From Calothrix sp. NIES-4105 (GTDB lineage: Bacteria > Cyanobacteriota > Cyanobacteriia > Cyanobacteriales > Nostocaceae): a DNA stretch of 64,000 bases. Shown one piece after another: positions 1 to 64,000 of the stretch (position 1 is the first letter of the stretch; every line of letters starts with the position of its first letter). Location: contig NZ_AP018290.1 in NCBI RefSeq assembly GCF_002368415.1, positions 2,669,470-2,733,469 of the forward strand. Reading direction: 5' to 3'. The translations under genes and the position numbers were made by a program. Under the pieces are notes generated by a model. That model had not been told where the DNA came from and did not search any database. It was given only the letters and a program-made list of their open reading frames with translations.

Positions 1-454
1 GTAGACAAGCTAAATTGTAGTAATAAAAAGCACATGGTTTATTACTAACTAAATAGGTGAAATCTTCAATTGCTCCTTCAATATCACCTGTATATAAACG
101 TGCGTCGCCACGTCCATAATAAGCTCTATACAATTCCGGATTAAGTTGAATAGCATGACTGCAATCTTCTATAGCAGCTTCATTGTTACCAATCATGGAA
201 CGAGCAATACCTCGCTCGGTATAAGCTTGAGAATTTTGAGGATTTATTTGAAGAGCTTGATTAAAATCTTCGATTGCTGCTTCATATTCATCTATCATGA
301 CTTTAGCAATGCCTCGATTAAAGTAAGCTATTCCGTCTTGCGGATTACATTGGATTGCTAAGGTATAATTATCAATTGCACTTTTGTAATTACCAAAATT
401 GTAGAGAAGGGCGCCGAAAGAAGTTAATCCAGAGGAAAGTATTAAGTCAATCAT
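1..454 (-). CDS. TPR-repeat protein, N-terminal part (runs off window)
   Basis: The minus strand is open from an ATG at 454 to the window edge, so the 3' end is missing. The 151 visible residues contain tandem tetratricopeptide repeats with the usual A-Y-x-x-R-G-x-A and A-I-x-D-F/Y-x-x-A-I/L-x-x-N-P pattern, about four repeats from residue 12 onward. Such proteins are protein-protein interaction scaffolds; the partner cannot be told from sequence. No signal peptide is seen. The next gene (566-1135) is on the same strand 111 bases upstream. The repeat pattern makes the family call secure; the role is unknown. Confidence 0.85.
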   Translation of the reverse strand, partial: MIDLILSSGLTSFGALLYNFGNYKSAIDNYTLAIQCNPQDGIAYFNRGIAKVMIDEYEAAIEDFNQALQINPQNSQAYTERGIARSMIGNNEAAIEDCSHAIQLNPELYRAYYGRGDARLYTGDIEGAIEDFTYLVSNKPCAFYYYNLACL

Positions 455-565
455 TTTTTTACTTTATTCCAATGCTTGTTCTACTATAAATTGGTTACAA
501 GTTTACTTTTAAATTGCATGAAAATCTTTAAGATGCTTCTACCTGGGCATGACAATAAAAAGTTT

Positions 566-1135
566 TTATCTTCGCGCGGCAGCAATTAAACGCTGGTTAA
601 CTGAATACTCAAATTGATAGAGAAAAGCGGCAATGATAATTTGAATGATGATGGGGACAACTCTCCAAACATTCCAACCGTCTGTAAAAAACTTAAGAAA
701 ATAATAACTCAAAGCGTTGTCTGATAAAAATAAAGCTAGGGTCGTATAGGCAATAGCTGAAGATATTAGTTTTGCTACCCAACCAAACAATCCTTGCCAC
801 CAACTCATAATTCCGGGAAAAGTACCTGGCACTGTTTCTGTTTCAGGTAGTTTGCTTTCGGGAAAAAAGTTATCTAATAGTCTATGCATCCAGTGGTGGG
901 CAAAAGCGACTACTGCTATGGGAGATAAAAACGCCAGCAATAATAGCACGTACCAAACTTTTGGGGATATATGGCGCCAGTTAATCAGCAAGATAACATG
1001 TTCATATAACTGAGTTAGTACATATTGCCAAGCAAGCAGTAATAATATTAAACCTACCGCGTTTACCCAAGCGCGCGCTCCAGGGATTAAGCTAGGTAGT
1101 TGAGGAGATGGCGCCCTTAATGGTGAATTTGCCAT
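566..1135 (-). CDS. Multi-pass membrane protein of unknown function
   Basis: A 189-residue protein starting at an ATG at 1135. I do not recognise the family. It has roughly four hydrophobic segments (about residues 25-50, 60-80, 115-140 and 155-178), so it is probably an integral inner-membrane or thylakoid protein. A histidine pair (A-H-H-W) follows the second segment. It is divergent from the AraC-type regulator at 1278, and the 140-base AT-rich interval between them probably holds both promoters. Regulation of this gene by that regulator is a reasonable guess only. Confidence 0.75.
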   Translation of the reverse strand: MANSPLRAPSPQLPSLIPGARAWVNAVGLILLLLAWQYVLTQLYEHVILLINWRHISPKVWYVLLLLAFLSPIAVVAFAHHWMHRLLDNFFPESKLPETETVPGTFPGIMSWWQGLFGWVAKLISSAIAYTTLALFLSDNALSYYFLKFFTDGWNVWRVVPIIIQIIIAAFLYQFEYSVNQRLIAAARR

Positions 1136-1277
1136 AATTTTTATGAAAAGACCAAAAGATTACACAGCATAACTAGATAGTTATCTAAGCATTATATTAC
1201 TGTTAATTTTAGGCGCCATCCTGATAACTACCAAAATTTACATCAAAATTTCATAAAGTTAAGAAAGTTTAAAAGCT

Positions 1278-2132
1278 ATGACTAATCATGAACCACCCCA
1301 ACACTTGCACTTGCTAGATAGCTTTGATTTAGGATGGAATGGCTTAAATCTAATTTATGAGATTGAACCCGCTGATGAAACACCAGAAATTAAGCTGGGG
1401 ATGGATTTTATTTGTATTGCGCTAGATAATTTTTCTGCTAGCTTTATGATGGATGCACGCTGGCAACACCGCGCGTATGCCAAAGGTGACATTATTATTA
1501 TTCCATCGACGCAGGTTTTTCCTCGGACGCAGCTTGATAGGGAAACACCGTTACTTGAGTTGTTTTTAAATCCTAATGTACTTAGACGCACGGCTATTGA
1601 TTTTGATAGTTTTGAAAATATAGAATTGACGCGACAATTACAAGTAAATGACCCATTGATAGAACAGATGGGACTTGCAATGATGGCAGAAGTTAAAGTT
1701 GGTGGCGCCAGTAGTAAGCTTTATGTTGAATCAATGACTTCTGCTTTATCAGCGCATTTACTTAGGCGATATTGTTCACAGCGAAGTGTTATTAAAGAGT
1801 ATACTGGCGGATTGGCTAAGTATAAGCTTCGGCAAGTGATTGAGTATATAAATACGCATTTAGAAGATAATTTAACGCTTTCTGAACTGGCAGGAGCAGC
1901 TTGCACTAGTCCTACTTATTTCGCGAGTCTGTTTAAGCAGTCGATGGGAATAACTCCACATCAGTATGTGATGCAATGTCGTATTGAGAAGGCTAAGGTA
2001 TTACTTAAAGATAGTCAATTAACTTTGGTTGAGGTTTGTCAGCTAGTGGGTTTTCAGAATCAAAGTCATTTTACCAGGGTTTTTAAACAATATACTAAGC
2101 TTACTCCTAAAGTTTATAGAGATTCGTTTTAG
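1278..2132 (+). CDS. AraC-family transcriptional regulator
   Basis: A 284-residue protein with the two helix-turn-helix motifs of the AraC/XylS family at the C-terminus (about residues 185-282): L-S-E-L-A-G-A-A-C-T-S-P-T-Y-F-A followed by the conserved G-F-x-x-x-S-H-F-T-R-V-F-K. The N-terminal 170 residues would be the effector-binding or dimerisation domain and show no recognisable sugar-binding signature. The length is typical. It binds DNA as a transcription factor in the cytoplasm. The divergent membrane gene (566-1135) and the downstream membrane gene (2308) are candidate targets by position. The start is the only early ATG. Confidence 0.9.
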   Translation: MTNHEPPQHLHLLDSFDLGWNGLNLIYEIEPADETPEIKLGMDFICIALDNFSASFMMDARWQHRAYAKGDIIIIPSTQVFPRTQLDRETPLLELFLNPNVLRRTAIDFDSFENIELTRQLQVNDPLIEQMGLAMMAEVKVGGASSKLYVESMTSALSAHLLRRYCSQRSVIKEYTGGLAKYKLRQVIEYINTHLEDNLTLSELAGAACTSPTYFASLFKQSMGITPHQYVMQCRIEKAKVLLKDSQLTLVEVCQLVGFQNQSHFTRVFKQYTKLTPKVYRDSF

Positions 2133-2135
2133 TAT

Positions 2136-2190
2136 GGTGGGCAATGCCCACCCTACAATAAAACCACAAAGGCACAAAGGGCACAAAGGA
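2136..2190. repeat. Palindrome GGTGGGCA-A-TGCCCACC plus CACAAAG heptamers
   Basis: Immediately after the AraC stop there is a 17-base palindrome (2136-2152), followed by a run of ACAAAGG-type heptamers (2163-2190). The palindrome recurs at 11976, 45383 and 51408. The heptamers recur at about 17290, 25190, 26590, 26690 and 60050. Both are dispersed cyanobacterial intergenic repeats; the hairpin may also terminate the AraC transcript. Confidence 0.7.
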
Positions 2191-2307
2191 AGAGAAGAAA
2201 GAGTAAGTTTATAAGGATAGGACATTTTTCAGAAGAATAGGCAAGACGCAAGTTATATACATTTTTTACACTAGGTAGCTATTACAGTATGTATAGGGAT
2301 TTTGGCG

Positions 2308-2919
2308 ATGATAGGTACATATTTACAAAAATGGCGCCTTGTTGGGTTTACTGCGTTGTTTGTTGGTTTAATGATAATTTTGATTATGGTGTTGCAGGGT
2401 GTTGATGAGTCAGGTATACGAATGATGATTCGTGCGACTGGTCGAACTTCTTTGATATTATTTTTGGGTGCTTTTGTTGCTTCTTCACTTCGTAAGCTTT
2501 GGTCTAATCCTGCATCAATTTGGCTGATTAAAAATCGTCGCTATTTAGGTTTGTCTATGGCTGTATCGCATACCTATCATGCTTTTGCTTTGTTTGGTTT
2601 ATGGTATGTTACAGATGGAGTGGCGCCACCAATTGACCCTTTGGGAATAATTGGTTATATACTATTAGCTGCGATGACTATAACTTCGTTTGATAAACCT
2701 GCAAAATATTTGGGTAAGCGAAATTGGCAAATTTTACATACTACTGGAATGCATTTTTTATGGTTGGGTTTGGTTGCTGAGTATGTTTTGAGATTAACTA
2801 AGTCACCTTTTGTTGCTTTGCCTTTGTTAGGTTTACTTGTTGTGGTGATGGTGTTGCGTGTTATTGCCGCGCGGACGGAGTTTAAGATTCCCGATTTCTT
2901 TAAGAAGTCGGGAATCTAA
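2308..2919 (+). CDS. Ferric-reductase-like transmembrane protein
   Basis: About 203 residues from an ATG at 2308; a TTG six bases earlier is also in frame but less likely. There are about six transmembrane segments. Paired histidines lie in two of them (S-H-T-Y-H-A near residue 90 and L-H-T-T-G-M-H near residue 148), the pattern of heme ligands in the ferric reductase-like domain (MsrQ/YedZ and NOX type). No FAD or NAD domain follows, so it would be a heme-b electron-transfer subunit in the membrane. The family call is inferred from the histidine pattern. Its 3' end overlaps a hairpin shared with convergent uvrA. Confidence 0.65.
   Translation: MIGTYLQKWRLVGFTALFVGLMIILIMVLQGVDESGIRMMIRATGRTSLILFLGAFVASSLRKLWSNPASIWLIKNRRYLGLSMAVSHTYHAFALFGLWYVTDGVAPPIDPLGIIGYILLAAMTITSFDKPAKYLGKRNWQILHTTGMHFLWLGLVAEYVLRLTKSPFVALPLLGLLVVVMVLRVIAARTEFKIPDFFKKSGI
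2885..2917. terminator. Hairpin between convergent genes
   Basis: AGATTCCCGA at 2885-2894 pairs with TCGGGAATCT at 2908-2917, and the stem extends inward through TTCTT/GAAG with one G-T pair. It occupies the last codons of the upstream gene and lies 18 bases from the uvrA stop, so it could serve transcripts from both sides. There is no strong U-tract, so intrinsic termination is plausible rather than certain. A related but degenerate sequence lies at 21503-21535 after psbZ. Confidence 0.5.
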
Positions 2920-2934
2920 CTGACAAAACTACGA

Positions 2935-5826
2935 TTATACAGGTACGGGTGGGTAATGTTTTAGTGCTTGTTTTAAGTACTGTCCGGTATGTGATGTTTC
3001 GTTTTTTGCTACTTCTTCTGGTGTTCCTACTGCTATTAGTTCTCCTCCTTTGTCTCCTCCTTCGGGGCCTAAGTCTATTACCCAGTCGGAACAACGAATT
3101 ACGTCTAGGTTATGTTCGATTAATAATACTGAGTTGCCTTTGTCTACTAGTCTTTGTAATACGTCTAATAGTTTATGTACGTCGTAAAATGATAACCCTG
3201 TTGTTGGTTCGTCGATTAAGTAAAGTGTTTTTCCTGTCGCGCGTCGAGATAGTTCTGTCGCTAGTTTGACTCGCTGCGCTTCTCCACCTGATAATGTTGT
3301 GGCTGGTTGTCCAAGTCGAATGTAACCTAAACCTACGTCAACTAGGGTTTGTAATCTCACTACTGCTTTTGGGATGTTTTGGAAAAATTCTAAACTCTCC
3401 TCGACAGTCATGTTAAGAACGTCCGAAATTGATTGATTTTTATATTTTACTTGCAAGGTTTCACGGTTGTATCTGGCGCCTTTACAAACTTCGCATTGAA
3501 CGTAAACGTCGGGTAAAAAGTTCATTTCAATTACGTTTACCCCTTGTCCACTACAAGCTTCACAGCGTCCTCCTTTGACGTTAAAGGAAAATTGCCCTGC
3601 TTTGTAACCGCGCGCTTTCGCTTCGACGGTTTGACAAAATACGTCACGGATGACATCGAAAACACCTGTATAAGTTGCAGGATTTGAACGGGGTGTACGA
3701 CCGATTGGTGATTGGTCGATAACTATGGCTTTATCAATTGCGGTCAATCCTTGAATGCCATCGACATATGCCGGAAATGGTACTCTTTTAGTAATATGAT
3801 GTTGCAGCGCTGGATAAAGTAGTTCGTTAATTAATGTTGATTTTCCTGAACCAGAAACACCTGTTACTGAAACAAGCTTACCAAGGGGTATTTCGACGGT
3901 GATATTTTTTAAATTGTTACGGGTGGCATTTTTGATGATTAAATTTAACCCGTTGCCTTCGCGTCGCTGTCCTGGAGTTTGAATTACTTTCCGTCCTGAT
4001 AAATATGCTCCTGTCAGTGAATTTTCTGCATCTAGTAATGCTTGTAAATTACCTTGTGCGACAATGTTACCTCCATGTAACCCCGCACCCGGGCCAATAT
4101 CAACAACATAATCAGCTGCCCGAATTGTTTCTTCGTCGTGTTCAACAACTATTAATGTGTTACCTAAATCACGCAGTCGAGTTAATGTTCGTAATAGGCG
4201 CCCGTTATCACGCTGGTGTAAACCTATACTAGGTTCATCTAAAACATATAGTACACCCGTTAGACCTGAACCGATCTGGGTTGCTAATCTAATTCGTTGT
4301 GCTTCTCCACCAGAAAGGGTCATTGCTGGACGGTCGAGGGTGAGGTAATTTAAGCCTACGTCTAAAAGAAATTGTAGACGTGCTTTGATTTCACGTAATA
4401 CTAAGTCCGCAATTTGCGCTTGACGTGGGTTTAATTTTAAATCATCAATACGTTCTTGACAGTCGTGTATTGATACACTCGTTAAATCTAAAATTCCGTA
4501 TTGTCCTAAACGTACTGATAAAGCTTCGGGTTTTAAGCGTTTTCCGTGGCAAACTGGACAAGATTGGTCTACTAAATATTGCTCTAGTTTTTGCTTTATT
4601 AGTTCGGAACCACCTTCATACTGACGCTGCAAAATCGGAATTATCCCTCTAAAATGAGGTGTTTTATCTCCTTTTGTTGCTGTCTCGCCATTTAAAAGTA
4701 TTTCGCGCTGTTCGTCTGAGAGCTTACACCACTGAGTTTGCAACTCAAAATTATGCGCTTCCCCTAAACTATATAATAATTCTAGATAATAAGAATTTTC
4801 TTTTTCTGACCACGGTGCTATTGCTGCGTAAATAGGCGCCTCTGGGTTAGGAATTACTAATTCAGGTGAAAATCTTCTTAATGTGCCAATTCCATGACAA
4901 TTAGAGCAGGCGCCGTAAGGTGAGTTGAAAGAAAATAAACGCGGTGATAGTTCTTCCATTACTGCACCGTGTTCAGGACAAGCAAAGTTTTCAGAAAAAA
5001 CTATTTCTTCGTCTTCGGTTTTTTCTCCTGTATTACCACTCGATACAGGAGTGTATAATATTGCAGCAATACCTTCTGAAAGTTTAAGACACGTAGAAAG
5101 CGAGTCTACCAAACGCTCTTGTAGTCCGTCTTTTTTGATAAGACGGTCAATAACGACTTCTATCGTGTGTGTAAAATTTTTATCTAAATCTATCGAATCA
5201 GAAAGTTCGCGAACTTCGCCATCAATACGAACGCGAACAAATCCCTGTGATGCCAAACTAGATAATAACTTTTTGTGAGTACCTTTTTTACCACGAACGA
5301 CAGGGGCAAGAATTTGAAATTTAGTACGTTCGGGCAATTCCATGATTCTATCGACCATTTCATCGATAGTTTGAGGTGCGATATTTCGGTCGCAAATTGG
5401 ACAATGAGGTTGTCCCGCACGTCCGAACAATAATCGCATGTAATCGTAAATCTCGGTTACAGTACCGACTGTAGAGCGAGGGTTATGGGATGTTGACTTT
5501 TGGTCAATGGAAATTGCTGGACTTAAGCCCTCAATAGCTTCAACATCGGGTTTATTTAATTGCCCTAAGAACTGACGTGCGTAAGCACTTAAAGATTCGA
5601 CGTAGCGGCGCTGTCCTTCAGCAAAAATGGTATCAAATGCTAACGACGACTTACCCGAACCAGATACCCCAGTAAACACAATAAGTTTGTCTCTGGGTAT
5701 TTCCAAGTCAACATCTTTCAGATTATGCTGTCTCGCACCTCGAATGCGAATAGTATTTTGACTATTCAATTGTGACTGCATGTAATTTTTCGCGTTTGCG
5801 GATGCTGCAATCTGAGTATCAGACAT
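2935..5826 (-). CDS. uvrA: UvrABC excinuclease subunit A
   Basis: UvrA recognises bulky DNA lesions and loads UvrB in nucleotide excision repair. The 963-residue length is normal. Visible are the first Walker A (G-V-S-G-S-G-K-S-S, about residue 53), the ABC signatures L-S-G-G-E-A-Q-R in both halves, the second Walker A (G-V-S-G-S-G-K-S-T), Walker B ending D-E-P, and cysteine pairs of the zinc modules including C-E-A-C near residue 758 and C-E-V-C near residue 780. The start is an ATG at 5826, about 34 residues before the conserved I-R-I-R-G-A-R-x-H-N-L-K motif. It appears monocistronic and intact. Confidence 0.98.
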
Positions 5827-6180
5827 ATAAACAGGCGATCTTCGTGTGTGAGACAGGCGAAACAGCTTTTAATAATATCACTCTTATTCACTGCCGCACC
5901 ACAATCTTTGTAGGTTAATTACGCTTTATTGAAGCGATGCAGCTTTAAAAGCTAAATAGAACAAAGAATACCTATGTTCTTCCGCACATGTTCACAGGAT
6001 ACCACTGATACAAGTAAACAATATTCTTCGGTGACAATGATTTTCTTGTTTAAAGGCGCCGTTGTTATTTTTTTAATAATTCTTTACATATTTTAGATGA
6101 TGGTTAACAGTACCTCGTAAATTTTAGATGAACCTTTTAGGAGTACGTCATACATCTGTACTACAAAGCCTCGAAGATTT

Positions 6181-6297
6181 GTAGGTTGGCTTCACTACGT
6201 AGAATTCAACAAAATCAGGGAAATGTTGGGTTTTGCCTTCGGCACACTACCCTGCGGGAAAACTCCGTTTACGTGAACGTTCCTCAACCCAACCTAC
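6181..6297. repeat. MITE-like inverted repeat upstream of uvrA
   Basis: The element starts GTAGGTTGG and ends with its complement CCAACCTAC, with an internal arm pair around TTGGGTTTTGCC. It has no coding capacity. It sits in the 740-base gap between uvrA and the gene at 6567. The rest of that gap holds no convincing gene: 5827-6180 is AT-rich leader sequence and 6300-6560 holds the hairpins noted separately. Confidence 0.6.
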
Positions 6298-6372
6298 AGA
6301 TTTTCGTTTTTTTTACTTAACTGAGTTATGTGACATCATACTCAGGTTTGATTTGTGGTGATTAGAAAGGTG

Positions 6373-6408
6373 CAGAAGCTAGGTTCAGATAGCTTTCCTT
6401 AGCTTCTG
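6373..6408. terminator. Hairpin CAGAAGCTA..TTAGCTTCTG
   Basis: Arms CAGAAGCTAGG and CCTTAGCTTCTG pair with one bulged base. A second inverted pair, CTCAATT/AATTGAG, follows at about 6437-6480. They lie downstream of the minus-strand gene ending at 6567 and may terminate it. There is no clear poly-U tract. Confidence 0.35.
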
Positions 6409-6566
6409 GTTTCCTACGAATAATTGGTGATCAACTCAATTAAATCTATAAATATTCGCATTTTAGACGATTGAATTGAGAAACAATTACAGATAGAACT
6501 GTAACTGGTACAGGTTAAGCAATTGCCATACAGTATAAATTTGTCAGTAAGAGTGAAAATTTAATA

Positions 6567-6851
6567 TCATTTGGCAGAAGCTGCTTTTTTCGCTCTTGTA
6601 GTTGTCTTAGCGACTCCAGGACGGGGCTGTTTCGCTGGAGGCTTTCTCTTGGTAGTTTTTGCTTTAACAACTGCTTCAGATGAAGGTTTTTCAACTTTTT
6701 GTTTTGGCGGTCGGCATGTTTCACAATAGAGTGGTTGTGAGGGAAAACAAATCCGCTCCGAAACTAGGTTGCATTCTTTGCAAACGAAGCGGTAAAGTTT
6801 TTGCCGAATGATACGAACGTGAGCCTTAACAAAAATTTCCTTGGTTTCCAC
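6567..6851 (-). CDS. Small cysteine-rich (zinc-ribbon-like) protein
   Basis: A 94-residue protein starting at GTG 6851, with AAAGGAA about ten bases upstream. It contains two CxxC pairs (C-K-E-C near residue 24 and C-E-T-C near residue 43), consistent with one zinc-binding ribbon. The C-terminal half is rich in Lys, Ala and Pro (K-R-K-P-P-A-K-Q-P), resembling a nucleic-acid-binding tail. It is divergent from the gene at 6885 with only 33 bases between starts, so the two share a promoter region. Function is unknown; a DNA- or RNA-binding role is inference. Confidence 0.75.
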   Translation of the reverse strand: METKEIFVKAHVRIIRQKLYRFVCKECNLVSERICFPSQPLYCETCRPPKQKVEKPSSEAVVKAKTTKRKPPAKQPRPGVAKTTTRAKKAASAK

Positions 6852-6884
6852 TTTTTTTTGTTCCTTTGAAATTAGGTAACTACT

Positions 6885-7556
6885 ATGACTGATTCACCTG
6901 AGATTCTAAGTTTGCTGTCGGCAGAACGCGACCGCTATATACTAGAGGCACTTGATTTAGAACGTCGCTTGTCTTTCATCCGACATCAGATCAATTCTCT
7001 AGAAGGTCTAATATCAGGTTACGCCCAAGAAGACCAGATGTATCATCCTTTAGGTGGGTTATCTAGTTTATCTTCTACTCAAGCATACCTTCAGGATAGT
7101 AGTCGTCAATTTAATCGACATTATGAGGCTGCTGCCTCACCGATTGTAGAAACGACTTCCTCATCAAGTACGCAAGTTGCCTCAAGTACAGCAGCGAGCA
7201 ATTTAGCTGCGAGTAAGCCAAAACCAGACATCTCTGATATTCCCAAGCTTCACATATCTAGAAAAGCTAGTACAATACCTCTACTGACGCAATATCAAGA
7301 TTACTCTGTTCAGAATGCAATTCTGATATTGATGCGGCATAATCCTACAACACACTTTCACGTCGATGCAATCGTCCGTGATTTGTATGGTGATGGATTG
7401 GATGAAGAGCAATTTAAAATCGCAAAAGCGACAGTAAGTAAAATGCTCTCAACGGGTACTCAAGCAAGATTATGGTACCGCGTGTTACATACGCAAGGTG
7501 TTTACACGTTAACTTATGAGAAAGGTGTTACTAGTAAACCGCCGAAGGGTAAGTAA
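6885..7556 (+). CDS. Conserved hypothetical protein with coiled coil and winged-helix-like C-terminus
   Basis: A 223-residue protein. Residues 1-45 form a likely coiled coil (leucine and charged heptads), residues 80-135 are Ser/Ala/Thr-rich and probably disordered, and residues 145-215 look like a winged-helix domain, with an H-V-D-A-I-V-R-D-L-Y-G-D-G motif followed by A-K-A-T-V-S-K-M-L. The last part resembles small DNA-binding domains used to sense or silence promoters, but I cannot name a family. It is divergent from the zinc-ribbon-like gene at 6851, which suggests a shared regulatory interval. Confidence 0.75.
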   Translation: MTDSPEILSLLSAERDRYILEALDLERRLSFIRHQINSLEGLISGYAQEDQMYHPLGGLSSLSSTQAYLQDSSRQFNRHYEAAASPIVETTSSSSTQVASSTAASNLAASKPKPDISDIPKLHISRKASTIPLLTQYQDYSVQNAILILMRHNPTTHFHVDAIVRDLYGDGLDEEQFKIAKATVSKMLSTGTQARLWYRVLHTQGVYTLTYEKGVTSKPPKGK

Positions 7557-7674
7557 GAGTTGATTTTTGGGGTGAGGGTGTACATGACTACATGCATTGT
7601 TAGTCTTGTCTTATTCCTTACCCCTAACCCCTGACTCTTAACCCAACCACTTTGACATTTCCCCTAATTAATTT

Positions 7675-10014
7675 ATGACAGCACATACTTGGCAATCACC
7701 ACCTCCACCAATCAATCATATTTTGGATGCACCAGCACCACCAGCGGTTTTACTTTCTCCGAATCAACAATGGTTGGTTGAGTTAGAACAGCCATTACTT
7801 TCTTCAATTGCAGAAATAGCTTCTCCGCAAGTTCCATTGGCTGGATTTTTATTAAATCCACGTACCAACGCACCCTTCCGTTATAATCAATACCACAGTA
7901 TAAAAATTAAGGCTGTTTCCTCGGCAACTTTTAATGATATATCACTACCAGAAAATCCTCGAATTAGTTTTTTAAAGTGGGCGCCGGACGGTGAAAAGTT
8001 AGCATTTACAATAACTGTATCAGATGGTTTAGAGTTGTGGGTGGTTGAACTAGCAACTTTAAATACAAAGCGCTTAACTGAACCAATTTTAAATGCTGGA
8101 TACGGTTCACCACACCGTTGGCTATCGAATGATACATTAATATGTAAATTTATTTCGGAAGACCGGGGTGAAGTGCCTGAAATATCGCCAATTCCAACGG
8201 CGCCAATGATCGAAGAAAATTTAGGGAGAAAAACTCCTAGCCGTACTTACACTAATTTACTGCAAAGTCCTCACGATGAAAGTTTATTTGAATATTACAT
8301 ATCTTCAAGTTTGAATAAAGTAACTTTAGATGGTGAAAGCACACAAATAGTTCCCGCTTGTTTAATAGATGAAGCTCGACCTTCACCAGATGGTAATTAT
8401 ATCTTATTAACAACTCTACACAGACCATTTTCGTATCAATTGCCAGCGTCTTACTTTCCTAAACGTATTGAGGTACTCAATACAAACGGTAAGTTAATTA
8501 GTGAAATAGCTGATTTACCCCTTGCTGATAATATGTCAATTAAATTTGATGCCGTTCGACCTGGGAGACGACGAGTTCATTGGCGCCCTGACAAACCTTC
8601 TACATTATACTGGGTTGAAGCTTTAGATGAAGGTGATCCGGCTTGCGACGTTAATTATAGGGATGCATTATTTGTAATGGATGCACCTTTCGACAGAGAA
8701 CCACAAGAGCTTTGGCAATCGGAGTATAGATTTCAACATATAGCTTGGGGGCGTGAAGATGTTGCTTTAGTTTGGGAGAAATGGTTTGATAATCGTAAAC
8801 AACGTATTTGGCGTATTAACCCACAGCAAAGTGAATCACCACAGTTACTTTTTGACCGTAGTTTTGAAGATAAATATAATGACCCTGGTGTTCCCCTTTC
8901 AACACACGGAAAATATGGTCGTGATGTAATTAGGTTTACAGAAGACGGGGGTGGTATATATTTAAATGGTCGGGGCGCCTCACCAAAGGGAGTATATCCA
9001 TTTCTGGATAAATTTGATTTAAAAACAAAGCAAACACAACGATTATGGCAGTGTGAAGACCCTTACTTTGAATCAGTCGTTGATATTTTAGACTCAGAAG
9101 CACAAACATTAATAACCAGGCGCCAGTCTCAAACCGAGCCACCGAATTATTATCTTAAGAATGGTAACACTGAACCTATTTTATTAACAAATTATCAAGA
9201 TCCAGCACCACAACTGGCAGAACTTCAAAAAGAACTTGTGCAGTATGAGCGTGCAGATGGAGTTAAACTATCAGCGACGCTATATTTACCACCTAACTAC
9301 GATGTTAACCGTGATGGCGCCTTGCCTTTTGTTTTTTGGGTATATCCAGAAGAATTTAAAGACCGTGAATTTGCAGGGCAGGTAACAACGGCAACTAATA
9401 CCTTTAGTCGTCCAATGCGTGACTCAGTATTATTTTTACTCACCCAAGGTTATGCAATTCTGTCTGGCCCAACTATTCCAATTGTAGGTGAAGGTGATAC
9501 TGAGCCTAATGATACTTATGTAGAACAATTAATAGCAGGCGCCCAAGCTGCTGTTGATTATGTAGTTAAACGTGGTATTGCTGACCCAAATCGAATTGGT
9601 ATTGGTGGTCACTCATATGGTGCTTTTACAACAGTGAATTTATTAGCACATACGAATTTGTTTAAAATTGGAATTGCTAGAAGTGGCGCCTATAATCGAA
9701 CTTTGACACCTTTTGGGTTTCAAGGCGAACAAAGAAACTATTGGGAAGCGGTAGACACTTATAATAATATGTCACCGTTTACTCATTTAAACAAAGTTAA
9801 GGCGCCATTACTATTAATACATGGAGAAAAAGATAGTAATCCAGGTACATATCCTTTACAAACCGAACGACTTTATGAAGCACTTAAAGGTTTAGGTGCA
9901 ACAGTGCGCTATGTAGTTTTACCTTATGAAGACCACGGTTATCGCTCGCACGAAGCCGTGGGTCATGTGCTTTGGGAAATGATAAATTGGTGCGATAAAT
10001 ATTTGAAGAGTTAA
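7675..10014 (+). CDS. S9-family serine peptidase (glutamyl endopeptidase type)
   Basis: A 779-residue prolyl-oligopeptidase-family enzyme with an N-terminal beta-propeller-like part (residues 1-500) and a C-terminal alpha/beta hydrolase. The nucleophile motif is G-G-H-S-Y-G-A near residue 646, the acid is in L-I-H-G-E-K-D near residue 713, and the histidine is in Y-E-D-H-G-Y-R-S near residue 750. The layout matches the chloroplast and cyanobacterial glutamyl endopeptidases (S9D). No signal peptide is present, so it is probably cytoplasmic. It carries nine GGCGCC sites, typical of a long-resident gene here. ATG at 7675; apparently single-gene transcript. Confidence 0.92.
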   Translation: MTAHTWQSPPPPINHILDAPAPPAVLLSPNQQWLVELEQPLLSSIAEIASPQVPLAGFLLNPRTNAPFRYNQYHSIKIKAVSSATFNDISLPENPRISFLKWAPDGEKLAFTITVSDGLELWVVELATLNTKRLTEPILNAGYGSPHRWLSNDTLICKFISEDRGEVPEISPIPTAPMIEENLGRKTPSRTYTNLLQSPHDESLFEYYISSSLNKVTLDGESTQIVPACLIDEARPSPDGNYILLTTLHRPFSYQLPASYFPKRIEVLNTNGKLISEIADLPLADNMSIKFDAVRPGRRRVHWRPDKPSTLYWVEALDEGDPACDVNYRDALFVMDAPFDREPQELWQSEYRFQHIAWGREDVALVWEKWFDNRKQRIWRINPQQSESPQLLFDRSFEDKYNDPGVPLSTHGKYGRDVIRFTEDGGGIYLNGRGASPKGVYPFLDKFDLKTKQTQRLWQCEDPYFESVVDILDSEAQTLITRRQSQTEPPNYYLKNGNTEPILLTNYQDPAPQLAELQKELVQYERADGVKLSATLYLPPNYDVNRDGALPFVFWVYPEEFKDREFAGQVTTATNTFSRPMRDSVLFLLTQGYAILSGPTIPIVGEGDTEPNDTYVEQLIAGAQAAVDYVVKRGIADPNRIGIGGHSYGAFTTVNLLAHTNLFKIGIARSGAYNRTLTPFGFQGEQRNYWEAVDTYNNMSPFTHLNKVKAPLLLIHGEKDSNPGTYPLQTERLYEALKGLGATVRYVVLPYEDHGYRSHEAVGHVLWEMINWCDKYLKS

Positions 10015-10075
10015 AAGTACTGAGTGCTGAGTTAAGAGTTATTAATAATTACTTAGCACTCTGGCACTTTCTAAT
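10015..10075. repeat. Short tandem repeats, TGAGTGCTGAGTT type
   Basis: After the peptidase stop there is AAGTACTGAGTGCTGAGTTAAGAG, with a complementary CTTAGCACTC near 10051-10060. This is the same family as the large repeat block at 15407-15558 and the coding hairpin at 19804-19872. Confidence 0.6.
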
Positions 10076-10090
10076 CATCACTCTTGTGGA

Positions 10091-10273
10091 CTACTAGTGG
10101 TCTGTGTCATTAATTTTGGTGGGTTGATTAGCAACGGATGTAACGGATGTAACGGATGATTTATTTGTTATAAACAAAGCTTAATTGTTTAAAATAACCT
10201 ATCCGCTACATCCGTTTATCATCCGTTGCCAATCTTCCTACCTTCCCAAATCTAATGACACAGACTACTAGTC
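10091..10273. mobile_element. MITE with CTAGTxGTCTGTGTCATTA ends
   Basis: Long imperfect terminal inverted repeats: the left end reads CTAGTGGTCTGTGTCATTA and the right end is its near complement TAATGACACAGACTACTAG. Inside are AACGGATG repeats (10134-10160) facing CATCCGTT (10209-10228), so the whole 180-base unit can fold on itself. It has no open frame. A second, nested version is at 17158-17518. It probably depends on a transposase encoded elsewhere. Confidence 0.7.
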
Positions 10274-10304
10274 CAGCAAATTGAGAATGTATCAGGAGCA
10301 ACAA

Positions 10305-10457
10305 TTAAAGCTTGCGTATGTTTCGCATTCCTTTAGATATATAAATTAATAAGAAGCTAGCTATGCCGATACCTCCCCAATGCCAATCAACAAAAGTTGA
10401 TGTTAAGGTTGTTATTATTAGTATGCTAATAAGAGCGAATTTAAGTGGTTGTGACAT
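10305..10457 (-). CDS. Small 50-residue membrane protein
   Basis: A short frame from ATG 10457 to TAA 10305. The protein begins M-S-Q-P-L-K-F-A-L-I, has two hydrophobic stretches (about residues 7-22 and 28-41) separated by the polar turn D-W-H-W-G-G, and ends with basic residues (K-G-M-R-N-I-R-K-L). The positive C-terminus and helical hairpin suggest a genuine small inner-membrane protein. No Shine-Dalgarno is evident, which is common in cyanobacteria. I do not recognise a family. It stands alone between a MITE and the gene at 10729; the 10458-10728 stretch is otherwise AT-rich without features. Confidence 0.55.
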   Translation of the reverse strand: MSQPLKFALISILIITTLTSTFVDWHWGGIGIASFLLIYISKGMRNIRKL

Positions 10458-10728
10458 TATTTTTCGTTTTTAAAATAAGAATATATTATATAGCGGTTCT
10501 ATTTCTTTCGTGGAAATTTATATTGTAGAGGCTGTATTAATCCGGTTTCTATGTAGATGTAATTTTTTACAAATCATTTATGACTGCTATCTAATTATTT
10601 TACAAAATGTTGCAATCTCTAATCTTTGCGTGGATTTTTGAGAGGATGATTTAAGTTGAGGCAATAGTTAGAAGAGCGCTCTTTGCGCTACTACGTGCCT
10701 AATACTTTATATTTGGTTGGAGGTTGTT

Positions 10729-10959
10729 ATGAATGTAAAAATGATTCTGTTTTCAGGTATTTTGACTGCGTTGGCTGGTTCTGTTATTGGATTGGCAGGC
10801 GCCCGTATTGGTCAAAATGACTTCAATCAGCTAAGGTTTGAAAGTGAGTATTATCAAAATCTGCATAATAGATATGTACTGATAGGTGCAGGGGTAGGAT
10901 TTGCAGTTGGAGTTGCTCAAGAGTGCGTGCGTGAACTCCAAATGCAACAAGAGGAGTGA
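10729..10959 (+). CDS. Small membrane protein with glycine-rich helices
   Basis: A 76-residue protein. I chose ATG 10729 because GGAGG lies five bases upstream; an in-frame TTG at 10717 would put this Shine-Dalgarno inside the gene. Two hydrophobic glycine-rich helices (residues 4-24 and about 46-62) flank a polar loop, and the C-terminus is acidic. It probably forms a helical hairpin in the membrane. It is convergent with the GUN4 gene, whose stop is 8 bases away. The family is not recognised. Confidence 0.7.
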   Translation: MNVKMILFSGILTALAGSVIGLAGARIGQNDFNQLRFESEYYQNLHNRYVLIGAGVGFAVGVAQECVRELQMQQEE

Positions 10960-10967
10960 TGTTGAGT

Positions 10968-11519
10968 TTAAATTTCGCAGGTAATTAGTCTGTTAAAGAA
11001 ATAATTGGTCATTTTTGAGCCAAAAGGAGAGTTCCACCAGCGTGAAGGGTGACATCCTTTTGGTGCATTCAGCGTGTAATCGAGTTCATCGCATTTTTGC
11101 CATTTGTTATTTAGGCGCCATCCGTTTAATAAACCCAATTTTTCAATTATGCTGTTATCTTGGGCAATAGTGGTATCAATGCTGCCGCCGACTTCTTGGT
11201 AAAGTTGAGCTTGCACGCTAAAACCAAATTTACCTTGACTGTAAGTTGTCCAAAGTCTATCAATTACTTGCAGTTGATTACATGGAAAAGCACGTACATC
11301 ATTTGGTGTAATTGATTCTAAACTGGGAACACCAGTTATACTGAGAATAACTTGAATCGTCTCTTTATCAGCCTCACGAAAATTACCTGCCGCAAGTAAT
11401 TCTTGTAAGCGTTGGAATCTATACACATCTGGCATAAGTAATAAAGTTGTTTCCAGACGCGCGACTTTTGCCTCAAGTTCAGCAACACGATTTTGTAATT
11501 GAATGTTGTCTTCAGTCAT
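10968..11519 (-). CDS. GUN4-domain protein with N-terminal coiled coil
   Basis: A 183-residue protein. Residues 1-30 form a coiled coil (N-R-V-A-E-L-E-A-K-V-A-R-L-E). Residues 35-175 match the GUN4 fold, with L-L-A-A-G-N-F-R-E-A-D-K-E-T near the start and the conserved W-x-x-Y-S-x-G-x-F-G-F-S-V-Q core. GUN4 binds protoporphyrin/Mg-protoporphyrin and activates Mg-chelatase in chlorophyll synthesis. This copy differs from the housekeeping Gun4 by its coiled-coil start, so it may be one of the many cyanobacterial accessory paralogues with an unknown ligand. ATG at 11519. Confidence 0.85.
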   Translation of the reverse strand: MTEDNIQLQNRVAELEAKVARLETTLLLMPDVYRFQRLQELLAAGNFREADKETIQVILSITGVPSLESITPNDVRAFPCNQLQVIDRLWTTYSQGKFGFSVQAQLYQEVGGSIDTTIAQDNSIIEKLGLLNGWRLNNKWQKCDELDYTLNAPKGCHPSRWWNSPFGSKMTNYFFNRLITCEI

Positions 11520-11639
11520 AATAATGCTTGCTCCTGTATTGACAATTACTAACGTTACGATAATGTATATACATTGTTTCTACTTTTGAATTACAGTAGC
11601 ATTTATCAAAGTTGTTTTAAGTAAATTTATTTTTGTCAT

Positions 11640-11937
11640 ATGGTTCAAATCATTACAAAGTGGGGAAATAGTCTTGCCATTCGCATTCCACAAAATTTCA
11701 CCTAAAATTTATAATGAAAGAAGTTATCTGGCATTATTAATGCCGATTACAAAGCAACAGAAAGGATATACGTTTGAAATTATGTTACCTCCTGAACTGA
11801 AAACAAAAGGAGTGATTTTGACAGACCAAATTAGATGTGTAGATTGGAAAGCTAGTGATATTAAGTTTGTTAAGTCTGTTCCAAAAGATTTAATTGAGGA
11901 AGTACAAATGAGAATTGAGCCATTGTTGTTTGATTAA
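11640..11937 (+). pseudogene. Collapsed mazEF: MazE start joined to MazF end
   Basis: ATG 11640 begins a MazE/AbrB-type antitoxin (M-V-Q-I-I-T-K-W-G-N-S-L-A-I-R-I-P) that stops after about 21 residues at 11705. Overlapping in another frame, 11695-11937 encodes the last three quarters of a MazF/PemK endoribonuclease (Y-N-E-R-S-Y-L-A-L-L-M-P-I-T, then G-V-I-L-T-D-Q-I-R-C-V-D-W). An internal deletion must have removed most of the antitoxin and the first roughly 25 residues of the toxin, including the catalytic arginine region near the N-terminus. Neither product should work. A frame of 87 residues remains open from TTG 11674 and could be expressed. Confidence 0.8.
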
Positions 11938-11975
11938 ATTTAAGACTTGGGTCTAGTGAGAAACCCAGTTGGTAA

Positions 11976-11992
11976 GGTGGGCAGTGCCCACC
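11976..11992. repeat. Palindrome GGTGGGCA-G-TGCCCACC
   Basis: Second copy of the 17-base dispersed palindrome, followed by CTACG. It lies between the mazEF remnant and the stop of the small gene at 12001. Confidence 0.7.
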
Positions 11993-12000
11993 CTACGAAA

Positions 12001-12108
12001 TTAACCGTGAAAGAAGAAGGAATAAATCAGCAAAATCACAGCGAGTGAAAATAAAATATGATTCATCCAATCGTCAAATGTCCAGTTGTGAAATAATCTT
12101 TTGAGCAT
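12001..12108 (-). CDS. 35-residue single-pass membrane peptide cotranscribed with RND pump
   Basis: Short frame from ATG 12108 to TAA 12001, starting only five bases after the stop codon of the RND permease gene on the same strand. The peptide begins M-L-K-R-L-F-H-N-W-T-F-D-D-W-M-N and then has a single strongly hydrophobic helix (about residues 17-33, L-F-S-L-A-V-I-L-L-I-Y-S-F-F-F). An amphipathic head plus one transmembrane helix resembles the general design of AcrZ, the small AcrB-associated protein of enterobacteria, though no sequence homology is claimed. The tight spacing supports translation as the third cistron. Confidence 0.6.
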   Translation of the reverse strand: MLKRLFHNWTFDDWMNHILFSLAVILLIYSFFFHG

Positions 12109-12113
12109 ATTGT

Positions 12114-15100
12114 TTACTCGCTCTGTGTAGAAATATTTAAGTTCGGCGCCGCATTATCACTTTGAGAAGCAACAACGGCAGGTTCAGGTTGTTTAACTTT
12201 CTTATCTTTCTTGGGTTTATCGTTTTTGTCAGGTGTTAAGAATTTATGCTCGATATCTTTAATTACTACGTACAAAACTGGTACTAAAAACAAACTTAAT
12301 GCTGTAGATATTAAATAACCACCGAATAAAGCTGTTCCTAATGACCAGCGACTCATGGCGCCTGCACCTTTGGCTATTACTAGGGGCCAAAATCCAACTA
12401 AACCAGAAAATGCAGTCATTAAGATTGGGCGTAACCGTTCCTCTGCTGCGCGAATAGCTGATTGTGTAATACTCATACCAACTTCGTGCAATTGGTTTGC
12501 AAATTCAACGATTAAAATTGCGTTTTTAGAAGCCAAACCAATGAGCATTACTAACGCGACTTGAGCATAGATATTATTGTTAACAGTTGGATATACGCCA
12601 CCTGCTTGCAAGAAATTAGCGCGCAATTCAATTGCTCCTAACGCTCCTAATATTGCTAACGGTACAGTTAACATAATAATAGTCGGGTCGATGTAGCTTT
12701 CGTACTGAGCAGCTAGGACAAGGAATACCATTACAAAAGCTAAACCAAAAATAATTGGAGCGGCGCCACCACCTGAACGTTCTTGAAATGCGGTACCTGT
12801 CCATTCATATCCAAAACCTGGTTGTAATGTTTGTGCAGCAACTTCCTCCATCGCTGCCATTGCTTGTCCGGTACTAAAACCAGGTGCGGGACTAGCTTGA
12901 ACTTTGATCGCAGGGTAAATGTTGTAGTGCGTAATAATTGGTGGGTAGTTAATACGTTCAGCTTTGACGACACTAGTGAGAGGAATCATTTTGTTGTCAC
13001 GAGAGCGTACATACAAACTATTTAAAGCATCAGGGTTAGAACGAAATTCTCCTTCAGCTTGAGCATAAACACGATAAAGTTGTCCTCCTAATACATATTG
13101 ATTCACGTAACGGGCGCCAAGATAGGTTTGCATCGTGCTAAAAATATCGTTGATAGCAATATTTTGTGCTTTGGCTTGGTTACGGTCGATGGCAATTTGC
13201 ATCATGGGAGTACTATTTGTAAATTGTGTGAATACTCCAGCTAACTCAGAACGCTTGCGAGCAGCATTTATGAATTTTTGCGAATTATCGATGAGTGTTT
13301 CTATTGGTAGCGCAGCTTTGTTTTGGATGAAGAATTCTAAACCACCTGAACTTCCCAAACCATCTACAGGAGGTGCATTCACCGCAATTAAGCGCGCTCC
13401 CGAAATTTTTGATGCAAGTTCCTTATTAATCGCACCAGTTACACCAAAAACTGATTCTCCCGCTTTTTTACGTTCTTCCCAGTGTTTTAACTTGACAAAG
13501 AAGAGAGATTTATTTGTCGCGTTTCCTTCAAACCCAAATCCTGCTAAACCATTAACGTGTTCAACTTCCGGAAATTTCCGCACGATTGTTTCGACGTTTT
13601 CAACGATATCATTGGTGTAATTCAATGATACTCCTGGAGGTGCTTCACCAATAATAAAAAAGTAACCTTGGTCTTCTTCTGGAATAAAACCTTGGGGAGT
13701 TACCATATAAATCCACGCGGAAGCAATTAACCCAGCAATAAAAACAGGAACGACAAGTAAACGAATCTTGATTAGGAAAACAACGATACTAGCGTAACCA
13801 CCTTTGACCCAATCAAAGAATCGATTGAACCATCTAAATAATGCAGCAATTGGTCCATGTGCTTCTTGAACAGGACGCATTAATAAGGCGCCCATTGCAG
13901 GAGAGAATGTAAGCGCGTTGAAAGTTGAAAGTAAAATAGAAAAAGCAATAATTAACGCAAATTGTTTATAAACAATACCCGTAGTGCCTGGAAAGAACGA
14001 TACAGGGATAAACACTGCCATTAATACAAGTGATGTAGCTATTACTGCCCCCGTTAATTCTCCCATAGAGTCCAAGGCAGCTTGTAAAGGTTTCATTCCT
14101 TGAGCAAGCTTTAAAGCAATTGCTTCTACTATAATAATCCCGTCATCTACGACTAGTCCTGTAGCTAAAATTACTCCAAACAAAGTTAATTGGTTGAGTG
14201 TAAACCCAAACGCAAAAGCAAACGCCATCGTACCAATTAAAGATACTGGAATAGCAATTGACGGAATAATAGTTGTTCTCCAGTCCTGTAAAAATATAAA
14301 GATAACTAGAAATACAAGCAACACAGCTTCTAACAGTGTTTTAAATGCCTCATCAAGGGAAGCAGCAACGAACTCAGTATTATCTAGTGCAACTGTAGCT
14401 TTTAATCCAGGTGGAAAATTCTTTGATAATTCTGCCATTCTTGCTTTCACTAGTGCTGCAGTATTCCAAGCATTAGTACCCGGAAGCTGGTTAACTAATA
14501 GCGCCACAGCCGGAGCATTATCGAATATATTTGTTGTACTGTAATCTTGGGCGCCGACTTCCGCGCGTCCAACATCTCGAACGCGAGTTAGCGTACCATC
14601 TTGACCAACCTTGACTACTATATCTTCAGCTTCCTGCGGTGTCGTAAACCTGCCAACCGCACGTAACGCAATTTCAAACTGCTGTGTACTTGGAGTCGGT
14701 TGTTGTCCAATTCGTCCAGCACCAACTTGAATATTTTGTTCGCTGATAGCACTAACAACATCCTGCGCTGTCACTTGACGCGCTGCTAACGCAGAGGGAT
14801 TTAGCCAGATTCGCATTGCGTACTTCCGTTCACCAACAATACGCGCGCTTCCTACCCCTTCAATTCGTTTGATTTCATCAAGAACAAAACGATCTACATA
14901 GTTACTCAAAAAAACGTTGTCGTAGAGAAATTTTCCGCTCTTGTCTTTTTCTGATGAAATCGCGTAAGCAATCGTAATCGTAGGTGATTGTTTTTGAGTA
15001 ATTACACCAGTTTGATTCACCTCAGTCGGAAGTTGCGACGCAGCCACGGCAACGTTATTTTGCACTAATACCTGTGCTGTGTTCCTATCTATATCTGTAG

Positions 15101-15389
15101 GGAAAGATACGTTAATTGACGTATCACCGTTGTTAGTCGTTTGCGACGACATATAAACAACTTTTTCCGTACCGTTGATTTGACGTTCCAATACTGTTGT
15201 CACATTTTCTTCGGCAGTCTTTGCATCAGTTCCCAAATAATTAGCTGTCACTGTTACTTGCTTGAGTGCAAGTTGAGGTAACTTATCAAGAGGAAGCAGT
15301 GGAATACAAATACCACCAACAAGAATAATTAAGATGGTGCAGACCGTCGTGAGAACAGGTCGCTTAATAAAATTTTGTGAAATACTCAT
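12114..15389 (-). CDS. RND-family efflux permease (HAE1/AcrB type)
   Basis: A 1091-residue inner-membrane proton-driven pump of the hydrophobe/amphiphile efflux family. The N-terminus (F-I-K-R-P-V-L-T-T-V-C-T-I) is the classic first transmembrane start, and the TM4 proton-relay motif is visible as G-L-V-V-D-D-G-I-I-I-V-E near residue 410. The internal duplication of porter and transmembrane blocks is present. The last 45 residues form a Lys/Pro-rich polar tail (D-K-N-D-K-P-K-K-D-K-K) longer than in AcrB. It is second in an operon after the adaptor gene, separated by 188 bases of tandem repeats. Exported substrates cannot be predicted. Confidence 0.95.
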   Translation of the reverse strand: MSISQNFIKRPVLTTVCTILIILVGGICIPLLPLDKLPQLALKQVTVTANYLGTDAKTAEENVTTVLERQINGTEKVVYMSSQTTNNGDTSINVSFPTDIDRNTAQVLVQNNVAVAASQLPTEVNQTGVITQKQSPTITIAYAISSEKDKSGKFLYDNVFLSNYVDRFVLDEIKRIEGVGSARIVGERKYAMRIWLNPSALAARQVTAQDVVSAISEQNIQVGAGRIGQQPTPSTQQFEIALRAVGRFTTPQEAEDIVVKVGQDGTLTRVRDVGRAEVGAQDYSTTNIFDNAPAVALLVNQLPGTNAWNTAALVKARMAELSKNFPPGLKATVALDNTEFVAASLDEAFKTLLEAVLLVFLVIFIFLQDWRTTIIPSIAIPVSLIGTMAFAFAFGFTLNQLTLFGVILATGLVVDDGIIIVEAIALKLAQGMKPLQAALDSMGELTGAVIATSLVLMAVFIPVSFFPGTTGIVYKQFALIIAFSILLSTFNALTFSPAMGALLMRPVQEAHGPIAALFRWFNRFFDWVKGGYASIVVFLIKIRLLVVPVFIAGLIASAWIYMVTPQGFIPEEDQGYFFIIGEAPPGVSLNYTNDIVENVETIVRKFPEVEHVNGLAGFGFEGNATNKSLFFVKLKHWEERKKAGESVFGVTGAINKELASKISGARLIAVNAPPVDGLGSSGGLEFFIQNKAALPIETLIDNSQKFINAARKRSELAGVFTQFTNSTPMMQIAIDRNQAKAQNIAINDIFSTMQTYLGARYVNQYVLGGQLYRVYAQAEGEFRSNPDALNSLYVRSRDNKMIPLTSVVKAERINYPPIITHYNIYPAIKVQASPAPGFSTGQAMAAMEEVAAQTLQPGFGYEWTGTAFQERSGGGAAPIIFGLAFVMVFLVLAAQYESYIDPTIIMLTVPLAILGALGAIELRANFLQAGGVYPTVNNNIYAQVALVMLIGLASKNAILIVEFANQLHEVGMSITQSAIRAAEERLRPILMTAFSGLVGFWPLVIAKGAGAMSRWSLGTALFGGYLISTALSLFLVPVLYVVIKDIEHKFLTPDKNDKPKKDKKVKQPEPAVVASQSDNAAPNLNISTQSE

Positions 15390-15406
15390 GGGTTTAGAGG
15401 AGTTGA

Positions 15407-15558
15407 AAGTGCTGAGTGCTGAGTGCTGAGTGAGAGCTAGGAGTTATGAGTTAGGAGTTATGAGTTAGAAGTTAGGAGTTAGGAGTTATGAGTTAGGAGT
15501 TATGAATTCAATTCTTTTTTCACTACTCAGCACTCAGAACTCAGCACTCAGAACTCAT
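15407..15558. repeat. Short tandem repeat block (TGCTGAG and AGTTAGG/AGTTATG heptamers)
   Basis: The adaptor-permease intergenic gap is filled by GTGCTGAGTGCTGAGTGCTGAG, then many copies of GTTAGGAGTTATGA, then the complementary ACTCAGCACTCAGAACTCAGC. Head and tail can pair into a large hairpin. These heptamer repeats are typical of heterocystous cyanobacteria (STRR). Placed inside an operon, the hairpin may tune permease expression relative to the adaptor. Confidence 0.85.
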
Positions 15559-15577
15559 TAAGGAAGCACTCATCAGT

Positions 15578-16924
15578 CTATTGAGAAAAAGCAGTTTCTG
15601 TTGCTGCGGGCTTGATAGGCGCCCCATTAGTCAAGCTTTGAATTCCTGATACAATCAAGTTTTCTCCAGGCTGTATGCCACTTAGGAGTTGGCGATCTTG
15701 TCCTTGTATCACACCTAGTTTGACTGGTTTTTGTCGTGCGACCAGTTGTGATTTTCCGTTTTTGGTTTCAGATTCGGCAACAAAGACAAAATCTTGGGCG
15801 CCAATAGTAGAAACTGCAACAGCAGGCACTTTAACACCTGCACCAGTACTCCAAATTATTCGCGCACGTACATATTGACCATCGCGTAGTTTCTGGTCTT
15901 TATTTGGAAAACGTGCTTTGATTAAGACTGCTTGATCCCCGGTGCTAACTTGCGGTGCGATAAAGTTAATACTACCTTTGGATATTTGTGTTCCTGAGTT
16001 TGGGTCAATTAACGTGACTGGCAGTCCCCGACGCAGTTGTCCAGATAAATTTGTAGGTACTGGAATACGTAAATCTAACTCGTCATTCTGAATAATACTC
16101 GTGACCGCATCACCGACATTAACCAAATCACCAACACGGACGGGTACATCACCAACAACACCATCTACAGGAGCAACTACACGGTTGTAACTCAAATCTT
16201 CTACTTGCACAGCAGTTTCAGCTTGCGCGCGTTTTAGTTGCGACTCATTTTGTTTCACTAATGCAACTGCACCTCTCCACTGTGACTGTGCTTGTTGAAG
16301 TGCGCTTTGTGCTGCTGCAAGCGACTGTATCGCAGCTTCACGTGCGGCAATAGCACTGTTACGTTGGGCACGACGTTCATCTAAATTTTGCTTTGCAACG
16401 GCGCCTGCTGATACTAATTCTTCTGACCGCTTGTAGTTAATGTTTGCGAGTTCAACATCGCTGTTGCGATTAATAATATCTGCTTGATAGCGTTTAATAT
16501 CTGATGTACGCTGTTTAATTTCTGCTTCTGACGCACGTACTTGTGCGGTCGCATTTTCTAAAGTTCCTTTTTGCGAGTTTACCGAAGCTATAGCTGCATC
16601 TACCGAAGCTCGGTTTCTTTCTGGACGTAACTGTATTATTGGTGTCCCCTTTTTAACGAAGTTACCTTGCGCGACAGTGACTTGGACTATACGTCCACTA
16701 GTTTGCGGTCTTAATGAAACACGTTGCTTTGCTTCGAGCGTTCCTACAAACTCTGTACTATTTTCGACAGTCGAAGTTTCGACACGCTGTAACTTTACCA
16801 AAGCAGCAGGTGGGCCACTTGCTGCATTTGCTTGGGGTTTCTTGGAACAACCGCTTATTATCACCGTCGTAAGAATTACAGCACAGCACAAATAATAATT
16901 TGTTAAATACTTTGAATGTTGCAT
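15578..16924 (-). CDS. RND efflux periplasmic adaptor (membrane fusion lipoprotein)
   Basis: The adaptor bridges the RND permease and an outer-membrane channel. ATG 16924 is preferred over an in-frame TTG at 16945, because it places a lipoprotein signal at the very start: a hydrophobic core ending in the lipobox I-I-S-G-C at about residue 26. Downstream come a barrel-sandwich half (R-V-S-L-R-P-Q-T-S-G-R-I near residue 70), a long Ala/Gln-rich coiled-coil hairpin (residues 100-225) and the second half (V-V-A-P-V-D-G-V-V-G). Length 448 is somewhat larger than AcrA. It is first gene of the operon with the permease and the small peptide. Confidence 0.93.
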   Translation of the reverse strand: MQHSKYLTNYYLCCAVILTTVIISGCSKKPQANAASGPPAALVKLQRVETSTVENSTEFVGTLEAKQRVSLRPQTSGRIVQVTVAQGNFVKKGTPIIQLRPERNRASVDAAIASVNSQKGTLENATAQVRASEAEIKQRTSDIKRYQADIINRNSDVELANINYKRSEELVSAGAVAKQNLDERRAQRNSAIAAREAAIQSLAAAQSALQQAQSQWRGAVALVKQNESQLKRAQAETAVQVEDLSYNRVVAPVDGVVGDVPVRVGDLVNVGDAVTSIIQNDELDLRIPVPTNLSGQLRRGLPVTLIDPNSGTQISKGSINFIAPQVSTGDQAVLIKARFPNKDQKLRDGQYVRARIIWSTGAGVKVPAVAVSTIGAQDFVFVAESETKNGKSQLVARQKPVKLGVIQGQDRQLLSGIQPGENLIVSGIQSLTNGAPIKPAATETAFSQ

Positions 16925-17157
16925 ATACCCGCTTATGCTCACCAAATATATAAGGGTTTGCAGCTATAGCCTTTGACACGAATCAAATTGACTCCAAAGT
17001 GTATGTTTTTTGAAGACTATGAGTTTGATTATGTGTTCTAGGCTAACAGTTTTTTATTTAATTGAAATATTTTTCGTAATTATTTTTGCTTTGCTACAAA
17101 TATTGATTAATTTATACAATTATTGCAATATTTATTTACATTACTTAATATATATTT

Positions 17158-17518
17158 TGTAGGTCAGCAAGCAACGGATACAACGGATGTAACGGATAAG
17201 CTATCTATAATAACCTAGTGGTCCATATAATTAATTTTGTGGTGTTGGAGGAATAAACCACATAATCCGGAGGATTTCCCGCAGGGTAGACACAAAGGAC
17301 ACAAAGAAAGAATTTTTAAGAAGTGAACCTCCCAAAACTTATGACATAAACCACGATGAAAGTTCATGTCATTAATTTTGGCTAGTTGTGGCACATCTGT
17401 CCCCAGATGTGTTGTGATGGCCAACTTACCAAAACTTTTGACACAGACTACTAGCTTTGTTTGTAATAAATTACCCATCCGTTACATCCTAGAGTCATCC
17501 GTTGCTTACCAACCTACG
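17158..17518. mobile_element. Nested MITEs (AACGGATG element carrying a GTCTGTGTCATTA element)
   Basis: The outer ends GTAGGTCAGCAAGCAACGGA (17159) and CCGTTGCTTACCAACCTAC (17500-17518) are inverted repeats. Inside, CTAGTGGTCCATATAATTAA (17215) and TTTGACACAGACTACTAG (17437-17454) are the ends of the element seen alone at 10091-10273, with a further TCATTAATTTTGG copy at 17370. CACAAAGGACACAAAG heptamers lie at 17289-17304. No gene is present in 16925-17513; a 43-codon AT-rich frame at 17031 looks fortuitous. The right end supplies the stop codon of the Tab2 gene. Confidence 0.65.
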
Positions 17519-18296
17519 AGTCTGTTTTTAATAGCCAAAAACCACTATAAGTCATACCAGAATCATCCGGTTGGACAAGTAAAAAATGTAACCCTTTACT
17601 TTGCTGTTTACGCTGTTCGTAGTTTTGAGCGGCAATTCTAACTTCATTATCATCAAAAGTTGCAATCACCCATCTATCAACTAAACCAGCTTCAAGTATC
17701 AAACCATCCGGCGCCCCTGAAATATAATTTAAATAAGCAGGATGTGACTCTTGTAACCAGCGTGCTAACCGCATTGATTGTCTACCACCATAAATAACAA
17801 CACCTGGAACAAGTTGAGTCGATGCTAAACCCAAATTAAAAGGAAGCAGATAATTTGGAAATTCAACAATAGGGATACGACGGTGACGAAATTCTTCAAT
17901 ATCACCAGATGGAAGCGAAGCAAATCGCCACTTATCTCCTAAAAGATTATCAGGTAAAGGAACTGGGGGTAACTTTTCTAATTCAACAGGGTAAGATTTA
18001 TCTTTCAACCATTGTTTCAAAGCAATAGTGCGACGAGTTGCTTCAACCGGGATATTCAAATTACGCGCGGCAGTTTCGACTAAACTCAGAGATTGCGGAC
18101 GAAACACTTGGATTTTATCAGGAAAACTAGAACCGCACGCCAACTCAAACTGTGAAGTCAGCCAATTAGAATTAGCTTGCGACTGAGGACAAGAAGCTTC
18201 GTATTTAAACTTACCACTATCATCACAAATCAACAAATCCCACAATTGTTCATGATTTTGGGGACGACGATAAAAATCAACCTGCCAAACTACCAT
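17514..18296 (-). CDS. Tab2/Atab2 family RNA-binding protein
   Basis: A 260-residue protein matching the cyanobacterial/plastid Tab2 family, whose chloroplast members bind psaB mRNA and promote photosystem I translation. Visible family hallmarks are V-W-Q-V-D-F-Y-R-R-P at the N-terminus, W-D-L-L-I-C-D, F-R-P-Q-S-L-S-L-V near residue 83 and R-R-T-I-A-L-K-Q-W-L near residue 105; the C-terminal half is rich in aromatic and Gly residues. Length is close to the bacterial norm. The TAG stop falls inside the end of the adjacent MITE, so the last few residues (K-T-D-S) may be element-derived. ATG at 18296. Confidence 0.88.
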   Translation of the reverse strand: MVVWQVDFYRRPQNHEQLWDLLICDDSGKFKYEASCPQSQANSNWLTSQFELACGSSFPDKIQVFRPQSLSLVETAARNLNIPVEATRRTIALKQWLKDKSYPVELEKLPPVPLPDNLLGDKWRFASLPSGDIEEFRHRRIPIVEFPNYLLPFNLGLASTQLVPGVVIYGGRQSMRLARWLQESHPAYLNYISGAPDGLILEAGLVDRWVIATFDDNEVRIAAQNYEQRKQQSKGLHFLLVQPDDSGMTYSGFWLLKTDS

Positions 18297-18365
18297 TATT
18301 CTCTGTATCCTCTGTGTCTCGGTGGTAAAATTACAGGACTTACGATATTGTCACATTGATTTGTC

Positions 18366-18424
18366 GGTGCGTGACGCTACAAGTCTTATCATTACACTCA
18401 AATTTTTCAATGGCGTCACACACC
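18366..18424. repeat. GGTGCGTGACGC inverted repeat
   Basis: GGTGCGTGACGC at 18366-18377 faces GCGTCACACACC at 18413-18424, a common cyanobacterial intergenic hairpin. It lies between Tab2 and the nucleotidyltransferase gene, along with CTCTGTGTACTCTGCGTC-type repeats at about 18303-18325 and 18434-18455. No gene is present in 18297-18465. Confidence 0.55.
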
Positions 18425-18465
18425 CTACGTTACTCTCTGTGTACTCTGCGTCTAATAAGGTAAAA

Positions 18466-21174
18466 CTATCTTATTGGATACTTCTCATTCAAAAACATTT
18501 CAGCACTAACCTTATCTGTAACAAAACCATCCAGTGTAGCAGCTAACAAATCATCAAGGATTTCTCGAAAAGCAGGCCCTGGTTTATAGCCTAATTTTTG
18601 TAAATCATTACCATTTAAAGGCGCCTGAACATGGCGTAAAACAGTAATATACTGCCAAATCAAACGACGAATAGACTGTTGACTTTGCACAGCAACTAAA
18701 ATCAGCGTATTTAAATCATACTTTTTAAGTAAACTAACAACCTGACTTTTTTGTGTGTAATCTGTCAACTTAGCAACATTATCCAATATCTTACTGAAAT
18801 TAGACAATCTTTTAATACTGTCGTCAGGCAATTGTAGATTAGTCGCGACCTGAGCGCGAAAATCTGTTGCTAAGTGAGCGATAATAGCTTCAAGACGAAT
18901 CAGCCAATGAATAATAGCTTGGTCTTTATCAAAGCGTTGTAAACAGCGTTCGAGCAAACGTAGCTGACGTAATAACTCTGAATCAAGTTTTAAAGTTGGG
19001 TGAATACATTGTAACGCACTTAAATTATCTAATAATTCGAGTGCCCGTTTCCAGTAAGGCGCCTCAAGAATTAACTTCAACTCAGCTTTAAGACGAGTAG
19101 AAAGCGCAGGAGTTTTACTATTTTCGCGCGCGGTACGGTTATACACACCACTATTAATAGCGTAGCGGATATAACTTTCGGTCTGCGACTCAATTGTAAA
19201 TCCTAACCGCACAGCAAACCTAACTCCCCGATAAATACGTGTTGGGTCTTCAATAAAGCTATTAGGATGCAAAACCCGCATTAAACCTGCTTCCAAATCA
19301 TGTAACCCATTAAAGAAGTCAAGCAACTCACCCGCGCGTGGAGGTGTTAAACGTAATGCCATTGCATTAATTGTAAAATCTCTTCGATATAAATCTTGAC
19401 GTATAGAACTTGCTTCAACTTCAGGATTTGCCGCTGGATAAGGATAAAATTCAGTTCGGGCAGTAGCGATATCAACCCATAACGAATCAAGTTCAGGGTC
19501 TTTATGCCATAATAATGCGGCAGTTTGAAAAGCACCGTGAACATCCAGACGCGCGTTTGGATATAACTTTTGTAGTGCAGTGGCAAGTTCTACACCAGCA
19601 CCCGCATCTGCAGATTCGTGAAACCCATCAACTACAAGGTCAATATCTTTGAGTAATAAAGGTTCTTGTTTTATATTTTGGGCAAGCAGCAAGTCACGTA
19701 CTGCACCCCCTACTACATATAAATGCCAACCACGTTTTGTAGCTTCTTGAGATGCTTTAGTAAGCAACTGCCATAACTCAGGGTTAATATAGTCTTTTAA
19801 ATTAGTGCTGAGTGAGTCGTGCTGAGTTCTGAGTTTTTTGGACTCAGCACGACTCACTTTCAACTCAGCACTATTATGTAGTTCGCGTAAAATATCAGTA
19901 CGAGTCACAATTCCGACTAATTGCCCATTTTCAATTACAGGTAGGCGCCCAATATCATAAGTCACCATCAACTCCTCGATTTGAGGCATAGTAGTATCAG
20001 GCGTAATAGTTCTAACATTTGTTGTCATGTAACCTTTTACGGGTGCATGACTAAAACCGTGATGTAAAGCAATATCAAGGTCACGACGCGAAATTACACC
20101 AGTTAAATTTCCTTCGGTATCAACAACCGATAGTCCAGAATGTCCATACCGTAGTAATATTCTTTGTGCTTCGGCAATAGTCGTTTCAGGACGAATACTG
20201 CGAACAGGGGAAGACATTAAGTTTCTAGCTGAGGGAGGTTTTGGTATTTGAAGTTTTAAATCTTCGATTAGCTCATTTATAATAACTTGGGAATCGGCGC
20301 CGCGTAAGTTGAGAGATGCTGCTTGAGCATGTCCTCCTCCTCCCAAAGGTTGAAATAACTCGTTCAAGTCAACAGTTTTAATTTGACTTCTACCAATTAT
20401 CGTCAAACGAGTTTCGTCACCTTCTCTGACTCGAAACTCGTGTGCTAGTAGTAGTACATCAATTTCTGAGATTGAACGCAGTTGTGAGATTAAACTTGAT
20501 AATCCTGGTACAAAAGCATCTGTTTTTAAAATCACCCACCCTATTGCATATCCATGTTTATTAATTACTTTTAGGTTATCTAGTGATGTTTTTAAGAGTT
20601 CCTGCAATTGTGTAGATAAACCAGGTTCGAGATATTGGTTAATATTAGGGATACTGGCGCCTTGTTGCATCAACCATCCTAAAGCAATAGCATCACGAGG
20701 TGTCGAATTTTCAAAGGTTAGCGAACCTGTATCAGCATGAATACCTAAAGCCATTACTGTGGCTTCACCAGTAGTAAGGGAAATACCAGCTTGCTGTAAC
20801 TTTTCAGCAACAATCGTAGTTGTGGCACCTACAGGCTCGATATAAAAGTTTGTAGCATTTATATCACTGTCTTCTGGGTGGTGGTCGTAAATACTAATAT
20901 CTACTAGATGAGGTAGTTCAAGCCATTCTGCTAATTTGCCAATACGTGAGCTAGCTTGTGCATCTACAATCACTAATGACCGAATTTCTTCTTTCCGTAC
21001 AGCCCGTCGTTCAATTATTGTAAATTCATCGCGATACAATGCTAAAAAATCTTTGACAGTCGGATGGGCGCCACTTGATAGAACAATTTTACTACCTGGT
21101 AGCAAGCGCGTTAGACCAACAGCTGCTCCCAGAGCATCAAAATCCGCTGTGGTATGGCACAAAATTAAATCCAT
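18466..21174 (-). CDS. DHH phosphoesterase-CBS-tRNA nucleotidyltransferase fusion
   Basis: A 902-residue three-part protein known in cyanobacteria. Residues 1-310 are a DHH/DHHA1 phosphoesterase (D-F-D-A-L-G-A-A near the start, D-H-H-P-E-D near residue 98, G-G-G-G-H-A-Q-A-A near 280). Residues 318-430 carry two CBS domains that usually bind adenylates. Residues 470-900 are a class II tRNA nucleotidyltransferase/poly(A) polymerase (Y-V-V-G-G-A-V-R-D-L-L-L, then D-I-D-L-V-V-D-G). It should add A or CCA to tRNA 3' ends; cyanobacteria can split A- and CC-adding roles, so the exact activity is open. A repeat hairpin is inserted in frame in the linker at residues 435-457. ATG at 21174. Confidence 0.9.
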   Translation of the reverse strand: MDLILCHTTADFDALGAAVGLTRLLPGSKIVLSSGAHPTVKDFLALYRDEFTIIERRAVRKEEIRSLVIVDAQASSRIGKLAEWLELPHLVDISIYDHHPEDSDINATNFYIEPVGATTTIVAEKLQQAGISLTTGEATVMALGIHADTGSLTFENSTPRDAIALGWLMQQGASIPNINQYLEPGLSTQLQELLKTSLDNLKVINKHGYAIGWVILKTDAFVPGLSSLISQLRSISEIDVLLLAHEFRVREGDETRLTIIGRSQIKTVDLNELFQPLGGGGHAQAASLNLRGADSQVIINELIEDLKLQIPKPPSARNLMSSPVRSIRPETTIAEAQRILLRYGHSGLSVVDTEGNLTGVISRRDLDIALHHGFSHAPVKGYMTTNVRTITPDTTMPQIEELMVTYDIGRLPVIENGQLVGIVTRTDILRELHNSAELKVSRAESKKLRTQHDSLSTNLKDYINPELWQLLTKASQEATKRGWHLYVVGGAVRDLLLAQNIKQEPLLLKDIDLVVDGFHESADAGAGVELATALQKLYPNARLDVHGAFQTAALLWHKDPELDSLWVDIATARTEFYPYPAANPEVEASSIRQDLYRRDFTINAMALRLTPPRAGELLDFFNGLHDLEAGLMRVLHPNSFIEDPTRIYRGVRFAVRLGFTIESQTESYIRYAINSGVYNRTARENSKTPALSTRLKAELKLILEAPYWKRALELLDNLSALQCIHPTLKLDSELLRQLRLLERCLQRFDKDQAIIHWLIRLEAIIAHLATDFRAQVATNLQLPDDSIKRLSNFSKILDNVAKLTDYTQKSQVVSLLKKYDLNTLILVAVQSQQSIRRLIWQYITVLRHVQAPLNGNDLQKLGYKPGPAFREILDDLLAATLDGFVTDKVSAEMFLNEKYPIR
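19804..19872. repeat. STRR hairpin inside a coding sequence
   Basis: A perfect 17-base inverted repeat (19811-19827 with 19842-19858) is nested in outer arms AGTGCTGAG/CTCAGCACT (19804-19812 with 19864-19872). It has the same sequence as the intergenic TGCTGAG repeats. It is in frame in the linker between the CBS pair and the nucleotidyltransferase and adds about 23 residues rich in Ser, Arg, Lys and Leu. Confidence 0.85.
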
Positions 21175-21294
21175 ATAATGGGTAAATTAATAGTCAATAC
21201 TAGAATTAGATACTTTAGAATAGAATAAAGTCAGTAAAATTTGTGTTGTAAAATATTTTATCTTTAATAGATAGCTGTCTTGGGAGAAAAGAAA

Positions 21295-21483
21295 ATGACT
21301 TTTATATTCCAGTTTGCATTGCTTGCTTTAGTAGCTCTATCCTTTGTTATGGTTATCGGTGTTCCAGTAGCATACGCTACACCACAAAACTGGGTAGAAT
21401 CGAAAAAGCTTCTTTGGATTGGTTCAGGAGCATGGTTTGCTTTAGTAATTTTAGTCGGAGTCCTCAACTTTTTTGTAGTGTAA
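21295..21483 (+). CDS. psbZ: Photosystem II protein PsbZ
   Basis: A 62-residue thylakoid protein with two transmembrane helices, a PSII core subunit near CP43 that affects supercomplex stability. It starts M-T-F-I-F-Q-F-A-L and ends L-N-F-F-V-V, with the highly conserved [12 protein letters not shown] and S-K-K-L-L-W between the helices. The ATG at 21295 gives the family's exact length and has GGGAGAAAAG upstream; an in-frame TTG at 21280 is rejected. It is followed on the same strand by ribH, a common cyanobacterial neighbour pair. Confidence 0.97.
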
Positions 21484-21694
21484 GCTACCAAGTTCAGACT
21501 CAGCTTCCCGACTTCTTCAAAAAGTCGCAAATCTAAAACCGAGCAGAGGAGCAATGATGAAAGTTCGCTTCTCTGCTATTTTGTGGGAATGTGAGGTTTT
21601 TCGGCACCGTAATTTGATTTATTAAATAAAAAAACCCGGTTTTTGCGTTAGTTCTAGAAATAAGTATTGAATTCATATAGTAAATGAGGCAGTC

Positions 21695-22258
21695 ATGACA
21701 GTTTTTGAGGGAACTTTTACTCAGGCCGAGACATTGCGGTTTGCGCTGGTGATAGGTCGATTTAATGATTTGGTTACAACCAAGCTACTCGAAGGATGTC
21801 AAGATTGTTTGAAGCGTCACGGTATTGATGTTAATCCTCACGGTTCACAGGTTGATTATGTTTGGGTACCAGGTAGTTTTGAAGTCCCGGTGGTAGCAAA
21901 ACAGTTGGCATTGTCCCATCGTTACGACGCGGTAATTTGTTTAGGCGCCGTAATACGCGGTCAAACACCTCACTTTGATCTTGTATCATCAGAAGTCGCG
22001 AAAGGGATAGCTGCGGCTAGTTTTCAAACAGGTGTACCTGTGATATTCGGCGTTTTAACAACCGATACAATGCAGCAAGCACTAGAAAGAGCAGGAATTA
22101 AAAGTAATTTAGGCTGGGAGTACGCAATGAGCGCGCTAGAAATGGGTAGCTTAATGCGTCAACTGCACGCGGGATTACCTCAATCTAACAATAATTCCCC
22201 CTCCTTACCTGGTCGAATAGGCACAAGCATTGGTGAGTTGGCGCCATCCAACGAGTAG
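21695..22258 (+). CDS. ribH: 6,7-dimethyl-8-ribityllumazine synthase
   Basis: RibH condenses the ribityl-aminopyrimidinedione with dihydroxybutanone phosphate in riboflavin synthesis, usually as an icosahedral or pentameric assembly. The 187-residue protein shows F-N-D-L-V-T near residue 23, V-P-G-S-F-E-V-P (about residue 59), [12 protein letters not shown] (about residue 87, with the catalytic His) and F-G-V-L-T-T-D-T (about 120). The last 30 residues after the conserved domain are a low-complexity Ser/Pro/Asn tail, longer than in most homologues and partly encoded by local repeat sequence. ATG at 21695. Confidence 0.96.
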
Positions 22259-22339
22259 ATGACACCCCACTAACGAGTAGGCGCCACCCTTAAGACGATA
22301 CCCTTAAGACGATACCCTTAAGGGTGTCGTTATACGAGC

Positions 22340-22371
22340 AAAGCCTGCCTTCGCAGGCTTTCAAAAAATCT
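22340..22371 (+). terminator. Intrinsic terminator after ribH
   Basis: AAAGCCTGC and GCAGGCTTT form a perfect 9-bp stem with a CTTC tetraloop (22340-22361), followed by TCAAAAAATCTTTTT. Upstream, 22282-22330 holds three CCTTAAGACGATA-type repeats that form another hairpin (GACGATACCC/GGGTGTCGTT). Confidence 0.8.
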
Positions 22372-22430
22372 TTTTCTCCACTATTGACAGACCAGAAGCA
22401 ATCTGACATACTAAATAAAGTTGAAGTTTC

Positions 22431-22502
22431 GCGGGTATAGCTCAGTGGTAGAGCGCAACCTTGCCAAGGTTGATGTCGCGCGTTCGAATCGCGTTACCCG
22501 CT
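22431..22502 (+). tRNA. trnG: tRNA-Gly (anticodon GCC)
   Basis: A full cloverleaf: acceptor GCGGGTA pairs with TACCCGC, D arm GCTC..GAGC, anticodon stem CAACC/GGTTG with loop TTGCCAA (anticodon GCC at 22463-22465), and T arm CGCGC-GTTCGAAT-CGCG with the expected TTCGA. The discriminator base is T at 22502. The terminal CCA is not encoded. It is 72 bases long with a short variable loop. Confidence 0.97.
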
Positions 22503-22669
22503 TTTGAAGATTAGTTGCAGTAATCTAATGTTTTTAAGCCTTTCAAGATTTTTATAACTTTTTAAATGAACCCTTCTTTGGATTCATTAGAAATTTTTGG
22601 CAATTATATTTTTTTGTAAAGCTTCGGGAAATCTATAGCTAATTACTGAAATTATCTACAGCCATCCCC

Positions 22670-23923
22670 TTGTCCAAATTTAATCAAAAAATGATTCCTC
22701 CCGCTCAATCCCGTCCCAGGCATATCCGAATTTTGTTAATTAGTGGTTTTATGATCACTGGTTTTGTTCTGAATCATTTTATCTTCACTAAAATTATTGA
22801 TGCTTTCCGTCCCAGTTTACACTCAACAAAAATTACTCCCGATGGTCGATTTAAAGCAGAAATTTGGCGTGATCCCATGCTTTCATTGATGCCGAAGGGA
22901 ACGAGTAGTGATGGTACAATACCAGTAAGAGTTTATTTGTACGAGATATCAACTAATAAACCATTGAGTGCATCCAAATCTGGCATAGTAGTATATTCGG
23001 AATGGTTTTACGTTAACATAGATAATTTAGAAAACTGGAATAATGTTCACTTACCCAAAAGTAATGACCCAAATATCGAGTTGATTCACGCTGCCATCAA
23101 AGAGGATATTTCCGAAGTTAACAAGTTGCTACCAAACATTAATCCCCAATTTCGCACATCTCACAATCGTACTGCAATTCATGCAGCAGTAATTGGTAAA
23201 AATTTGCAAATTTTAGGAAAGCTACTCCAGAAACATATCGACCCAAATGTTAAAGATGTAGATGGAATTACAGCTTTAGAAATAGCAATACAAAATAACT
23301 CAATAGAAGCTGTAAAATTGCTATTAAAATATGGTGCAAATGTCAACATTTATAGAGAAATTACCAATAAGTATGACAATGGTAGCCAAGAAAAGTGGAC
23401 TAGAACACCTTTGTTATATGCTTTGGAGCAAAATTATAATGCCGAGTTAGCAGGAATTTTAATCGCTAATGCAGCTAAAGTAAATGTTAGCGGACAATTT
23501 AAAATTACCCCTTTGCACCTAGCAACAAGATATGGAAATACCATCATTATCGACCGCCTGCTTGACAAAGGTGCTGATATTAACGTTAGAGATGTACTAG
23601 GAAATACACCTCTATTTGGAGCAATAAACCGAAGAAGCAATAGTTTTAATACAACCAAATTGTTAATAGATCGGGGAGCAAAGGTTAACATTGCTAACAA
23701 AGCCGGACAAACACCATTAATGTTAGCTGCAAGTTTACCGGATGAGGAAAATAGTAATTCGGAACAACGCTATACAATCCAAAAATTACGCATAGATTTA
23801 ATTCAATTATTTATTGATAATGGCGCCGATGTTAATTCCAAAGACAAAGATGGAAAAACAGCGATAGATTTATCAGCTAATTTAGAGACAAGGGAATATT
23901 TAAAACAACTTAATCGGAGATAG
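22670..23923 (+). CDS. Membrane-anchored ankyrin-repeat protein
   Basis: Up to 417 residues from TTG 22670; an ATG at 22691 (410 residues) is an equally likely start, and neither has a clear ribosome site. A single hydrophobic segment near residues 20-40 suggests an N-terminal anchor. Residues 45-125 form an uncharacterised domain, and residues 135-410 contain about seven ankyrin repeats (for example T-P-L-H-L-A-T-R-Y-G-N, G-A-D-I-N-V-R-D, G-A-D-V-N-S-K-D-K-D-G-K-T). Ankyrin repeats bind proteins; the target is unknown. It has only one GGCGCC site in 1.25 kb, below the local norm, which hints at later arrival. Confidence 0.85.
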   Translation: MSKFNQKMIPPAQSRPRHIRILLISGFMITGFVLNHFIFTKIIDAFRPSLHSTKITPDGRFKAEIWRDPMLSLMPKGTSSDGTIPVRVYLYEISTNKPLSASKSGIVVYSEWFYVNIDNLENWNNVHLPKSNDPNIELIHAAIKEDISEVNKLLPNINPQFRTSHNRTAIHAAVIGKNLQILGKLLQKHIDPNVKDVDGITALEIAIQNNSIEAVKLLLKYGANVNIYREITNKYDNGSQEKWTRTPLLYALEQNYNAELAGILIANAAKVNVSGQFKITPLHLATRYGNTIIIDRLLDKGADINVRDVLGNTPLFGAINRRSNSFNTTKLLIDRGAKVNIANKAGQTPLMLAASLPDEENSNSEQRYTIQKLRIDLIQLFIDNGADVNSKDKDGKTAIDLSANLETREYLKQLNRR

Positions 23924-24158
23924 TCTGTAATCACAGCATAATAAACAGGACTTATGCAAAAATCCTAGAAACCAGGTTTCTGCCCGTAAGTCATAATAAA
24001 CACTCTACGTATTGCGGCTTTTTTTATACCTACTCCTTTATCTAAATCTTTAATGAAATACTTTGCTATTAAAATTTTATAAATGATTTAGGGTTGCTGT
24101 AGGAGATTTTAACTAATATTAGATTATAATATTTAACAAGCAAAAAACAGATGTAATT

Positions 24159-24743
24159 ATGCAGGCTATTTTTTGGACTGAAGAAGAAGTTGCCCAAAGA
24201 GCTACACAATTTTACGAACAGGGGATTCGTAAAGAAGTTGAGCATGGTGACAATATTGGCAAGATGATTGTCATTGATGCTGAGACTGGCGAGTATGCAA
24301 TTGATGAAACTGGTGTGCAATCATTATTAATGTTAAAACAGAAGAACCAAAACGCTAGATTATTTATGATGCGAATAGGTTATGATGTTGCGGTCAGCTT
24401 TGGTAGTGCTGATATGAAGCGTACAACTGAGAGCTATAATTATTTAAGAAGCGAAAAAGCAGGTGTAATCATGCAGGCTATTTTTTGGACGGAAGAAGAA
24501 GTTGCCCAAAGAGCTAAACAATTTTATGAAAATGGGATTCGCCTTCATGTTGAGCATGGCGACAACATTGGCAAGATGATTGTCATAAATGCTGAGACTG
24601 GCGAGTATGGAATTGATGAAAGCGGTGTGGAATCAATATTGGCGTTAAAGCAGAAGAACCCAAACGCTAGATTATATATGATGCGAATCGGTTATAATGC
24701 TGTATTTGGCTTTGGTGGTACTGTGGAGCGTATAGCTGAATGA
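24159..24743 (+). CDS. Fused tandem duplicate of a small conserved protein paired with aspartic protease
   Basis: A 194-residue protein made of two near-identical halves, each starting M-Q-A-I-F-W-T-E-E-E-V-A-Q-R-A. The repeat period is 312 bases (ATG 24159 and ATG 24471) and even the bases before each ATG are duplicated. Single-copy relatives of about 85-90 residues commonly precede clan AA aspartic proteases in cyanobacteria. Here the first copy has lost its stop (it should end after R-I-G-Y-x-x-x-x-F-G-G-x-x-E-R), and the old intergenic stretch is translated as a linker. Translation could also start at the second ATG. The stop overlaps the protease start (ATGA). Confidence 0.8.
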   Translation: MQAIFWTEEEVAQRATQFYEQGIRKEVEHGDNIGKMIVIDAETGEYAIDETGVQSLLMLKQKNQNARLFMMRIGYDVAVSFGSADMKRTTESYNYLRSEKAGVIMQAIFWTEEEVAQRAKQFYENGIRLHVEHGDNIGKMIVINAETGEYGIDESGVESILALKQKNPNARLYMMRIGYNAVFGFGGTVERIAE

Positions 24744-25120
24744 TTCATGGAAGATTAATTGGTGGTAAGGCGACAGTTCCAGTTATTTTTCGTTTACCAG
24801 GGCAACCAGATTTCTCATTGAATTTTGTCATTGATACTGGATTTAACGGCTATCTCACTTTGCCACCACAAGCAGTTAGAGCAATGAGTCTTCCCCCAAG
24901 TGCCAGTATACCCGGAACATTAGCAGACGGAAGCCAAGTTTCATTTTCTATACATTTGACAACAATTGTTTGGGACAATGTAGAAAAAATAGTCCCGATT
25001 TTAGCTTCTGGTAATAAGCCTTTATTGGGAACTGCAATGATGCAAGGGTATCATCTAGAGATAGATTTTGAGGACAATGGTTTAGTTTCGTTAGAAAAAA
25101 TACCATCTCCGATGTCATAA
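24740..25120 (+). CDS. Clan AA (retropepsin-like) aspartic protease
   Basis: A 126-residue single-domain protein with the catalytic F-V-I-D-T-G-F-N-G near residue 30, in place of the D-T/S-G motif of pepsins, and a C-terminal L-L-G-T-A-M-M-Q-G motif near residue 95 typical of the family. Such half-size enzymes act as homodimers. Its start overlaps the stop of the preceding gene by four bases, so the two are translationally coupled; the upstream partner may be a regulator or antitoxin-like protein, but this is not established. No signal peptide. Confidence 0.85.
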   Translation: MIHGRLIGGKATVPVIFRLPGQPDFSLNFVIDTGFNGYLTLPPQAVRAMSLPPSASIPGTLADGSQVSFSIHLTTIVWDNVEKIVPILASGNKPLLGTAMMQGYHLEIDFEDNGLVSLEKIPSPMS

Positions 25121-25146
25121 AAACAGTAAAAGCTGTAGGCAAGCAA

Positions 25147-25253
25147 CTACTCCCTTCCCACTCAAAGAATACTGATTTGGAATTAACCACAAAGGACACA
25201 AAGGGCACAAAGGAGGAAGGAAGATAGGTAATCTTATGCCGGGAAGGGAGTAG
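25147..25253. repeat. MITE-like element with CTACTCCCTTCCC ends
   Basis: CTACTCCCTTCCC at 25147-25159 faces GGGAAGGGAGTAG at 25241-25253, with CCACAAAGGACACAAAGGGCACAAAGG heptamers in between. A related fragment (AGGTAATCTCTACCGGTAAGGGAGTA) occurs at 61139-61164. No gene is visible in 25121-25402. Confidence 0.7.
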
Positions 25254-25402
25254 TATGTTAAAAAAAGTGTTTGCCTTCTGTACTTCATCTCAGTAGCCTC
25301 ACTGCCAAGACTGTACCAAAATCTATCTTAATTTATGCTTGAACTTTCCGGCACTATAATAAAATCATGAAATACAATGCTTGATACAATTTAATGCAAG
25401 TT

Positions 25403-26560
25403 TTATCGTGATGAGCGGAATAGTACTCGTCCGGGAAATTCTTGTTCGTTGATTTTGGCATATACTCGTAAGCAAGATAAAACTTCTCCTGGGTTTCCTC
25501 CTATTTCTAGTCTTAGGTCATCTTTAGAATAAGCACATACGTCAGCATAAAGCCCTGAGAGTTGACGGATGCGGATGTTATGACCCTCTGATACTGCTCT
25601 CTGAACAACTTTTTTTAACAGGCGCCGCGTTTCTTGTTGCAGTTTACCCCACCATGAAAAGCGGTCGGCAGGTGGCACAAAAACCAAAGAGTGAATAGCT
25701 TCATCTAAATCAATCCAGTGGCGCAAAGCTGATAATGAGTCAGCGCTTTCCTCTGCTTTAAGCATTCGCCAAAAACTTTCTATTAGTGCGTCTGTATATT
25801 GACAACGATGTTCTGGTTTGGAATACAAATTCATAATATCGAAGCTGAAAATGTTTTTTAAGGCATGGTGTAAATCTGGTTCGATATCAATAAATTTGAT
25901 ACAACTAGATACTAAATTAGCCAAAAAATATATATCTTCTTGGAAATTTACTTGGTAATTATTTAAATTTAATTGGTCAATTTGCGGATGATTTTGCGCC
26001 ACATTTGAAAAGCATAATCCTTGTACTGTGATGCTTCCCTTCAATCCTGGGTAAATGTTTTCGTGCTTATTAAATGGTAATGAAAGACAATTTGATGTGT
26101 CTTCTTGAGCGCCAACTTCTTTTGCAATTACTAAAGCGCGCTGGCGCCAAGATACCGCTAAATCTTCTGGAACTCTAAGTAATTTACGGTGTATCTCGTT
26201 CCATAAATCGTAGTCAGTTTGACTTTGAAGTTGGGTATCTCCTAAATATAAAGCTAACTGTTTGTCAGAGTTAAACTCATTTTGGAGGCGCCCTAATTTT
26301 AATTCACGATTTTGTATTGGGTCGGGTGCTATTTGAAGAATGTCTGCTAAATCAGAGTTATCCACAGATATAATTTCACTTGCTGGTTGTAAAAGAGTGT
26401 TAAGTTCTTGTAAGGCGGCTTGACATAAATCGGCGCCTGGGTCATTTGGATATTTTGTTAATGCTTGTTTTAAAGCTGCCTCTATTCCGTATAGACTGAA
26501 TTGTAATAATCTAGACAACTCAGAGTTTTCTGTTTTCAAAAGCTTGGTAAAATTTTCCAT
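25403..26560 (-). CDS. Unknown protein, third gene of GTPase/Hsp70-like operon
   Basis: A 385-residue soluble protein, family not recognised. It is mostly alpha-helical by composition, with no signal peptide, transmembrane segment or obvious catalytic motif. Conserved-looking islands include W-R-Q-R-A-L-V-I-A near residue 138 and a Trp-rich stretch F-S-W-W-G-K-L near residue 316, then a basic helix R-R-L-L-K-K-V-V-Q-R. It is the last gene of a minus-strand run after the dynamin-like GTPase and the Hsp70-like gene, 155 bases from the latter, the gap being filled by heptamer repeats. It probably functions with them. ATG at 26560. Confidence 0.75.
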   Translation of the reverse strand: MENFTKLLKTENSELSRLLQFSLYGIEAALKQALTKYPNDPGADLCQAALQELNTLLQPASEIISVDNSDLADILQIAPDPIQNRELKLGRLQNEFNSDKQLALYLGDTQLQSQTDYDLWNEIHRKLLRVPEDLAVSWRQRALVIAKEVGAQEDTSNCLSLPFNKHENIYPGLKGSITVQGLCFSNVAQNHPQIDQLNLNNYQVNFQEDIYFLANLVSSCIKFIDIEPDLHHALKNIFSFDIMNLYSKPEHRCQYTDALIESFWRMLKAEESADSLSALRHWIDLDEAIHSLVFVPPADRFSWWGKLQQETRRLLKKVVQRAVSEGHNIRIRQLSGLYADVCAYSKDDLRLEIGGNPGEVLSCLRVYAKINEQEFPGRVLFRSSR

Positions 26561-26579
26561 ATATTATTCCTCTTATTTC

Positions 26580-26705
26580 TTACTCTTTCTTTGTGTACTT
26601 TGTGTACTTTGTGGTTTAACTTATAAATTTAGTTTTTATTAATTACCACAGAGACACAGAGGTAACAGAGAATGAACCACAAAGGCACAAAGGGCACAAA
26701 GTTGA
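26580..26705. repeat. CACAAAG/ACACAGAG heptamer repeats, inverted pair
   Basis: CTTTGTGTACTTTGTGTACTTTGTGG at about 26589-26614 faces CCACAAAGGCACAAAGGGCACAAAG at 26676-26700, with ACCACAGAGACACAGAGGTAACAGAG in between. The block separates the second and third genes of the operon and can fold as a long hairpin. Confidence 0.6.
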
Positions 26706-26715
26706 ATTTTGAATG

Positions 26716-29700
26716 TTAGTGCAATCCGCAAAATGGGTCGCGTTCTTTATCGACTTCGCTTTTTTGTAATTCAAGCGGCGCCTGAAAAACGCATCCTTCT
26801 TGCTTGAGACATTCTTCACTATTAGATTTCCAGTAAGGAACTTCCCCTGTGTGGATTCGCAAAATACCTTTTTCGTCTAGAGTGACGCGATATTGACAAG
26901 GGTAATCTGTTGTGACTTGCGGTTTTTTTAATTCGCCAACTCGAATCCATTTTTTGGCATTAGTTTCACTGTCTTCGTGATAAATATAAAAGGTGTGCTT
27001 ATCACTTCTTGGAAATGAGGGTAAGGGGTCACTAATTAAACCACTTCCTTGCTGCGGTGGGTTATCACCTTCGTAGCGAAAAATTTCTAGAGGTTTGCTG
27101 TTGTTAATGTTTTTAGTGTTGTTAGCTTGAAATACTAAGTAATAACCATTTGCTAGGTCTACGCTTGCTGACTCTAGAACGTTAACTGCAATATCCCCAT
27201 TATTCAGTTCTTGATCTGGGCGCCCGACTGCAATAGTCCATCTTAGTTTACCATCAGTAAATAACGTTGGGATTTCTCGCATACCTGATGCATGGAGAAC
27301 TGCACCTACGTCAATGCTTTCTATATGAGATGGAATTAAGCGATTGGCTTTACCTCGAACTAATAATAAGTTAAGCTGAAGATTCTGGTCGATTTCAAAC
27401 TTAACTTTAATTCGTTCGAGAAACTCGTGTTCTGTCATTTCTAGTTTTTGCCGCAGCTTGTTACCGTCGTAGCTTCCCCAAAGTCGAAACTCGCCATTTT
27501 CAAAATCTTGACGGTGAATAATGTTACTTAATTGTATACCTTGCCACTCAGTGCGTACTTTTGCGACTGTATCGGTTAGAGAAAGTTGATATAATTCTTG
27601 CCCAGCAGTAAATATTGGTAAGCTTTGTTCTGTTTGATTTAAACGTTTAAAGTTGCAGGGCAAGTAGTAAAATAAGTTTTTAACGTCAATTTCTACCTGG
27701 TAGCCACCTTTACTTAATATTTCTTTTGATTCTTCTGGGTTAAATCTGAGTCGTTGCAGCTTTTCAGCGTAACAAGCTCCAGCAGATGTAGCAAGTTTAG
27801 TAAATTCTAAATCAAAAGTAATCCGTTCTGGATTCCAAACAAAATAATCGGACTTACTAAATTCTTGGTAGATTTCCTGTTGAACTATATTAAGGTTACA
27901 AGTTTTGCCAGACAAAATTAACCAATCAACTTTTTCTTTAGGAATATTTTGATTATTATTGGGTGTTCCTAGTCTACTTTCGATTAATCCTTTAGCAATA
28001 CCAATAGCTTCTTTAACAGCCACTATTGCAGCCCGTTCAAATTGTGTACTATCTAAAGTAACGTATAAGTTACTGGGATTTTGAAGTTGTATTTTAATGC
28101 CACTTACAGCTAGCAGTGGGGAAATTTGGGATTCATCTAAAGTAAAAGTCAAAATAGAACCGTCTGTTGATGGTTGCCCTAATTTGAGTTTGGCTCTTTC
28201 TGCTTGTTCCCAAAGAAGATAAAAACTTTGCAAGCGTTGGGGAGTTTGTAACCAACCAGTAGGGATGATTTTCTCTGCGGTATCAAGAGCATCTTTATAC
28301 GCAGGACTGCTTTCGGGGTTTTCTTTGTCCAAAGATTTTAATAAAGAGCCACTTTTGAATTGACCTTGTTCGAGAAAGCGTTCATCCAAGGTATTAAGTA
28401 CATCTTCTAATTGTTCGCTAACTAAATTGCCCGCGACTAATTCTGTCAACAAACGGTCGGCAAGTGCAACCTTAAGCAGTCGGAACACCCGCAGCGTAAT
28501 ATACTCACCACCTAATTGTAAATGACCGGAAGACCCTAAAAGTTTTGGGGTAAGTTTATAATAACGTCCTCCCAGACCTCGTTCTTGTTGATTATCAGAT
28601 ACTGGAGTTTTATCTTCTAAGGTAAGTTCAATCAAAGCTAAATCTGTTGTACCACCACCAATATCTAATATTAAGACGTTTTGCGACCATTTATTCCCGT
28701 TACGGCGACAACGAGTTTTAAATGATTCAATACCAATAGAAAGATTACCACCAAATTCTCGCCACAAAAAGAATATTGCGACAGAAACAGCTTCATCATA
28801 AGCAATTTGCACATCGTCAATGCCTAATTGTTCGACCAGTTCTTTAACTTGCTTGCGAACAATAGGCGGCGCCACGGTAGGATAAGTTACAACAGCAGTG
28901 CGAAATTCACCATCCGAGAATTTACGTCTTCCTCGGTTGCGGTCTTTTTCCGTAAGTTCTTTTAAATGTGCCCAAGCTAGTTGCATCATTTGCTGGGCAG
29001 TTACTGCTTGCTCTGCTCCATTTAAACTCACGCTAAAATTACGTTCTTGCCCGAAGTAGCGCTTGGGTGAGTGGTGAAACCTGCTAATAATTTCTGCTCC
29101 GGCAGTTGTACTTTGGGCAATAGCTTTGTTTCTATTTTCTTTTGCCTCCTCTCCCATAATTACTTTTGCAGGAGATAAACCAATAATTTCTAATTCGCTG
29201 GAAATTTCTGTCGCTCGTCGATCAAAGTCGAGAATAACCGGGATAAGATTTTGTGACTCTAAAGTAGGTACACGGAAAACTTCATGATAAATTTCATAAA
29301 GTTTTTTGCTCACAGCACGGCGAAAGTTTTCGCTAATTCCTAAACAAAGTTCGATTTGCTTAATTGCTTCTAAAAATCGCTCGCTTTTGCTACTGCTAAT
29401 TACAGAACTTAACTGACTGGGTTCGATTTCTAAGTTTTTACTAATTTCAGCAATAAATTTTTGCCATTCTAAAACATTTACATCTAGCTCATCTTGAGAG
29501 ACTTCTAAACTAAGCCATTCTGACAAACGTTTGCGTAACCGAACTTCTTGTTCTTGAGGTAGAATTTCTGAAATAGGCACTTCGCGCGGGTCGAAGAGCG
29601 TAACAGTAGAATTAGAGGTGCCAAAGTCAATAGCTAACCAACCAGGAAATCTTTTGTCGCTATCGCTATTATCTTGGTTAGGCATAGTATTTACAAGTGT

Positions 29701-30144
29701 GGTTTGCTCTTGCGCGCTTAATTCTGGTTGGGATGCTACATCTTGATACTGTTCGTTTGTAAACCATAAATAACAAGAAGCGGCCATATATTTACGTGCA
29801 GATTTTAAAGGATTTCCCACCGAATCAGAATCAAAATACTCAACAACTACCCGTAAAGTACAATTTGCTGGTTCTACTAAAGGTTTATCAAGTTCGCAAG
29901 AGTTTTGTTTTAATTGTCCCAAAGCTGAAAGTTTAATTGGTGTCTCAGTGACAAAATCCTTATAGGCGCCTTGAATTTGTGCCGCTAATTCTTTGGGTAT
30001 TCCTGTAACAGAACAGGTAATACGGCTAAGGTGAGGGATATTATCAACAGGATTAAGTTGAATCGTAGGAAGAACTAAGCTTAGATTATCGTTTTCAGTG
30101 GTATGGAGTTGGAACCGAGGTGTAAGTATTATTTCTAGAGGCAT
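26716..30144 (-). CDS. Hsp70/actin-fold ATPase, SrfB-like
   Basis: A 1142-residue protein. An N-terminal domain of about 165 residues precedes an Hsp70/actin ATPase core: phosphate-1 motif W-L-A-I-D-F-G-T-S-N-S-T near residue 170, phosphate-2 motif L-I-L-D-I-G-G-G-T-T-D-L-A-L near 490, and an adenosine-type motif V-D-W-L-I-L-S-G-K-T near 740. Inserts make it much longer than DnaK and no canonical substrate-binding domain is evident. Size and motifs recall virulence factor SrfB. ATP-driven remodelling in the cytoplasm is the inferred role. It lies 66 bases downstream of the dynamin-like gene in the same operon. ATG at 30144. Confidence 0.82.
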   Translation of the reverse strand: MPLEIILTPRFQLHTTENDNLSLVLPTIQLNPVDNIPHLSRITCSVTGIPKELAAQIQGAYKDFVTETPIKLSALGQLKQNSCELDKPLVEPANCTLRVVVEYFDSDSVGNPLKSARKYMAASCYLWFTNEQYQDVASQPELSAQEQTTLVNTMPNQDNSDSDKRFPGWLAIDFGTSNSTVTLFDPREVPISEILPQEQEVRLRKRLSEWLSLEVSQDELDVNVLEWQKFIAEISKNLEIEPSQLSSVISSSKSERFLEAIKQIELCLGISENFRRAVSKKLYEIYHEVFRVPTLESQNLIPVILDFDRRATEISSELEIIGLSPAKVIMGEEAKENRNKAIAQSTTAGAEIISRFHHSPKRYFGQERNFSVSLNGAEQAVTAQQMMQLAWAHLKELTEKDRNRGRRKFSDGEFRTAVVTYPTVAPPIVRKQVKELVEQLGIDDVQIAYDEAVSVAIFFLWREFGGNLSIGIESFKTRCRRNGNKWSQNVLILDIGGGTTDLALIELTLEDKTPVSDNQQERGLGGRYYKLTPKLLGSSGHLQLGGEYITLRVFRLLKVALADRLLTELVAGNLVSEQLEDVLNTLDERFLEQGQFKSGSLLKSLDKENPESSPAYKDALDTAEKIIPTGWLQTPQRLQSFYLLWEQAERAKLKLGQPSTDGSILTFTLDESQISPLLAVSGIKIQLQNPSNLYVTLDSTQFERAAIVAVKEAIGIAKGLIESRLGTPNNNQNIPKEKVDWLILSGKTCNLNIVQQEIYQEFSKSDYFVWNPERITFDLEFTKLATSAGACYAEKLQRLRFNPEESKEILSKGGYQVEIDVKNLFYYLPCNFKRLNQTEQSLPIFTAGQELYQLSLTDTVAKVRTEWQGIQLSNIIHRQDFENGEFRLWGSYDGNKLRQKLEMTEHEFLERIKVKFEIDQNLQLNLLLVRGKANRLIPSHIESIDVGAVLHASGMREIPTLFTDGKLRWTIAVGRPDQELNNGDIAVNVLESASVDLANGYYLVFQANNTKNINNSKPLEIFRYEGDNPPQQGSGLISDPLPSFPRSDKHTFYIYHEDSETNAKKWIRVGELKKPQVTTDYPCQYRVTLDEKGILRIHTGEVPYWKSNSEECLKQEGCVFQAPLELQKSEVDKERDPFCGLH

Positions 30145-30146
30145 TG

Positions 30147-30203
30147 TAGTTAGGAGTTAGGAGTTAGGAGTTAGAAATGTAGAGACGCGATATATCGCGT
30201 CTC
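30147..30203. repeat. AGTTAGG tandem repeats plus GAGACGCGATATATCGCGTCTC palindrome
   Basis: Four AGTTAGG heptamers (30148-30175) are followed by a perfect 22-base palindrome at 30182-30203 of the GTAGAGACGCGAT family, also seen at 35957 and 36722. It sits in the 66-base gap between the GTPase stop and the Hsp70-like start. Confidence 0.75.
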
Positions 30204-30210
30204 CATAGGG

Positions 30211-32748
30211 TTAGGCAATTTCTGAGAGAATTTTTAACCAGTTGGGGATAGCGGCTTCCTGTGGAGACTCTTTATCAGCTAGGTACCTTAGCAACGCTTC
30301 TTTTTTTGAGATGTTTTGTAAAGTCGGGACAATTTCACCCAAAACACCCAATAACTCTTTATTAACTCGCTGGTTGACTTCGCTAACATACTGCACAAGG
30401 TGTAAACTGGCGCCTGCTGTAATTTCGTCTCGCAGTCTTAGTACTAGCATTTGCTGGTTAGCTGGTGTACTTTTAATTTGATTTGGTTTGAGTGACCAGT
30501 AAAAAATTGTACCAGTATTATGTTTTTCGTCTGGACTTGCTAAGGGAAATATTGTTTTAGGTACGAGACGTTCGTCTATACTATCAATTTCTGCAATAAT
30601 AGCTTCTAGCCATAACTTGGGGTCGCATCCAATAGTTAGCCTAAAAAATAATTCCGCTGCTTCGGCACCAAACTTTGCTTCTATATCTTGTTCTAATTCG
30701 TCTTTTTGTTCTAAGCTGAGAATTGTTTGAAGTTGCTCGCGTTGCGGAGCTATTTCATAAGATAATTGATTTAACAAATCTATAACTGCTTGACGAATAC
30801 GCTCTCTTGCAAAGTCTTCTAATTCTTGAACAGTTTTTTCAAATGTAGGATAAAAGTCCTCGCTTTTGCTGGGGATGGAACTAGTCGCTTTATTTCCACG
30901 TTCAAATAATTTACCTGCTACACCTTTAGATTCTGTAACTGTAATTATGCCATTATTGGCTTTATTGAACAGCAAAGTCCATTCGTTCCAGTTGAGTACC
31001 TTAAAAATTAGCTCTTCTTTGACTGCTTCTGCAACAGATATACCCGCGCGATTTTTAAGTGGTTCTTTGCCTAAATTTCTTTGGAAATTTCTATAAACTT
31101 TATCTAAGGTTTGAATTGTTGAACGTAAATCATTTAAAGCTTGACTCTCTTTTACAGGTATCCCTTGTTCCTCAATTTTGGCTAGTTCAGCTTTGAGTTC
31201 CTGCTGTTGCTTACATAAAACTTGGTAAGCTCTATTAGTATCTTCGTACAATTGTCTTTGACCGTGAGTGGAAGCGTGAGTTTGAATTAATTCTCGTAGT
31301 CTACCAATACCACCATCAGTAGCAAAGTAACCAAGTTGCTTGCCAAGGGTACTGCGTGGGTCGGAAGTTTGTAAATTTTGGCTCAACTTTCCCCATTTAT
31401 CACGCATCCGCTTGGATAAATCTAAAAATCCTGGATAATCTAAATTAGCCAAAAAATCTGGAGAAGCAACTGCTACGTTACTCGAACGCTTCGCTAGGTC
31501 TGCTATACCCATTAATTGGTCTAAAAAAATAATTCGCTCTTTATGAGTTGTAAATGCAGATGCTTGGTCAATGGTTGTTCTCAAAACATTTAATTTTTGC
31601 AAAACATCTGTTTCTAATAAAGATTGTGTTTCACTATTAATTAATCTATCAAGTTCTCTCTCGCCTCCCTCACTTTCTAAAGGTAGTTGATTAAATCGAC
31701 CAATCCCCACTAATATTAAATCCTTAAGGTCTTGTCCCGGACGCTCCTGCTGCATCATTGTAAATATTTCGTTCGCGCGGTCGCTTCCGGTAGATTTGCC
31801 ATTTAGCAGCAACAGCACAGTCTGTACATCTTTTAATTCTTTCAAAGACAAATATCTATCACGCACTCCTGAATTAGCGGCGCCTAAACCAGGAAAATCT
31901 AGTAAGATAAATTGGCTAAGACCTCGGTAATCAGAAATATCCCAAATATCTTTGGATATTTTGACCTGAATATCCACTCGCTTAATTAGAGGGAAAGTGT
32001 TTTGCATCAAACGTGCGGGAAGCGTCTGAGGCGCATTTGGTAAGGATATTGGAGCTTTGGGAAGTTCCTGAAAACTGAAATTTTGAATTGCCATTGGCAT
32101 TTCAGGTAACTTTAACCCTTCGTGCGCTGTGTCGCCATTAATTAAGTAGCTACGACCGCACATCGCATTCCCATACGCGGTATAAGCTTGAACAAAAATA
32201 ACTAACTCCCGTAACAAATAACGCAACTCTAAATTTTTACTGCCATTCCATAATTCTTCACACCAATGCAAAATATTATCTGAATTTAGCGTAGCTTGGG
32301 GCGCCTTTGTAAGTCCTACTGCCTTCGCGCGTCGATGAGCTTCCGCTAGCATAAATTGTAGGCACTCATTGACTTCATCCTCAGTCAGATAATTTACCGT
32401 ATAGTCATCAACTTGTGTTGTTTGAAAGCCTGCTTGGGGAATTAAATGGATAGCAGTAACATTACCCGTAGTAGGGTTTTCACTGACTGGTAAAGAATCA
32501 GCGTATCCAATCAAACAACCCAATAGTAAAGTTTTACCACTACTGAATTCTCCCATTACACCAATTTTGACAGGTGATGTCGCAAGCTCAACAGTTCTCT
32601 GGGCAGCTTTGCGAAGTTTAACAACACATCCATCTAGACTTCCAGGAACCCAGTCTCCTTGCACATGCAGGTTTGGGGGTACTAACTCTAATTGCTTAAG
32701 CAAAAATTCACATTTTTCTTTATAATCTCTCAATTTGTCCAGTTCCAT
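30211..32748 (-). CDS. Dynamin-like large GTPase
   Basis: An 845-residue protein with a dynamin-type G domain: G1 is G-E-F-S-S-G-K-T near residue 66, G2 is probably the Thr in N-P-T-T-G-N near residue 92, and G3 is L-L-D-F-P-G-L-G near residue 283. The usual T/N-K-x-D G4 motif is not clear; the equivalent strand reads L-V-G-I-G-R-F-N-Q-L. A helical stalk-like part follows (coiled coil about residues 495-550). No transmembrane hairpin is evident. Bacterial relatives remodel membranes or respond to stress and phage. It is first gene of the three-gene operon. ATG at 32748. Confidence 0.85.
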   Translation of the reverse strand: MELDKLRDYKEKCEFLLKQLELVPPNLHVQGDWVPGSLDGCVVKLRKAAQRTVELATSPVKIGVMGEFSSGKTLLLGCLIGYADSLPVSENPTTGNVTAIHLIPQAGFQTTQVDDYTVNYLTEDEVNECLQFMLAEAHRRAKAVGLTKAPQATLNSDNILHWCEELWNGSKNLELRYLLRELVIFVQAYTAYGNAMCGRSYLINGDTAHEGLKLPEMPMAIQNFSFQELPKAPISLPNAPQTLPARLMQNTFPLIKRVDIQVKISKDIWDISDYRGLSQFILLDFPGLGAANSGVRDRYLSLKELKDVQTVLLLLNGKSTGSDRANEIFTMMQQERPGQDLKDLILVGIGRFNQLPLESEGGERELDRLINSETQSLLETDVLQKLNVLRTTIDQASAFTTHKERIIFLDQLMGIADLAKRSSNVAVASPDFLANLDYPGFLDLSKRMRDKWGKLSQNLQTSDPRSTLGKQLGYFATDGGIGRLRELIQTHASTHGQRQLYEDTNRAYQVLCKQQQELKAELAKIEEQGIPVKESQALNDLRSTIQTLDKVYRNFQRNLGKEPLKNRAGISVAEAVKEELIFKVLNWNEWTLLFNKANNGIITVTESKGVAGKLFERGNKATSSIPSKSEDFYPTFEKTVQELEDFARERIRQAVIDLLNQLSYEIAPQREQLQTILSLEQKDELEQDIEAKFGAEAAELFFRLTIGCDPKLWLEAIIAEIDSIDERLVPKTIFPLASPDEKHNTGTIFYWSLKPNQIKSTPANQQMLVLRLRDEITAGASLHLVQYVSEVNQRVNKELLGVLGEIVPTLQNISKKEALLRYLADKESPQEAAIPNWLKILSEIA

Positions 32749-32948
32749 AAGAATTAGTATTTATTAGGACAGTTAACTATTACAGATATAATCAGTTACT
32801 ACTATAGATGTTTCGGAGAATACAATAATTTCCCTCAAATCACTTGCAATAATTATTACTCATATTTTGTTTTTAGGTTAACAGAAACCACAAAATAGTA
32901 AGGTGGGCTTCAGCCCGCCAAACATATAGAGCTTATCAATGAGTTTAC

Positions 32949-35201
32949 TTATGCGGTTGCTCGTTGTGTAGCGATAGCCTTGACTAATTCTTCAGGTTCA
33001 ACGGGTTTTGACACATGCCTTTGAAATCCTGCTTCTAGGGCTTGTTGCTGATCGTACTGTGCGGCATAGGCAGTTAGGGCAATTGCTGGAATTAACCCTC
33101 CTTGAGACGGCGCCAATTTCCTGATTTGTCGCATTAGCATATAACCATCCATATCAGGCATCCCAATATCACTAATTAAAAAGTCTGGTTGGAAACGTGA
33201 GAGCATTATCAATGCTTCAGCGGCAGATGCTGCAACGCTGACCTTTGCTCCATAGTTTTCCAAAATAGTAAGTAACAAATTTCGCATGTCTGCTTCATCA
33301 TCAACAATGAGAATTTGTAGTTGGCTGAAATCAAAAGCGTCAACGGGGGGTACATTGTCCTGACCTGTTTTCTCAGCAACAGTTGCTAATGGTAATCTAA
33401 CCGTAAACGTGGCGCCTAAATCCTCACCAGGACTCTCTGCATCAATAGTTCCTCCATGCAATTCGACCAAGTGACGAACGATTGCTAACCCTAACCCTAG
33501 CCCGCCAAACTTCCTAGTTATTGTTGCATCTGCCTGCCGAAAACGCTCAAATACGTGCGGTAAAAAGTCAGGATGAATGCCTTTGCCCGTGTCGCTAACT
33601 TTGATTTCAGCCTGCGAGTCAATGTACCGCAACTCAATTTTGACCCCTCCACCTGATGGAGTGAATTTTACAGCGTTGGTAAGTAAATTCCAGATCACTT
33701 GCTGTAGCCGACCAGAATTACCCAAAACTTGACCAACATTTAAATCAAACACAGTTTCAATTTGAATTGATTTAGCTTGGGCTGCTAGTTGCACAGTTTC
33801 AATCGCAGCTTCAATGGTCGGCTCCAAATTGATAGGAGCAACATTGAGACTGAGCTTTCCTTGCAAAATGCGCGACACATCTAAAAGGTCTTCAATTAGT
33901 TGGGTTTGAAGTTTCGCGTTGCGCTCAATTGTTTCCAAAGCATAATCTGTTTTTGCTGCATCTAATTTTCCACTGCGAAGCAATTTCGACCAACCTAAAA
34001 TCGGATTGAGCGGCGTTCGCAACTCATGAGACAATACCGCTAAGAATTCATCTTTGAGTCGGTTGGCTTCTTCGGCTTTTAGACGCGCGGTTTGCTCTTG
34101 AACTTGCTGCTGCATCAATTGGGATAATTCAGCTGTTCGTTGTTCAACTAAGCGTTCTAACTCATGCTGCACTTGTTGCCGTGCTGCTTCTGTTTGCTGT
34201 CGCTCGAGTTCAGTCGCAATGCGTAGGGCAAAAATTGTCAATAGAGATTCTGCAAGTTGAACATTTGTCAAAGCGTTGCCATCCATCACGCCCAGTAAAC
34301 CCAGAGGTACACCTGTAGAGTCATAAAACGGAACCGCTATGTAACTTTCTACGCCCAGAGGTTCTAAAAGAGGCGCCTTCGGAAACTTTGCTTGAACTCG
34401 ATGGGGATAACAGCACAATTTTCGTTTCTGGAGTACTTCCCGGCAAGGGGTATCACTGAGTAGGTATTCAAAATTATCAATAATCTGTCCCTTGGCGCAG
34501 ACAGCGACTGTTCTGATTGTTTCCTGATTATTTCCTTCTACCAAACCGATATACACATAATCAACTCCCAACACTTTAGGCAAATGCTGCACCAAAGCAG
34601 AAAAAAAAGCTTCACCCATCGCAGCAGAAACACCTTGAGTAACTTCTAGCAACGCTGCATCGATTTGAGCAACTTTACGAGCAGCCAACCGCAGTTCCAA
34701 CTCATCCATCACCATTGCAGCAAGATCAGTCAGCACAGCTTTTTGATCATTACTCAAAGCATCACGCGGTTTCGTATCTAACAAACAAAGAGTGCCCAAG
34801 TTGAAACCATCTTGGGTTAATAAAGGGGCGCCTGCATAGAACCGCAGACCAGGGTCACTTAGTACAAAGGGATTACAGGCTAGTCGATTATCTTGTCTAG
34901 TATCGGGAATGACTAAAACTTCATTACTTAACAGCGCAAAACTGCAAATAGTTGTGTCTCGCCGCACCTCGCGCATCTCAAAGCCATAGGCAGATTTAAA
35001 CCAACCTCTCGATTCATCAACCAGAGAAACCAGGGTAATTGGCATATTAAACAAACGCGCGGCCAAGGAAGTGATACGGTCAAAAGCAACTTCCGGTGGA
35101 GTGTCAAGAATATTGTATCGTCGCAATGCCTCCAAGCGTTCTGGCTCATTTGCTGGTAAAGGGGCAGTTGTCGCAATCGGTTTAGAGGAAGTGTCAGTCA
35201 T
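32949..35201 (-). CDS. GAF-GAF hybrid sensor histidine kinase with receiver domain
   Basis: About 750 residues from ATG 35201; an in-frame TTG at 35222 is less likely. Order: GAF domain (about 20-165, N-I-L-D-T-P-P-E near its start), a second GAF (about 185-335), a coiled coil (340-385), HisKA with phospho-His in L-S-H-E-L-R-T-P (about 390), HATPase with N-box N-L-L-T-N-A-V-K-F-T and G-L-G-L-G-L-A-I, and a C-terminal receiver (V-D-D-E near 635, phospho-Asp in L-I-S-D-I-G-M-P near 685). It is a soluble phosphorelay sensor; the ligand is unknown. GAF cysteines for bilins are not in the usual context, so a phytochrome role is unlikely. Confidence 0.92.
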   Translation of the reverse strand: MTDTSSKPIATTAPLPANEPERLEALRRYNILDTPPEVAFDRITSLAARLFNMPITLVSLVDESRGWFKSAYGFEMREVRRDTTICSFALLSNEVLVIPDTRQDNRLACNPFVLSDPGLRFYAGAPLLTQDGFNLGTLCLLDTKPRDALSNDQKAVLTDLAAMVMDELELRLAARKVAQIDAALLEVTQGVSAAMGEAFFSALVQHLPKVLGVDYVYIGLVEGNNQETIRTVAVCAKGQIIDNFEYLLSDTPCREVLQKRKLCCYPHRVQAKFPKAPLLEPLGVESYIAVPFYDSTGVPLGLLGVMDGNALTNVQLAESLLTIFALRIATELERQQTEAARQQVQHELERLVEQRTAELSQLMQQQVQEQTARLKAEEANRLKDEFLAVLSHELRTPLNPILGWSKLLRSGKLDAAKTDYALETIERNAKLQTQLIEDLLDVSRILQGKLSLNVAPINLEPTIEAAIETVQLAAQAKSIQIETVFDLNVGQVLGNSGRLQQVIWNLLTNAVKFTPSGGGVKIELRYIDSQAEIKVSDTGKGIHPDFLPHVFERFRQADATITRKFGGLGLGLAIVRHLVELHGGTIDAESPGEDLGATFTVRLPLATVAEKTGQDNVPPVDAFDFSQLQILIVDDEADMRNLLLTILENYGAKVSVAASAAEALIMLSRFQPDFLISDIGMPDMDGYMLMRQIRKLAPSQGGLIPAIALTAYAAQYDQQQALEAGFQRHVSKPVEPEELVKAIATQRATA

Positions 35202-35440
35202 TGTGTTTAAATTACTAGGCAAATAGAGAGCTAGAAACGTAACGGGGATACTGCTTTATTTAATGATGCCGCCTAAATTAGCTTAAAACACTTAGAAGCT
35301 CTAGACCATACTGCTGACGGAAGGGTATTGCCTTTCAAATAGATTATATAGTAAAAAAGTTCTATAAATTAGAATGTTATTCCAACTATGGCGCCTTTTC
35401 ACGCAAATGAAAAATTTACTATATCTAGACAGCGGATCTA

Positions 35441-35624
35441 TTAATTCAAATCTCCAGTACTATATTTGAAAAAATATAAGCCAGGTTTTTTTGGATTATT
35501 AATTTGTCTTAATCCATACTCTAATGCCTGCCATTCCCATTCTGGAATACTAAGAAATACACGTTTTATATGTTGAGAATTGCCTGTAACACAATTGATA
35601 ACTAAACCTAATTTAACAATGCGT
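35441..35624 (-). pseudogene. Possible gene remnant without start codon
   Basis: A minus-strand frame is open from about 35624 to TAA 35441 and reads like protein (S-I-P-E-W-E-W-Q-A-L-E-Y-G-L-R-Q-I) but has no ATG, GTG or TTG at its 5' end in a suitable place. I do not recognise it. It may be the 3' part of a gene truncated by the deletion seen in the neighbouring toxin-antitoxin locus. The rest of 35202-35440 is AT-rich leader of the kinase gene. Confidence 0.3.
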
Positions 35625-35679
35625 CATACTCATCATGAGTTCCTATCCAAAACCAGTAATAATCATCTCCTTTCTTCAA
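35608..35679 (-). pseudogene. C-terminal tail of a toxin, joined to antitoxin gene
   Basis: In the frame shifted relative to the antitoxin gene that it overlaps, 35679-35608 encodes L-K-K-G-D-D-Y-Y-W-F-W-I-G-T-H-D-E-Y-D and stops. This G-D-D-x-Y-W-F-W-I-G-T-H-x-E-Y-D ending is what I recall at the C-terminus of a cyanobacterial RelE-like toxin partner of such antitoxins. The rest of the toxin is gone, so an internal deletion fused antitoxin and toxin ends. Confidence 0.55.
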
Positions 35680-35875
35680 TATCTCGCACCCTATTTGCTG
35701 TAATATCAGCTTCGGCTTTTGCAATTAGTTTATCTAATTTACCCGATGCCAAGTCAGTTTCAATTTGTTTATCCCACATTTGTTCTAAATAATTTTCTAG
35801 CCAAGAAGCTAGCTGACGAACATCATTTTCTGGTAGTTGCTTGATAGCAGCCTCAATTTCTGGCAAAGTACCCAT
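35663..35875 (-). CDS. Antitoxin-like protein of a collapsed toxin-antitoxin pair
   Basis: A 70-residue protein starting at ATG 35875 (M-G-T-L-P-E-I-E-A-A-I-K-Q-L-P, then V-R-Q-L-A-S-W-L-E and A-K-A-E-A-D-I). This type of small acidic helical protein is widespread in cyanobacteria as a type II antitoxin. The last residues (I-E-E-R-R) come from the junction with the toxin remnant, so the true C-terminus is probably missing. It may still be expressed but has no toxin to neutralise here. Confidence 0.65.
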   Translation of the reverse strand: MGTLPEIEAAIKQLPENDVRQLASWLENYLEQMWDKQIETDLASGKLDKLIAKAEADITANRVRDIEERR

Positions 35876-35956
35876 ATAGTCGTCAATACCTTAATACTTT
35901 TCTTATTTTATCGCGTAATATCGCATTCCTATATGAGTTGTAAAAATTATATACCC

Positions 35957-35982
35957 GTAGAGACGCGATTGAAAGTCTCTAC
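35957..35982. repeat. GTAGAGACGCGATT..AGTCTCTAC palindrome
   Basis: A dispersed palindrome, related to those at 30182 and 36722. The remaining interval 35876-36163 shows no gene. Confidence 0.65.
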
Positions 35983-36163
35983 AACATGTGTAAACCGGAG
36001 GTTTAAGAGCAGGGATTTTACAAATGATGCGCGGACTGCTATAGAATTGACATTATTGGTCGCTTCAATTTTCAGTGAAAGACTTAACACAATATTAGAT
36101 GTACGGCAATAACCCGGACAAATTGGGTTATAATCAAATTAACCCATATGTTAGAGGCGAAAC

Positions 36164-36470
36164 ATGACTGTAGTCACAGGCTCTAATGAAAAACCGGAGC
36201 GTTCAAAAACTGAACGCTCAGAAGCTCGTCTTAGTAAAGAGCAAAAAGAATTGTTTCAGCGCGCGGCTGATATTTTAGGACTAACGAAGAGCAGATTTCG
36301 TGATTAGCAGCCTTCAAACTGCAGCAAAACAAGCTATTCAAGAACACGAAATTATGATTTTGAGCCGACGTGACCAAGAAGTTTTTGTGGAAGCACTCCT
36401 TAATCCGCCTGTCAAGAGCGCGAAATTACGATCTGCTGCTCAATCATATAAACAAAAAATGGGTGCATAA
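36164..36470 (+). pseudogene. Frameshifted TacA/DUF1778-type antitoxin
   Basis: ATG 36164 starts a ribbon-helix-helix antitoxin of the DUF1778 family: R-L-S-K-E-Q-K-E-L-F-Q-R-A-A-D. Near 36285 one extra base shifts the frame, giving an early TAG at 36305. In the next frame the family continues as D-F-V-I-S-S-L-Q-T-A-A, then E-H-E-I-M-I-L-S-R-R-D and F-V-E-A-L-L-N-P-P, ending at TAA 36470. Such antitoxins pair with a GNAT acetyltransferase toxin directly downstream. None follows here, but a GNAT toxin remnant of the matching kind lies on the same strand at 55060-55367. Confidence 0.8.
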
Positions 36471-36796
36471 GTGAGCGATTCTGATACTGTTGATAGCTTT
36501 GACTATTTTGTAGAACCCCCGTATTTTTACTGTAAAACAAACCTAAATTAACACTAGATGTATAAACAACAATCCAGCGTTGTTTGATTACAAAAAAGAG
36601 AATGATAAATTTAAAAAATCAGAATTTGATAAATTTGAATGTGAATTGACACAAGATTATTTTGGGTTTCGGTAGTTGGTAGCGATAGCAGCCCTACATG
36701 ATTTGTAATAATTATATTTACGTAGAGATGTGATTGAATCGCGTCTCTACAACATGCAATTTTTACGAATGATTTAGGAATGTTATAAAACACTAT
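36471..36796. other. Intergenic stretch at possible island boundary
   Basis: A GTG directly after the TacA stop opens a short frame (V-S-D-S-D-T-V-D-S-F-D-Y-F-V-E-P) that ends after about 26 codons and might be the start of the lost toxin. The rest is AT-rich and holds a palindrome at 36722-36750 (GTAGAGATGTGATTG / ATCGCGTCTCTAC). No gene is seen. Confidence 0.4.
36722..36750. repeat. GTAGAGA..TCTCTAC palindrome
   Basis: Third copy of the GTAGAGACGCGAT-family palindrome in the window, 47 bases downstream of the stop of the minus-strand zinc-finger antitoxin gene; it could act as its terminator. Confidence 0.65.
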
Positions 36797-37021
36797 CTAC
36801 GCTGCATATCTAATAATCTCTACTTCGGCTCCGTTATTTACAGCGACATAAGCTCGTTCTAGTACTTGCTCGGTAATATTATCGTTTAAATAATATTCCC
36901 CACAGTTATTACAAACTTCTGCTGGCACTTTTTTGATTACAACAATAGATTCATCTCTTTCCAAAGTCACAGTTACTAAAACTGGTTTAGTTTCCCCATG
37001 CTTACATATTACACATTTCAT
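36797..37021 (-). CDS. YgiT/MqsA-type zinc-finger antitoxin
   Basis: A 74-residue protein with the two CxxC pairs of the YgiT-type zinc finger (C-V-I-C at residue 3 and C-N-N-C near residue 37), joined by a short beta-rich stretch with V-P-A-E-V-C-N-N-C-G-E-Y-Y-L, as in MqsA-like antitoxins. It starts at ATG 37021, five bases after the stop of a toxin remnant, which matches the toxin-first order of these modules. The toxin is destroyed, so this antitoxin is an orphan. It carries no C-terminal helix-turn-helix. Confidence 0.82.
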   Translation of the reverse strand: MKCVICKHGETKPVLVTVTLERDESIVVIKKVPAEVCNNCGEYYLNDNITEQVLERAYVAVNNGAEVEIIRYAA

Positions 37022-37026
37022 TATTT

Positions 37027-37125
37027 TTACCTCCTAACTCTAAAATCATCTGACCAAACATTTAAATCTGGAACATAAGCTGTAACAACATACCCTGTGT
37101 CCGTAGATTCGTCATAAGAAAACAC
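37027..37125 (-). pseudogene. Tail of a DUF4258-like toxin fused to drmC
   Basis: About 33 codons encoding T-G-Y-V-V-T-A-Y-V-P-D-L-N-V-W and ending D-F-R-V-R-R. This pattern resembles the C-terminus of DUF4258-type toxins (I-I-T-V-Y-E-P-D-x-x-x-W-x-x-D-F-x-x-R-R), which commonly precede YgiT-type antitoxins. The 5' part of the toxin is missing and the frame runs in directly from broken drmC. Confidence 0.6.
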
Positions 37126-37735
37126 AAGGCACGATTTTTGTTTTGTATCTATCGCTAAGGAACGGGTATCGTAATATACTAAAGGTAATCTTTTACCCAT
37201 CCAAATGGAGGAGCGAAAGGTTTCTGCAAATTCCTTTACCAAAATGCTGTCTGCTGCTTCGCTTGTGTGTGGGTGCCGGATATGCGCGAAACATTTGAAC
37301 GTTAAGTGTTGGGTTAGCGTCCATTTTTTCGGCTAGCACCTGGAATAATTTTCGTGCTTTCTCTCCTTTATCTATGGCAAAGCTTGATATCAGAACGCTT
37401 TTTTCGGCTGTGCTAAATAGTTCGCGCGCGACTACGCTTGTGTCTCGACTCTGGGAACCAGCGACTTCGGCACCAGTCCAGACTAAATTAATGCGGTCTC
37501 TTATTTGTTGAGAATTACTCTTTTCTTCTGCTAGTAAACGTAAGGTGTAGGCTATATGTTTACAATCTACACCAATGCTTGCTAAATAGTTTAGTTCCTG
37601 TGCAACTTCTTGGCTTAATGTTGCTGGTACGTAATTAAGAATAGCCGATACAGAGAAGGGTGGGGAAAGCCTTCCGTTTAAGAGTGCTTTCGCCAGTTTA
37701 TTTAAATTTGCACGGCTGAGTTTTAGGAAAATCAT
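37126..37735 (-). pseudogene. drmC: DISARM drmC (phospholipase D-like), frameshifted and truncated
   Basis: The gene starts at ATG 37735 overlapping the drmB stop (TAATG). About 147 residues match a DrmC N-terminal region. At about 37288 one surplus base shifts the frame (M-F then, in the new frame, A-H-I-R-H-P-H-T-S-E-A-A-D-S); the family sequence continues to S-L-A-I-D-T-K-Q-K-S-C-L near 37126. There the expected H-x-K-x-x-x-x-D catalytic motif is replaced by a toxin tail. The nuclease/phospholipase active site is therefore absent. The annotated 180-residue product ends in out-of-frame sequence. As I recall, DrmC is the least essential DISARM part. Confidence 0.8.
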
Positions 37736-39600
37736 TATATTTCCTCATGGAAAAACTCTGCTCCCAACCCTTCTACAGTAGATACAACTAAAGCTCTATC
37801 TAAAAATTCGTTACGACGTTCGCACGAGGTTTCGGCAATTAGTAAGCACCCGTGACAAGCAGAACCGTGTAAAAATCTTTCTTCTTCCTCGTTATCTGCT
37901 TTGTGTTGCGCGCACACTGGGTCATTGGAACATAATTTTCCTTGTTCGAGGGCTGATTCTAAATGGTACTCAATTCTTTTTCCGACTTCTACTAACCCGC
38001 CTAATGTGCCCTCGGAACCAGCGGAGCCTGTGTATAAAAGTATTCCATAACCTGAAGAGCCTGCATAGATACGTTCGCGAATGGAACTAGCTGCATAACC
38101 GCATTCGAGAGATACTGCTGTAATTAATAAATGTGACAGGGAGTGCAGCATAATGTAAGATAGTCCGGGAAATTTGACTTTATCTAGTTCTTGGTCGATA
38201 CCTTTACGCGCGCACCAAATATCAAATCCTCTAGATAATTCTCGTCCCCGCTTTTTAACTCCTTCTCGCTGTAACCAGTCATCAACGGCGCCACTCAGAA
38301 AAGCAATAAATACTCCTTCACCTCTATTTTCTACAGCAGGAACCCAGTTGGTATCTACATCTAATGCTGCACGTCGTACACTAATATCAAGTTCGCCATC
38401 GATGTCGGGCATTTCAGCTTCAAAGCGGGTAAAACCAACTTGGGCAATAACTTCTCGGAGGCGATGGACTAAAACTATACGTTCGATACGCTTAGAAAAC
38501 GCAGGCTTTAAATTGGTTAAATCTCTGGCTCTGGCGTAAAAGTCGCCTTCGGGCACATCTTCCCCAACTTCGACAGGGCTAGAAAGTAATGTTTCAATTT
38601 CTACTGATTTTATGTTTCTGTACTGACTACCTTCCCCACTTTGACGGCGTTGAATTTCTTGCCAAATAACTTCATCGCTAAATCCTTCTATAGCTGAAGC
38701 AACTTTCTGTTTTTTACGTTCTTTTCTAATATCGTTAGCATCCTCGGCATATTTGAGATAATCTTCGTAAACTAAATTTACTGCATTACGCAAAGCGGCG
38801 CCGGAGTCGGGGAGGGAGATAACGCTCAAGAGTTGCGAAAAGTAAGCGTTGCTAGCAGAACGGACTAATAAACGGTTATATTCGGGTTTATCTGTTTTTT
38901 CGCGAATACAAGTTGGTTCTTTGGCAAAGGCGCCTATCCAGGGTCGATGTCCTTGGCAAGATCCTAATACTTTTGCGTTGGGAACTGTGGCATCAGCAAG
39001 GGGGCGCCGAGCAAAACATGCTTCGCAACGGACATAAATTTCTGCAAAGTCGTTACCAGAACCTCCTTCATCTAGCCATAGTTGACCCCGACATTTGTTT
39101 TGCAGGTCTTGATGGACGAAGGTATACCAATCAATATCACTGATATGCCCTTTTACGCAAGCTTGGACGAAGCGCACGGGTACGACTGGTACTTTCTTTT
39201 TTTCGGAGTTGAGATATTTACCTCCTACTAAGCTTCCCCAAGGTAATAATGGACGGGTTCGGTAAGTTTTTTTGGTTTTGGGGTTATGCCAGGTTTCTTC
39301 GACTTGGGCTAAAAACCATGTGGGGAAAGTTATGGCGTTTATTCCTGTGCGCGCGGCCTTGGGGTCTTTTTCGTCTACGGGTGGGGCGTATAGGGTGATG
39401 TCTTTGACTTTTAGTATTTCGGCTATTCTGGCTTCTAAACGTTCTTCGTAAATGCGTTTTTTATCGCCTCGCCATTGGCTTAAGCCGGATATTAGTACTG
39501 AGTGTTCGGGTAGGTCTACCATTGAGCCGGGTCCGAAGGTGGAGAGTATTTGGCTTTGGCGGACTTGTCCTGCTGGGGGGATTTTTTTGTTTTTAACCAT
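37735..39600 (-). CDS. drmB: DISARM protein DrmB (DUF1998)
   Basis: DrmB forms the DISARM core with the helicase DrmA. I start it at ATG 39600 (M-V-K-N-K-K-I-P-P-A-G-Q-V-R-Q-S), giving 621 residues; an upstream in-frame extension to 39750 reads through repeats and is rejected. Visible are F-G-P-G-S-M-V-D near residue 23, cysteine pairs near residues 145-205 (C-V-K-G-H, C-R-G-Q, C-E-A-C), and the C-terminal DUF1998 region with H-S-L-S-H-L-L and C-S-N-D-P-V-C / H-G-S-A-C-H-G-C, likely zinc ligands. It overlaps drmC by one base. Intact. Confidence 0.9.
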   Translation of the reverse strand: MVKNKKIPPAGQVRQSQILSTFGPGSMVDLPEHSVLISGLSQWRGDKKRIYEERLEARIAEILKVKDITLYAPPVDEKDPKAARTGINAITFPTWFLAQVEETWHNPKTKKTYRTRPLLPWGSLVGGKYLNSEKKKVPVVPVRFVQACVKGHISDIDWYTFVHQDLQNKCRGQLWLDEGGSGNDFAEIYVRCEACFARRPLADATVPNAKVLGSCQGHRPWIGAFAKEPTCIREKTDKPEYNRLLVRSASNAYFSQLLSVISLPDSGAALRNAVNLVYEDYLKYAEDANDIRKERKKQKVASAIEGFSDEVIWQEIQRRQSGEGSQYRNIKSVEIETLLSSPVEVGEDVPEGDFYARARDLTNLKPAFSKRIERIVLVHRLREVIAQVGFTRFEAEMPDIDGELDISVRRAALDVDTNWVPAVENRGEGVFIAFLSGAVDDWLQREGVKKRGRELSRGFDIWCARKGIDQELDKVKFPGLSYIMLHSLSHLLITAVSLECGYAASSIRERIYAGSSGYGILLYTGSAGSEGTLGGLVEVGKRIEYHLESALEQGKLCSNDPVCAQHKADNEEEERFLHGSACHGCLLIAETSCERRNEFLDRALVVSTVEGLGAEFFHEEI

Positions 39601-39756
39601 AAGAGTTAGGAGGCGCGGAGGCGCGGAGTTATTAGATTTTGGATTTTGGATTTTGGATTTTTTTAAGGTTGGTCTTGTTGAGTGGGCGTCCCCGCCTGCT
39701 CTTTGAATATGGAACCTATAGGAGAAACGGGCAGGATGCCCATTCCACAAGAGAAG
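39601..39756. repeat. GGATTTT and GGCGCGGA repeats between drmA and drmB
   Basis: The gap contains GGCGCGGAGGCGCGGAG (39612-39628) and four GATTTTG units (39635-39660). A GGGCGTCCCCGCC / GGGCAGGATGCCC hairpin family member, related to 62752-62845, follows at 39683-39750. These separate two genes that are normally adjacent in DISARM operons. Confidence 0.65.
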
Positions 39757-42700
39757 CTAATTCTCTGGTTCTACCTCATGCCCGTTAGGGTTTATTACCC
39801 ATAGGTTTACTGTTGGTTCTACGTCGCGTAGGCTGCGTTGAGCTTTGAGTTTTTTTTGTACTTCTAGTGGCTCGTTTTGTAGTTCTGGGTCTAGGGGTTC
39901 ATATATTAGTGGAGGCGCCTCTCCGACTTCGCGTTGATATTGCAGTCTAATTTTGTCGTTGGCGATGCGTTCCCACAGGTCGAGTAGGTCTAAAACTGTG
40001 TTTCTGACTTTTCGGCGCCGATATAAGGTTGTCGCTTCGTCTTGGTCATCGTGCATTTCTGCGCGCTTTTCAATTGCATCAACAACAAATTCTAGTTCTT
40101 GGCGATGTTGTAAAATTTCTCCTGCACCACATGGTGCCGTCATTTTAGGATGTCCCAGACGTGCTAGAGCAACAGTTATGGCTGCTATACCTCTGTCTAT
40201 GGCACGGGAGGAAAAGGGAGTTACACTGGTTGCTTCAACCGCACGGTAAAAGGAGGAATGCCAAGCAAAGAAACGTTCGTAGTGAGAACGGTCTCTGGGT
40301 CGATGGATGTTAAGTAATGTTATGACTAAACCTGGTTTGTTTTCATCTCGTCCGACACGACTAGTTGCTTGGATATATTCGGCGGCTGTTTTGGGTTGAC
40401 CGAGAATTACCATTAAGCCAAGACGGGTAATATCTAAACCTACAGAAATCATGTTTGTTGCTAAAACAACATCAACTTTGTCACTTTTATCAAAAGTTAA
40501 TTCCATTCGCCGTTTGGTATCTGCTACAGAGCTAGTACTAACGCGCGATGTAAGTTCTTCTGGTTCATCGTCTATTTTTCGGTCTGCGAATAAACTAGTA
40601 GTTTCACCAACTCGTTTGCGTCTACTGTAGCTATTGAGACGTGAGTTAACTTCGTCTTCGACGATGCGACGACTTCCTCCTAATTCCCGTAGTGAGTTAA
40701 AGTAACCTAATAATGTCATGTATGGGTCGGCTGGGTTATTGAGATTTTTCTTGCCTCCCGCAGCTAACCAGTGCTTTTGAGCGGCGCCTAACAAAACAAG
40801 ATAAGTACGTAATAATACTACCTTTAAACTGCGTCCTTGTGCAGCAATTCCCACATAAGTGCGGGCGTTTTTTTCGCTTGCGCTTACTGTTTTGGCAAAA
40901 AACGAATCGCGTCTATCTGGCCCTGGTGGGGGAAATATATCAACTTCGTTACGACCAAATAATGCTTGAATTTGCTTACTCGCGCGACGAACTGTAGCTG
41001 TAGAGGCAATTATTTTCGGTCGAGTCACTTTTTTGTTAATTTCACGACTGCATAAAGCATCAATTGCAGTTTCGTAAAGTCCTACGATTGTTCCCAAGGG
41101 GCCAGATATTAAATGTAATTCGTCTTGAATAATTAAATCTGGTGGGGGTAAATGACCTCCTAGTGTTTTACCTCGTCCGGGATAAACTGGCCCATAAAAG
41201 CCATCTTTATCGAAGCGGTCTACTTTTCCGAATAATGCACCTGTTTCACCAACCCAAGGTAAACTCGCAAATTTATCGACTGTGGCAATAATAAAGCAGG
41301 GTAAACGACGATATATTGCTTCGTCTACAGCGACAATAGGCAAATGCTTACTTTTGCTACCAGAAAAATTACAACGACGGTTACTACAACATATATGTAA
41401 ATCTATTGGTTGTTCGCTGGGAATGAGTTGAAATGAGTTGCGGGTAAATTCTGTATCGCACCAAGGACATTTTTCTAAAGGTATGGGTGAGGGGTTGCGG
41501 TCGTTTTTTTGAAAATCCTTAGTGCGTTTATAAGCGCTATAATCATCTCCATCATCTTTTTTACCCATGCGGTTGGGTGTTGCTGCTTGTCCCACCCATA
41601 ATCCAATTTCAAAAGGCCAAGTTCCTAATTTACCAGGATTTTGTTGCCGTTCCAATTCTAAAGCGCATATCATTGTTGCTGCTCGTCCCAGTTGGTCAAG
41701 GGTGAGAAGTCGTAGGGTATAGCGCATTAACACACTTAAACCAGCAGACTTTATATCAGGGTTATGCAGGCGCCGTAATATTAGTGTAAAAGCACTGAGT
41801 CCTAAATAAGCTTCGGTTTTACCACCCCCTGTAGGGAAAAATAGTAAATCAACTAATTCCCTGTCATCATCTTCGGGGTCAGCAACTCCAACTAAGTTCA
41901 TTAAAATAAACGCTAACTGGAAAGGGCGCCATTTTGGAGATGTGACACTTTCGGGTGTAATATCAAATCCGTGGGTGGCACGTTGACGAATATATGTAGC
42001 AATTACACGGTTGCCAATTTGGAACGCTTCAAATATTTGTGGGTCTTGTAAAGCTTGTATACCTTGGTTAATGCGATTTTTGGCAAGAGTCGCGCGTTGT
42101 AACAATTCCAATGCCATATCTAACCGCTTTGGTTCTTTGGGAGCTTTGGCACGTTGCTGTTCAATCCAATCAGCATAAGCATCCACAATTGAAATTAGCA
42201 TATTTTGCAAAGCTAACGGTGTGGGTGCCTTGGCAATTTCCTCCATCCCTAACTCTACATCTTTAAATTCCTCCTCAGTTGCAATCACCTTTTCCACATC
42301 AGCAGTTGGTATCCAAGCAGTATGAATATGGTTACAACTACCATCAGGGTTGGTAATAGCTATAGCAGAAACGTTATGACCAACAGCATATTCATAGTCA
42401 TTTCTATATTGTAAATCGGCAACACTCTCATCCCAATCATCATTATCCCGTCCGCGTAAATTTGGACGAGGAACTAAAGGTTCTGGGGTATTAATAATTA
42501 AACTAGTTTGAAAAGTATAAGTAATATCACGTTCTTTATCGTTAGTGGGCAAACGATTATTTACCAAAAACACCGATACCGAAAAAGTCCCAGCAGGTAC
42601 AAGTTCCCCAGAAGTTACGGGACGAGTAGAAATAACCAACTGTAAACCATTGCTATCGGGTATGGGAATAGTTGAATTTTGATGATAATTATTTCCTAGA

Positions 42701-43149
42701 GGAATAATTAACTCAACTTGATGAGGAATGCGTTTCCAGCATCCCGACATAGGTTCTTTTTCTTGCGTTTCGTTATCTAAATTTTCTTTGTAAGGAGCAT
42801 AATCACCCCACGTAATGGTAGCATTGAGGTGAGTAGTATTCTCATTGACAAGTAGGCTTAAACCCATCGATGAAGGGAAACAAGCCTTTTTTGCAAACGT
42901 TTTCTCAGGTATCCCATCATCATCGGCGGCAACGCTACCAACTTCGTCTACATCTTCATTTGCAGTTTCATCTGTACGTTGCTCAACAGAGGCACCGTAT
43001 GGAACAAGAAAACCTGTTAAATACCATTTTGATGGCGCCTGGTCGATGATTTCTTCTATATAGTCAATATCATCGGGGGTGGCGCCTACAAGGTCAAGTT
43101 GTAGTGCTTCGATAAGGTGTTGACGTATTTCGGCTGAGGTTTTAATCAT
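39757..43149 (-). CDS. drmA: DISARM helicase DrmA
   Basis: A 1130-residue superfamily 2 helicase. Walker A is F-P-T-G-G-G-K-T-E near residue 437, the DExx box is Q-D-E-L-H-L-I-S near residue 677, and motifs V and VI are seen in A-T-N-M-I-S-V-G-L-D-I and Q-A-T-S-R-V-G-R-D near 945-970. A CxxC pair (C-P-W-C) near residue 568 and a second C-rich stretch suggest a zinc site. In DISARM, DrmAB binds and translocates DNA with exposed 5' ends. ATG 43149 matches the partial duplicate at 45166. The gene is separated from drmMI by 3.8 kb of inserted material. Confidence 0.93.
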   Translation of the reverse strand: MIKTSAEIRQHLIEALQLDLVGATPDDIDYIEEIIDQAPSKWYLTGFLVPYGASVEQRTDETANEDVDEVGSVAADDDGIPEKTFAKKACFPSSMGLSLLVNENTTHLNATITWGDYAPYKENLDNETQEKEPMSGCWKRIPHQVELIIPLGNNYHQNSTIPIPDSNGLQLVISTRPVTSGELVPAGTFSVSVFLVNNRLPTNDKERDITYTFQTSLIINTPEPLVPRPNLRGRDNDDWDESVADLQYRNDYEYAVGHNVSAIAITNPDGSCNHIHTAWIPTADVEKVIATEEEFKDVELGMEEIAKAPTPLALQNMLISIVDAYADWIEQQRAKAPKEPKRLDMALELLQRATLAKNRINQGIQALQDPQIFEAFQIGNRVIATYIRQRATHGFDITPESVTSPKWRPFQLAFILMNLVGVADPEDDDRELVDLLFFPTGGGKTEAYLGLSAFTLILRRLHNPDIKSAGLSVLMRYTLRLLTLDQLGRAATMICALELERQQNPGKLGTWPFEIGLWVGQAATPNRMGKKDDGDDYSAYKRTKDFQKNDRNPSPIPLEKCPWCDTEFTRNSFQLIPSEQPIDLHICCSNRRCNFSGSKSKHLPIVAVDEAIYRRLPCFIIATVDKFASLPWVGETGALFGKVDRFDKDGFYGPVYPGRGKTLGGHLPPPDLIIQDELHLISGPLGTIVGLYETAIDALCSREINKKVTRPKIIASTATVRRASKQIQALFGRNEVDIFPPPGPDRRDSFFAKTVSASEKNARTYVGIAAQGRSLKVVLLRTYLVLLGAAQKHWLAAGGKKNLNNPADPYMTLLGYFNSLRELGGSRRIVEDEVNSRLNSYSRRKRVGETTSLFADRKIDDEPEELTSRVSTSSVADTKRRMELTFDKSDKVDVVLATNMISVGLDITRLGLMVILGQPKTAAEYIQATSRVGRDENKPGLVITLLNIHRPRDRSHYERFFAWHSSFYRAVEATSVTPFSSRAIDRGIAAITVALARLGHPKMTAPCGAGEILQHRQELEFVVDAIEKRAEMHDDQDEATTLYRRRKVRNTVLDLLDLWERIANDKIRLQYQREVGEAPPLIYEPLDPELQNEPLEVQKKLKAQRSLRDVEPTVNLWVINPNGHEVEPEN

Positions 43150-43268
43150 AATGTATTTTGTAAACGGGTAAAATATGAACGTTTGTCATGCTGAGGAACG
43201 TAAACGGAGTTTTCCCGCTTTCTTAGCATCTCTAAGATTTTCACGTTCATTAAAAGATTTCATTTATC

Positions 43269-43466
43269 CGGGGGTTAATCGGTTCAATTAATTTGGGGGT
43301 TATCGGTTCGATGAATTTGGGGGTTATCGGTTCGATGAATTTGGGGGTTATCGGTTCGATGAATTTGGGGGTTATCGGTTCGATGAATTTGGGGGTTAAT
43401 CGGTTCGATGAATTAGGGGATTAATCGGTTCGATGAATTAGGGGATTAATCGGTTCCATCGCATTA
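43269..43466. repeat. Tandem ~24-bp repeats GGGGGTTATCGGTTCGATGAATTT
   Basis: About eight head-to-tail copies of a 24-25 base unit, perfect in the middle and drifting at the ends (TTAATCGGTTCCATCG). There are no spacers, so this is not CRISPR. It abuts REP-like element A and has a divergent counterpart at 44200-44365. Confidence 0.9.
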
Positions 43467-43470
43467 ATCC

Positions 43471-43612
43471 GAGGGTTAAAAACCCCCGTCTAATAGCTAA
43501 AATCGTCTGAAGACGATTATTTAATTTGTTTGAGAATAATAATTAATTCTTAACCATAGTCCTCTTAAAGAGGACTTTTGCTATTAGCCGGGGATTTGAA
43601 ATCCCTGGATTA
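43471..43612. repeat. Multi-hairpin REP-like element, copy A
   Basis: In order: GGGTTAAAAACCC; CTAATAGC; hairpin AATCGTCT-GA-AGACGATT; hairpin AGTCCTCTT-A-AAGAGGACT; GCTATTAG (complement of CTAATAGC); and GGGATTTGAAATCCC. The CTAATAGC/GCTATTAG pair encloses the two inner hairpins, giving a branched fold. The same architecture is repeated in copies B (44366) and C (51044). Confidence 0.85.
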
Positions 43613-43661
43613 GATTAGCATAGAATAATATTTTTTTATACGAGGTTTTATTATAAAAATT

Positions 43662-44081
43662 TTATGAGGTGATTGTGTCTGATTGCTCTAAATGAGAATT
43701 TGTTGTTCCTTGTGAGTGGTGTATTTTTTGATTTCTAACATAGTTTACTGCATCATCAACTTGTTTACTGCCTAATGAAAAAACACCATATCCTTCTTGC
43801 CAAGTGAATTTTGGGGATGTTGTGGTATTGGTGTAGTTTAAATGATGAGAACTACTACCTTTAATTGCTTTGACAAACTCGGAAACTGCCATTGTTGGTG
43901 GAATAGATACAACGATATGAATGTGGTCTTCTATGCCACCTATTGCATGAGTTATACATTTTAGGAAATCGGCTTTACCAATTATATAATTATAAAGTTC
44001 AGGTTCTCTATCGGGAGTGATGAGAGGTTGACGTTTTTTTGTTGCCCAAACGATATGATAGTAGATTCGCCAGAGTGACAT
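43662..44081 (-). mobile_element. Y1 (HUH) transposase, REP-associated/IS200-like TnpA
   Basis: A 139-residue single-strand DNA transposase. It has the HUH motif in D-H-I-H-I-V-V near residue 52 and a catalytic tyrosine in A-V-N-Y-V-R-N-Q-K near residue 113. The start M-S-L-W-R-I-Y-Y-H-I-V-W-A-T-K is typical of REP-associated tyrosine transposases, which lack TnpB. It lies between two copies of the multi-hairpin repeat (A and B), as such enzymes do. It looks intact. ATG at 44081. Confidence 0.9.
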
Positions 44082-44199
44082 AATTTTGGATTGATTAGAT
44101 TTGCTTATATAATATGGTGCCCATATTTGTTGGAGAAATTAATGTGTTAGCTTAAAATTTACGATAAATTTATCTTGAACCTCAATTTGAATGCCATAC

Positions 44200-44365
44200 A
44201 TTTGAGGGTTAATCGGTTCCGTGATGGGGGTTAATCAATTCGATGAATTTGGAGGTTAATCGGTTCCATGATGGGGGTTAATCAATTCGATGAATTTCGA
44301 GGTTAATCAATTCGATGAATTTGAAGGTTAATTGGTTCCATGAATTGGGGGATTAATCGGTTCCA
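44200..44365. repeat. Degenerate tandem repeats GGGTTAATCxxTTCxATGAATTT
   Basis: Six or more units of the same family as 43269-43466 but more diverged, alternating GGTTCCATGATGG and CAATTCGATGAATTT. It abuts REP-like element B. 44082-44199 has no gene. Confidence 0.8.
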
Positions 44366-44517
44366 TCGCATTAATCCGAGAGGGTTAAAAACCCCCGTCT
44401 AATAGCTAAAATCGTCTGAAGACGATTGTGTGATTCGGCTGCGAATAAAATAAACCCCTGAATTTTAGTCCTCTTAAAGAGGACTTTCGCTATTAGCCAG
44501 GGATTTAAAATCCCTGA
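44366..44517. repeat. Multi-hairpin REP-like element, copy B
   Basis: Same order of hairpins as copy A: GGGTTAAAAACCCCC, CTAATAGC, AATCGTCTGAAGACGATT, AGTCCTCTTAAAGAGGACT, GCTATTAG, CAGGGATTTAAAATCCCTG. The region between the two inner hairpins differs from copy A, so the stems are conserved while the spacer is not. Confidence 0.85.
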
Positions 44518-44602
44518 ATTTTGGGGTTTTGGTATTGTTGAATTTTTTGATTTTTGGATTTTGTAATGATTGGCTAATTAACACAGCAGGGCAGATAGCA
44601 AT

Positions 44603-44917
44603 ATGAGCCAAAAACTAACACCATCAAAAGTACCAACACCTGGAAAAATTTTAAGCCGAGAATTAGAAGCTCGTGGTTGGACGCAAAAAGATTTAGCTGA
44701 AATTATTAATAGTCCAGTTCAAACCATTAACGAAATTATTCGGGTAACCAAGCAAATTACGCCAGAAACCGCAATTGAATTATCCCAAGCTTTGGGTACT
44801 TCTGCTGAGTTTTGGACGAACCTTGAAGCAAAATATCGGCTTCATCTAGCGGAAAAAGAAAAAAAGGAGGAGGAAACCGAGCAAAATATAGCTCGTAAAA
44901 GGACGCTTGCAACATGA
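44603..44917 (+). CDS. HigA-family antitoxin (orphan)
   Basis: A 104-residue protein with a helix-turn-helix of the HigA/addiction-module type: P-G-K-I-L-S-R-E-L-E-A-R-G-W-T-Q-K-D-L-A-E near residue 13, then I-T-P-E-T-A-I-E-L-S-Q-A-L-G-T-S-A-E-F-W. The C-terminus is a charged Lys/Glu helix. HigA normally follows its HigB toxin or carries a metallopeptidase domain; neither is present. It is the only plus-strand gene inside the DISARM cluster and sits between REP-like element B and the drmA 5' duplicate. ATG at 44603. Confidence 0.85.
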   Translation: MSQKLTPSKVPTPGKILSRELEARGWTQKDLAEIINSPVQTINEIIRVTKQITPETAIELSQALGTSAEFWTNLEAKYRLHLAEKEKKEEETEQNIARKRTLAT

Positions 44918-44977
44918 AAAATTAATTCCTCATAAAAATTTAAGAGTTTTACTAGTTAAAGTCAGTTCCCTTTTTTC

Positions 44978-45166
44978 CTAAGAATTATTTGCATGTTGTT
45001 CGACAGAGGCGCCGTATAAAACGAGAAAACCTGTTAAGTACTGTTTTGAGGGCGCCTGGTCGATGATTTCTTCTATATAGTCAACCTGTTCGGGGGTGGC
45101 GCCTACAAGGTCAAGTTGTAAAGCTTCAATAAGATATTGACGTACTTCAGCAGACGAATTAATCAT
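44978..45166 (-). pseudogene. Duplicated 5' end of drmA
   Basis: From ATG 45166, 55 codons closely match the start of DrmA (E-A-L-Q-L-D-L-V-G-A-T-P, then I-D-Q-A-P-S-K-x-Y-L-T-G-F-L-V), after which the frame ends at 44978 just as the similarity to drmA ends. By eye the DNA match to 42985-43149 is about 85%. Two or three GGCGCC sites are preserved. The fragment lies upstream of the intact gene with 1.8 kb of REP-like elements, transposase and HigA between them. Confidence 0.88.
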
Positions 45167-45177
45167 AATATTTCAAA

Positions 45178-45281
45178 CACCAACCAAAAATTACGGCATT
45201 CATAAATAATTTGTCAAAAACACAAGAATTACGAGGCACGCACCAACCAAGATTATGGCATTCATAAATTATTTATCAAAA
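45178..45281. repeat. Two ~42-bp direct repeats upstream of drmA fragment
   Basis: CACCAACCAAAAATTACGGC (45178) and CACCAACCAAGATTATGGC (45241) both continue with ATTCATAAATxATTTxTCAAAA. They may belong to the old drmA promoter region. 45282-45543 has only heptamer-like CGCAAAGGGCGCAGAG (45301-45316) and a GGTGGGCACTGCC palindrome. Confidence 0.7.
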
Positions 45282-45382
45282 TTAGACCAATATAACGAAC
45301 CGCAAAGGGCGCAGAGTTCGCAAAGGAAGAAAAGAAAGAAAAGGGATTTAAATAATTTATTTAGGGTTGCTATATATAGTAA

Positions 45383-45399
45383 GGTGGGCACTGCCAACC
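45383..45399. repeat. GGTGGGCACTGCCAACC palindrome
   Basis: Imperfect copy (one mismatch) of the dispersed 17-base palindrome at 2136, 11976 and 51408. Confidence 0.6.
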
Positions 45400-45543
45400 A
45401 TACAAATTTATGGGTTTACTCATTTTGAGATTTTCTTTCCTAAGTTCTTTATAAATGTAGGGTAGCGATTAAGCCACCCTACAGATACGTAAATTTTTGC
45501 AATAATTAAACAGTATTTCTGTAGTTATAAATAACGTGAGCGT

Positions 45544-46518
45544 TTAGGCATTTTCGCTTGCGGAAAGCCATTCCTCCATCTGTTGAAGTTGCTGCCAACT
45601 AAGCATCTTGACCATCAAATCATCAAGCTGGTTAGCGTTTAACTTTTGGAGTTGGCTAACTATCTGTGGAGTCAGAACCTCATTACCAAACTTGACTCTA
45701 ATTATAGTATTCGCCGACTCAATCTTGCCTTCAAGCTTGCCTTCTGACTTCGCCTTATTCATTTCAGCCTCGTACCAAGCATCGATTTCTTCCATCGTTT
45801 TCATAAAATCTTCCTCCTCTGGAGCTAAATTATTAGTAGGTATATTTTGTAGATAAACACAGTATTTAATACATGCGCTAATTATATCATTTTTCTCTCG
45901 GCGCTCCGGGGATAACTGCTTGATTGATTGAAAAGCGTTCTTTGCACTTTCTTGATTTCCCAACATTTTCAACCAAATCGTGTCAGGTTCATCAACCAAC
46001 TCCGTGATAACAACAATTCCCATCCGAAGAATTTCGGTAAGCTTATATACACCTACCCCTAGTTCCGCCGCTGTTTGGGCGCCACTTGCTCTCAATAGTT
46101 TTTCACTGCAATTTACTGTCAGTATCCAGGTAAATGGGTTCTGATTTTCTATTTGTTGTTTTGCCTGTTTCGATAGTCGCTCTCGACTTGTTTCCAGTTG
46201 AGCTTTGGCATTTTCTACCAGTTCTTTTTGCTTTTGCGTCCAATACAGATTTTTTCGGGTAATTGATTTATGAATATCTGTCTCTTCTAAATATGCGCTG
46301 TAATGTTCAATAATGATAGTCGGATGTTCTTGCATTACAAGATCGAATAAACCTAAATTCTCTTGCTGCCATTCTATACTTTCTCGTCGCATAAACATCA
46401 AATCAATCTCCAGGTCTTCATCGTTACGGACTTGGATATTTTGCAGAGTATCCCCTTTCGTTTTATATAGGGATTGAATATAAAATTTGAAGAATCTATC
46501 GTGTTTGTACTGAGCCAT
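45544..46518 (-). CDS. Rpn/PD-(D/E)XK-like family protein
   Basis: A 324-residue protein of a family abundant in cyanobacteria, often labelled Rpn-family nuclease, putative transposase or hypothetical. The start K-H-D-R-F-F-K, the acidic D-L-E-I-D-L-M near residue 33, W-I-L-T-V-N-C-S-E-K-L-L near residue 132, and a C-terminal E-G-K-L-E-G-K-I-E helix followed by I-I-R-V-K-F-G-N-E are family-typical. The catalytic ExK triad is not convincing here, so activity is uncertain. It sits between drmMI and the drmA fragment, downstream of a ParD-like gene, and is probably unrelated to DISARM function. ATG at 46518. Confidence 0.7.
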   Translation of the reverse strand: MAQYKHDRFFKFYIQSLYKTKGDTLQNIQVRNDEDLEIDLMFMRRESIEWQQENLGLFDLVMQEHPTIIIEHYSAYLEETDIHKSITRKNLYWTQKQKELVENAKAQLETSRERLSKQAKQQIENQNPFTWILTVNCSEKLLRASGAQTAAELGVGVYKLTEILRMGIVVITELVDEPDTIWLKMLGNQESAKNAFQSIKQLSPERREKNDIISACIKYCVYLQNIPTNNLAPEEEDFMKTMEEIDAWYEAEMNKAKSEGKLEGKIESANTIIRVKFGNEVLTPQIVSQLQKLNANQLDDLMVKMLSWQQLQQMEEWLSASENA

Positions 46519-46562
46519 TTAAATTTATCTATTAGATGGTTTCAATCTCGCTACCGACTTTA

Positions 46563-46829
46563 TTAGTTAGTTGGTAAATTGCCATTATTTTTAAGTTTAT
46601 CTTCTACCAGTTTCATAATATCCTGTACAGTGGATGTACTTACACCACTATCTAACCCTTCCTGAATAAGAGAAAGTAAATTTTGTTCTGCCTGTCGCTT
46701 GTCTTGGTCACGACGTATTAAATCACGAAAGTATTCGCTATCGTTCGCATAGCGTCCGCTTTGAATTTGAGCCTTAACCCATTCATCCATCACATCAGGG
46801 ATAGTAATAGTTTTCCGCGTCATTGCCAT
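46563..46829 (-). CDS. ParD-like ribbon-helix-helix antitoxin (orphan)
   Basis: An 88-residue protein. The N-terminal ribbon T-R-K-T-I-T-I-P and the helix D-E-W-V-K-A-Q-I-Q-S-G-R-Y-A-N-D-S-E-Y-F fit the ParD/CopG antitoxin family; the C-terminal half would neutralise a ParE toxin. No ParE follows: the next gene is the Rpn-like protein. AAGGAG lies nine bases before ATG 46829; a second ATG at 46823 is possible. Confidence 0.85.
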   Translation of the reverse strand: MAMTRKTITIPDVMDEWVKAQIQSGRYANDSEYFRDLIRRDQDKRQAEQNLLSLIQEGLDSGVSTSTVQDIMKLVEDKLKNNGNLPTN

Positions 46830-46924
46830 TATGCTGACTCCTTCCGCTTACATATAAAGTATGTTCAAAGTATGATTATTATCATACCATATACCACAGG
46901 CGCCATGAAAAAATATCAACATAT

Positions 46925-49900
46925 TTAGGTAGTTTCCAAACCAGGAATACTCGCATTTGCTTCTTTCTTTCGTGTTCCTCCTTTTTTAGCTGTATTTTTA
47001 GTATTCCCTTTTCCTTTACTTTTATCTGCAACCTTGCCTCCTAAAATTTCTGCTTCCGCGCGCTGTTGATTCAAATCCAGCAACCGTGCTAAAACCTCAT
47101 CGTGGGTTTCTTCACTCCAACGATGGCGCCAAGGTTTTTTCTTTTGTCGTCCACTACTGTTTTCTGCGTCTTCTTCCTCTTCGTAGTCAAGGAGAAAATC
47201 GCAGTCTGTGGAAATATCCGTCCAACCATATGCATCAAGAACTGCCCTATCTATCGCTATGTGCAGTTCGCGAAGTTTAATGATTTCCGGGTCGTATTCG
47301 TCGGGGTCATGAAAACGGTTGTAAGTGTCGGTAAGCCCTTGGTTATTGCGAACCATTAATGCCGCGCGGTATTCGTAGTATTCTTTCCCTATAGCTTCTA
47401 ATGTGGGGTTTGTTTCCCAGTTTTCAGGGAAGGGGAAGGTTTCAAAGCAGTCGGATGGGTTATAGCGAAGTCGGTCTTCTAAAGATGAGCTGAAGAAACG
47501 CGCAAAAACTTCGTGTATCCGAGATTGAAGAACTGTAAAAGTGGAATATGTCTGAAAGGGAAAGACGTTTAAACTATTTGCAAATACAACTTTAGGTGAA
47601 TAAAAGATGAAGGACAAATGAGTTGATGCTTGGGCGTTTGTTACTAACACACGTTCGAGAGGTGCGATTGCTTTAAACAAAGCGGGTGTTGTTTCTCCAA
47701 ATCGCCACCAATAACGAGCGCGAATTTCTCGATTTTGTGCTAATCTCGCGGGTTTAACTTTTTCTTCTACAATCTTCATCAAATCAGAATATTTCCTAGC
47801 CTCAGCTTCACTCATCTCACCGAAATTAATTACATACCGATGATGTGTATGAGTTGGGCTTGAATTTACTTCTTCCCCACCAATGTAAGGAAAAACTCGC
47901 TCTTGATTCTTAGGATTATGTGTAATCAAACGCTGCATTTCTGCAATAGGTGTAGCATCAGAGTTGGAATCATCAAATGTAAATCCCATACCCAGTACAA
48001 TGCTACCTTGAAAACTTTTGTCAGCATTTGCTAACAATGTTGTAGGATTCTTATTTCCACCAGATTTAAATAGAAACGCTGAAATTAAATCAACTTCTCG
48101 TCCATCTAAGAGCTTTACACCTTGATAATCACCCTTAATAACATTAACAACACTCACAACAACCGCAGCTAAACCAGGCCACTTTAATCGCTTTTGAGCA
48201 TTATATATAGTTCCACCATTCTCACAGATATATCTCAACCCAGTACTACGAGTGTCACCTTGAGCAATGGTATTTGTGGCAATCAAACCAAAACAACCTG
48301 ATTTTCGTAAAAGACTAAATGCTCTGCGGTAAAAGTGAGCTACTAAATCAGAGTTACCATGCGATTCTGGATTTACAACTTTTAACCAATCCATATAACC
48401 ATCTGCATGGGAATTTATTGCTGTATTTTTACCTGCAAATGGGGGATTTCCGACTATCGCATCGAAACCAGGATTTTCTCTGTCAAATACCTCTGGAAAT
48501 TCTAACTCCCAATTAAATACTTTAACAGGTTTCTCTGCTTGCCGCAAGTCTTGACTAATTCTGGTAACTTCTAAATTATCTTTATTTTTCTGCCAATCTC
48601 TAAACTTTAACCATAAAGCATTACGCTCATCCTTCCTTACTTTATCTTTATCTCCAGCAAAGAAAGATGCAACTACTAAATCTCCTTTCAACCGTGCGTC
48701 TTGTAATAATTCCTCAGCAGCATGATAAAATTCGCGCTTTGCTTCGTAGTTTGCATCATCTAAAGTTTGAATGTTATCGCGGTTGAATTTAATCTTCTGA
48801 TAATTCTCGTTAAATAAAGGTAAATTTGGGTCATCATAGGTGGTGTCGCGTTCCCAGTTAAATTTTACAAGTTGGTCGCGCGTTAAACCCACTAACGAAT
48901 CACCACATTTTAATGCATGGTCTAAAAATGTAAATGGTTGCTTTTTCGCTAAAGTCACTAACCATAAAGATAATTTTGCCAAAGTGACTGCAAAGGGGTT
49001 TTTATCTACCCCATACAAACAACGCTGTGCTATTAAACGGCGCCCATAAAGCAACGGTTCTTCGTCAGCAGGTATTTCTGTTATAATACCATGTTGGTTC
49101 CAAGCTTCTACTAATTTTTCTGCTAACTGACGGCAAGCTTCGACTAAAAAGGCGCCACTACCTACAGCTAAATCACATACTTTCAAATTTAATATTTGCT
49201 CTGGTGTGGGACGTTCTCCCAATGCTGCTAAAACTGGTCTTAGGGTTTCTCTAACAATTGGTTCTGTTAATGCGCGAGGTGTATAATGAGAACCACTACG
49301 GCGCCGTTCTTCTCCTGGTTGCAAGTACAATGAACCAGGCGCCAAAATTGTTGGAGTTTGCTGGGATATCTTTCGTCCTAAAGCTGCGATTAAATCATCT
49401 GCTGTTTTTGCTTGCTTTAACTCTGTTGATGATTTACCGGAAACTTCACAACCTGCTATTTCTTTTAAATATTTTGCTCTATCATTGGCTTTAGTTTTTA
49501 ATATCTCATCAACACTAACAACTACTGTCACCGAAGCTTTGGCACTTTTTGGTTTACTCCAAACACCGATAGATATAGAGGTAGCTACGTTGACCTCATA
49601 TCCGGTGGCCGCTTCGTATACTGACCCGATTTGTTCGACATCCAAAGAACGGTATGATAAACGCTCTCCATCAAGAACCAATAAACGTTGTAAGACTTTA
49701 TGAATTACTCCATCAGAAATGCGAGGTGGTTCAATTAGTTCCCATTCTTTATATGTAGTGCTGCGCGAGCGACCTTCTAAAAATGGATACTCATCGGGGT
49801 CAAAAAGCTGTCCATGACGAGCAGGTAAATATAAATCTGCATGACAACCACCATCATACACTAACCGAAAAAGGCTAAGTAACCATGCCCAGGCGCCGTA

Positions 49901-50884
49901 ACGTTGTTCCATTGTATCAGGATAATTACCTGCATCTTCGCGCAATCTCTCATAAAGTCCTGTTACTGAATAATTGCGTGTATATATTGAATCCTGCGGC
50001 ATTAAACCCTCATCTTCTGCATATAGCAAGAAAACTAACCGCAGTAAAACAGTAATTAGTCCACCATAAATATGTTGAGGATTTGTTTGGGGAATATCAC
50101 CGAGCAAATTATTTTTAGCGGCATCATTTGCTGCTTGAAAACCTCGTAGCAATTCCCATAGTGCATCAAGTACCTGTTCTGATAATTTCGTCGAAACCTC
50201 ATTTTGATACTTACGACTATTTTGTAATAGCGCTGCTAAACGACGTTCTGGTAACATCCCAAATACTCGGTCTGCTTCCAATAACATATGCATGGCGCCT
50301 AATATTAATCTTCCTGACACTTCGCACATTGCTTGGACAGGAAATGTTAGGTGTCCTGAAGATTCACCGCGCGGTGCATAAACTAAGCGTATTTCTATAC
50401 CGTTAAATATTATACCGATGGGAATTTCTTTTTCTCGTAATAAGCGCTCAAATTTTTCCTGGGGGCTTGCGTGCCATGCTGTCGTTTTATTATTATGATC
50501 GTTGGATTGGTCAAAATTAGTGCTTAAATCTATTTCCTGTACTAACATCAACCAACCGTCATTATTATTAGGTACAGCATAGGTAGGTTGTAATATTTCC
50601 CCATATTCAGGAAGAGATACGGCTAATTCTGCTAATTTCTCGGAATTATCTATTAAATCTGTTATTTCCCAGCCAAGTACATTAACGGTGAAAGCGGGAA
50701 AATCAGAAATTGAGGCGCCATCTTCAGGATTAACACAAGTTAGCAATTTTTGCTGTAATTCAACAATGTTTTTATTTATAGATGCTTGTGCTGCAACTAA
50801 TGCGGGAGGTGATACTACTAAACCTACTGGTTGGAGGAAACCTAACCATTCTTTATGTGCTTGGATTTCTATATTTTTTGCCAT
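46925..50884 (-). CDS. drmMI: DISARM class 1 adenine methyltransferase DrmMI
   Basis: A 1319-residue type IIG-like N6-adenine methyltransferase. The SAM-binding motif is L-A-V-G-S-G-A-F-L-V-E near residue 575, and the catalytic motif is I-V-G-N-P-P-F near residue 807 (Eco57I class). The N-terminal 550 residues lack a clear PD-(D/E)XK nuclease, as expected for a modification-only enzyme. The C-terminus is Lys/Gly-rich. It marks host DNA so that DISARM spares it. The order drmD-drmMI on one strand defines class 1. Nine GGCGCC sites suggest long residence. ATG 50884 is confirmed by the matching start of the 51376 duplicate. Confidence 0.9.
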   Translation of the reverse strand: MAKNIEIQAHKEWLGFLQPVGLVVSPPALVAAQASINKNIVELQQKLLTCVNPEDGASISDFPAFTVNVLGWEITDLIDNSEKLAELAVSLPEYGEILQPTYAVPNNNDGWLMLVQEIDLSTNFDQSNDHNNKTTAWHASPQEKFERLLREKEIPIGIIFNGIEIRLVYAPRGESSGHLTFPVQAMCEVSGRLILGAMHMLLEADRVFGMLPERRLAALLQNSRKYQNEVSTKLSEQVLDALWELLRGFQAANDAAKNNLLGDIPQTNPQHIYGGLITVLLRLVFLLYAEDEGLMPQDSIYTRNYSVTGLYERLREDAGNYPDTMEQRYGAWAWLLSLFRLVYDGGCHADLYLPARHGQLFDPDEYPFLEGRSRSTTYKEWELIEPPRISDGVIHKVLQRLLVLDGERLSYRSLDVEQIGSVYEAATGYEVNVATSISIGVWSKPKSAKASVTVVVSVDEILKTKANDRAKYLKEIAGCEVSGKSSTELKQAKTADDLIAALGRKISQQTPTILAPGSLYLQPGEERRRSGSHYTPRALTEPIVRETLRPVLAALGERPTPEQILNLKVCDLAVGSGAFLVEACRQLAEKLVEAWNQHGIITEIPADEEPLLYGRRLIAQRCLYGVDKNPFAVTLAKLSLWLVTLAKKQPFTFLDHALKCGDSLVGLTRDQLVKFNWERDTTYDDPNLPLFNENYQKIKFNRDNIQTLDDANYEAKREFYHAAEELLQDARLKGDLVVASFFAGDKDKVRKDERNALWLKFRDWQKNKDNLEVTRISQDLRQAEKPVKVFNWELEFPEVFDRENPGFDAIVGNPPFAGKNTAINSHADGYMDWLKVVNPESHGNSDLVAHFYRRAFSLLRKSGCFGLIATNTIAQGDTRSTGLRYICENGGTIYNAQKRLKWPGLAAVVVSVVNVIKGDYQGVKLLDGREVDLISAFLFKSGGNKNPTTLLANADKSFQGSIVLGMGFTFDDSNSDATPIAEMQRLITHNPKNQERVFPYIGGEEVNSSPTHTHHRYVINFGEMSEAEARKYSDLMKIVEEKVKPARLAQNREIRARYWWRFGETTPALFKAIAPLERVLVTNAQASTHLSFIFYSPKVVFANSLNVFPFQTYSTFTVLQSRIHEVFARFFSSSLEDRLRYNPSDCFETFPFPENWETNPTLEAIGKEYYEYRAALMVRNNQGLTDTYNRFHDPDEYDPEIIKLRELHIAIDRAVLDAYGWTDISTDCDFLLDYEEEEDAENSSGRQKKKPWRHRWSEETHDEVLARLLDLNQQRAEAEILGGKVADKSKGKGNTKNTAKKGGTRKKEANASIPGLETT

Positions 50885-50915
50885 TTTTTTAACCTATAGT
50901 TATTTATAAATTATT

Positions 50916-51043
50916 CAATCAATTAGTCAGGGATTAATCCATTAATCAATCAATCCATCAATTAATTAATCCATCAATTAATCCATCCATCCATGCATCA
51001 ATTAATCAATTAATTAATCAAATCAATTAATCCATCAATCAAT
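50916..51043. repeat. AATTAATCAAT/CCATCAATT low-complexity tandem repeats
   Basis: Dozens of short overlapping units (AATCAATT, CCATCAATT, CCATCCATCC). They are the position equivalent of the TTAATCGGTTCCATGAATT repeats next to REP-like copies A and B, and directly precede copy C. They lie in the leader of drmMI, ending about 30 bases before its ATG. Confidence 0.85.
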
Positions 51044-51174
51044 TAGCCAGGGATTAAAATCCCAGTCTCAAAGCTCAAGTCGTCTGAAGACGACTAAATC
51101 TATAAAAAAATTGTATTTTTGATTAGTCCTCTTTAAGAGGACTTTCGCTATTAGCCAGGGATTTTTAATCCCTT
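51044..51174. repeat. Multi-hairpin REP-like element, copy C
   Basis: CAGGGATTAAAATCCCAG, AAGTCGTCTGAAGACGACTAA, AGTCCTCTTTAAGAGGACT, GCTATTAGCC and CAGGGATTTTTAATCCCT, the same hairpin order as copies A and B. Compensatory changes in the second stem (AGTCGTCT/AGACGACT instead of AATCGTCT/AGACGATT) keep the pairing, which points to selection on structure. It abuts the drmMI 5' duplicate. Confidence 0.85.
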
Positions 51175-51177
51175 CGA

Positions 51178-51376
51178 TGGTGAAAGCGGGAAAATCAGAA
51201 ATTGAGGCGCCGTTTTCACGATTAACACAAGCTAGCAATTTTTGCTGTAATTTAACAATGTTTTTATTTACAGATGCTTGTGCTGTGACTAATGCGGGAG
51301 GTGATACTACTAAACCTACTGGTTGCAGGAAACCTAACCATTCTTTATGTGCTTGTATTTCTATATTTTTCGCCAT
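51178..51376 (-). pseudogene. Duplicated 5' end of drmMI
   Basis: From ATG 51376, 66 codons match the start of DrmMI almost exactly (Q-A-H-K-E-W-L-G-F-L-Q-P-V-G-L-V-V-S-P-P); by eye about 94% DNA identity over 200 bases with 50686-50884. The match ends inside F-P-A-F-T, where REP-like element C begins, and the frame runs through the element to a stop at 51068, giving a potential 102-residue hybrid peptide. It keeps the promoter-proximal position just after drmD. Confidence 0.9.
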
Positions 51377-51407
51377 TTTTTATTATCCAAATTTCTGAAT
51401 TTTGTAT

Positions 51408-51424
51408 GGTGGGCACTGCCCACC
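51408..51424. repeat. GGTGGGCACTGCCCACC palindrome
   Basis: A perfect copy (around one central base) of the dispersed palindrome. It touches the drmD stop codon (51425-51427), so the last few DrmD codons may derive from the insertion, and it could terminate the drmD transcript before drmMI. Confidence 0.75.
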
Positions 51425-54400
51425 TTACCCGGAGACGGGCCATAAATAAATTAAACCGACTGGCTCAACCCTTCTGGCTTTAACTTGATAGGAAGCCTCG
51501 ATACGTGCGGGTTCGGAGATTATTTCCTCGTTAAGTGCTTTTAGTCGCTTTTCCCAATGGCGCCGATCTGCATCTAACTGTCGCTTTTCAAAATCTTCTG
51601 TAGGAAGAAAAGATAATTGCTTGGGTTGTTTCTCTTTATCTTCGATATCTTTCTGATGTCGGAGAATAGACTGTTGCTGCTGTTCGAGAATCTTTTTCAT
51701 TTCGGCAGCTTCTTTTTCTCCTCTTTTTATTAGTTCTCTTTCTGCCCTTTCTGCTAAAGTATCCGCACGACGCTTTAAATGTGGTATTAACTCGTCGATG
51801 TTTTGCTTTGCATTACTTTTTAAAAGTTCTTTGACTGTCTCGGTAACTTTTTGCAAGCGAGGAGAACCCAAAGAATCTTCTAATAGTTTCAAAACATTAT
51901 CTTTTTCACCTTCGTTAAGAGGTTGTAATTTCTTGCTTCCTCTTACTGCTGGGTCTATCCATTCGGCAGCAACCGCTATTACTTCATCGTGTAACCTTGA
52001 GGCGCCTTGTCCATATACAGATAAACGTCCCAAAGCAACAACAGAAGGCATTGGGTCATCGGTTAAACATACACAGGCGCGCGTTAATTCGTCATGCAGA
52101 AAACCCTGTGCCAAAAATCTACTCAATAATCTTTGTACTACCCGATGTTCTAAATGCAAATGAACTACATTGCCATCCAATGAACCAGGGTCACGGAATA
52201 CTACCGGACGAATAGGTGCTTCCCGGCGCCAGTCCCAAGGTTTTTGTCCTTTTTTACGTGGTAGTCGCAATGTATCAAAGGTATTTGACCATGTATGGTC
52301 TGCGCGTTGGTCGAGGGGTGGAAGTGTCCATTTCGCTGTAGATTTGTCTTGACAAGCTTCGTTTGTATCTACTGGAGCTAGAGGAGTGGCGCCGAGAATT
52401 TCTAAAGATGCAGAAATTGCTTCGCGGAAATGATGGTCATCGAGTCCTAACCAATTCTGCGAGGTCTTCAGCATTTCTTGCAATTGACCAATTTGTTTGC
52501 TTAAGTCTTCTCTTTTCTGACGATTATCTTCTAATTCTTGACTAATTGTTTGAACATTAGGTAATTCTGCTTTTTCGATAGATTCGGTAATACTGCTTTC
52601 TTGATTATGCAGAATACCTCTTTCTAGTAGTCGAGATAAATTCTTTTCGACAACTGGTGAAAGTGTTCCTAATTCTTTTTGGATAGTTTTTGTTTTACTT
52701 ACCAGTACGTCTAAAACTCTATCTTCTACACGTTGCGGTAAAACAAAGTAGTAACAGCGAACTTCTTTGGAGCGCTGTAATTTTCTGTCTATTCTGCCGT
52801 TTCGCTGTTCCATGCGCGAAGGGTTCCAGGGAATGTCAAAGTGATATAAATCTGCACAATTATTTTGTAAGTTTACCCCTTCGCGTGCTGCGTCTGTTGC
52901 TATCAAAATTCTGAGTGGATGACGCTCTGGGTCAGCATTAAAAGCATTTTTAATTGCTTCTCGACGTTCTTCACCAATTCCACCATGAAATACATCTATT
53001 CTTTCATGTTCTCTATCAGAAAGGGCAATGGCAGCCTGTAATTGTTGCTGTAAGTAACGTTTAGTATCTGTGTATTCAGTAAATATAATGACGCGCTTTT
53101 CTAACCATTTGGCGCCGGATTGACCTAAGTTAGGACAGAGATTTGTTTTTATCCACTCGATTAATTTTTTTACGCGCGGGTCAGGTAGGTAGCGAGATTG
53201 ATTTGCTACATTGGTCATTTGTTCTAATATTTCTAATTCTTGTGGAGATAACCCTATTGATGCTTGCTTGGTTGCTGCGGTGATTTGTGCATCTTCTTCT
53301 GCTTGCACTTCTTCTTCTGGTAGTTCTGCTCGTTCGTCGTCGGCGCCAGGGGGTTGTAGTAATAAGTCATCACTGAAGTGATGATGACGACGAGGTGCGG
53401 CGTGCTTTTCGAGGGCTGTACGGTGAACTTTCAGGGTGCGGGAAAATGCTTCGATTGATGATAGTAACCGCTTTTGTAGCGAAGTAATTACTAACATCGC
53501 TGTATTTTGGGTTGATTTAGGAGCATCTTTAAGTCTTTGCTCTCGCAAACTACGATACGAATGTAGTAAACGCGATAATTTTAATTCCGGCGCCTCTTCT
53601 GGTAGATTATTAATGGCTATGGGAATGACTTTACGTTCTGGGAACTCTTCTCCAACTTCTCTTAAATCTTGCTTTAACCGTCGCACCATTACTGTGTCGA
53701 GTAATTTCTTATCTCGCACGGGTACACCTCGACAAAATCTTTGCGGGTCAAGTATTTCTAGCAAAGCAGCAAAACTATTCGAGTGTCCGTTATGGGGAGT
53801 CGCAGATAGGAATAATTTATGCTCAAATCTGGGTGCTATCTCTCTAACGGTGCGCGTTAATTGAGAATCTACAGCATATTTTGCACCACTCGCTGGCGCC
53901 GCATTATGTGCTTCATCTAAAATAAGCATTGAACTTGTAGCGAAATCTCCTAACCAATCTCGTAACGGTGCCGCATAAGTCTCATCTCTAAGCATTGCAT
54001 GAGAAATAATAAATCTGGTGTGTGTCGTCCAAGGATTGATACCATAACCCCGTTCCTGGCGCCGATTAGCCACAAATTCCCGGTCAAAAATTACAAAAGT
54101 CAGTCCAAAACGACTTTCCATTTCCTCCTGCCACTGACGCACCACCGAAGGAGGACAGGAAATTACCACCCGTCGCACCTTTTGCCGCATCAGCATTTCT
54201 CTCAATATCAAACCCGCTTCAATAGTTTTACCCAAACCAACATCATCAGCAATAAACAAACCGACTCTCGGCATTAACAAAGCTTTACGTAGCGGCTCAA
54301 GTTGATAAGCTTTAACCTCAATACCCGCGCGGTAGGGAGCTTGAAACAACTTTGGATTAGTTGAAGTAACGCAGTTCCAACGCAGCGTGTGAAGATAAGC

Positions 54401-54643
54401 AGAAAATAAACGAGGATTGTCAAAACCTCTATTAACAATACATTCCCAAGAAGTTTCCCCAATCACCTTAGCATCAACTTCACGTTCCCAGAGAACTTCC
54501 AACTGTTCTCCCAAAGCATCATCTTCCAAACAAGAAAGATGAACTAAAGTATCCTCCTCACTAGATGGTCTTGACACAACATTTTCTACAAGATATTGCC
54601 TAGACCTAACACGCACAATTTGACCCGCATCAACTAACATCAT
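51425..54643 (-). CDS. drmD: DISARM class 1 SNF2-like helicase DrmD
   Basis: About 1072 residues from ATG 54643 (or the adjacent ATG 54640, which sits six bases after GAGGTGC); an open extension to 54727 lacks conserved sequence. It is a SWI2/SNF2 family ATPase: Walker A D-D-V-G-L-G-K-T-I-E-A-G near residue 140, DEAH-type box I-L-D-E-A-H-N near 245, S-A-T-P-H-N-G-H-S motif III, and a second helicase lobe with I-A-T-D-A-A-R-E-G-V-N-L-Q and N-G-R-I-D-R near residues 610-655. The C-terminal third has coiled coils. It is first gene of the DISARM run. Ten or so GGCGCC sites. Confidence 0.92.
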   Translation of the reverse strand: MMLVDAGQIVRVRSRQYLVENVVSRPSSEEDTLVHLSCLEDDALGEQLEVLWEREVDAKVIGETSWECIVNRGFDNPRLFSAYLHTLRWNCVTSTNPKLFQAPYRAGIEVKAYQLEPLRKALLMPRVGLFIADDVGLGKTIEAGLILREMLMRQKVRRVVISCPPSVVRQWQEEMESRFGLTFVIFDREFVANRRQERGYGINPWTTHTRFIISHAMLRDETYAAPLRDWLGDFATSSMLILDEAHNAAPASGAKYAVDSQLTRTVREIAPRFEHKLFLSATPHNGHSNSFAALLEILDPQRFCRGVPVRDKKLLDTVMVRRLKQDLREVGEEFPERKVIPIAINNLPEEAPELKLSRLLHSYRSLREQRLKDAPKSTQNTAMLVITSLQKRLLSSIEAFSRTLKVHRTALEKHAAPRRHHHFSDDLLLQPPGADDERAELPEEEVQAEEDAQITAATKQASIGLSPQELEILEQMTNVANQSRYLPDPRVKKLIEWIKTNLCPNLGQSGAKWLEKRVIIFTEYTDTKRYLQQQLQAAIALSDREHERIDVFHGGIGEERREAIKNAFNADPERHPLRILIATDAAREGVNLQNNCADLYHFDIPWNPSRMEQRNGRIDRKLQRSKEVRCYYFVLPQRVEDRVLDVLVSKTKTIQKELGTLSPVVEKNLSRLLERGILHNQESSITESIEKAELPNVQTISQELEDNRQKREDLSKQIGQLQEMLKTSQNWLGLDDHHFREAISASLEILGATPLAPVDTNEACQDKSTAKWTLPPLDQRADHTWSNTFDTLRLPRKKGQKPWDWRREAPIRPVVFRDPGSLDGNVVHLHLEHRVVQRLLSRFLAQGFLHDELTRACVCLTDDPMPSVVALGRLSVYGQGASRLHDEVIAVAAEWIDPAVRGSKKLQPLNEGEKDNVLKLLEDSLGSPRLQKVTETVKELLKSNAKQNIDELIPHLKRRADTLAERAERELIKRGEKEAAEMKKILEQQQQSILRHQKDIEDKEKQPKQLSFLPTEDFEKRQLDADRRHWEKRLKALNEEIISEPARIEASYQVKARRVEPVGLIYLWPVSG

Positions 54644-54713
54644 GCACCTCTTCCCACTTAATTTACAAACACCTCCTTTTCGACAAATCACTACTCCATA
54701 GCTAGCTGAAAAT

Positions 54714-54725
54714 GTTTCCGGAAAC
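54714..54725. promoter_or_regulatory. Palindrome GTTTCCGGAAAC upstream of drmD
   Basis: A perfect 12-base palindrome about 70 bases before the preferred drmD start, in the likely promoter region. It could be a repressor operator; no other copy was noticed in the window. Confidence 0.35.
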
Positions 54726-54727
54726 AA

Positions 54728-55059
54728 AATTTTTGCAACCGAAAATACCTGCCAAGCAATTACTTGCAGATGTGAGCCATGATTAACTTAAATCGCTTTA
54801 GAGGTAAAATTATTACCTAACCTTAATAAAACATCTTTTTAAATGTTACAAATTATACTTCAAAAGTCTAAGCTAGCTTATGCCTACGAATAGAGATACG
54901 CTATTTAGAGCATCTATCTTTAGTAAGATAAAGTATTGAATTCAACAATACAACTAGCCATTGGAGACGAGTCATACAGCCAAATATTGCGTAAGATTGG
55001 TAATCTTATCAGTCAAAATTAGCATTAGATTTCTAATCTGACTCCAGTATTAATACTTA
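54728..55059. other. Intergenic region at right edge of DISARM cluster
   Basis: AT-rich, no open frame of note. It contains AGATTGGTAATCTTATC (54995-55011) with local inverted pairing. It should hold the drmD promoter on the minus strand. Confidence 0.4.
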
Positions 55060-55367
55060 TGAAACAAATACTTGCTTGTATCAGCCGACTGGAAGCTTTC
55101 GGCTCTGAGCTAGGAAGACTTCAGATGCTCGTAAACGAGTAGCTGCCCCTTTTGTCTTGATTGAAAAAAATTCTGGTACTGTTGCTGGTTATTATACTTT
55201 ATGTGCTACTAGCATTAAGATTGACGAACTACCTGCTGAAATCGTTAAAAAACTTCCGAAATATCCAGATGTTCCTGCAACGCTTCTTGGTCGTGCGCGC
55301 AGTTGATCAGAACTTTCGCAACAAGGGTTTAGGTGAAGTACTGTTAATGAACGTTCTGGAAGACTAG
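55060..55367 (+). pseudogene. GNAT-family toxin remnant
   Basis: From about 55124 the plus strand encodes D-A-R-K-R-V-A-A-P-F-V-L-I-E-K-N, then V-A-G-Y-Y-T-L and K-L-P-K-Y-P-D-V-P-A-T-L-L-G-R, the body of a GNAT acetyltransferase toxin of TacT type. Near 55293 the frame shifts and continues as V-D-Q-N-F-R-N-K-G-L-G-E-V-L-L-M, containing the acetyl-CoA-binding loop, before stopping at 55367. The N-terminal third is missing or degenerate and the C-terminus is short. It cannot be active. Its natural partner would be a DUF1778 antitoxin like the one broken at 36164. Confidence 0.8.
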
Positions 55368-55470
55368 TACTCATCTACGCTCTATCAGGCAACCAATGCC
55401 TTTCACGCACTATCACCACCCTTAACAAACATACAACAAAGTATGACAGCTTATATGCTATCATAACTAC

Positions 55471-55893
55471 ATGGCAATTAAAATTGTAGTTGATACCAGC
55501 GTTTTAATAAGTGCGCTGATTAGCTCCACGGGTTCGAGTAGAGAACTGATTCGACGCTGCTTGAAGGGCGAATACCAACCTTTGATGGGAAACGCTTTAT
55601 TTACTGAGTATGAGTCAGTTATTGAGAGGGAAGAAATTCTCGCAAAATGCCCTTTAACAAGTGCAGAAATCTCTGCTTTGGTCGCATCATTTATGAGCGT
55701 GAGTGAATGGGTTTCTATTTACTACTTATGGCGCCCTAATTTAAAAGATGAAGCTGACAACCACTTAATTGAATTGGCTGTTGCTGGAAATGCTCAAATT
55801 ATTGCCACTCACAATATAAAAGATTTTAAAAATTCGGAATTGTTATTTCCTAACTTATCAATATTAAGACCTGAAGAAATTATTAGGAGTTAA
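55471..55893 (+). CDS. PIN-domain toxin
   Basis: A 140-residue ribonuclease toxin of the PIN family. The acidic residues of the active site are seen in I-V-V-D-T-S-V-L near residue 5, E near residue 44 (T-E-Y-E-S-V), D-E-A-D-N-H near residue 95 and T-H-N-I-K-D-F near 115. The start M-A-I-K-I-V-V-D-T-S-V-L-I-S-A-L is characteristic of the group annotated as putative toxin component, PIN family. It is followed after four bases by a ribbon-helix-helix antitoxin gene, with a good ribosome site between, so the pair looks complete and functional. Confidence 0.88.
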   Translation: MAIKIVVDTSVLISALISSTGSSRELIRRCLKGEYQPLMGNALFTEYESVIEREEILAKCPLTSAEISALVASFMSVSEWVSIYYLWRPNLKDEADNHLIELAVAGNAQIIATHNIKDFKNSELLFPNLSILRPEEIIRS

Positions 55894-55897
55894 AAAA

Positions 55898-56113
55898 ATG
55901 GCGACTTTAACTATCCGTTTACCAGATGAAAAACACAATAGATTAAAAGAACTTGCCCAGGCTAAAGGGATAAGTGTTAATAAGCTAATTGAAGAATTGT
56001 CCACCTTAGCTCTAGCAGAATTTGATACCTACACAAGATTTAAAGCAATGGCTGCAACTGGCAATCCAGAAGAAGGTTTGAAAATACTAGCTAAACTTGA
56101 TGCTTTGTTTTAG
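55898..56113 (+). CDS. Ribbon-helix-helix antitoxin paired with PIN toxin
   Basis: A 71-residue protein with an N-terminal CopG/HicB-type ribbon-helix-helix (M-A-T-L-T-I-R-L-P-D, then L-K-E-L-A-Q-A-K-G-I-S-V-N-K-L-I-E) and a short C-terminal tail with N-P-E-E-G-L that would contact the toxin. TAGGAG lies eight bases upstream of ATG 55898. It is the second gene of the toxin-antitoxin operon and probably represses it. Confidence 0.87.
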   Translation: MATLTIRLPDEKHNRLKELAQAKGISVNKLIEELSTLALAEFDTYTRFKAMAATGNPEEGLKILAKLDALF

Positions 56114-56134
56114 GTATAATTAAATTAATTATTG

Positions 56135-56160
56135 TGGGATGGCTGTCAAAAGCCGTCCCA
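56135..56160. terminator. Bidirectional terminator hairpin
   Basis: TGGGATGGCT pairs with AGCCGTCCCA (one G-T pair) around a TCAAAA-type loop, between the convergent antitoxin and glmS genes. An A/T-rich flank lies on both sides (TTAATTATTG and TTATACAAAAAA). Confidence 0.65.
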
Positions 56161-56173
56161 TTATACAAAAAAC

Positions 56174-58057
56174 TTACTCAACAGTTACTGATTTTGCTAG
56201 GTTTCGAGGTTGATCTACGTCTAAACCTCTACGCGCGGCAATATGATAAGCGAGTAATTGCAGTGGAACTACGGTAAGGATAGGTGATAATAATTCATCG
56301 ACGTTGGCAATGGGTAGTAAGTCGTTGAATATTTCTCCTGCTTCACCGTCGCTTATTGGTGTTACTCCAATTAAACGAGAGTCGCGCGCTTTGGCTTCTT
56401 GAGAGTTGGAAATTACTTTTTCGTAAACTTCACCGGGTACGGCAATGGAAACTACTGGCACCTTTGCATCTAATAATGCGATTGGTCCATGTTTCATTTC
56501 TCCAGCAGGATATCCCTCTGCATGAATATAGCTGATTTCTTTGAGTTTTAAGGCGCCTTCTAAAGCAATTGGGAAATTTATTCCGCGTCCTAGGAAAATA
56601 ACATCTTGAGTATCAGCAAAATCATGTGCTAAAGTTTCGCTGAGTTGCTCTTGTTTTTCTAATGTTGCTTCGATTTCTTTAGGAATTTGACGCAACCCGT
56701 TGATTATATCTTCTATTTTTTCAACAGGTAGGGTTTGGCGCCGATATGCTAAATCTAGTGCTAAAGCATAAAATGCCATTAATTGTGCGGTAAATGTTTT
56801 TGTTGCCGCTACACCAATTTCAATTCCTGCTAATGTATTAATAATATGAGGCACCATATGTCCAAGGCTACTTTCTGGACGGTTGGTTATACCCAAAAGC
56901 CGTGCTTGATACTTCGGTTCTCGACCTTGGCGCCGTTCTCTTTCCATTGCTAAAGCAGCAAGTGTATCAGCAGTTTCACCCGACTGAGTAACGCCTATAG
57001 TTAAGGTATTGGGTGTTGGGGGTGCGGGTGCATAGCGAAATTCAGAAGCATATCCAACAGAAGTTGGAATTTGGGCAACTTGTTCGAGCAAGTATTTACC
57101 CACAAGGGCAGCGTGCCAACTTGTACCACAAGCTACAATTTGAATTTGTTCTAAATCAGCATAAAAGTCATCAGGAATACCCAATTGTATTGGAGACGCA
57201 TCATTAGAATTACCAATAAAGTAAGCGTCTAAACAAGCACGCACAACTCCTGGTTGCTCATAAATTTCTTTGAGCATGAAATGCTTGAATCCTTGTTTCT
57301 CAACCATTGTCGGACTCAAGTTGAGTAAGCGAGGTTGTTTCTTCAGTCGCTTACCCGCAAAATCGTAAATTTCTACACCCAACGGTGTTAATCTTGCTAT
57401 TTCTCCATTCTCAAGTGGTAATACCGCGCGGGTATGGGAAACAATAGCAGGTGTATCAGATGCACAGAAAAATTCACCCTGCCCAAATCCAATTACTAAT
57501 GGCGCCTGTTGACGAACTACAATTAACTCATCAGGAAAGTCAGCACATATAACTGCTAAAGCAAAGGCGCCGCGAAGTTGACCAACAGCTTTGCATACCG
57601 CTTCAAATAAAGGTGAATATGCTTCCCCTATAGCAATTTCCTCTTGAAGGAATCTAGAAATTAAATGAGGAATAACCTCAGTATCGGTTTCCGAACGAAA
57701 CTCAACACCAAAGCTTTTAAGTTCATCGCGTAACTCGCGGTAATTTTCAATAATTCCATTTTGCACTACCGCCACACGGTTAGGTGTATCCATGTGGGGG
57801 TGAGCATTATACTCTTCTGGTTTACCGTGTGTTGCCCAACGTGTATGACCTATCCCTATTTGAGCAGGGTTTTCCATCTGTTCGAGCTTCGAGCGCAAGT
57901 TGTGTAACTTACCCTTCGCGCGTACACAATTTACATCACCCTCCAAAATCGTAGCAATTCCCGCAGAATCATAACCACGATATTCGAGCTTTTCCAAACC
58001 AGAGAGCAGTATCTCCGTCGCTGCTTGAGTGCCAATATAACCAACGATTCCGCACAT
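56174..58057 (-). CDS. glmS: Glutamine-fructose-6-phosphate aminotransferase (isomerizing)
   Basis: GlmS makes glucosamine-6-phosphate from fructose-6-phosphate and glutamine, the first step to UDP-GlcNAc for peptidoglycan. The 627-residue protein begins M-C-G-I-V-G-Y-I-G with the catalytic Cys2 of the Ntn glutaminase domain, followed by Y-R-G-Y-D-S-A-G and G-H-T-R-W-A-T-H-G. Two SIS isomerase domains follow (C-G-T-S-W-H-A near residue 312; L-G-R-G-I-N-F-P near 485), and the end L-A-K-S-V-T-V-E is canonical. No glmS ribozyme was recognised upstream. Complete and intact. Confidence 0.98.
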   Translation of the reverse strand: MCGIVGYIGTQAATEILLSGLEKLEYRGYDSAGIATILEGDVNCVRAKGKLHNLRSKLEQMENPAQIGIGHTRWATHGKPEEYNAHPHMDTPNRVAVVQNGIIENYRELRDELKSFGVEFRSETDTEVIPHLISRFLQEEIAIGEAYSPLFEAVCKAVGQLRGAFALAVICADFPDELIVVRQQAPLVIGFGQGEFFCASDTPAIVSHTRAVLPLENGEIARLTPLGVEIYDFAGKRLKKQPRLLNLSPTMVEKQGFKHFMLKEIYEQPGVVRACLDAYFIGNSNDASPIQLGIPDDFYADLEQIQIVACGTSWHAALVGKYLLEQVAQIPTSVGYASEFRYAPAPPTPNTLTIGVTQSGETADTLAALAMERERRQGREPKYQARLLGITNRPESSLGHMVPHIINTLAGIEIGVAATKTFTAQLMAFYALALDLAYRRQTLPVEKIEDIINGLRQIPKEIEATLEKQEQLSETLAHDFADTQDVIFLGRGINFPIALEGALKLKEISYIHAEGYPAGEMKHGPIALLDAKVPVVSIAVPGEVYEKVISNSQEAKARDSRLIGVTPISDGEAGEIFNDLLPIANVDELLSPILTVVPLQLLAYHIAARRGLDVDQPRNLAKSVTVE

Positions 58058-58265
58058 TGATTCACACCATGCTAAAAGGACAAATTAAACATATACCCTT
58101 AGATAGCACAACTATAGAAATTTTACAGGCAAAAATGGCACCTTGTAGCTTTAATTGTCTGTAAGTGTAGTAAATACAAGGATTTTGGCAGCGTACCAAG
58201 CATAAAAATAATTTTCAATGTTTCATTTTTAACGTAAATTTCTTTATGGGCGCTTAACATCAAAC

Positions 58266-59816
58266 TTACGCGCGTATAATAACTACAGAGCGTCCTTTAG
58301 AAGTCGTTGCCGTTTTAGTTCCTAAGCGGTCAATAAAAGGTGGTGCATTTTTGCGTCGGTCAAAGACAAATAACCAACCATAGTCTGCTTTTATCCGCTC
58401 TAAATAACCATCTAATTGAACTAACCCTTGTGCTTCTGGGTCTTTGACTTTATCTCGCCAAGCTTTTACCTCAATTCCTAAAGTAACACTTTTATACTTC
58501 AAGCATAAATCCATGCGACCACTTCCAATTGCATATTCCCGCTCTAAGGTACCATTCCCATTTACAACACGATGTAAAAATGCCATTAATACTATATGAG
58601 GTGCTATTTCATGAAATGATGTTGTACCAAGTAAAGGTTCTCCATGCTGGCGCCAAAAATCAATAAATGCCTCCAGTAAAGCATCAACATCTAGCTCGCC
58701 TTTGGGAGTTAACCAAGTTGGTGTAATTTGTGGCAAGCTTGCCATTGGCGTTATTGTTAATACTCTTGGCAATATCTCACGGTAGATAGGATTAGCAATT
58801 TCCAATCCTCCTTGTGGGTTCATTTTGCACAAGCCCAAATCTAATACAAATTGAATATCATCATTAGGCACATTTCCTAGTTCTGTCCCTGCTAACATTG
58901 GTTCAATAATTGCCTTTATCCTCGATTCTTCAAGTCTATCTGCAAGGGAATCAAGATGGGTATCATTACGTAAAATTAGTATTTCTTTAGCTTTATTAAT
59001 ATGTTCTACTGTAATTGCTACTTCTGTATCTATTACCAATTCTTCAACAATTTCTTTTGCAAGAGCATTTACTAACCAAGGTTGTCCTTGGGTCAAATCA
59101 AAAGCTAGTTGAGCTGCTTCTAACGTAATAACTTGCCCAGTATCATCCGTATGCTGTTGGTATAATTGTGCAACCTCAGCAGTATTAAAATCTCTCATCG
59201 TCAGAGAACGAACTTTAATATTAAACGGACTCGCAGTATTTAATCTACCACTACTACCATCCGCAACTTTATAATCTCGCACATCCCGCATTCCAACCAA
59301 TACTAAAGATGAAGGAAAATTTTGAGGACGATTAGGATAACCGTCACGCAACTGCCGCAAAACAGAAATTAATACTTCATTCTCTATAGAATCTATTTCA
59401 TCAATAAATAGTATTATTGGTAGGCGACAATATTGTGCCCAAGCTTGTAAGCTAGACCTGATACGTTGTCCCGGCGCCCCATTACCCCAGTCAGGTGGTT
59501 GTAAGTCAACAGGTAAACGAACTGCAATTGTATCACGCCAAGTATCTAGAATTGCTGCTTCGGCGCCTGCTATGTCGTGTTTAAAAGCATTTCCCACTTC
59601 TACAGACACTACAACTGCTGCATAGCGTCCGTTAAGGGTTAGCTCTTTAGCTAACGCTAGCATTGCCGTTGTTTTACCAGTTTGACGTGGAGCGTGGATG
59701 ACGAAATAGCTTTCTTGTTCAAAAAACCGTGATAAATTAGGCAACCTCATGGTAGGTGGTAGCATGTAGTGTTTGTCGAGTTGACAAGGACCTGCGATTT
59801 CAAACCAACGAGCCAT
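58266..59816 (-). CDS. AAA-like ATPase fused to a PD-(D/E)XK-type nuclease domain
   Basis: A 516-residue protein. Residues 30-360 form a STAND/Orc-like ATPase with Walker A A-P-R-Q-T-G-K-T-T near residue 40 and Walker B I-I-L-F-I-D-E-I-D near residue 134. The C-terminal 110 residues contain G-S-G-R-M-D-L-C-L near residue 427 and G-I-E-V-K-A-W-R near residue 442, the D...ExK arrangement of PD-(D/E)XK nucleases. Such proteins are numerous in cyanobacteria; a role in defence or in mobile elements is often suspected but unproven. It is isolated, with a long inverted repeat downstream. ATG at 59816. Confidence 0.8.
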   Translation of the reverse strand: MARWFEIAGPCQLDKHYMLPPTMRLPNLSRFFEQESYFVIHAPRQTGKTTAMLALAKELTLNGRYAAVVVSVEVGNAFKHDIAGAEAAILDTWRDTIAVRLPVDLQPPDWGNGAPGQRIRSSLQAWAQYCRLPIILFIDEIDSIENEVLISVLRQLRDGYPNRPQNFPSSLVLVGMRDVRDYKVADGSSGRLNTASPFNIKVRSLTMRDFNTAEVAQLYQQHTDDTGQVITLEAAQLAFDLTQGQPWLVNALAKEIVEELVIDTEVAITVEHINKAKEILILRNDTHLDSLADRLEESRIKAIIEPMLAGTELGNVPNDDIQFVLDLGLCKMNPQGGLEIANPIYREILPRVLTITPMASLPQITPTWLTPKGELDVDALLEAFIDFWRQHGEPLLGTTSFHEIAPHIVLMAFLHRVVNGNGTLEREYAIGSGRMDLCLKYKSVTLGIEVKAWRDKVKDPEAQGLVQLDGYLERIKADYGWLFVFDRRKNAPPFIDRLGTKTATTSKGRSVVIIRA

Positions 59817-59877
59817 GACTTATAAGCCTCAGCACACAACATGCTCTCCAGTGTAACGCAAACTGTTTGCTACAGTT

Positions 59878-60217
59878 TTTCAAACACCCTCTAAGAGGAT
59901 GTTTGAAAAGTTATATTTAAATATCCAACCCCCCTATAATCCCCCCTGATAGAGCGCGAGTTCGGGGGGAAATAGTGCTTTTAGCCCCCCTTCCGCGCGC
60001 TGCCGTGTACACACATCTTTATTAATCCCTTCTTTTCCCCCCTTTGTGCCCTTTGTGTTCTTTGTGGTTTATCTCTTTAAAGAACCACGCTCGTCACAAA
60101 GAACACAAAGAAAGAGAAGAAAGAGAGATTTATGGTACACGGTAGCCTTATTAAGGGGGGTTGGGGGGATTTTCTAAGGCTATAGTTTGATTTTATACTT
60201 TTCAAACATTCTCTTAA
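59878..60217. mobile_element. MITE-like long inverted repeat
   Basis: Left end TTTCAAACACCCTCTAAGAG with CCAACCCCCCTATAATCCCC inside; right end carries the complements GGGGGGTTGGGGGGATTTTC and CTTTTCAAACATTCTCTTAA. Within, TTTGTGCCCTTTGTGTTCTTTGTGG (60040-60072) faces CACAAAGAACACAAAGAAAGAG (60095-60116). There is no open frame. The element fills the 404-base gap between the AAA gene and the permease gene and touches the permease stop. Confidence 0.65.
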
Positions 60218-60220
60218 ATT

Positions 60221-61018
60221 TTATGAAACCTTTCTTTCCCATTTTTTTGAAACTATAGCCATCAGTTTATCTAAAATAATACCAACTATTCCTAGATAAA
60301 ATATAGCTAATATAATTTCGCTGATATCAGAATTATTGTATGCGTTGACGATGAAAAAGCCTAAACCATCATCTGATAATAGCATTTCTGCCGCGACTAC
60401 TGCGAGCCAGGATAATCCTAGAGAGATTCGCAGTCCTGTGAAGATGTAAGGTAATGTGGCAGGTAAGATAATTTTATACAGGTTTCTGGCAAATGACATT
60501 TCTAACATTCTTCCAACATCAATGTAATCTTGAGGAATTAGTTGAACACCTAAAGCTGTATTGATGATAACTGGCCAAATTGCAGTGATAAAAATTACAA
60601 ATATTGCTGATGGGTTGGGTTTGAGAAAAATGGCTTGTGCTAGCGGCAACCATGCTAAAGGCGCCACGGGACGCAGTAATTCCATAATTGGCTCGAAAGC
60701 TTTGCGTAAAAATGGATTGAGGCTGATAATAAAACCAATTGTAACACCTACAATTGCTGCAAGCGAGTACCCAACAGCGACTCGTTGGAGACTAGCAAGA
60801 AGTAGCCAAAATAAACCTTTATTGTTATTGCCTTTATAAAAAAATGGGTTGATTATCAGTTCCCAAGTATTGCTAATAACTTTTGCTGGAGAGGGTAGTG
60901 ATGTGTCGGGTTGCAAGCTCAGAAGATACCATATTAGTAAAAAAACTAAGATACCAACAGCGGTTGGAATTATTTGCTTAATTTGCTGAGATGAGTTCAC
61001 TTTTAATCGATTTTGCAT
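60221..61018 (-). CDS. ABC transporter permease (nitrate/sulfonate/bicarbonate type)
   Basis: A 265-residue inner-membrane permease with about six transmembrane helices. The region S-F-A-R-N-L-Y-K-I-I-L-P-A-T-L-P-Y-I near residue 178 is the EAA-type loop that docks the ATPase; sequence such as P-L-A-W-L-P-L-A near residue 117 is typical of the NrtB/SsuC/TauC group. It is downstream of the binding-protein gene (61340) on the same strand. The ATP-binding subunit that normally follows is not in the window. Substrate cannot be set between nitrate, bicarbonate, taurine or sulfonate. ATG at 61018. Confidence 0.88.
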   Translation of the reverse strand: MQNRLKVNSSQQIKQIIPTAVGILVFLLIWYLLSLQPDTSLPSPAKVISNTWELIINPFFYKGNNNKGLFWLLLASLQRVAVGYSLAAIVGVTIGFIISLNPFLRKAFEPIMELLRPVAPLAWLPLAQAIFLKPNPSAIFVIFITAIWPVIINTALGVQLIPQDYIDVGRMLEMSFARNLYKIILPATLPYIFTGLRISLGLSWLAVVAAEMLLSDDGLGFFIVNAYNNSDISEIILAIFYLGIVGIILDKLMAIVSKKWERKVS

Positions 61019-61339
61019 TTTATTTATTGTTAAGGTGTTTATAGTTTACTCAACGTGTGATGTATTATTCCCTTCACGCTTAAAGAATAACGAACCGCAA
61101 AGAACGCAAAGAACGCGAAGGAAGAGGAAGAATTTATAGGTAATCTCTACCGGTAAGGGAGTATCACTGCTTTAATTTCGTAGCACACTGTCATGTTGAA
61201 CGTAGTGGAACATCTATTAAAAACTTAAAATTTATAAGATTATTCGCTAAATTACTAATGACAATTTTTTTTGACAAAATATCGATATCTTTAAGATTTT
61301 TCGCTACGCTATTAATGACAATTTGTTTTTTGGCACAAT
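61019..61339. repeat. Intergenic region with two direct repeats
   Basis: No gene. TTCGCTAAATTACTAATGAC (61243) and TTCGCTACGCTATTAATGAC (61301) belong to two copies of a roughly 45-base repeat (AAGATT..AATGACAATTT). GAACCGCAAAGAACGCAAAG heptamers lie at 61090-61110 and a TAATCTCTACCGGTAAGGGAG fragment at 61142. These separate the permease from its binding protein. Confidence 0.65.
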
Positions 61340-62662
61340 TTATGATGTTTGCCTTAATATGGGCGCCTTTAAATATATGTTTGGGTTTTCAGGGTCAAAT
61401 TCTAGACCATTGAAGAATTTTTCTACTCCGCGCGATGTAGATGGTGGTATGGCACCAGCTTGACCAATAGTTTTAGCAGCTTGGCGCCATAAGTCTTCGC
61501 GGTTAACAGCATCTATTAAAGATTTTGTGTCAAAGTCAGGGGAACGATAACCCCAACGCATATCCTCAGTTAGAAACCATAAATCATGACTTTTATAAGG
61601 GTATGATGCGTTATTATTCCAATATTTAATCGCATGAGGACTATTTTCAACTAGGCGCCCGTTACCATAGTCAAACTTTCCTAACAAACGATTACCGATA
61701 ATTTCTGCGGATACTCCCATCCATTGACGTTCAGCCAGAATTTTAAATAACTCTTGTTTGTTTTCTGATTGGTCGCACCAAATTTGTGCTTCCATCACAG
61801 CAGCAAGTAAACGGTTAGCAGCTTTGGGATACTTGTCCACCCAAGACGCGCGCATTACAAAGGCTTTTTCTGGATGATTATTCCATAGTTCGCCACTTGT
61901 CACCGTCGAATAACCAAGTTTTTGTTTAATCAACCGCTGATGCCAAGGGTCTACTACACAAAACCCTTCCATTGAACCACCCCGCATATTGGCAACCATT
62001 TGTGGTGGAGGTATGACAATTATTGAAGTGTCCCGTTCTGGATCTATTCCTCCGTATGCTAGCCACCACCGCATAAAAAAATCGCCTGTAACACGGCGAA
62101 ATGGCACTGCAAACCGAATTGATTCACCTTTTAGTGATTTTTTTTGTAGTTCAGATTTTAAGGGTGAACTATCTAAACTCAAGTTTAAATTTTGGTATGC
62201 TTTGGCAACTGAAATTCCTTGTCCATTCACGTTTAACCGCGCCATGATATACATGGGAATTTTACGGTCATAGCTAATTTCTCCTGTTGTAATTAGGTAC
62301 GCCATCGGGAATAGTAAGTGTGAACCATCTAATCCATCCGAGGCAGCACCTAACATTAATTTATCCCGCATTACTGCCCATGAAGGCTGTTTTTGCACTT
62401 TGACATCAGGCATTCCATACTTGGCAAACATGCCTTTTGCTTTTGCTATTATCAAAGGAGCGCAACTTGTTACAGCGATAAATCCGAGTACTGCTGTTGT
62501 TGTTTCTGGTGTATCGGTATAACCTGCATAGGCACCTACCGAATATTTACTTCGCAACTGGGCATACGTAGAACTTGAATTTTGAAGGCTATGAGCAAGA
62601 CCTTGCGCTGCAACAGCTACACCTGAAGCTGCTAGAAACTTGCGTCTTGAAAACTTTGCCAT
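61340..62662 (-). CDS. ABC transporter substrate-binding protein, Tat-exported (NrtA/CmpA family)
   Basis: A 440-residue periplasmic binding protein. ATG 62662 is chosen because it yields a twin-arginine signal: S-R-R-K-F-L-A-A-S-G followed by a hydrophobic stretch; the frame extends to 62842 only through repeat sequence. The fold type is that of nitrate/bicarbonate/sulfonate receptors, with G-F-I-A-V-T-S-C-A-P-L-I-I-A-K near residue 62 and a W-x-x-M-R-D-K-L region. Export through Tat implies folding (and perhaps ligand or cofactor loading) before secretion. It should deliver substrate to the permease at 60221. Confidence 0.9.
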   Translation of the reverse strand: MAKFSRRKFLAASGVAVAAQGLAHSLQNSSSTYAQLRSKYSVGAYAGYTDTPETTTAVLGFIAVTSCAPLIIAKAKGMFAKYGMPDVKVQKQPSWAVMRDKLMLGAASDGLDGSHLLFPMAYLITTGEISYDRKIPMYIMARLNVNGQGISVAKAYQNLNLSLDSSPLKSELQKKSLKGESIRFAVPFRRVTGDFFMRWWLAYGGIDPERDTSIIVIPPPQMVANMRGGSMEGFCVVDPWHQRLIKQKLGYSTVTSGELWNNHPEKAFVMRASWVDKYPKAANRLLAAVMEAQIWCDQSENKQELFKILAERQWMGVSAEIIGNRLLGKFDYGNGRLVENSPHAIKYWNNNASYPYKSHDLWFLTEDMRWGYRSPDFDTKSLIDAVNREDLWRQAAKTIGQAGAIPPSTSRGVEKFFNGLEFDPENPNIYLKAPILRQTS

Positions 62663-62751
62663 ACAAAAGCTATTTGTTTGTATATTATTGTGTAGCTGAT
62701 AATATAGCAGTTCATTAAAGAATTGTAAAAAAATTGCAAAATAGTTATCTT

Positions 62752-62845
62752 GTGGAACGGGCATCCTTGCCCGTCCCAAATATAGGGCATCCTTGCCTGT
62801 CACATATGTAGGGTAGCAGGCGGGCGAGGACGCCCGCTCCACAAG
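62752..62845. repeat. GGGCATCCTTGCCCGTCCC-type palindromes
   Basis: Several nested inverted units: GTGGAACGGGCATCCTTGCC, then ATAGGGCATCCTTGCCTGTC, then GGCGGGCGAGGACGCCCGC; the outer TGTGGA/TCCACA can pair. A relative lies at 39680-39750. It sits between the binding-protein gene and the glycosidase gene and may terminate the latter. Confidence 0.7.
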
Positions 62846-62878
62846 AGAGTTTTGGGTGTTTTTTTTATTTGGAAACCC

Positions 62879-64000
62879 TTAACAGCTAGTGGGAGTGCAA
62901 AACGCATTTGCTGAAATTGTTGCAGCACGAATTGCTTCAATGGGGAATTTTGGTGTTCGGTCAGCGTATAATAAACCGTTAGCTTCTTGGAATGTATCCG
63001 TGAATTGTGTGTAACAAAATCCACTGAACATCTCAATACTATTGACGGCTTCGAGTAAGGCAGTGTATTTCATTTGTAGCTCGCTGATATTGAAGGAGCG
63101 CTCATATCCCCAAACTTTATCTACATCCGGGTCGTCAAGAGGGGCATAAGCTATACCACCAAACTCGGTCAGCATAATTGGTTGCCCCTGATGGGCATAG
63201 TTGTCAAGTGTAAGGATACGTCCTCCGGGACGCTTTTGATTAAGCACATCTGATAACTTAACTTCTCCCCCATAACGGCGAGTTAGGTGTTCCGGTTTGG
63301 TGTCGTAGTCATGAATGGCGAGAATATCCGTATTTGTACTTTCCCAACCATCGTTACCAATTACTGGACGAGTTGGGTCGAGTGTTTTGGTTAAGTGATA
63401 CATTGCCAAAACGTAGTTTTGGTGAGCTGGCGTTTCTACGAGATTTGGTACTCCCCAAGATTCATTAAAAGGTACCCAAGCTACAATACATGGATGACTC
63501 ATATCTCGCTTTATGGCTTCAGTCCACTCGCGCGTCATCCGTTCAACAGCTTTACGGGTAAAACGATAGGCACTAGGCATTTCTTCCCAAACTAGTAACC
63601 CTAAAACATCTGCCCAATATAAAAAACGCGGGTCTTCAATTTTTTGGTGTTTGCGTACTCCGTTAAAACCCATTGCTTTAATAAGTTCTACATCACGCTG
63701 CAATGCCTCATCACTAGGTGGAGTCATCAGAGTATCCGGCCAGTAACCTTGGTCGAGAACCATTCGCAAATAATAAGGGCGCCCATTAAGCATAAATCTA
63801 TCACGCTGTACGTTTACCGCTCGCATTGCAGTATAAGATTTTACTTTATCTACCAATTGGTCTTGATACCAAACTTCGATAGAAGCATCAATTAACGTTG
63901 GCTTTTCCGGAGTCCATAATAATTCATTGCGGTAATCATCTATACCAGGGTCGCCAAGGGCAATTCGACGATTTATTTCTCCGCTTAACACTTCATAAGT
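62879..64000 (-). CDS. Glycoside hydrolase family 2 enzyme, C-terminal part (runs off window)
   Basis: The minus strand is open from the window edge to 62879; a GTG at 63991 is only an internal codon because upstream codons are also open. The 373 visible residues include the catalytic TIM-barrel of GH2 (beta-galactosidase/glucuronidase/mannosidase): [18 protein letters not shown], the acid/base in W-V-P-F-N-E-S-W-G and the nucleophile in M-L-T-E-F-G-G. The jelly-roll N-terminal domains would lie outside the window. No signal peptide can be judged. Sugar specificity is not evident. Confidence 0.9.

Follow-up and report, generated by a model that had tools for sequence, protein, structure and literature searches.

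Duplicated Starts of drmA and drmMI in a REP-Rich Class 1 DISARM Operon of a Cyanobacterium

Results and Discussion

The window, a 64,000-nt stretch of one cyanobacterial assembly within which all coordinates are given, holds a class 1 operon of the anti-phage defense system DISARM, with extra, broken copies of the first 60 to 66 codons of drmA and drmMI. We think it probable that local duplication of segments, on two separate occasions, gave rise to these copies in a REP-rich operon and that the fragments are by-products, not a switch.

The Operon and Its Neighboring Genes

Class 1 DISARM is marked by drmD together with drmMI. The window has both, with drmA and drmB, on one strand (PADLOC, E 0 to 2e-77), and its drmD, drmMI, drmA, drmB, and drmC follow the order of a class 1 operon. 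It departs from such an operon in its broken drmC and in the fragments, RAYT, REPs, and toxin-antitoxin remnants that lie between the genes.

51425..54727, minus strand: drmD, 1100 aa (PADLOC)
46925..50884, minus strand: intact drmMI, 1319 aa, complete frame (PADLOC DrmMI)
46563..46829, minus strand: ParD-type antitoxin ORF (PF03693)
45544..46518, minus strand: accessory ORF between drmMI and the drmA fragment, with a weak DUF4351 match below the curated cut-off
39757..43149, minus strand: intact drmA, 1130 aa, complete frame (PADLOC DrmA), collinear with L047 drmA
37735..39606, minus strand: drmB (PADLOC)
37193..37735, minus strand: drmC, frameshifted, 3′ end lost (PADLOC DrmC, compared with L047 DrmC)

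Compared with the 277-aa DrmC of the L047 locus, window drmC matches in three stretches, each in a different frame (residues 2-18, 16-162, and 157-216), so that frameshifts and 3′ loss leave the window without the intact drmC of a class 1 system. DrmC is described as dispensable (PMC9142583). Between 36000 and 56500, no known structured RNA was matched in Rfam at gathering scores.

Two Duplications with Different Junctions

Comparing the window with itself recovered both repeats far beyond chance, with E values of 8e-53 for drmA and 2e-86 for drmMI. The features of the two intervals are as follows, with the folding of each REP compared with shuffled sequences (fold z).

42970..43152, minus strand: drmA 5′ end, copy inside the intact gene, 84.7% identical over 183 nt to 44987-45169
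43153..43255, no strand: ancestral drmA upstream region, retained by the intact gene, collinear with L047 9868-9998
43270..43456, no strand: 24-nt tandem array adjoining REP A (TRF, 7.6 copies, 96%)
43471..43611, no strand: REP A, double palindrome, fold z -6.1
43662..44081, minus strand: Y1 HUH transposase of RAYT type, 139 aa (PF01797, E 5e-28)
44200..44366, no strand: 25/47-nt tandem array adjoining REP B (TRF)
44380..44520, no strand: REP B, double palindrome, fold z -7.9
44583..44984, plus strand: higA-immA remnant, comprising a HigA ORF at 44603-44917 (HTH_3, HigA-like) and 3′ flank
44987..45169, minus strand: drmA 5′ fragment (ORF 44978-45166, 62 aa)
50687..50889, minus strand: drmMI 5′ end, copy inside the intact gene, 94.6% identical over 203 nt to 51179-51381
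50936..51045, no strand: AATC-rich tandem array (TRF)
51046..51177, no strand: REP M, double palindrome, fold z -6.5, joined to the drmMI fragment at its terminal stem
51179..51381, minus strand: drmMI 5′ fragment, lying where drmD and drmMI met ancestrally (ORF 51068-51376, 102 aa, running into the REP)

A first-pass annotation had noticed the recurrence of the drmA start, which we confirm, although the homology spans about 60 codons and not the 55 it gave. The REP-like copies A and B, tandem repeats, and Y1 transposase that it placed between the drmA copies were recovered by alignment, folding, TRF, and PF01797, and its observation that two DISARM genes carry separate 5′ duplications bracketing the same type of REP, at different levels of divergence, also stands. 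Its view that the two loci share one architecture does not, because both the junction type and the copy that kept the ancestral flank differ. At drmMI, the fragment stops precisely at the terminal stem of REP M, and the ancestral flank stays with the fragment (51174-55066 is collinear with L047 5831-1862). The drmA fragment instead joins the higA-immA remnant, lies 466 nt away from a REP and does not abut one, and comparison with L047 leaves the ancestral flank with the intact gene, not the fragment.

A single near relative without the duplications served to polarize events. The drmMI fragment and gene share eight derived sites, against one and zero for the two other groupings, which makes the copy younger than the split from L047. 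In the drmA tree, the fragment clusters with window drmA and G005 (100/98), while its exact place is weakly supported (96/73) and site patterns are indecisive. Its branch is longer (0.14 versus 0.042), which is what a relaxed remnant should show. Of its own changes, 11 of 19 fall at third codon positions, above chance (one-sided P = 0.024), a weak hint of past coding constraint. We rejected the fragment as a still-selected ORF, for which this bias was the one hint.

The HigA gene of the first-pass annotation is present as a HigA-like ORF, but one that we judge to be a remnant, since in L062 a domain search found HigA fused to an IrrE/M78 domain, with HigB adjoining. The ORFs scanned beside the window HigA included no HigB, and thus no HigBA module. 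The remnant is 90-92% identical in nucleotides to an antisense higA(-immA) between drmMI and drmA in L062 and L039, and its 3′ part also matches L076. The DrmA proteins of L062 and L039 are only 84% and 82% identical to that of the window, respectively, and the order of RAYT and HigA varies between loci. Such a pattern would suit import of the drmA fragment in place of duplication on the spot: homologous recombination between drmMI and drmA would have brought it in with a segment from a different DISARM locus. We consider this improbable, as the tree places the fragment with window drmA and G005 and not with L062 or L039, within the limits of support given above.

REPs and a RAYT within the Operon

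The transposase gene is flanked by REP A and REP B, which share 84% identity over 141 nt; its translation shows by eye a DHIH motif and a candidate catalytic Tyr in NYVRNQ. The transposase belongs to the same Y1 family (PF01797) as those of IS200/IS605 elements. IS200/IS605 insertions are not known to make a target duplication, whereas about 200 bp are repeated on both sides here (203 nt at REP M). A REPIN is a unit of two inverted REPs; the window likewise has two inverted REPs as a unit, but with a neighboring gene start copied on both sides. The window also resembles REP clusters and REPtrons, the latter being a RAYT (REP-associated tyrosine transposase) with its REPs (PMC3733652). Features in common are the double palindromes that, in the drmA interval, flank a Y1 HUH transposase, and the recurrence of REP units with stretches of flanking DNA. 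The window differs in that the flanking segment is a defense gene start. Of the GTAG or CGTC tetranucleotide expected where such a palindrome ends, GTAG was not seen by eye in REP M, and CGTC is present inside a stem.

We regard it as very improbable that the duplications were retained to tune a costly defense system, whether reversibly or as regulatory elements. Such a role would fit the start codon and open frame kept by both fragments, the third-position bias of the drmA fragment, and the REP hairpins standing between operon genes. Against it, drmA and drmMI stay complete whether the inserts are present or not, the operon's drmC is broken, no start duplication appeared at the other drm starts tested (28 to 43 per gene), and promoter-like and terminator-like sites in the region show no excess over shuffles (21 versus 27.2 and 8 versus 7.0). 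Reversible control is unlikely and without support: as both frames are complete, loss of an insert would not act as an on/off switch.

Comparison with Other DISARM Operons

The nearest relative compared has neither duplication and no REP at its DISARM locus. Outside the window, start duplications were found at 0 of 43 drmA, 0 of 42 drmMI, 0 of 38 drmB, and 0 of 28 drmD genes. Two loci carry interior pieces. At L089, a piece of drmMI lies beside a REP; this copy may be an assembly fault, given its 100% identity and its run into unread bases. At L051, a 245-nt piece of drmD (94%) recurs ahead of the gene, and no REP separates the copies. Near misses were tandem repeats before drmMI in L170, which reach 9 nt past its start, and repeats upstream of drm gene starts in L090, L058, and L162.

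REPs themselves are dense in some of these operons. They occur in 8 of 9 RAYT-bearing DISARM loci and in 9 of 43 RAYT-free ones, after duplicate views of the same locus were removed by hand. Across 12 DISARM loci, 49 REP cores were observed against 1.1 expected, a density inflated by tandem arrays and by the picking of 9 of the 12 for holding a RAYT; 3 of the 12 had no match. (Ten DISARM loci were fetched by place, nine of them because of their RAYT.) Genome G018 is REP-rich, with 111 core matches. In Nostocales class 1 operons, REPs sit at the drmD-drmMI, drmMI-drmA, and drmA-drmB boundaries and also in frame inside drmMI. On the RAYT tree, which left out L032, L119, and L171 as duplicate or broken, the DISARM label is clustered (3 changes versus a shuffled mean of 8.0), and a single inherited clade of DISARM RAYTs was rejected (AU test, P = 0.021). 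Judging by titles, in a literature search whose coverage largely excludes subscription journals, we found no report of RAYTs together with DISARM. A better lead than the start duplications is how heavily DISARM operons of Nostocales are loaded with REPs and RAYTs.

REPs outside DISARM

We surveyed 153 non-DISARM loci with REPs (212 REP places in 45 genomes), the REPs being recognized by likeness to those of the window and examined with flanks of mostly 1.5-2.5 kb; 80 REP places among the matches listed were fetched by place, in addition to loci returned by the searches. There was one clear case of a gene piece copied across a REP, L130, in which the 3′ end of a RAYT is copied twice beside a REP end. 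None of the 153 loci had a start-only gene fragment at a REP. The enrichment of 5′ duplications expected by the first-pass annotation was therefore not borne out, and we rejected a general REP-linked duplication of gene starts.

At L120, L146, L176, and L234, a REP is repeated by eye together with flanking DNA, and these were set aside as gene-piece cases. Also set aside were L186 (copies of a small 70-codon ORF, start included, by eye 600 nt from the REP), L167 (an array more than 6 kb away), L149 (two similar ORFs at 65% identity), L113 and L114 (REP-rich arrays), L201 (64 nt, 78%), and L021 (38 nt).

One could propose a single repeatable REP/RAYT process behind both duplications, in which a template switch at a REP hairpin during replication or repair, or a RAYT nick at a REP, copies about 150-250 bp from a neighboring gene to the REP end. 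The drmMI, L089, and L130 pieces (147-246 nt) all stop at a REP terminal stem, which makes some REP-linked process plausible, and REPs keep company with RAYTs across DISARM loci. To this extent the repeatable mechanism of the first-pass annotation survives, without its 5′ specificity (L089 is interior, L130 a 3′ end) and without a necessity for REPs, given L051. We nevertheless find it doubtful that one process made both duplications: the drmA fragment ends where there is no REP, the L089 copy may be an artifact, gene pieces are as rare as described in the non-DISARM survey, and with the window excluded, DISARM and other loci do not differ clearly (1 of 17 versus 1 of 153, P = 0.19).

A Putative Route and Its Meaning

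Our best reading is that the fragments are by-products of local duplication in a REP/RAYT-rich operon, local duplication being a known habit of REP clusters. Repeated units that join a REP to flanking or gene DNA occur at L130, L120, L146, L176, and L234, and at L089 with the assembly caveat, and drm gene pieces are also duplicated locally where no REP intervenes (drmD in L051). We infer the route as follows. At drmMI, about 200 bp of the gene start would have come to stand on either side of a REP and its tandem repeats. This could have happened by insertion of the REP into a staggered gap of roughly 200 bp or by duplication of a unit of REP plus flank that was then partly lost. The upstream copy would have become the fragment, while the downstream copy stayed complete. 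The more diverged drmA duplication would have left its fragment joined to the higA-immA remnant. Only events leaving a complete downstream gene may have survived, and this filter may explain why the pieces observed are gene starts. In all likelihood the fragments are debris lacking a function, with at most an incidental effect on operon spacing and read-through. The drmA junction away from a REP and, as a hint, the third-position bias stand against this account.

The operon thus offers a natural example of a defense operon remodeled by local duplication beside REP palindromes with its genes still intact, and its exact junctions can serve to test how REPs and the DNA beside them are duplicated. 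More tentatively, and with much less confidence than in two local duplications, Nostocales class 1 DISARM operons could host resident RAYTs and REPs as long-lived associates, whose local turnover would remodel the operon, gene-start copying included; the association may even be functional, tuning spacing and expression or diversifying DrmMI. The concentration of REPs and RAYTs in some of these operons raises the question of whether they are a passive hot spot or reflect a partnership between transposase and defense.

Duplicated gene starts in the DISARM operon

The window lies on an 11 Mb contig of a 12 Mb genome (8 contigs) and carries a class 1 DISARM operon on its minus strand. Comparing the window with itself, we found that the drmA start (42970-43152, 183 nt) recurs at 44987-45169 with 84.7% identity, and the drmMI start (50687-50889, 203 nt) at 51179-51381 with 94.6% identity. 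Both duplications, noticed in the first-pass annotation, are therefore real. Searching 44583-45300 against the genome itself returned no match beyond the drmA gene and its broken copy (the fragment).

DISARM genes and the elements standing between the copies
37193-37735, minus strand, drmC, frameshifted and truncated
37735-39606, minus strand, drmB
39757-43149, minus strand, drmA
43270-43456, tandem array, between drmA copies
43471-43611, REP A, between drmA copies
43662-44081, Y1 transposase, between drmA copies
44200-44366, second tandem array, between drmA copies
44380-44520, REP B, between drmA copies
44603-44917, HigA-like ORF, between drmA copies
46925-50884, minus strand, drmMI
50936-51045, AATC-rich array, between drmMI copies
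51046-51177, one double palindrome (REP), between drmMI copies
51425-54727, minus strand, drmD

All three palindromes folded more stably as single-stranded DNA than their shuffled versions (z -6.1 to -7.9). Just past the damaged drmC lies an MqsA/YokU-like antitoxin ORF (36797-37021), whose matches are below curated cut-offs. Elsewhere in the window, a side-by-side direct repeat (24125-24430 and 24435-24739; 308 nt, 84%) includes two scanned ORFs with no Pfam match, and about 180 nt at 10093-10272 form an inverted repeat of themselves (74%), part of which reappears, inverted, at 17453-17517.

Ancestral arrangement and junctions

The DISARM locus of Calothrix sp. FI2-JRJ7 (L047; DrmA 91% identical in the best segment; same drmMI in genome G005) served as a comparison without duplications. 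Its drmD-drmMI and drmMI-drmA gaps measure 77 and 415 nt, and neither a straddling repeat nor a REP match was found in the locus. Both 51174-55066 (drmMI fragment and drmD) and 46903-50889 (intact drmMI, up to 5 nt before its start) are collinear with L047, so the fragment is the copy at the ancestral junction with drmD, and what precedes intact drmMI is new sequence. At drmA the situation is reversed: the intact gene retains about 106 nt of ancestral upstream sequence (to 43255), and the region upstream of the fragment mostly lacks a counterpart in L047. There, 45291-45342 (52 nt) matches L047 9793-9844 at 94% but resembles a motif found elsewhere in the window.

The broken ends also differ. 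The drmMI fragment is L047-like through TCGA, and the bases that follow directly belong to the terminal stem of the REP. At drmA, the fragment is joined to a higA-immA gene at that gene's 3' end, 466 nt from the end of REP B. Two other loci (L062 and L039; 90-92% nucleotide identity to the window over HigA) carry this gene in antisense orientation in the drmMI-drmA interval, and its 3' end is present in a third, L076; in L062 the product is an HTH_3 and Peptidase_M78 protein adjoining HigB. The same interval in L039 (Cyanomargarita) holds another toxin-antitoxin-like cargo, a nucleotidyltransferase-HEPN pair (6555-7296). Based on the junction type and on which copy keeps the ancestral flank, the two genes do not share the single architecture first ascribed to them.

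Relative ages of the copies

For drmMI, 8 sites at which L047 agrees with the outgroup L039 unite gene and fragment, against 1 and 0 for the other two groupings, with 3 changes in the gene alone and 4 in the fragment alone; the ungapped outgroup is unreliable near the end of the stretch. The tree pairs them (93/92), with equal branch lengths of 0.032 and 0.031. Divergence is greater at drmA. There the tree joins fragment and gene with weak support (96/73), nested in a clade that includes G005 (100/98), on branches of 0.14 (fragment) and 0.042 (gene), and site patterns split 4 versus 4 versus 3, favouring no grouping. Bootstrap values had not settled in either tree. Changes found only in the drmA fragment fall 5/3/11 across codon positions 1/2/3 (P = 0.024).

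Duplications in other DISARM operons and at other REPs

We compared each gene start with the remainder of its own locus in 52 DISARM loci and the window. The window's two duplications were detected, and outside it none of the 43 drmA, 42 drmMI, 38 drmB and 28 drmD starts was duplicated, with less than 300 nt of upstream sequence in view for one drmA and two drmD starts. Repeats lie immediately upstream of drm starts in four loci (L058, L090, L162 and L170). Duplicated pieces of drm genes occur in two loci beyond the window. In Trichormus sp. NMC-1 (L089), 246 nt of the drmMI interior are copied at 100% identity directly after a REP preceded by tandem repeats, and the copy extends into unread bases. 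In Brasilonema angustatum (L051), 245 nt of the drmD interior (residues ~319-392) are copied at 94% (961-1204 and 2250-2494). The copy precedes the start of drmD by about 200 nt, and no REP was matched at that place; drmMI in this locus is split over two frames.

The genome itself has 23 REP core matches, 5 of them inside the DISARM operon, and no gene was duplicated across the REP within 1.5 kb on each side of the other 18. A wider screen for direct repeats bracketing a REP (at least 80 nt, at least 78% identity) covered 212 distinct REP places, 61 of them of double length, at 153 non-DISARM loci from 45 genomes. Such repeats turned up in seven loci (L120, L130, L146, L167, L176, L186, L234). 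Only L130 held a clear gene piece, the last 147 nt of a REP-associated Y1 transposase (RAYT), present twice and each time ending at a REP terminal stem; the L186 repeats are copies of a small ORF. Gene pieces thus accompany 2/18 DISARM loci with REPs and 1/153 others (Fisher P = 0.03 including the window, P = 0.19 without it), so an enrichment of REP-linked gene pieces in DISARM, or of gene-start duplication at REPs generally, is not demonstrated.

REP and RAYT load

In the window, as well as in L162, L164, L165, L168, L169, L170, L171 (broken) and L172, the drmMI-drmA interval contains a RAYT oriented like the drm genes; most RAYT-bearing loci were picked because of their RAYT. In L173, whose contig lacks drmMI, a RAYT lies upstream of drmA. 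Among the 30 loci with the best DrmMI matches, own genome included, such a RAYT occurs in that genome and in G032, G168, G069, G105, G097 and G118; another of these, G091, has one on a different contig. The DISARM RAYTs are clustered, yet do not form a single clade.

REP matches occur in 17 of the 52 DISARM loci (two of only 27 nt), at drmD-drmMI (6), drmMI-drmA (8) and drmA-drmB (4), and in 8/9 loci with a RAYT versus 9/43 without (P = 2 × 10−4). Twelve DISARM loci gave 49 REP core matches against 1.1 expected from whole-genome counts, a figure in which tandem arrays are counted repeatedly and nine loci were selected for their RAYT; of the three others, G018 had 5 against 0.33 expected, and G005 and G137 had none.

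REPs also lie within drmMI. In three genomes one is inserted in frame near codon 924 (L165 8055-8410; L168 8525-8760; L169, near codon 925), in one case tandemly duplicated with a 153-nt unit. Near codon 600, L051 (6691-7076) and L170 (9322-10098, with a 13-residue repeat) carry one in open frame, and L065 has one at 6681-6786.

Proposed explanation

REP clusters are known to repeat their units together with pieces of flanking DNA (PMC3733652), and the drmMI case fits this. At drmMI, the unit involved would comprise REP, array and flank around the gene start, arising either by insertion with a 200-bp repeat or by tandem duplication followed by loss of the outer REP; one genome is compatible with both. 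Since the drmA fragment is broken elsewhere than at a REP, and a drm piece in L051 was duplicated without one, a single REP mechanism behind both duplications is only possible. Selection would be required solely for intactness of the downstream gene, and we saw no evidence supporting a reversible switch. The first-pass interpretation therefore stands in part, without the switch and the identical architecture. Most likely, local duplication in an operon rich in REPs produced both as ordinary by-products, and the lead to follow is the REP/RAYT load in Nostocales DISARM.
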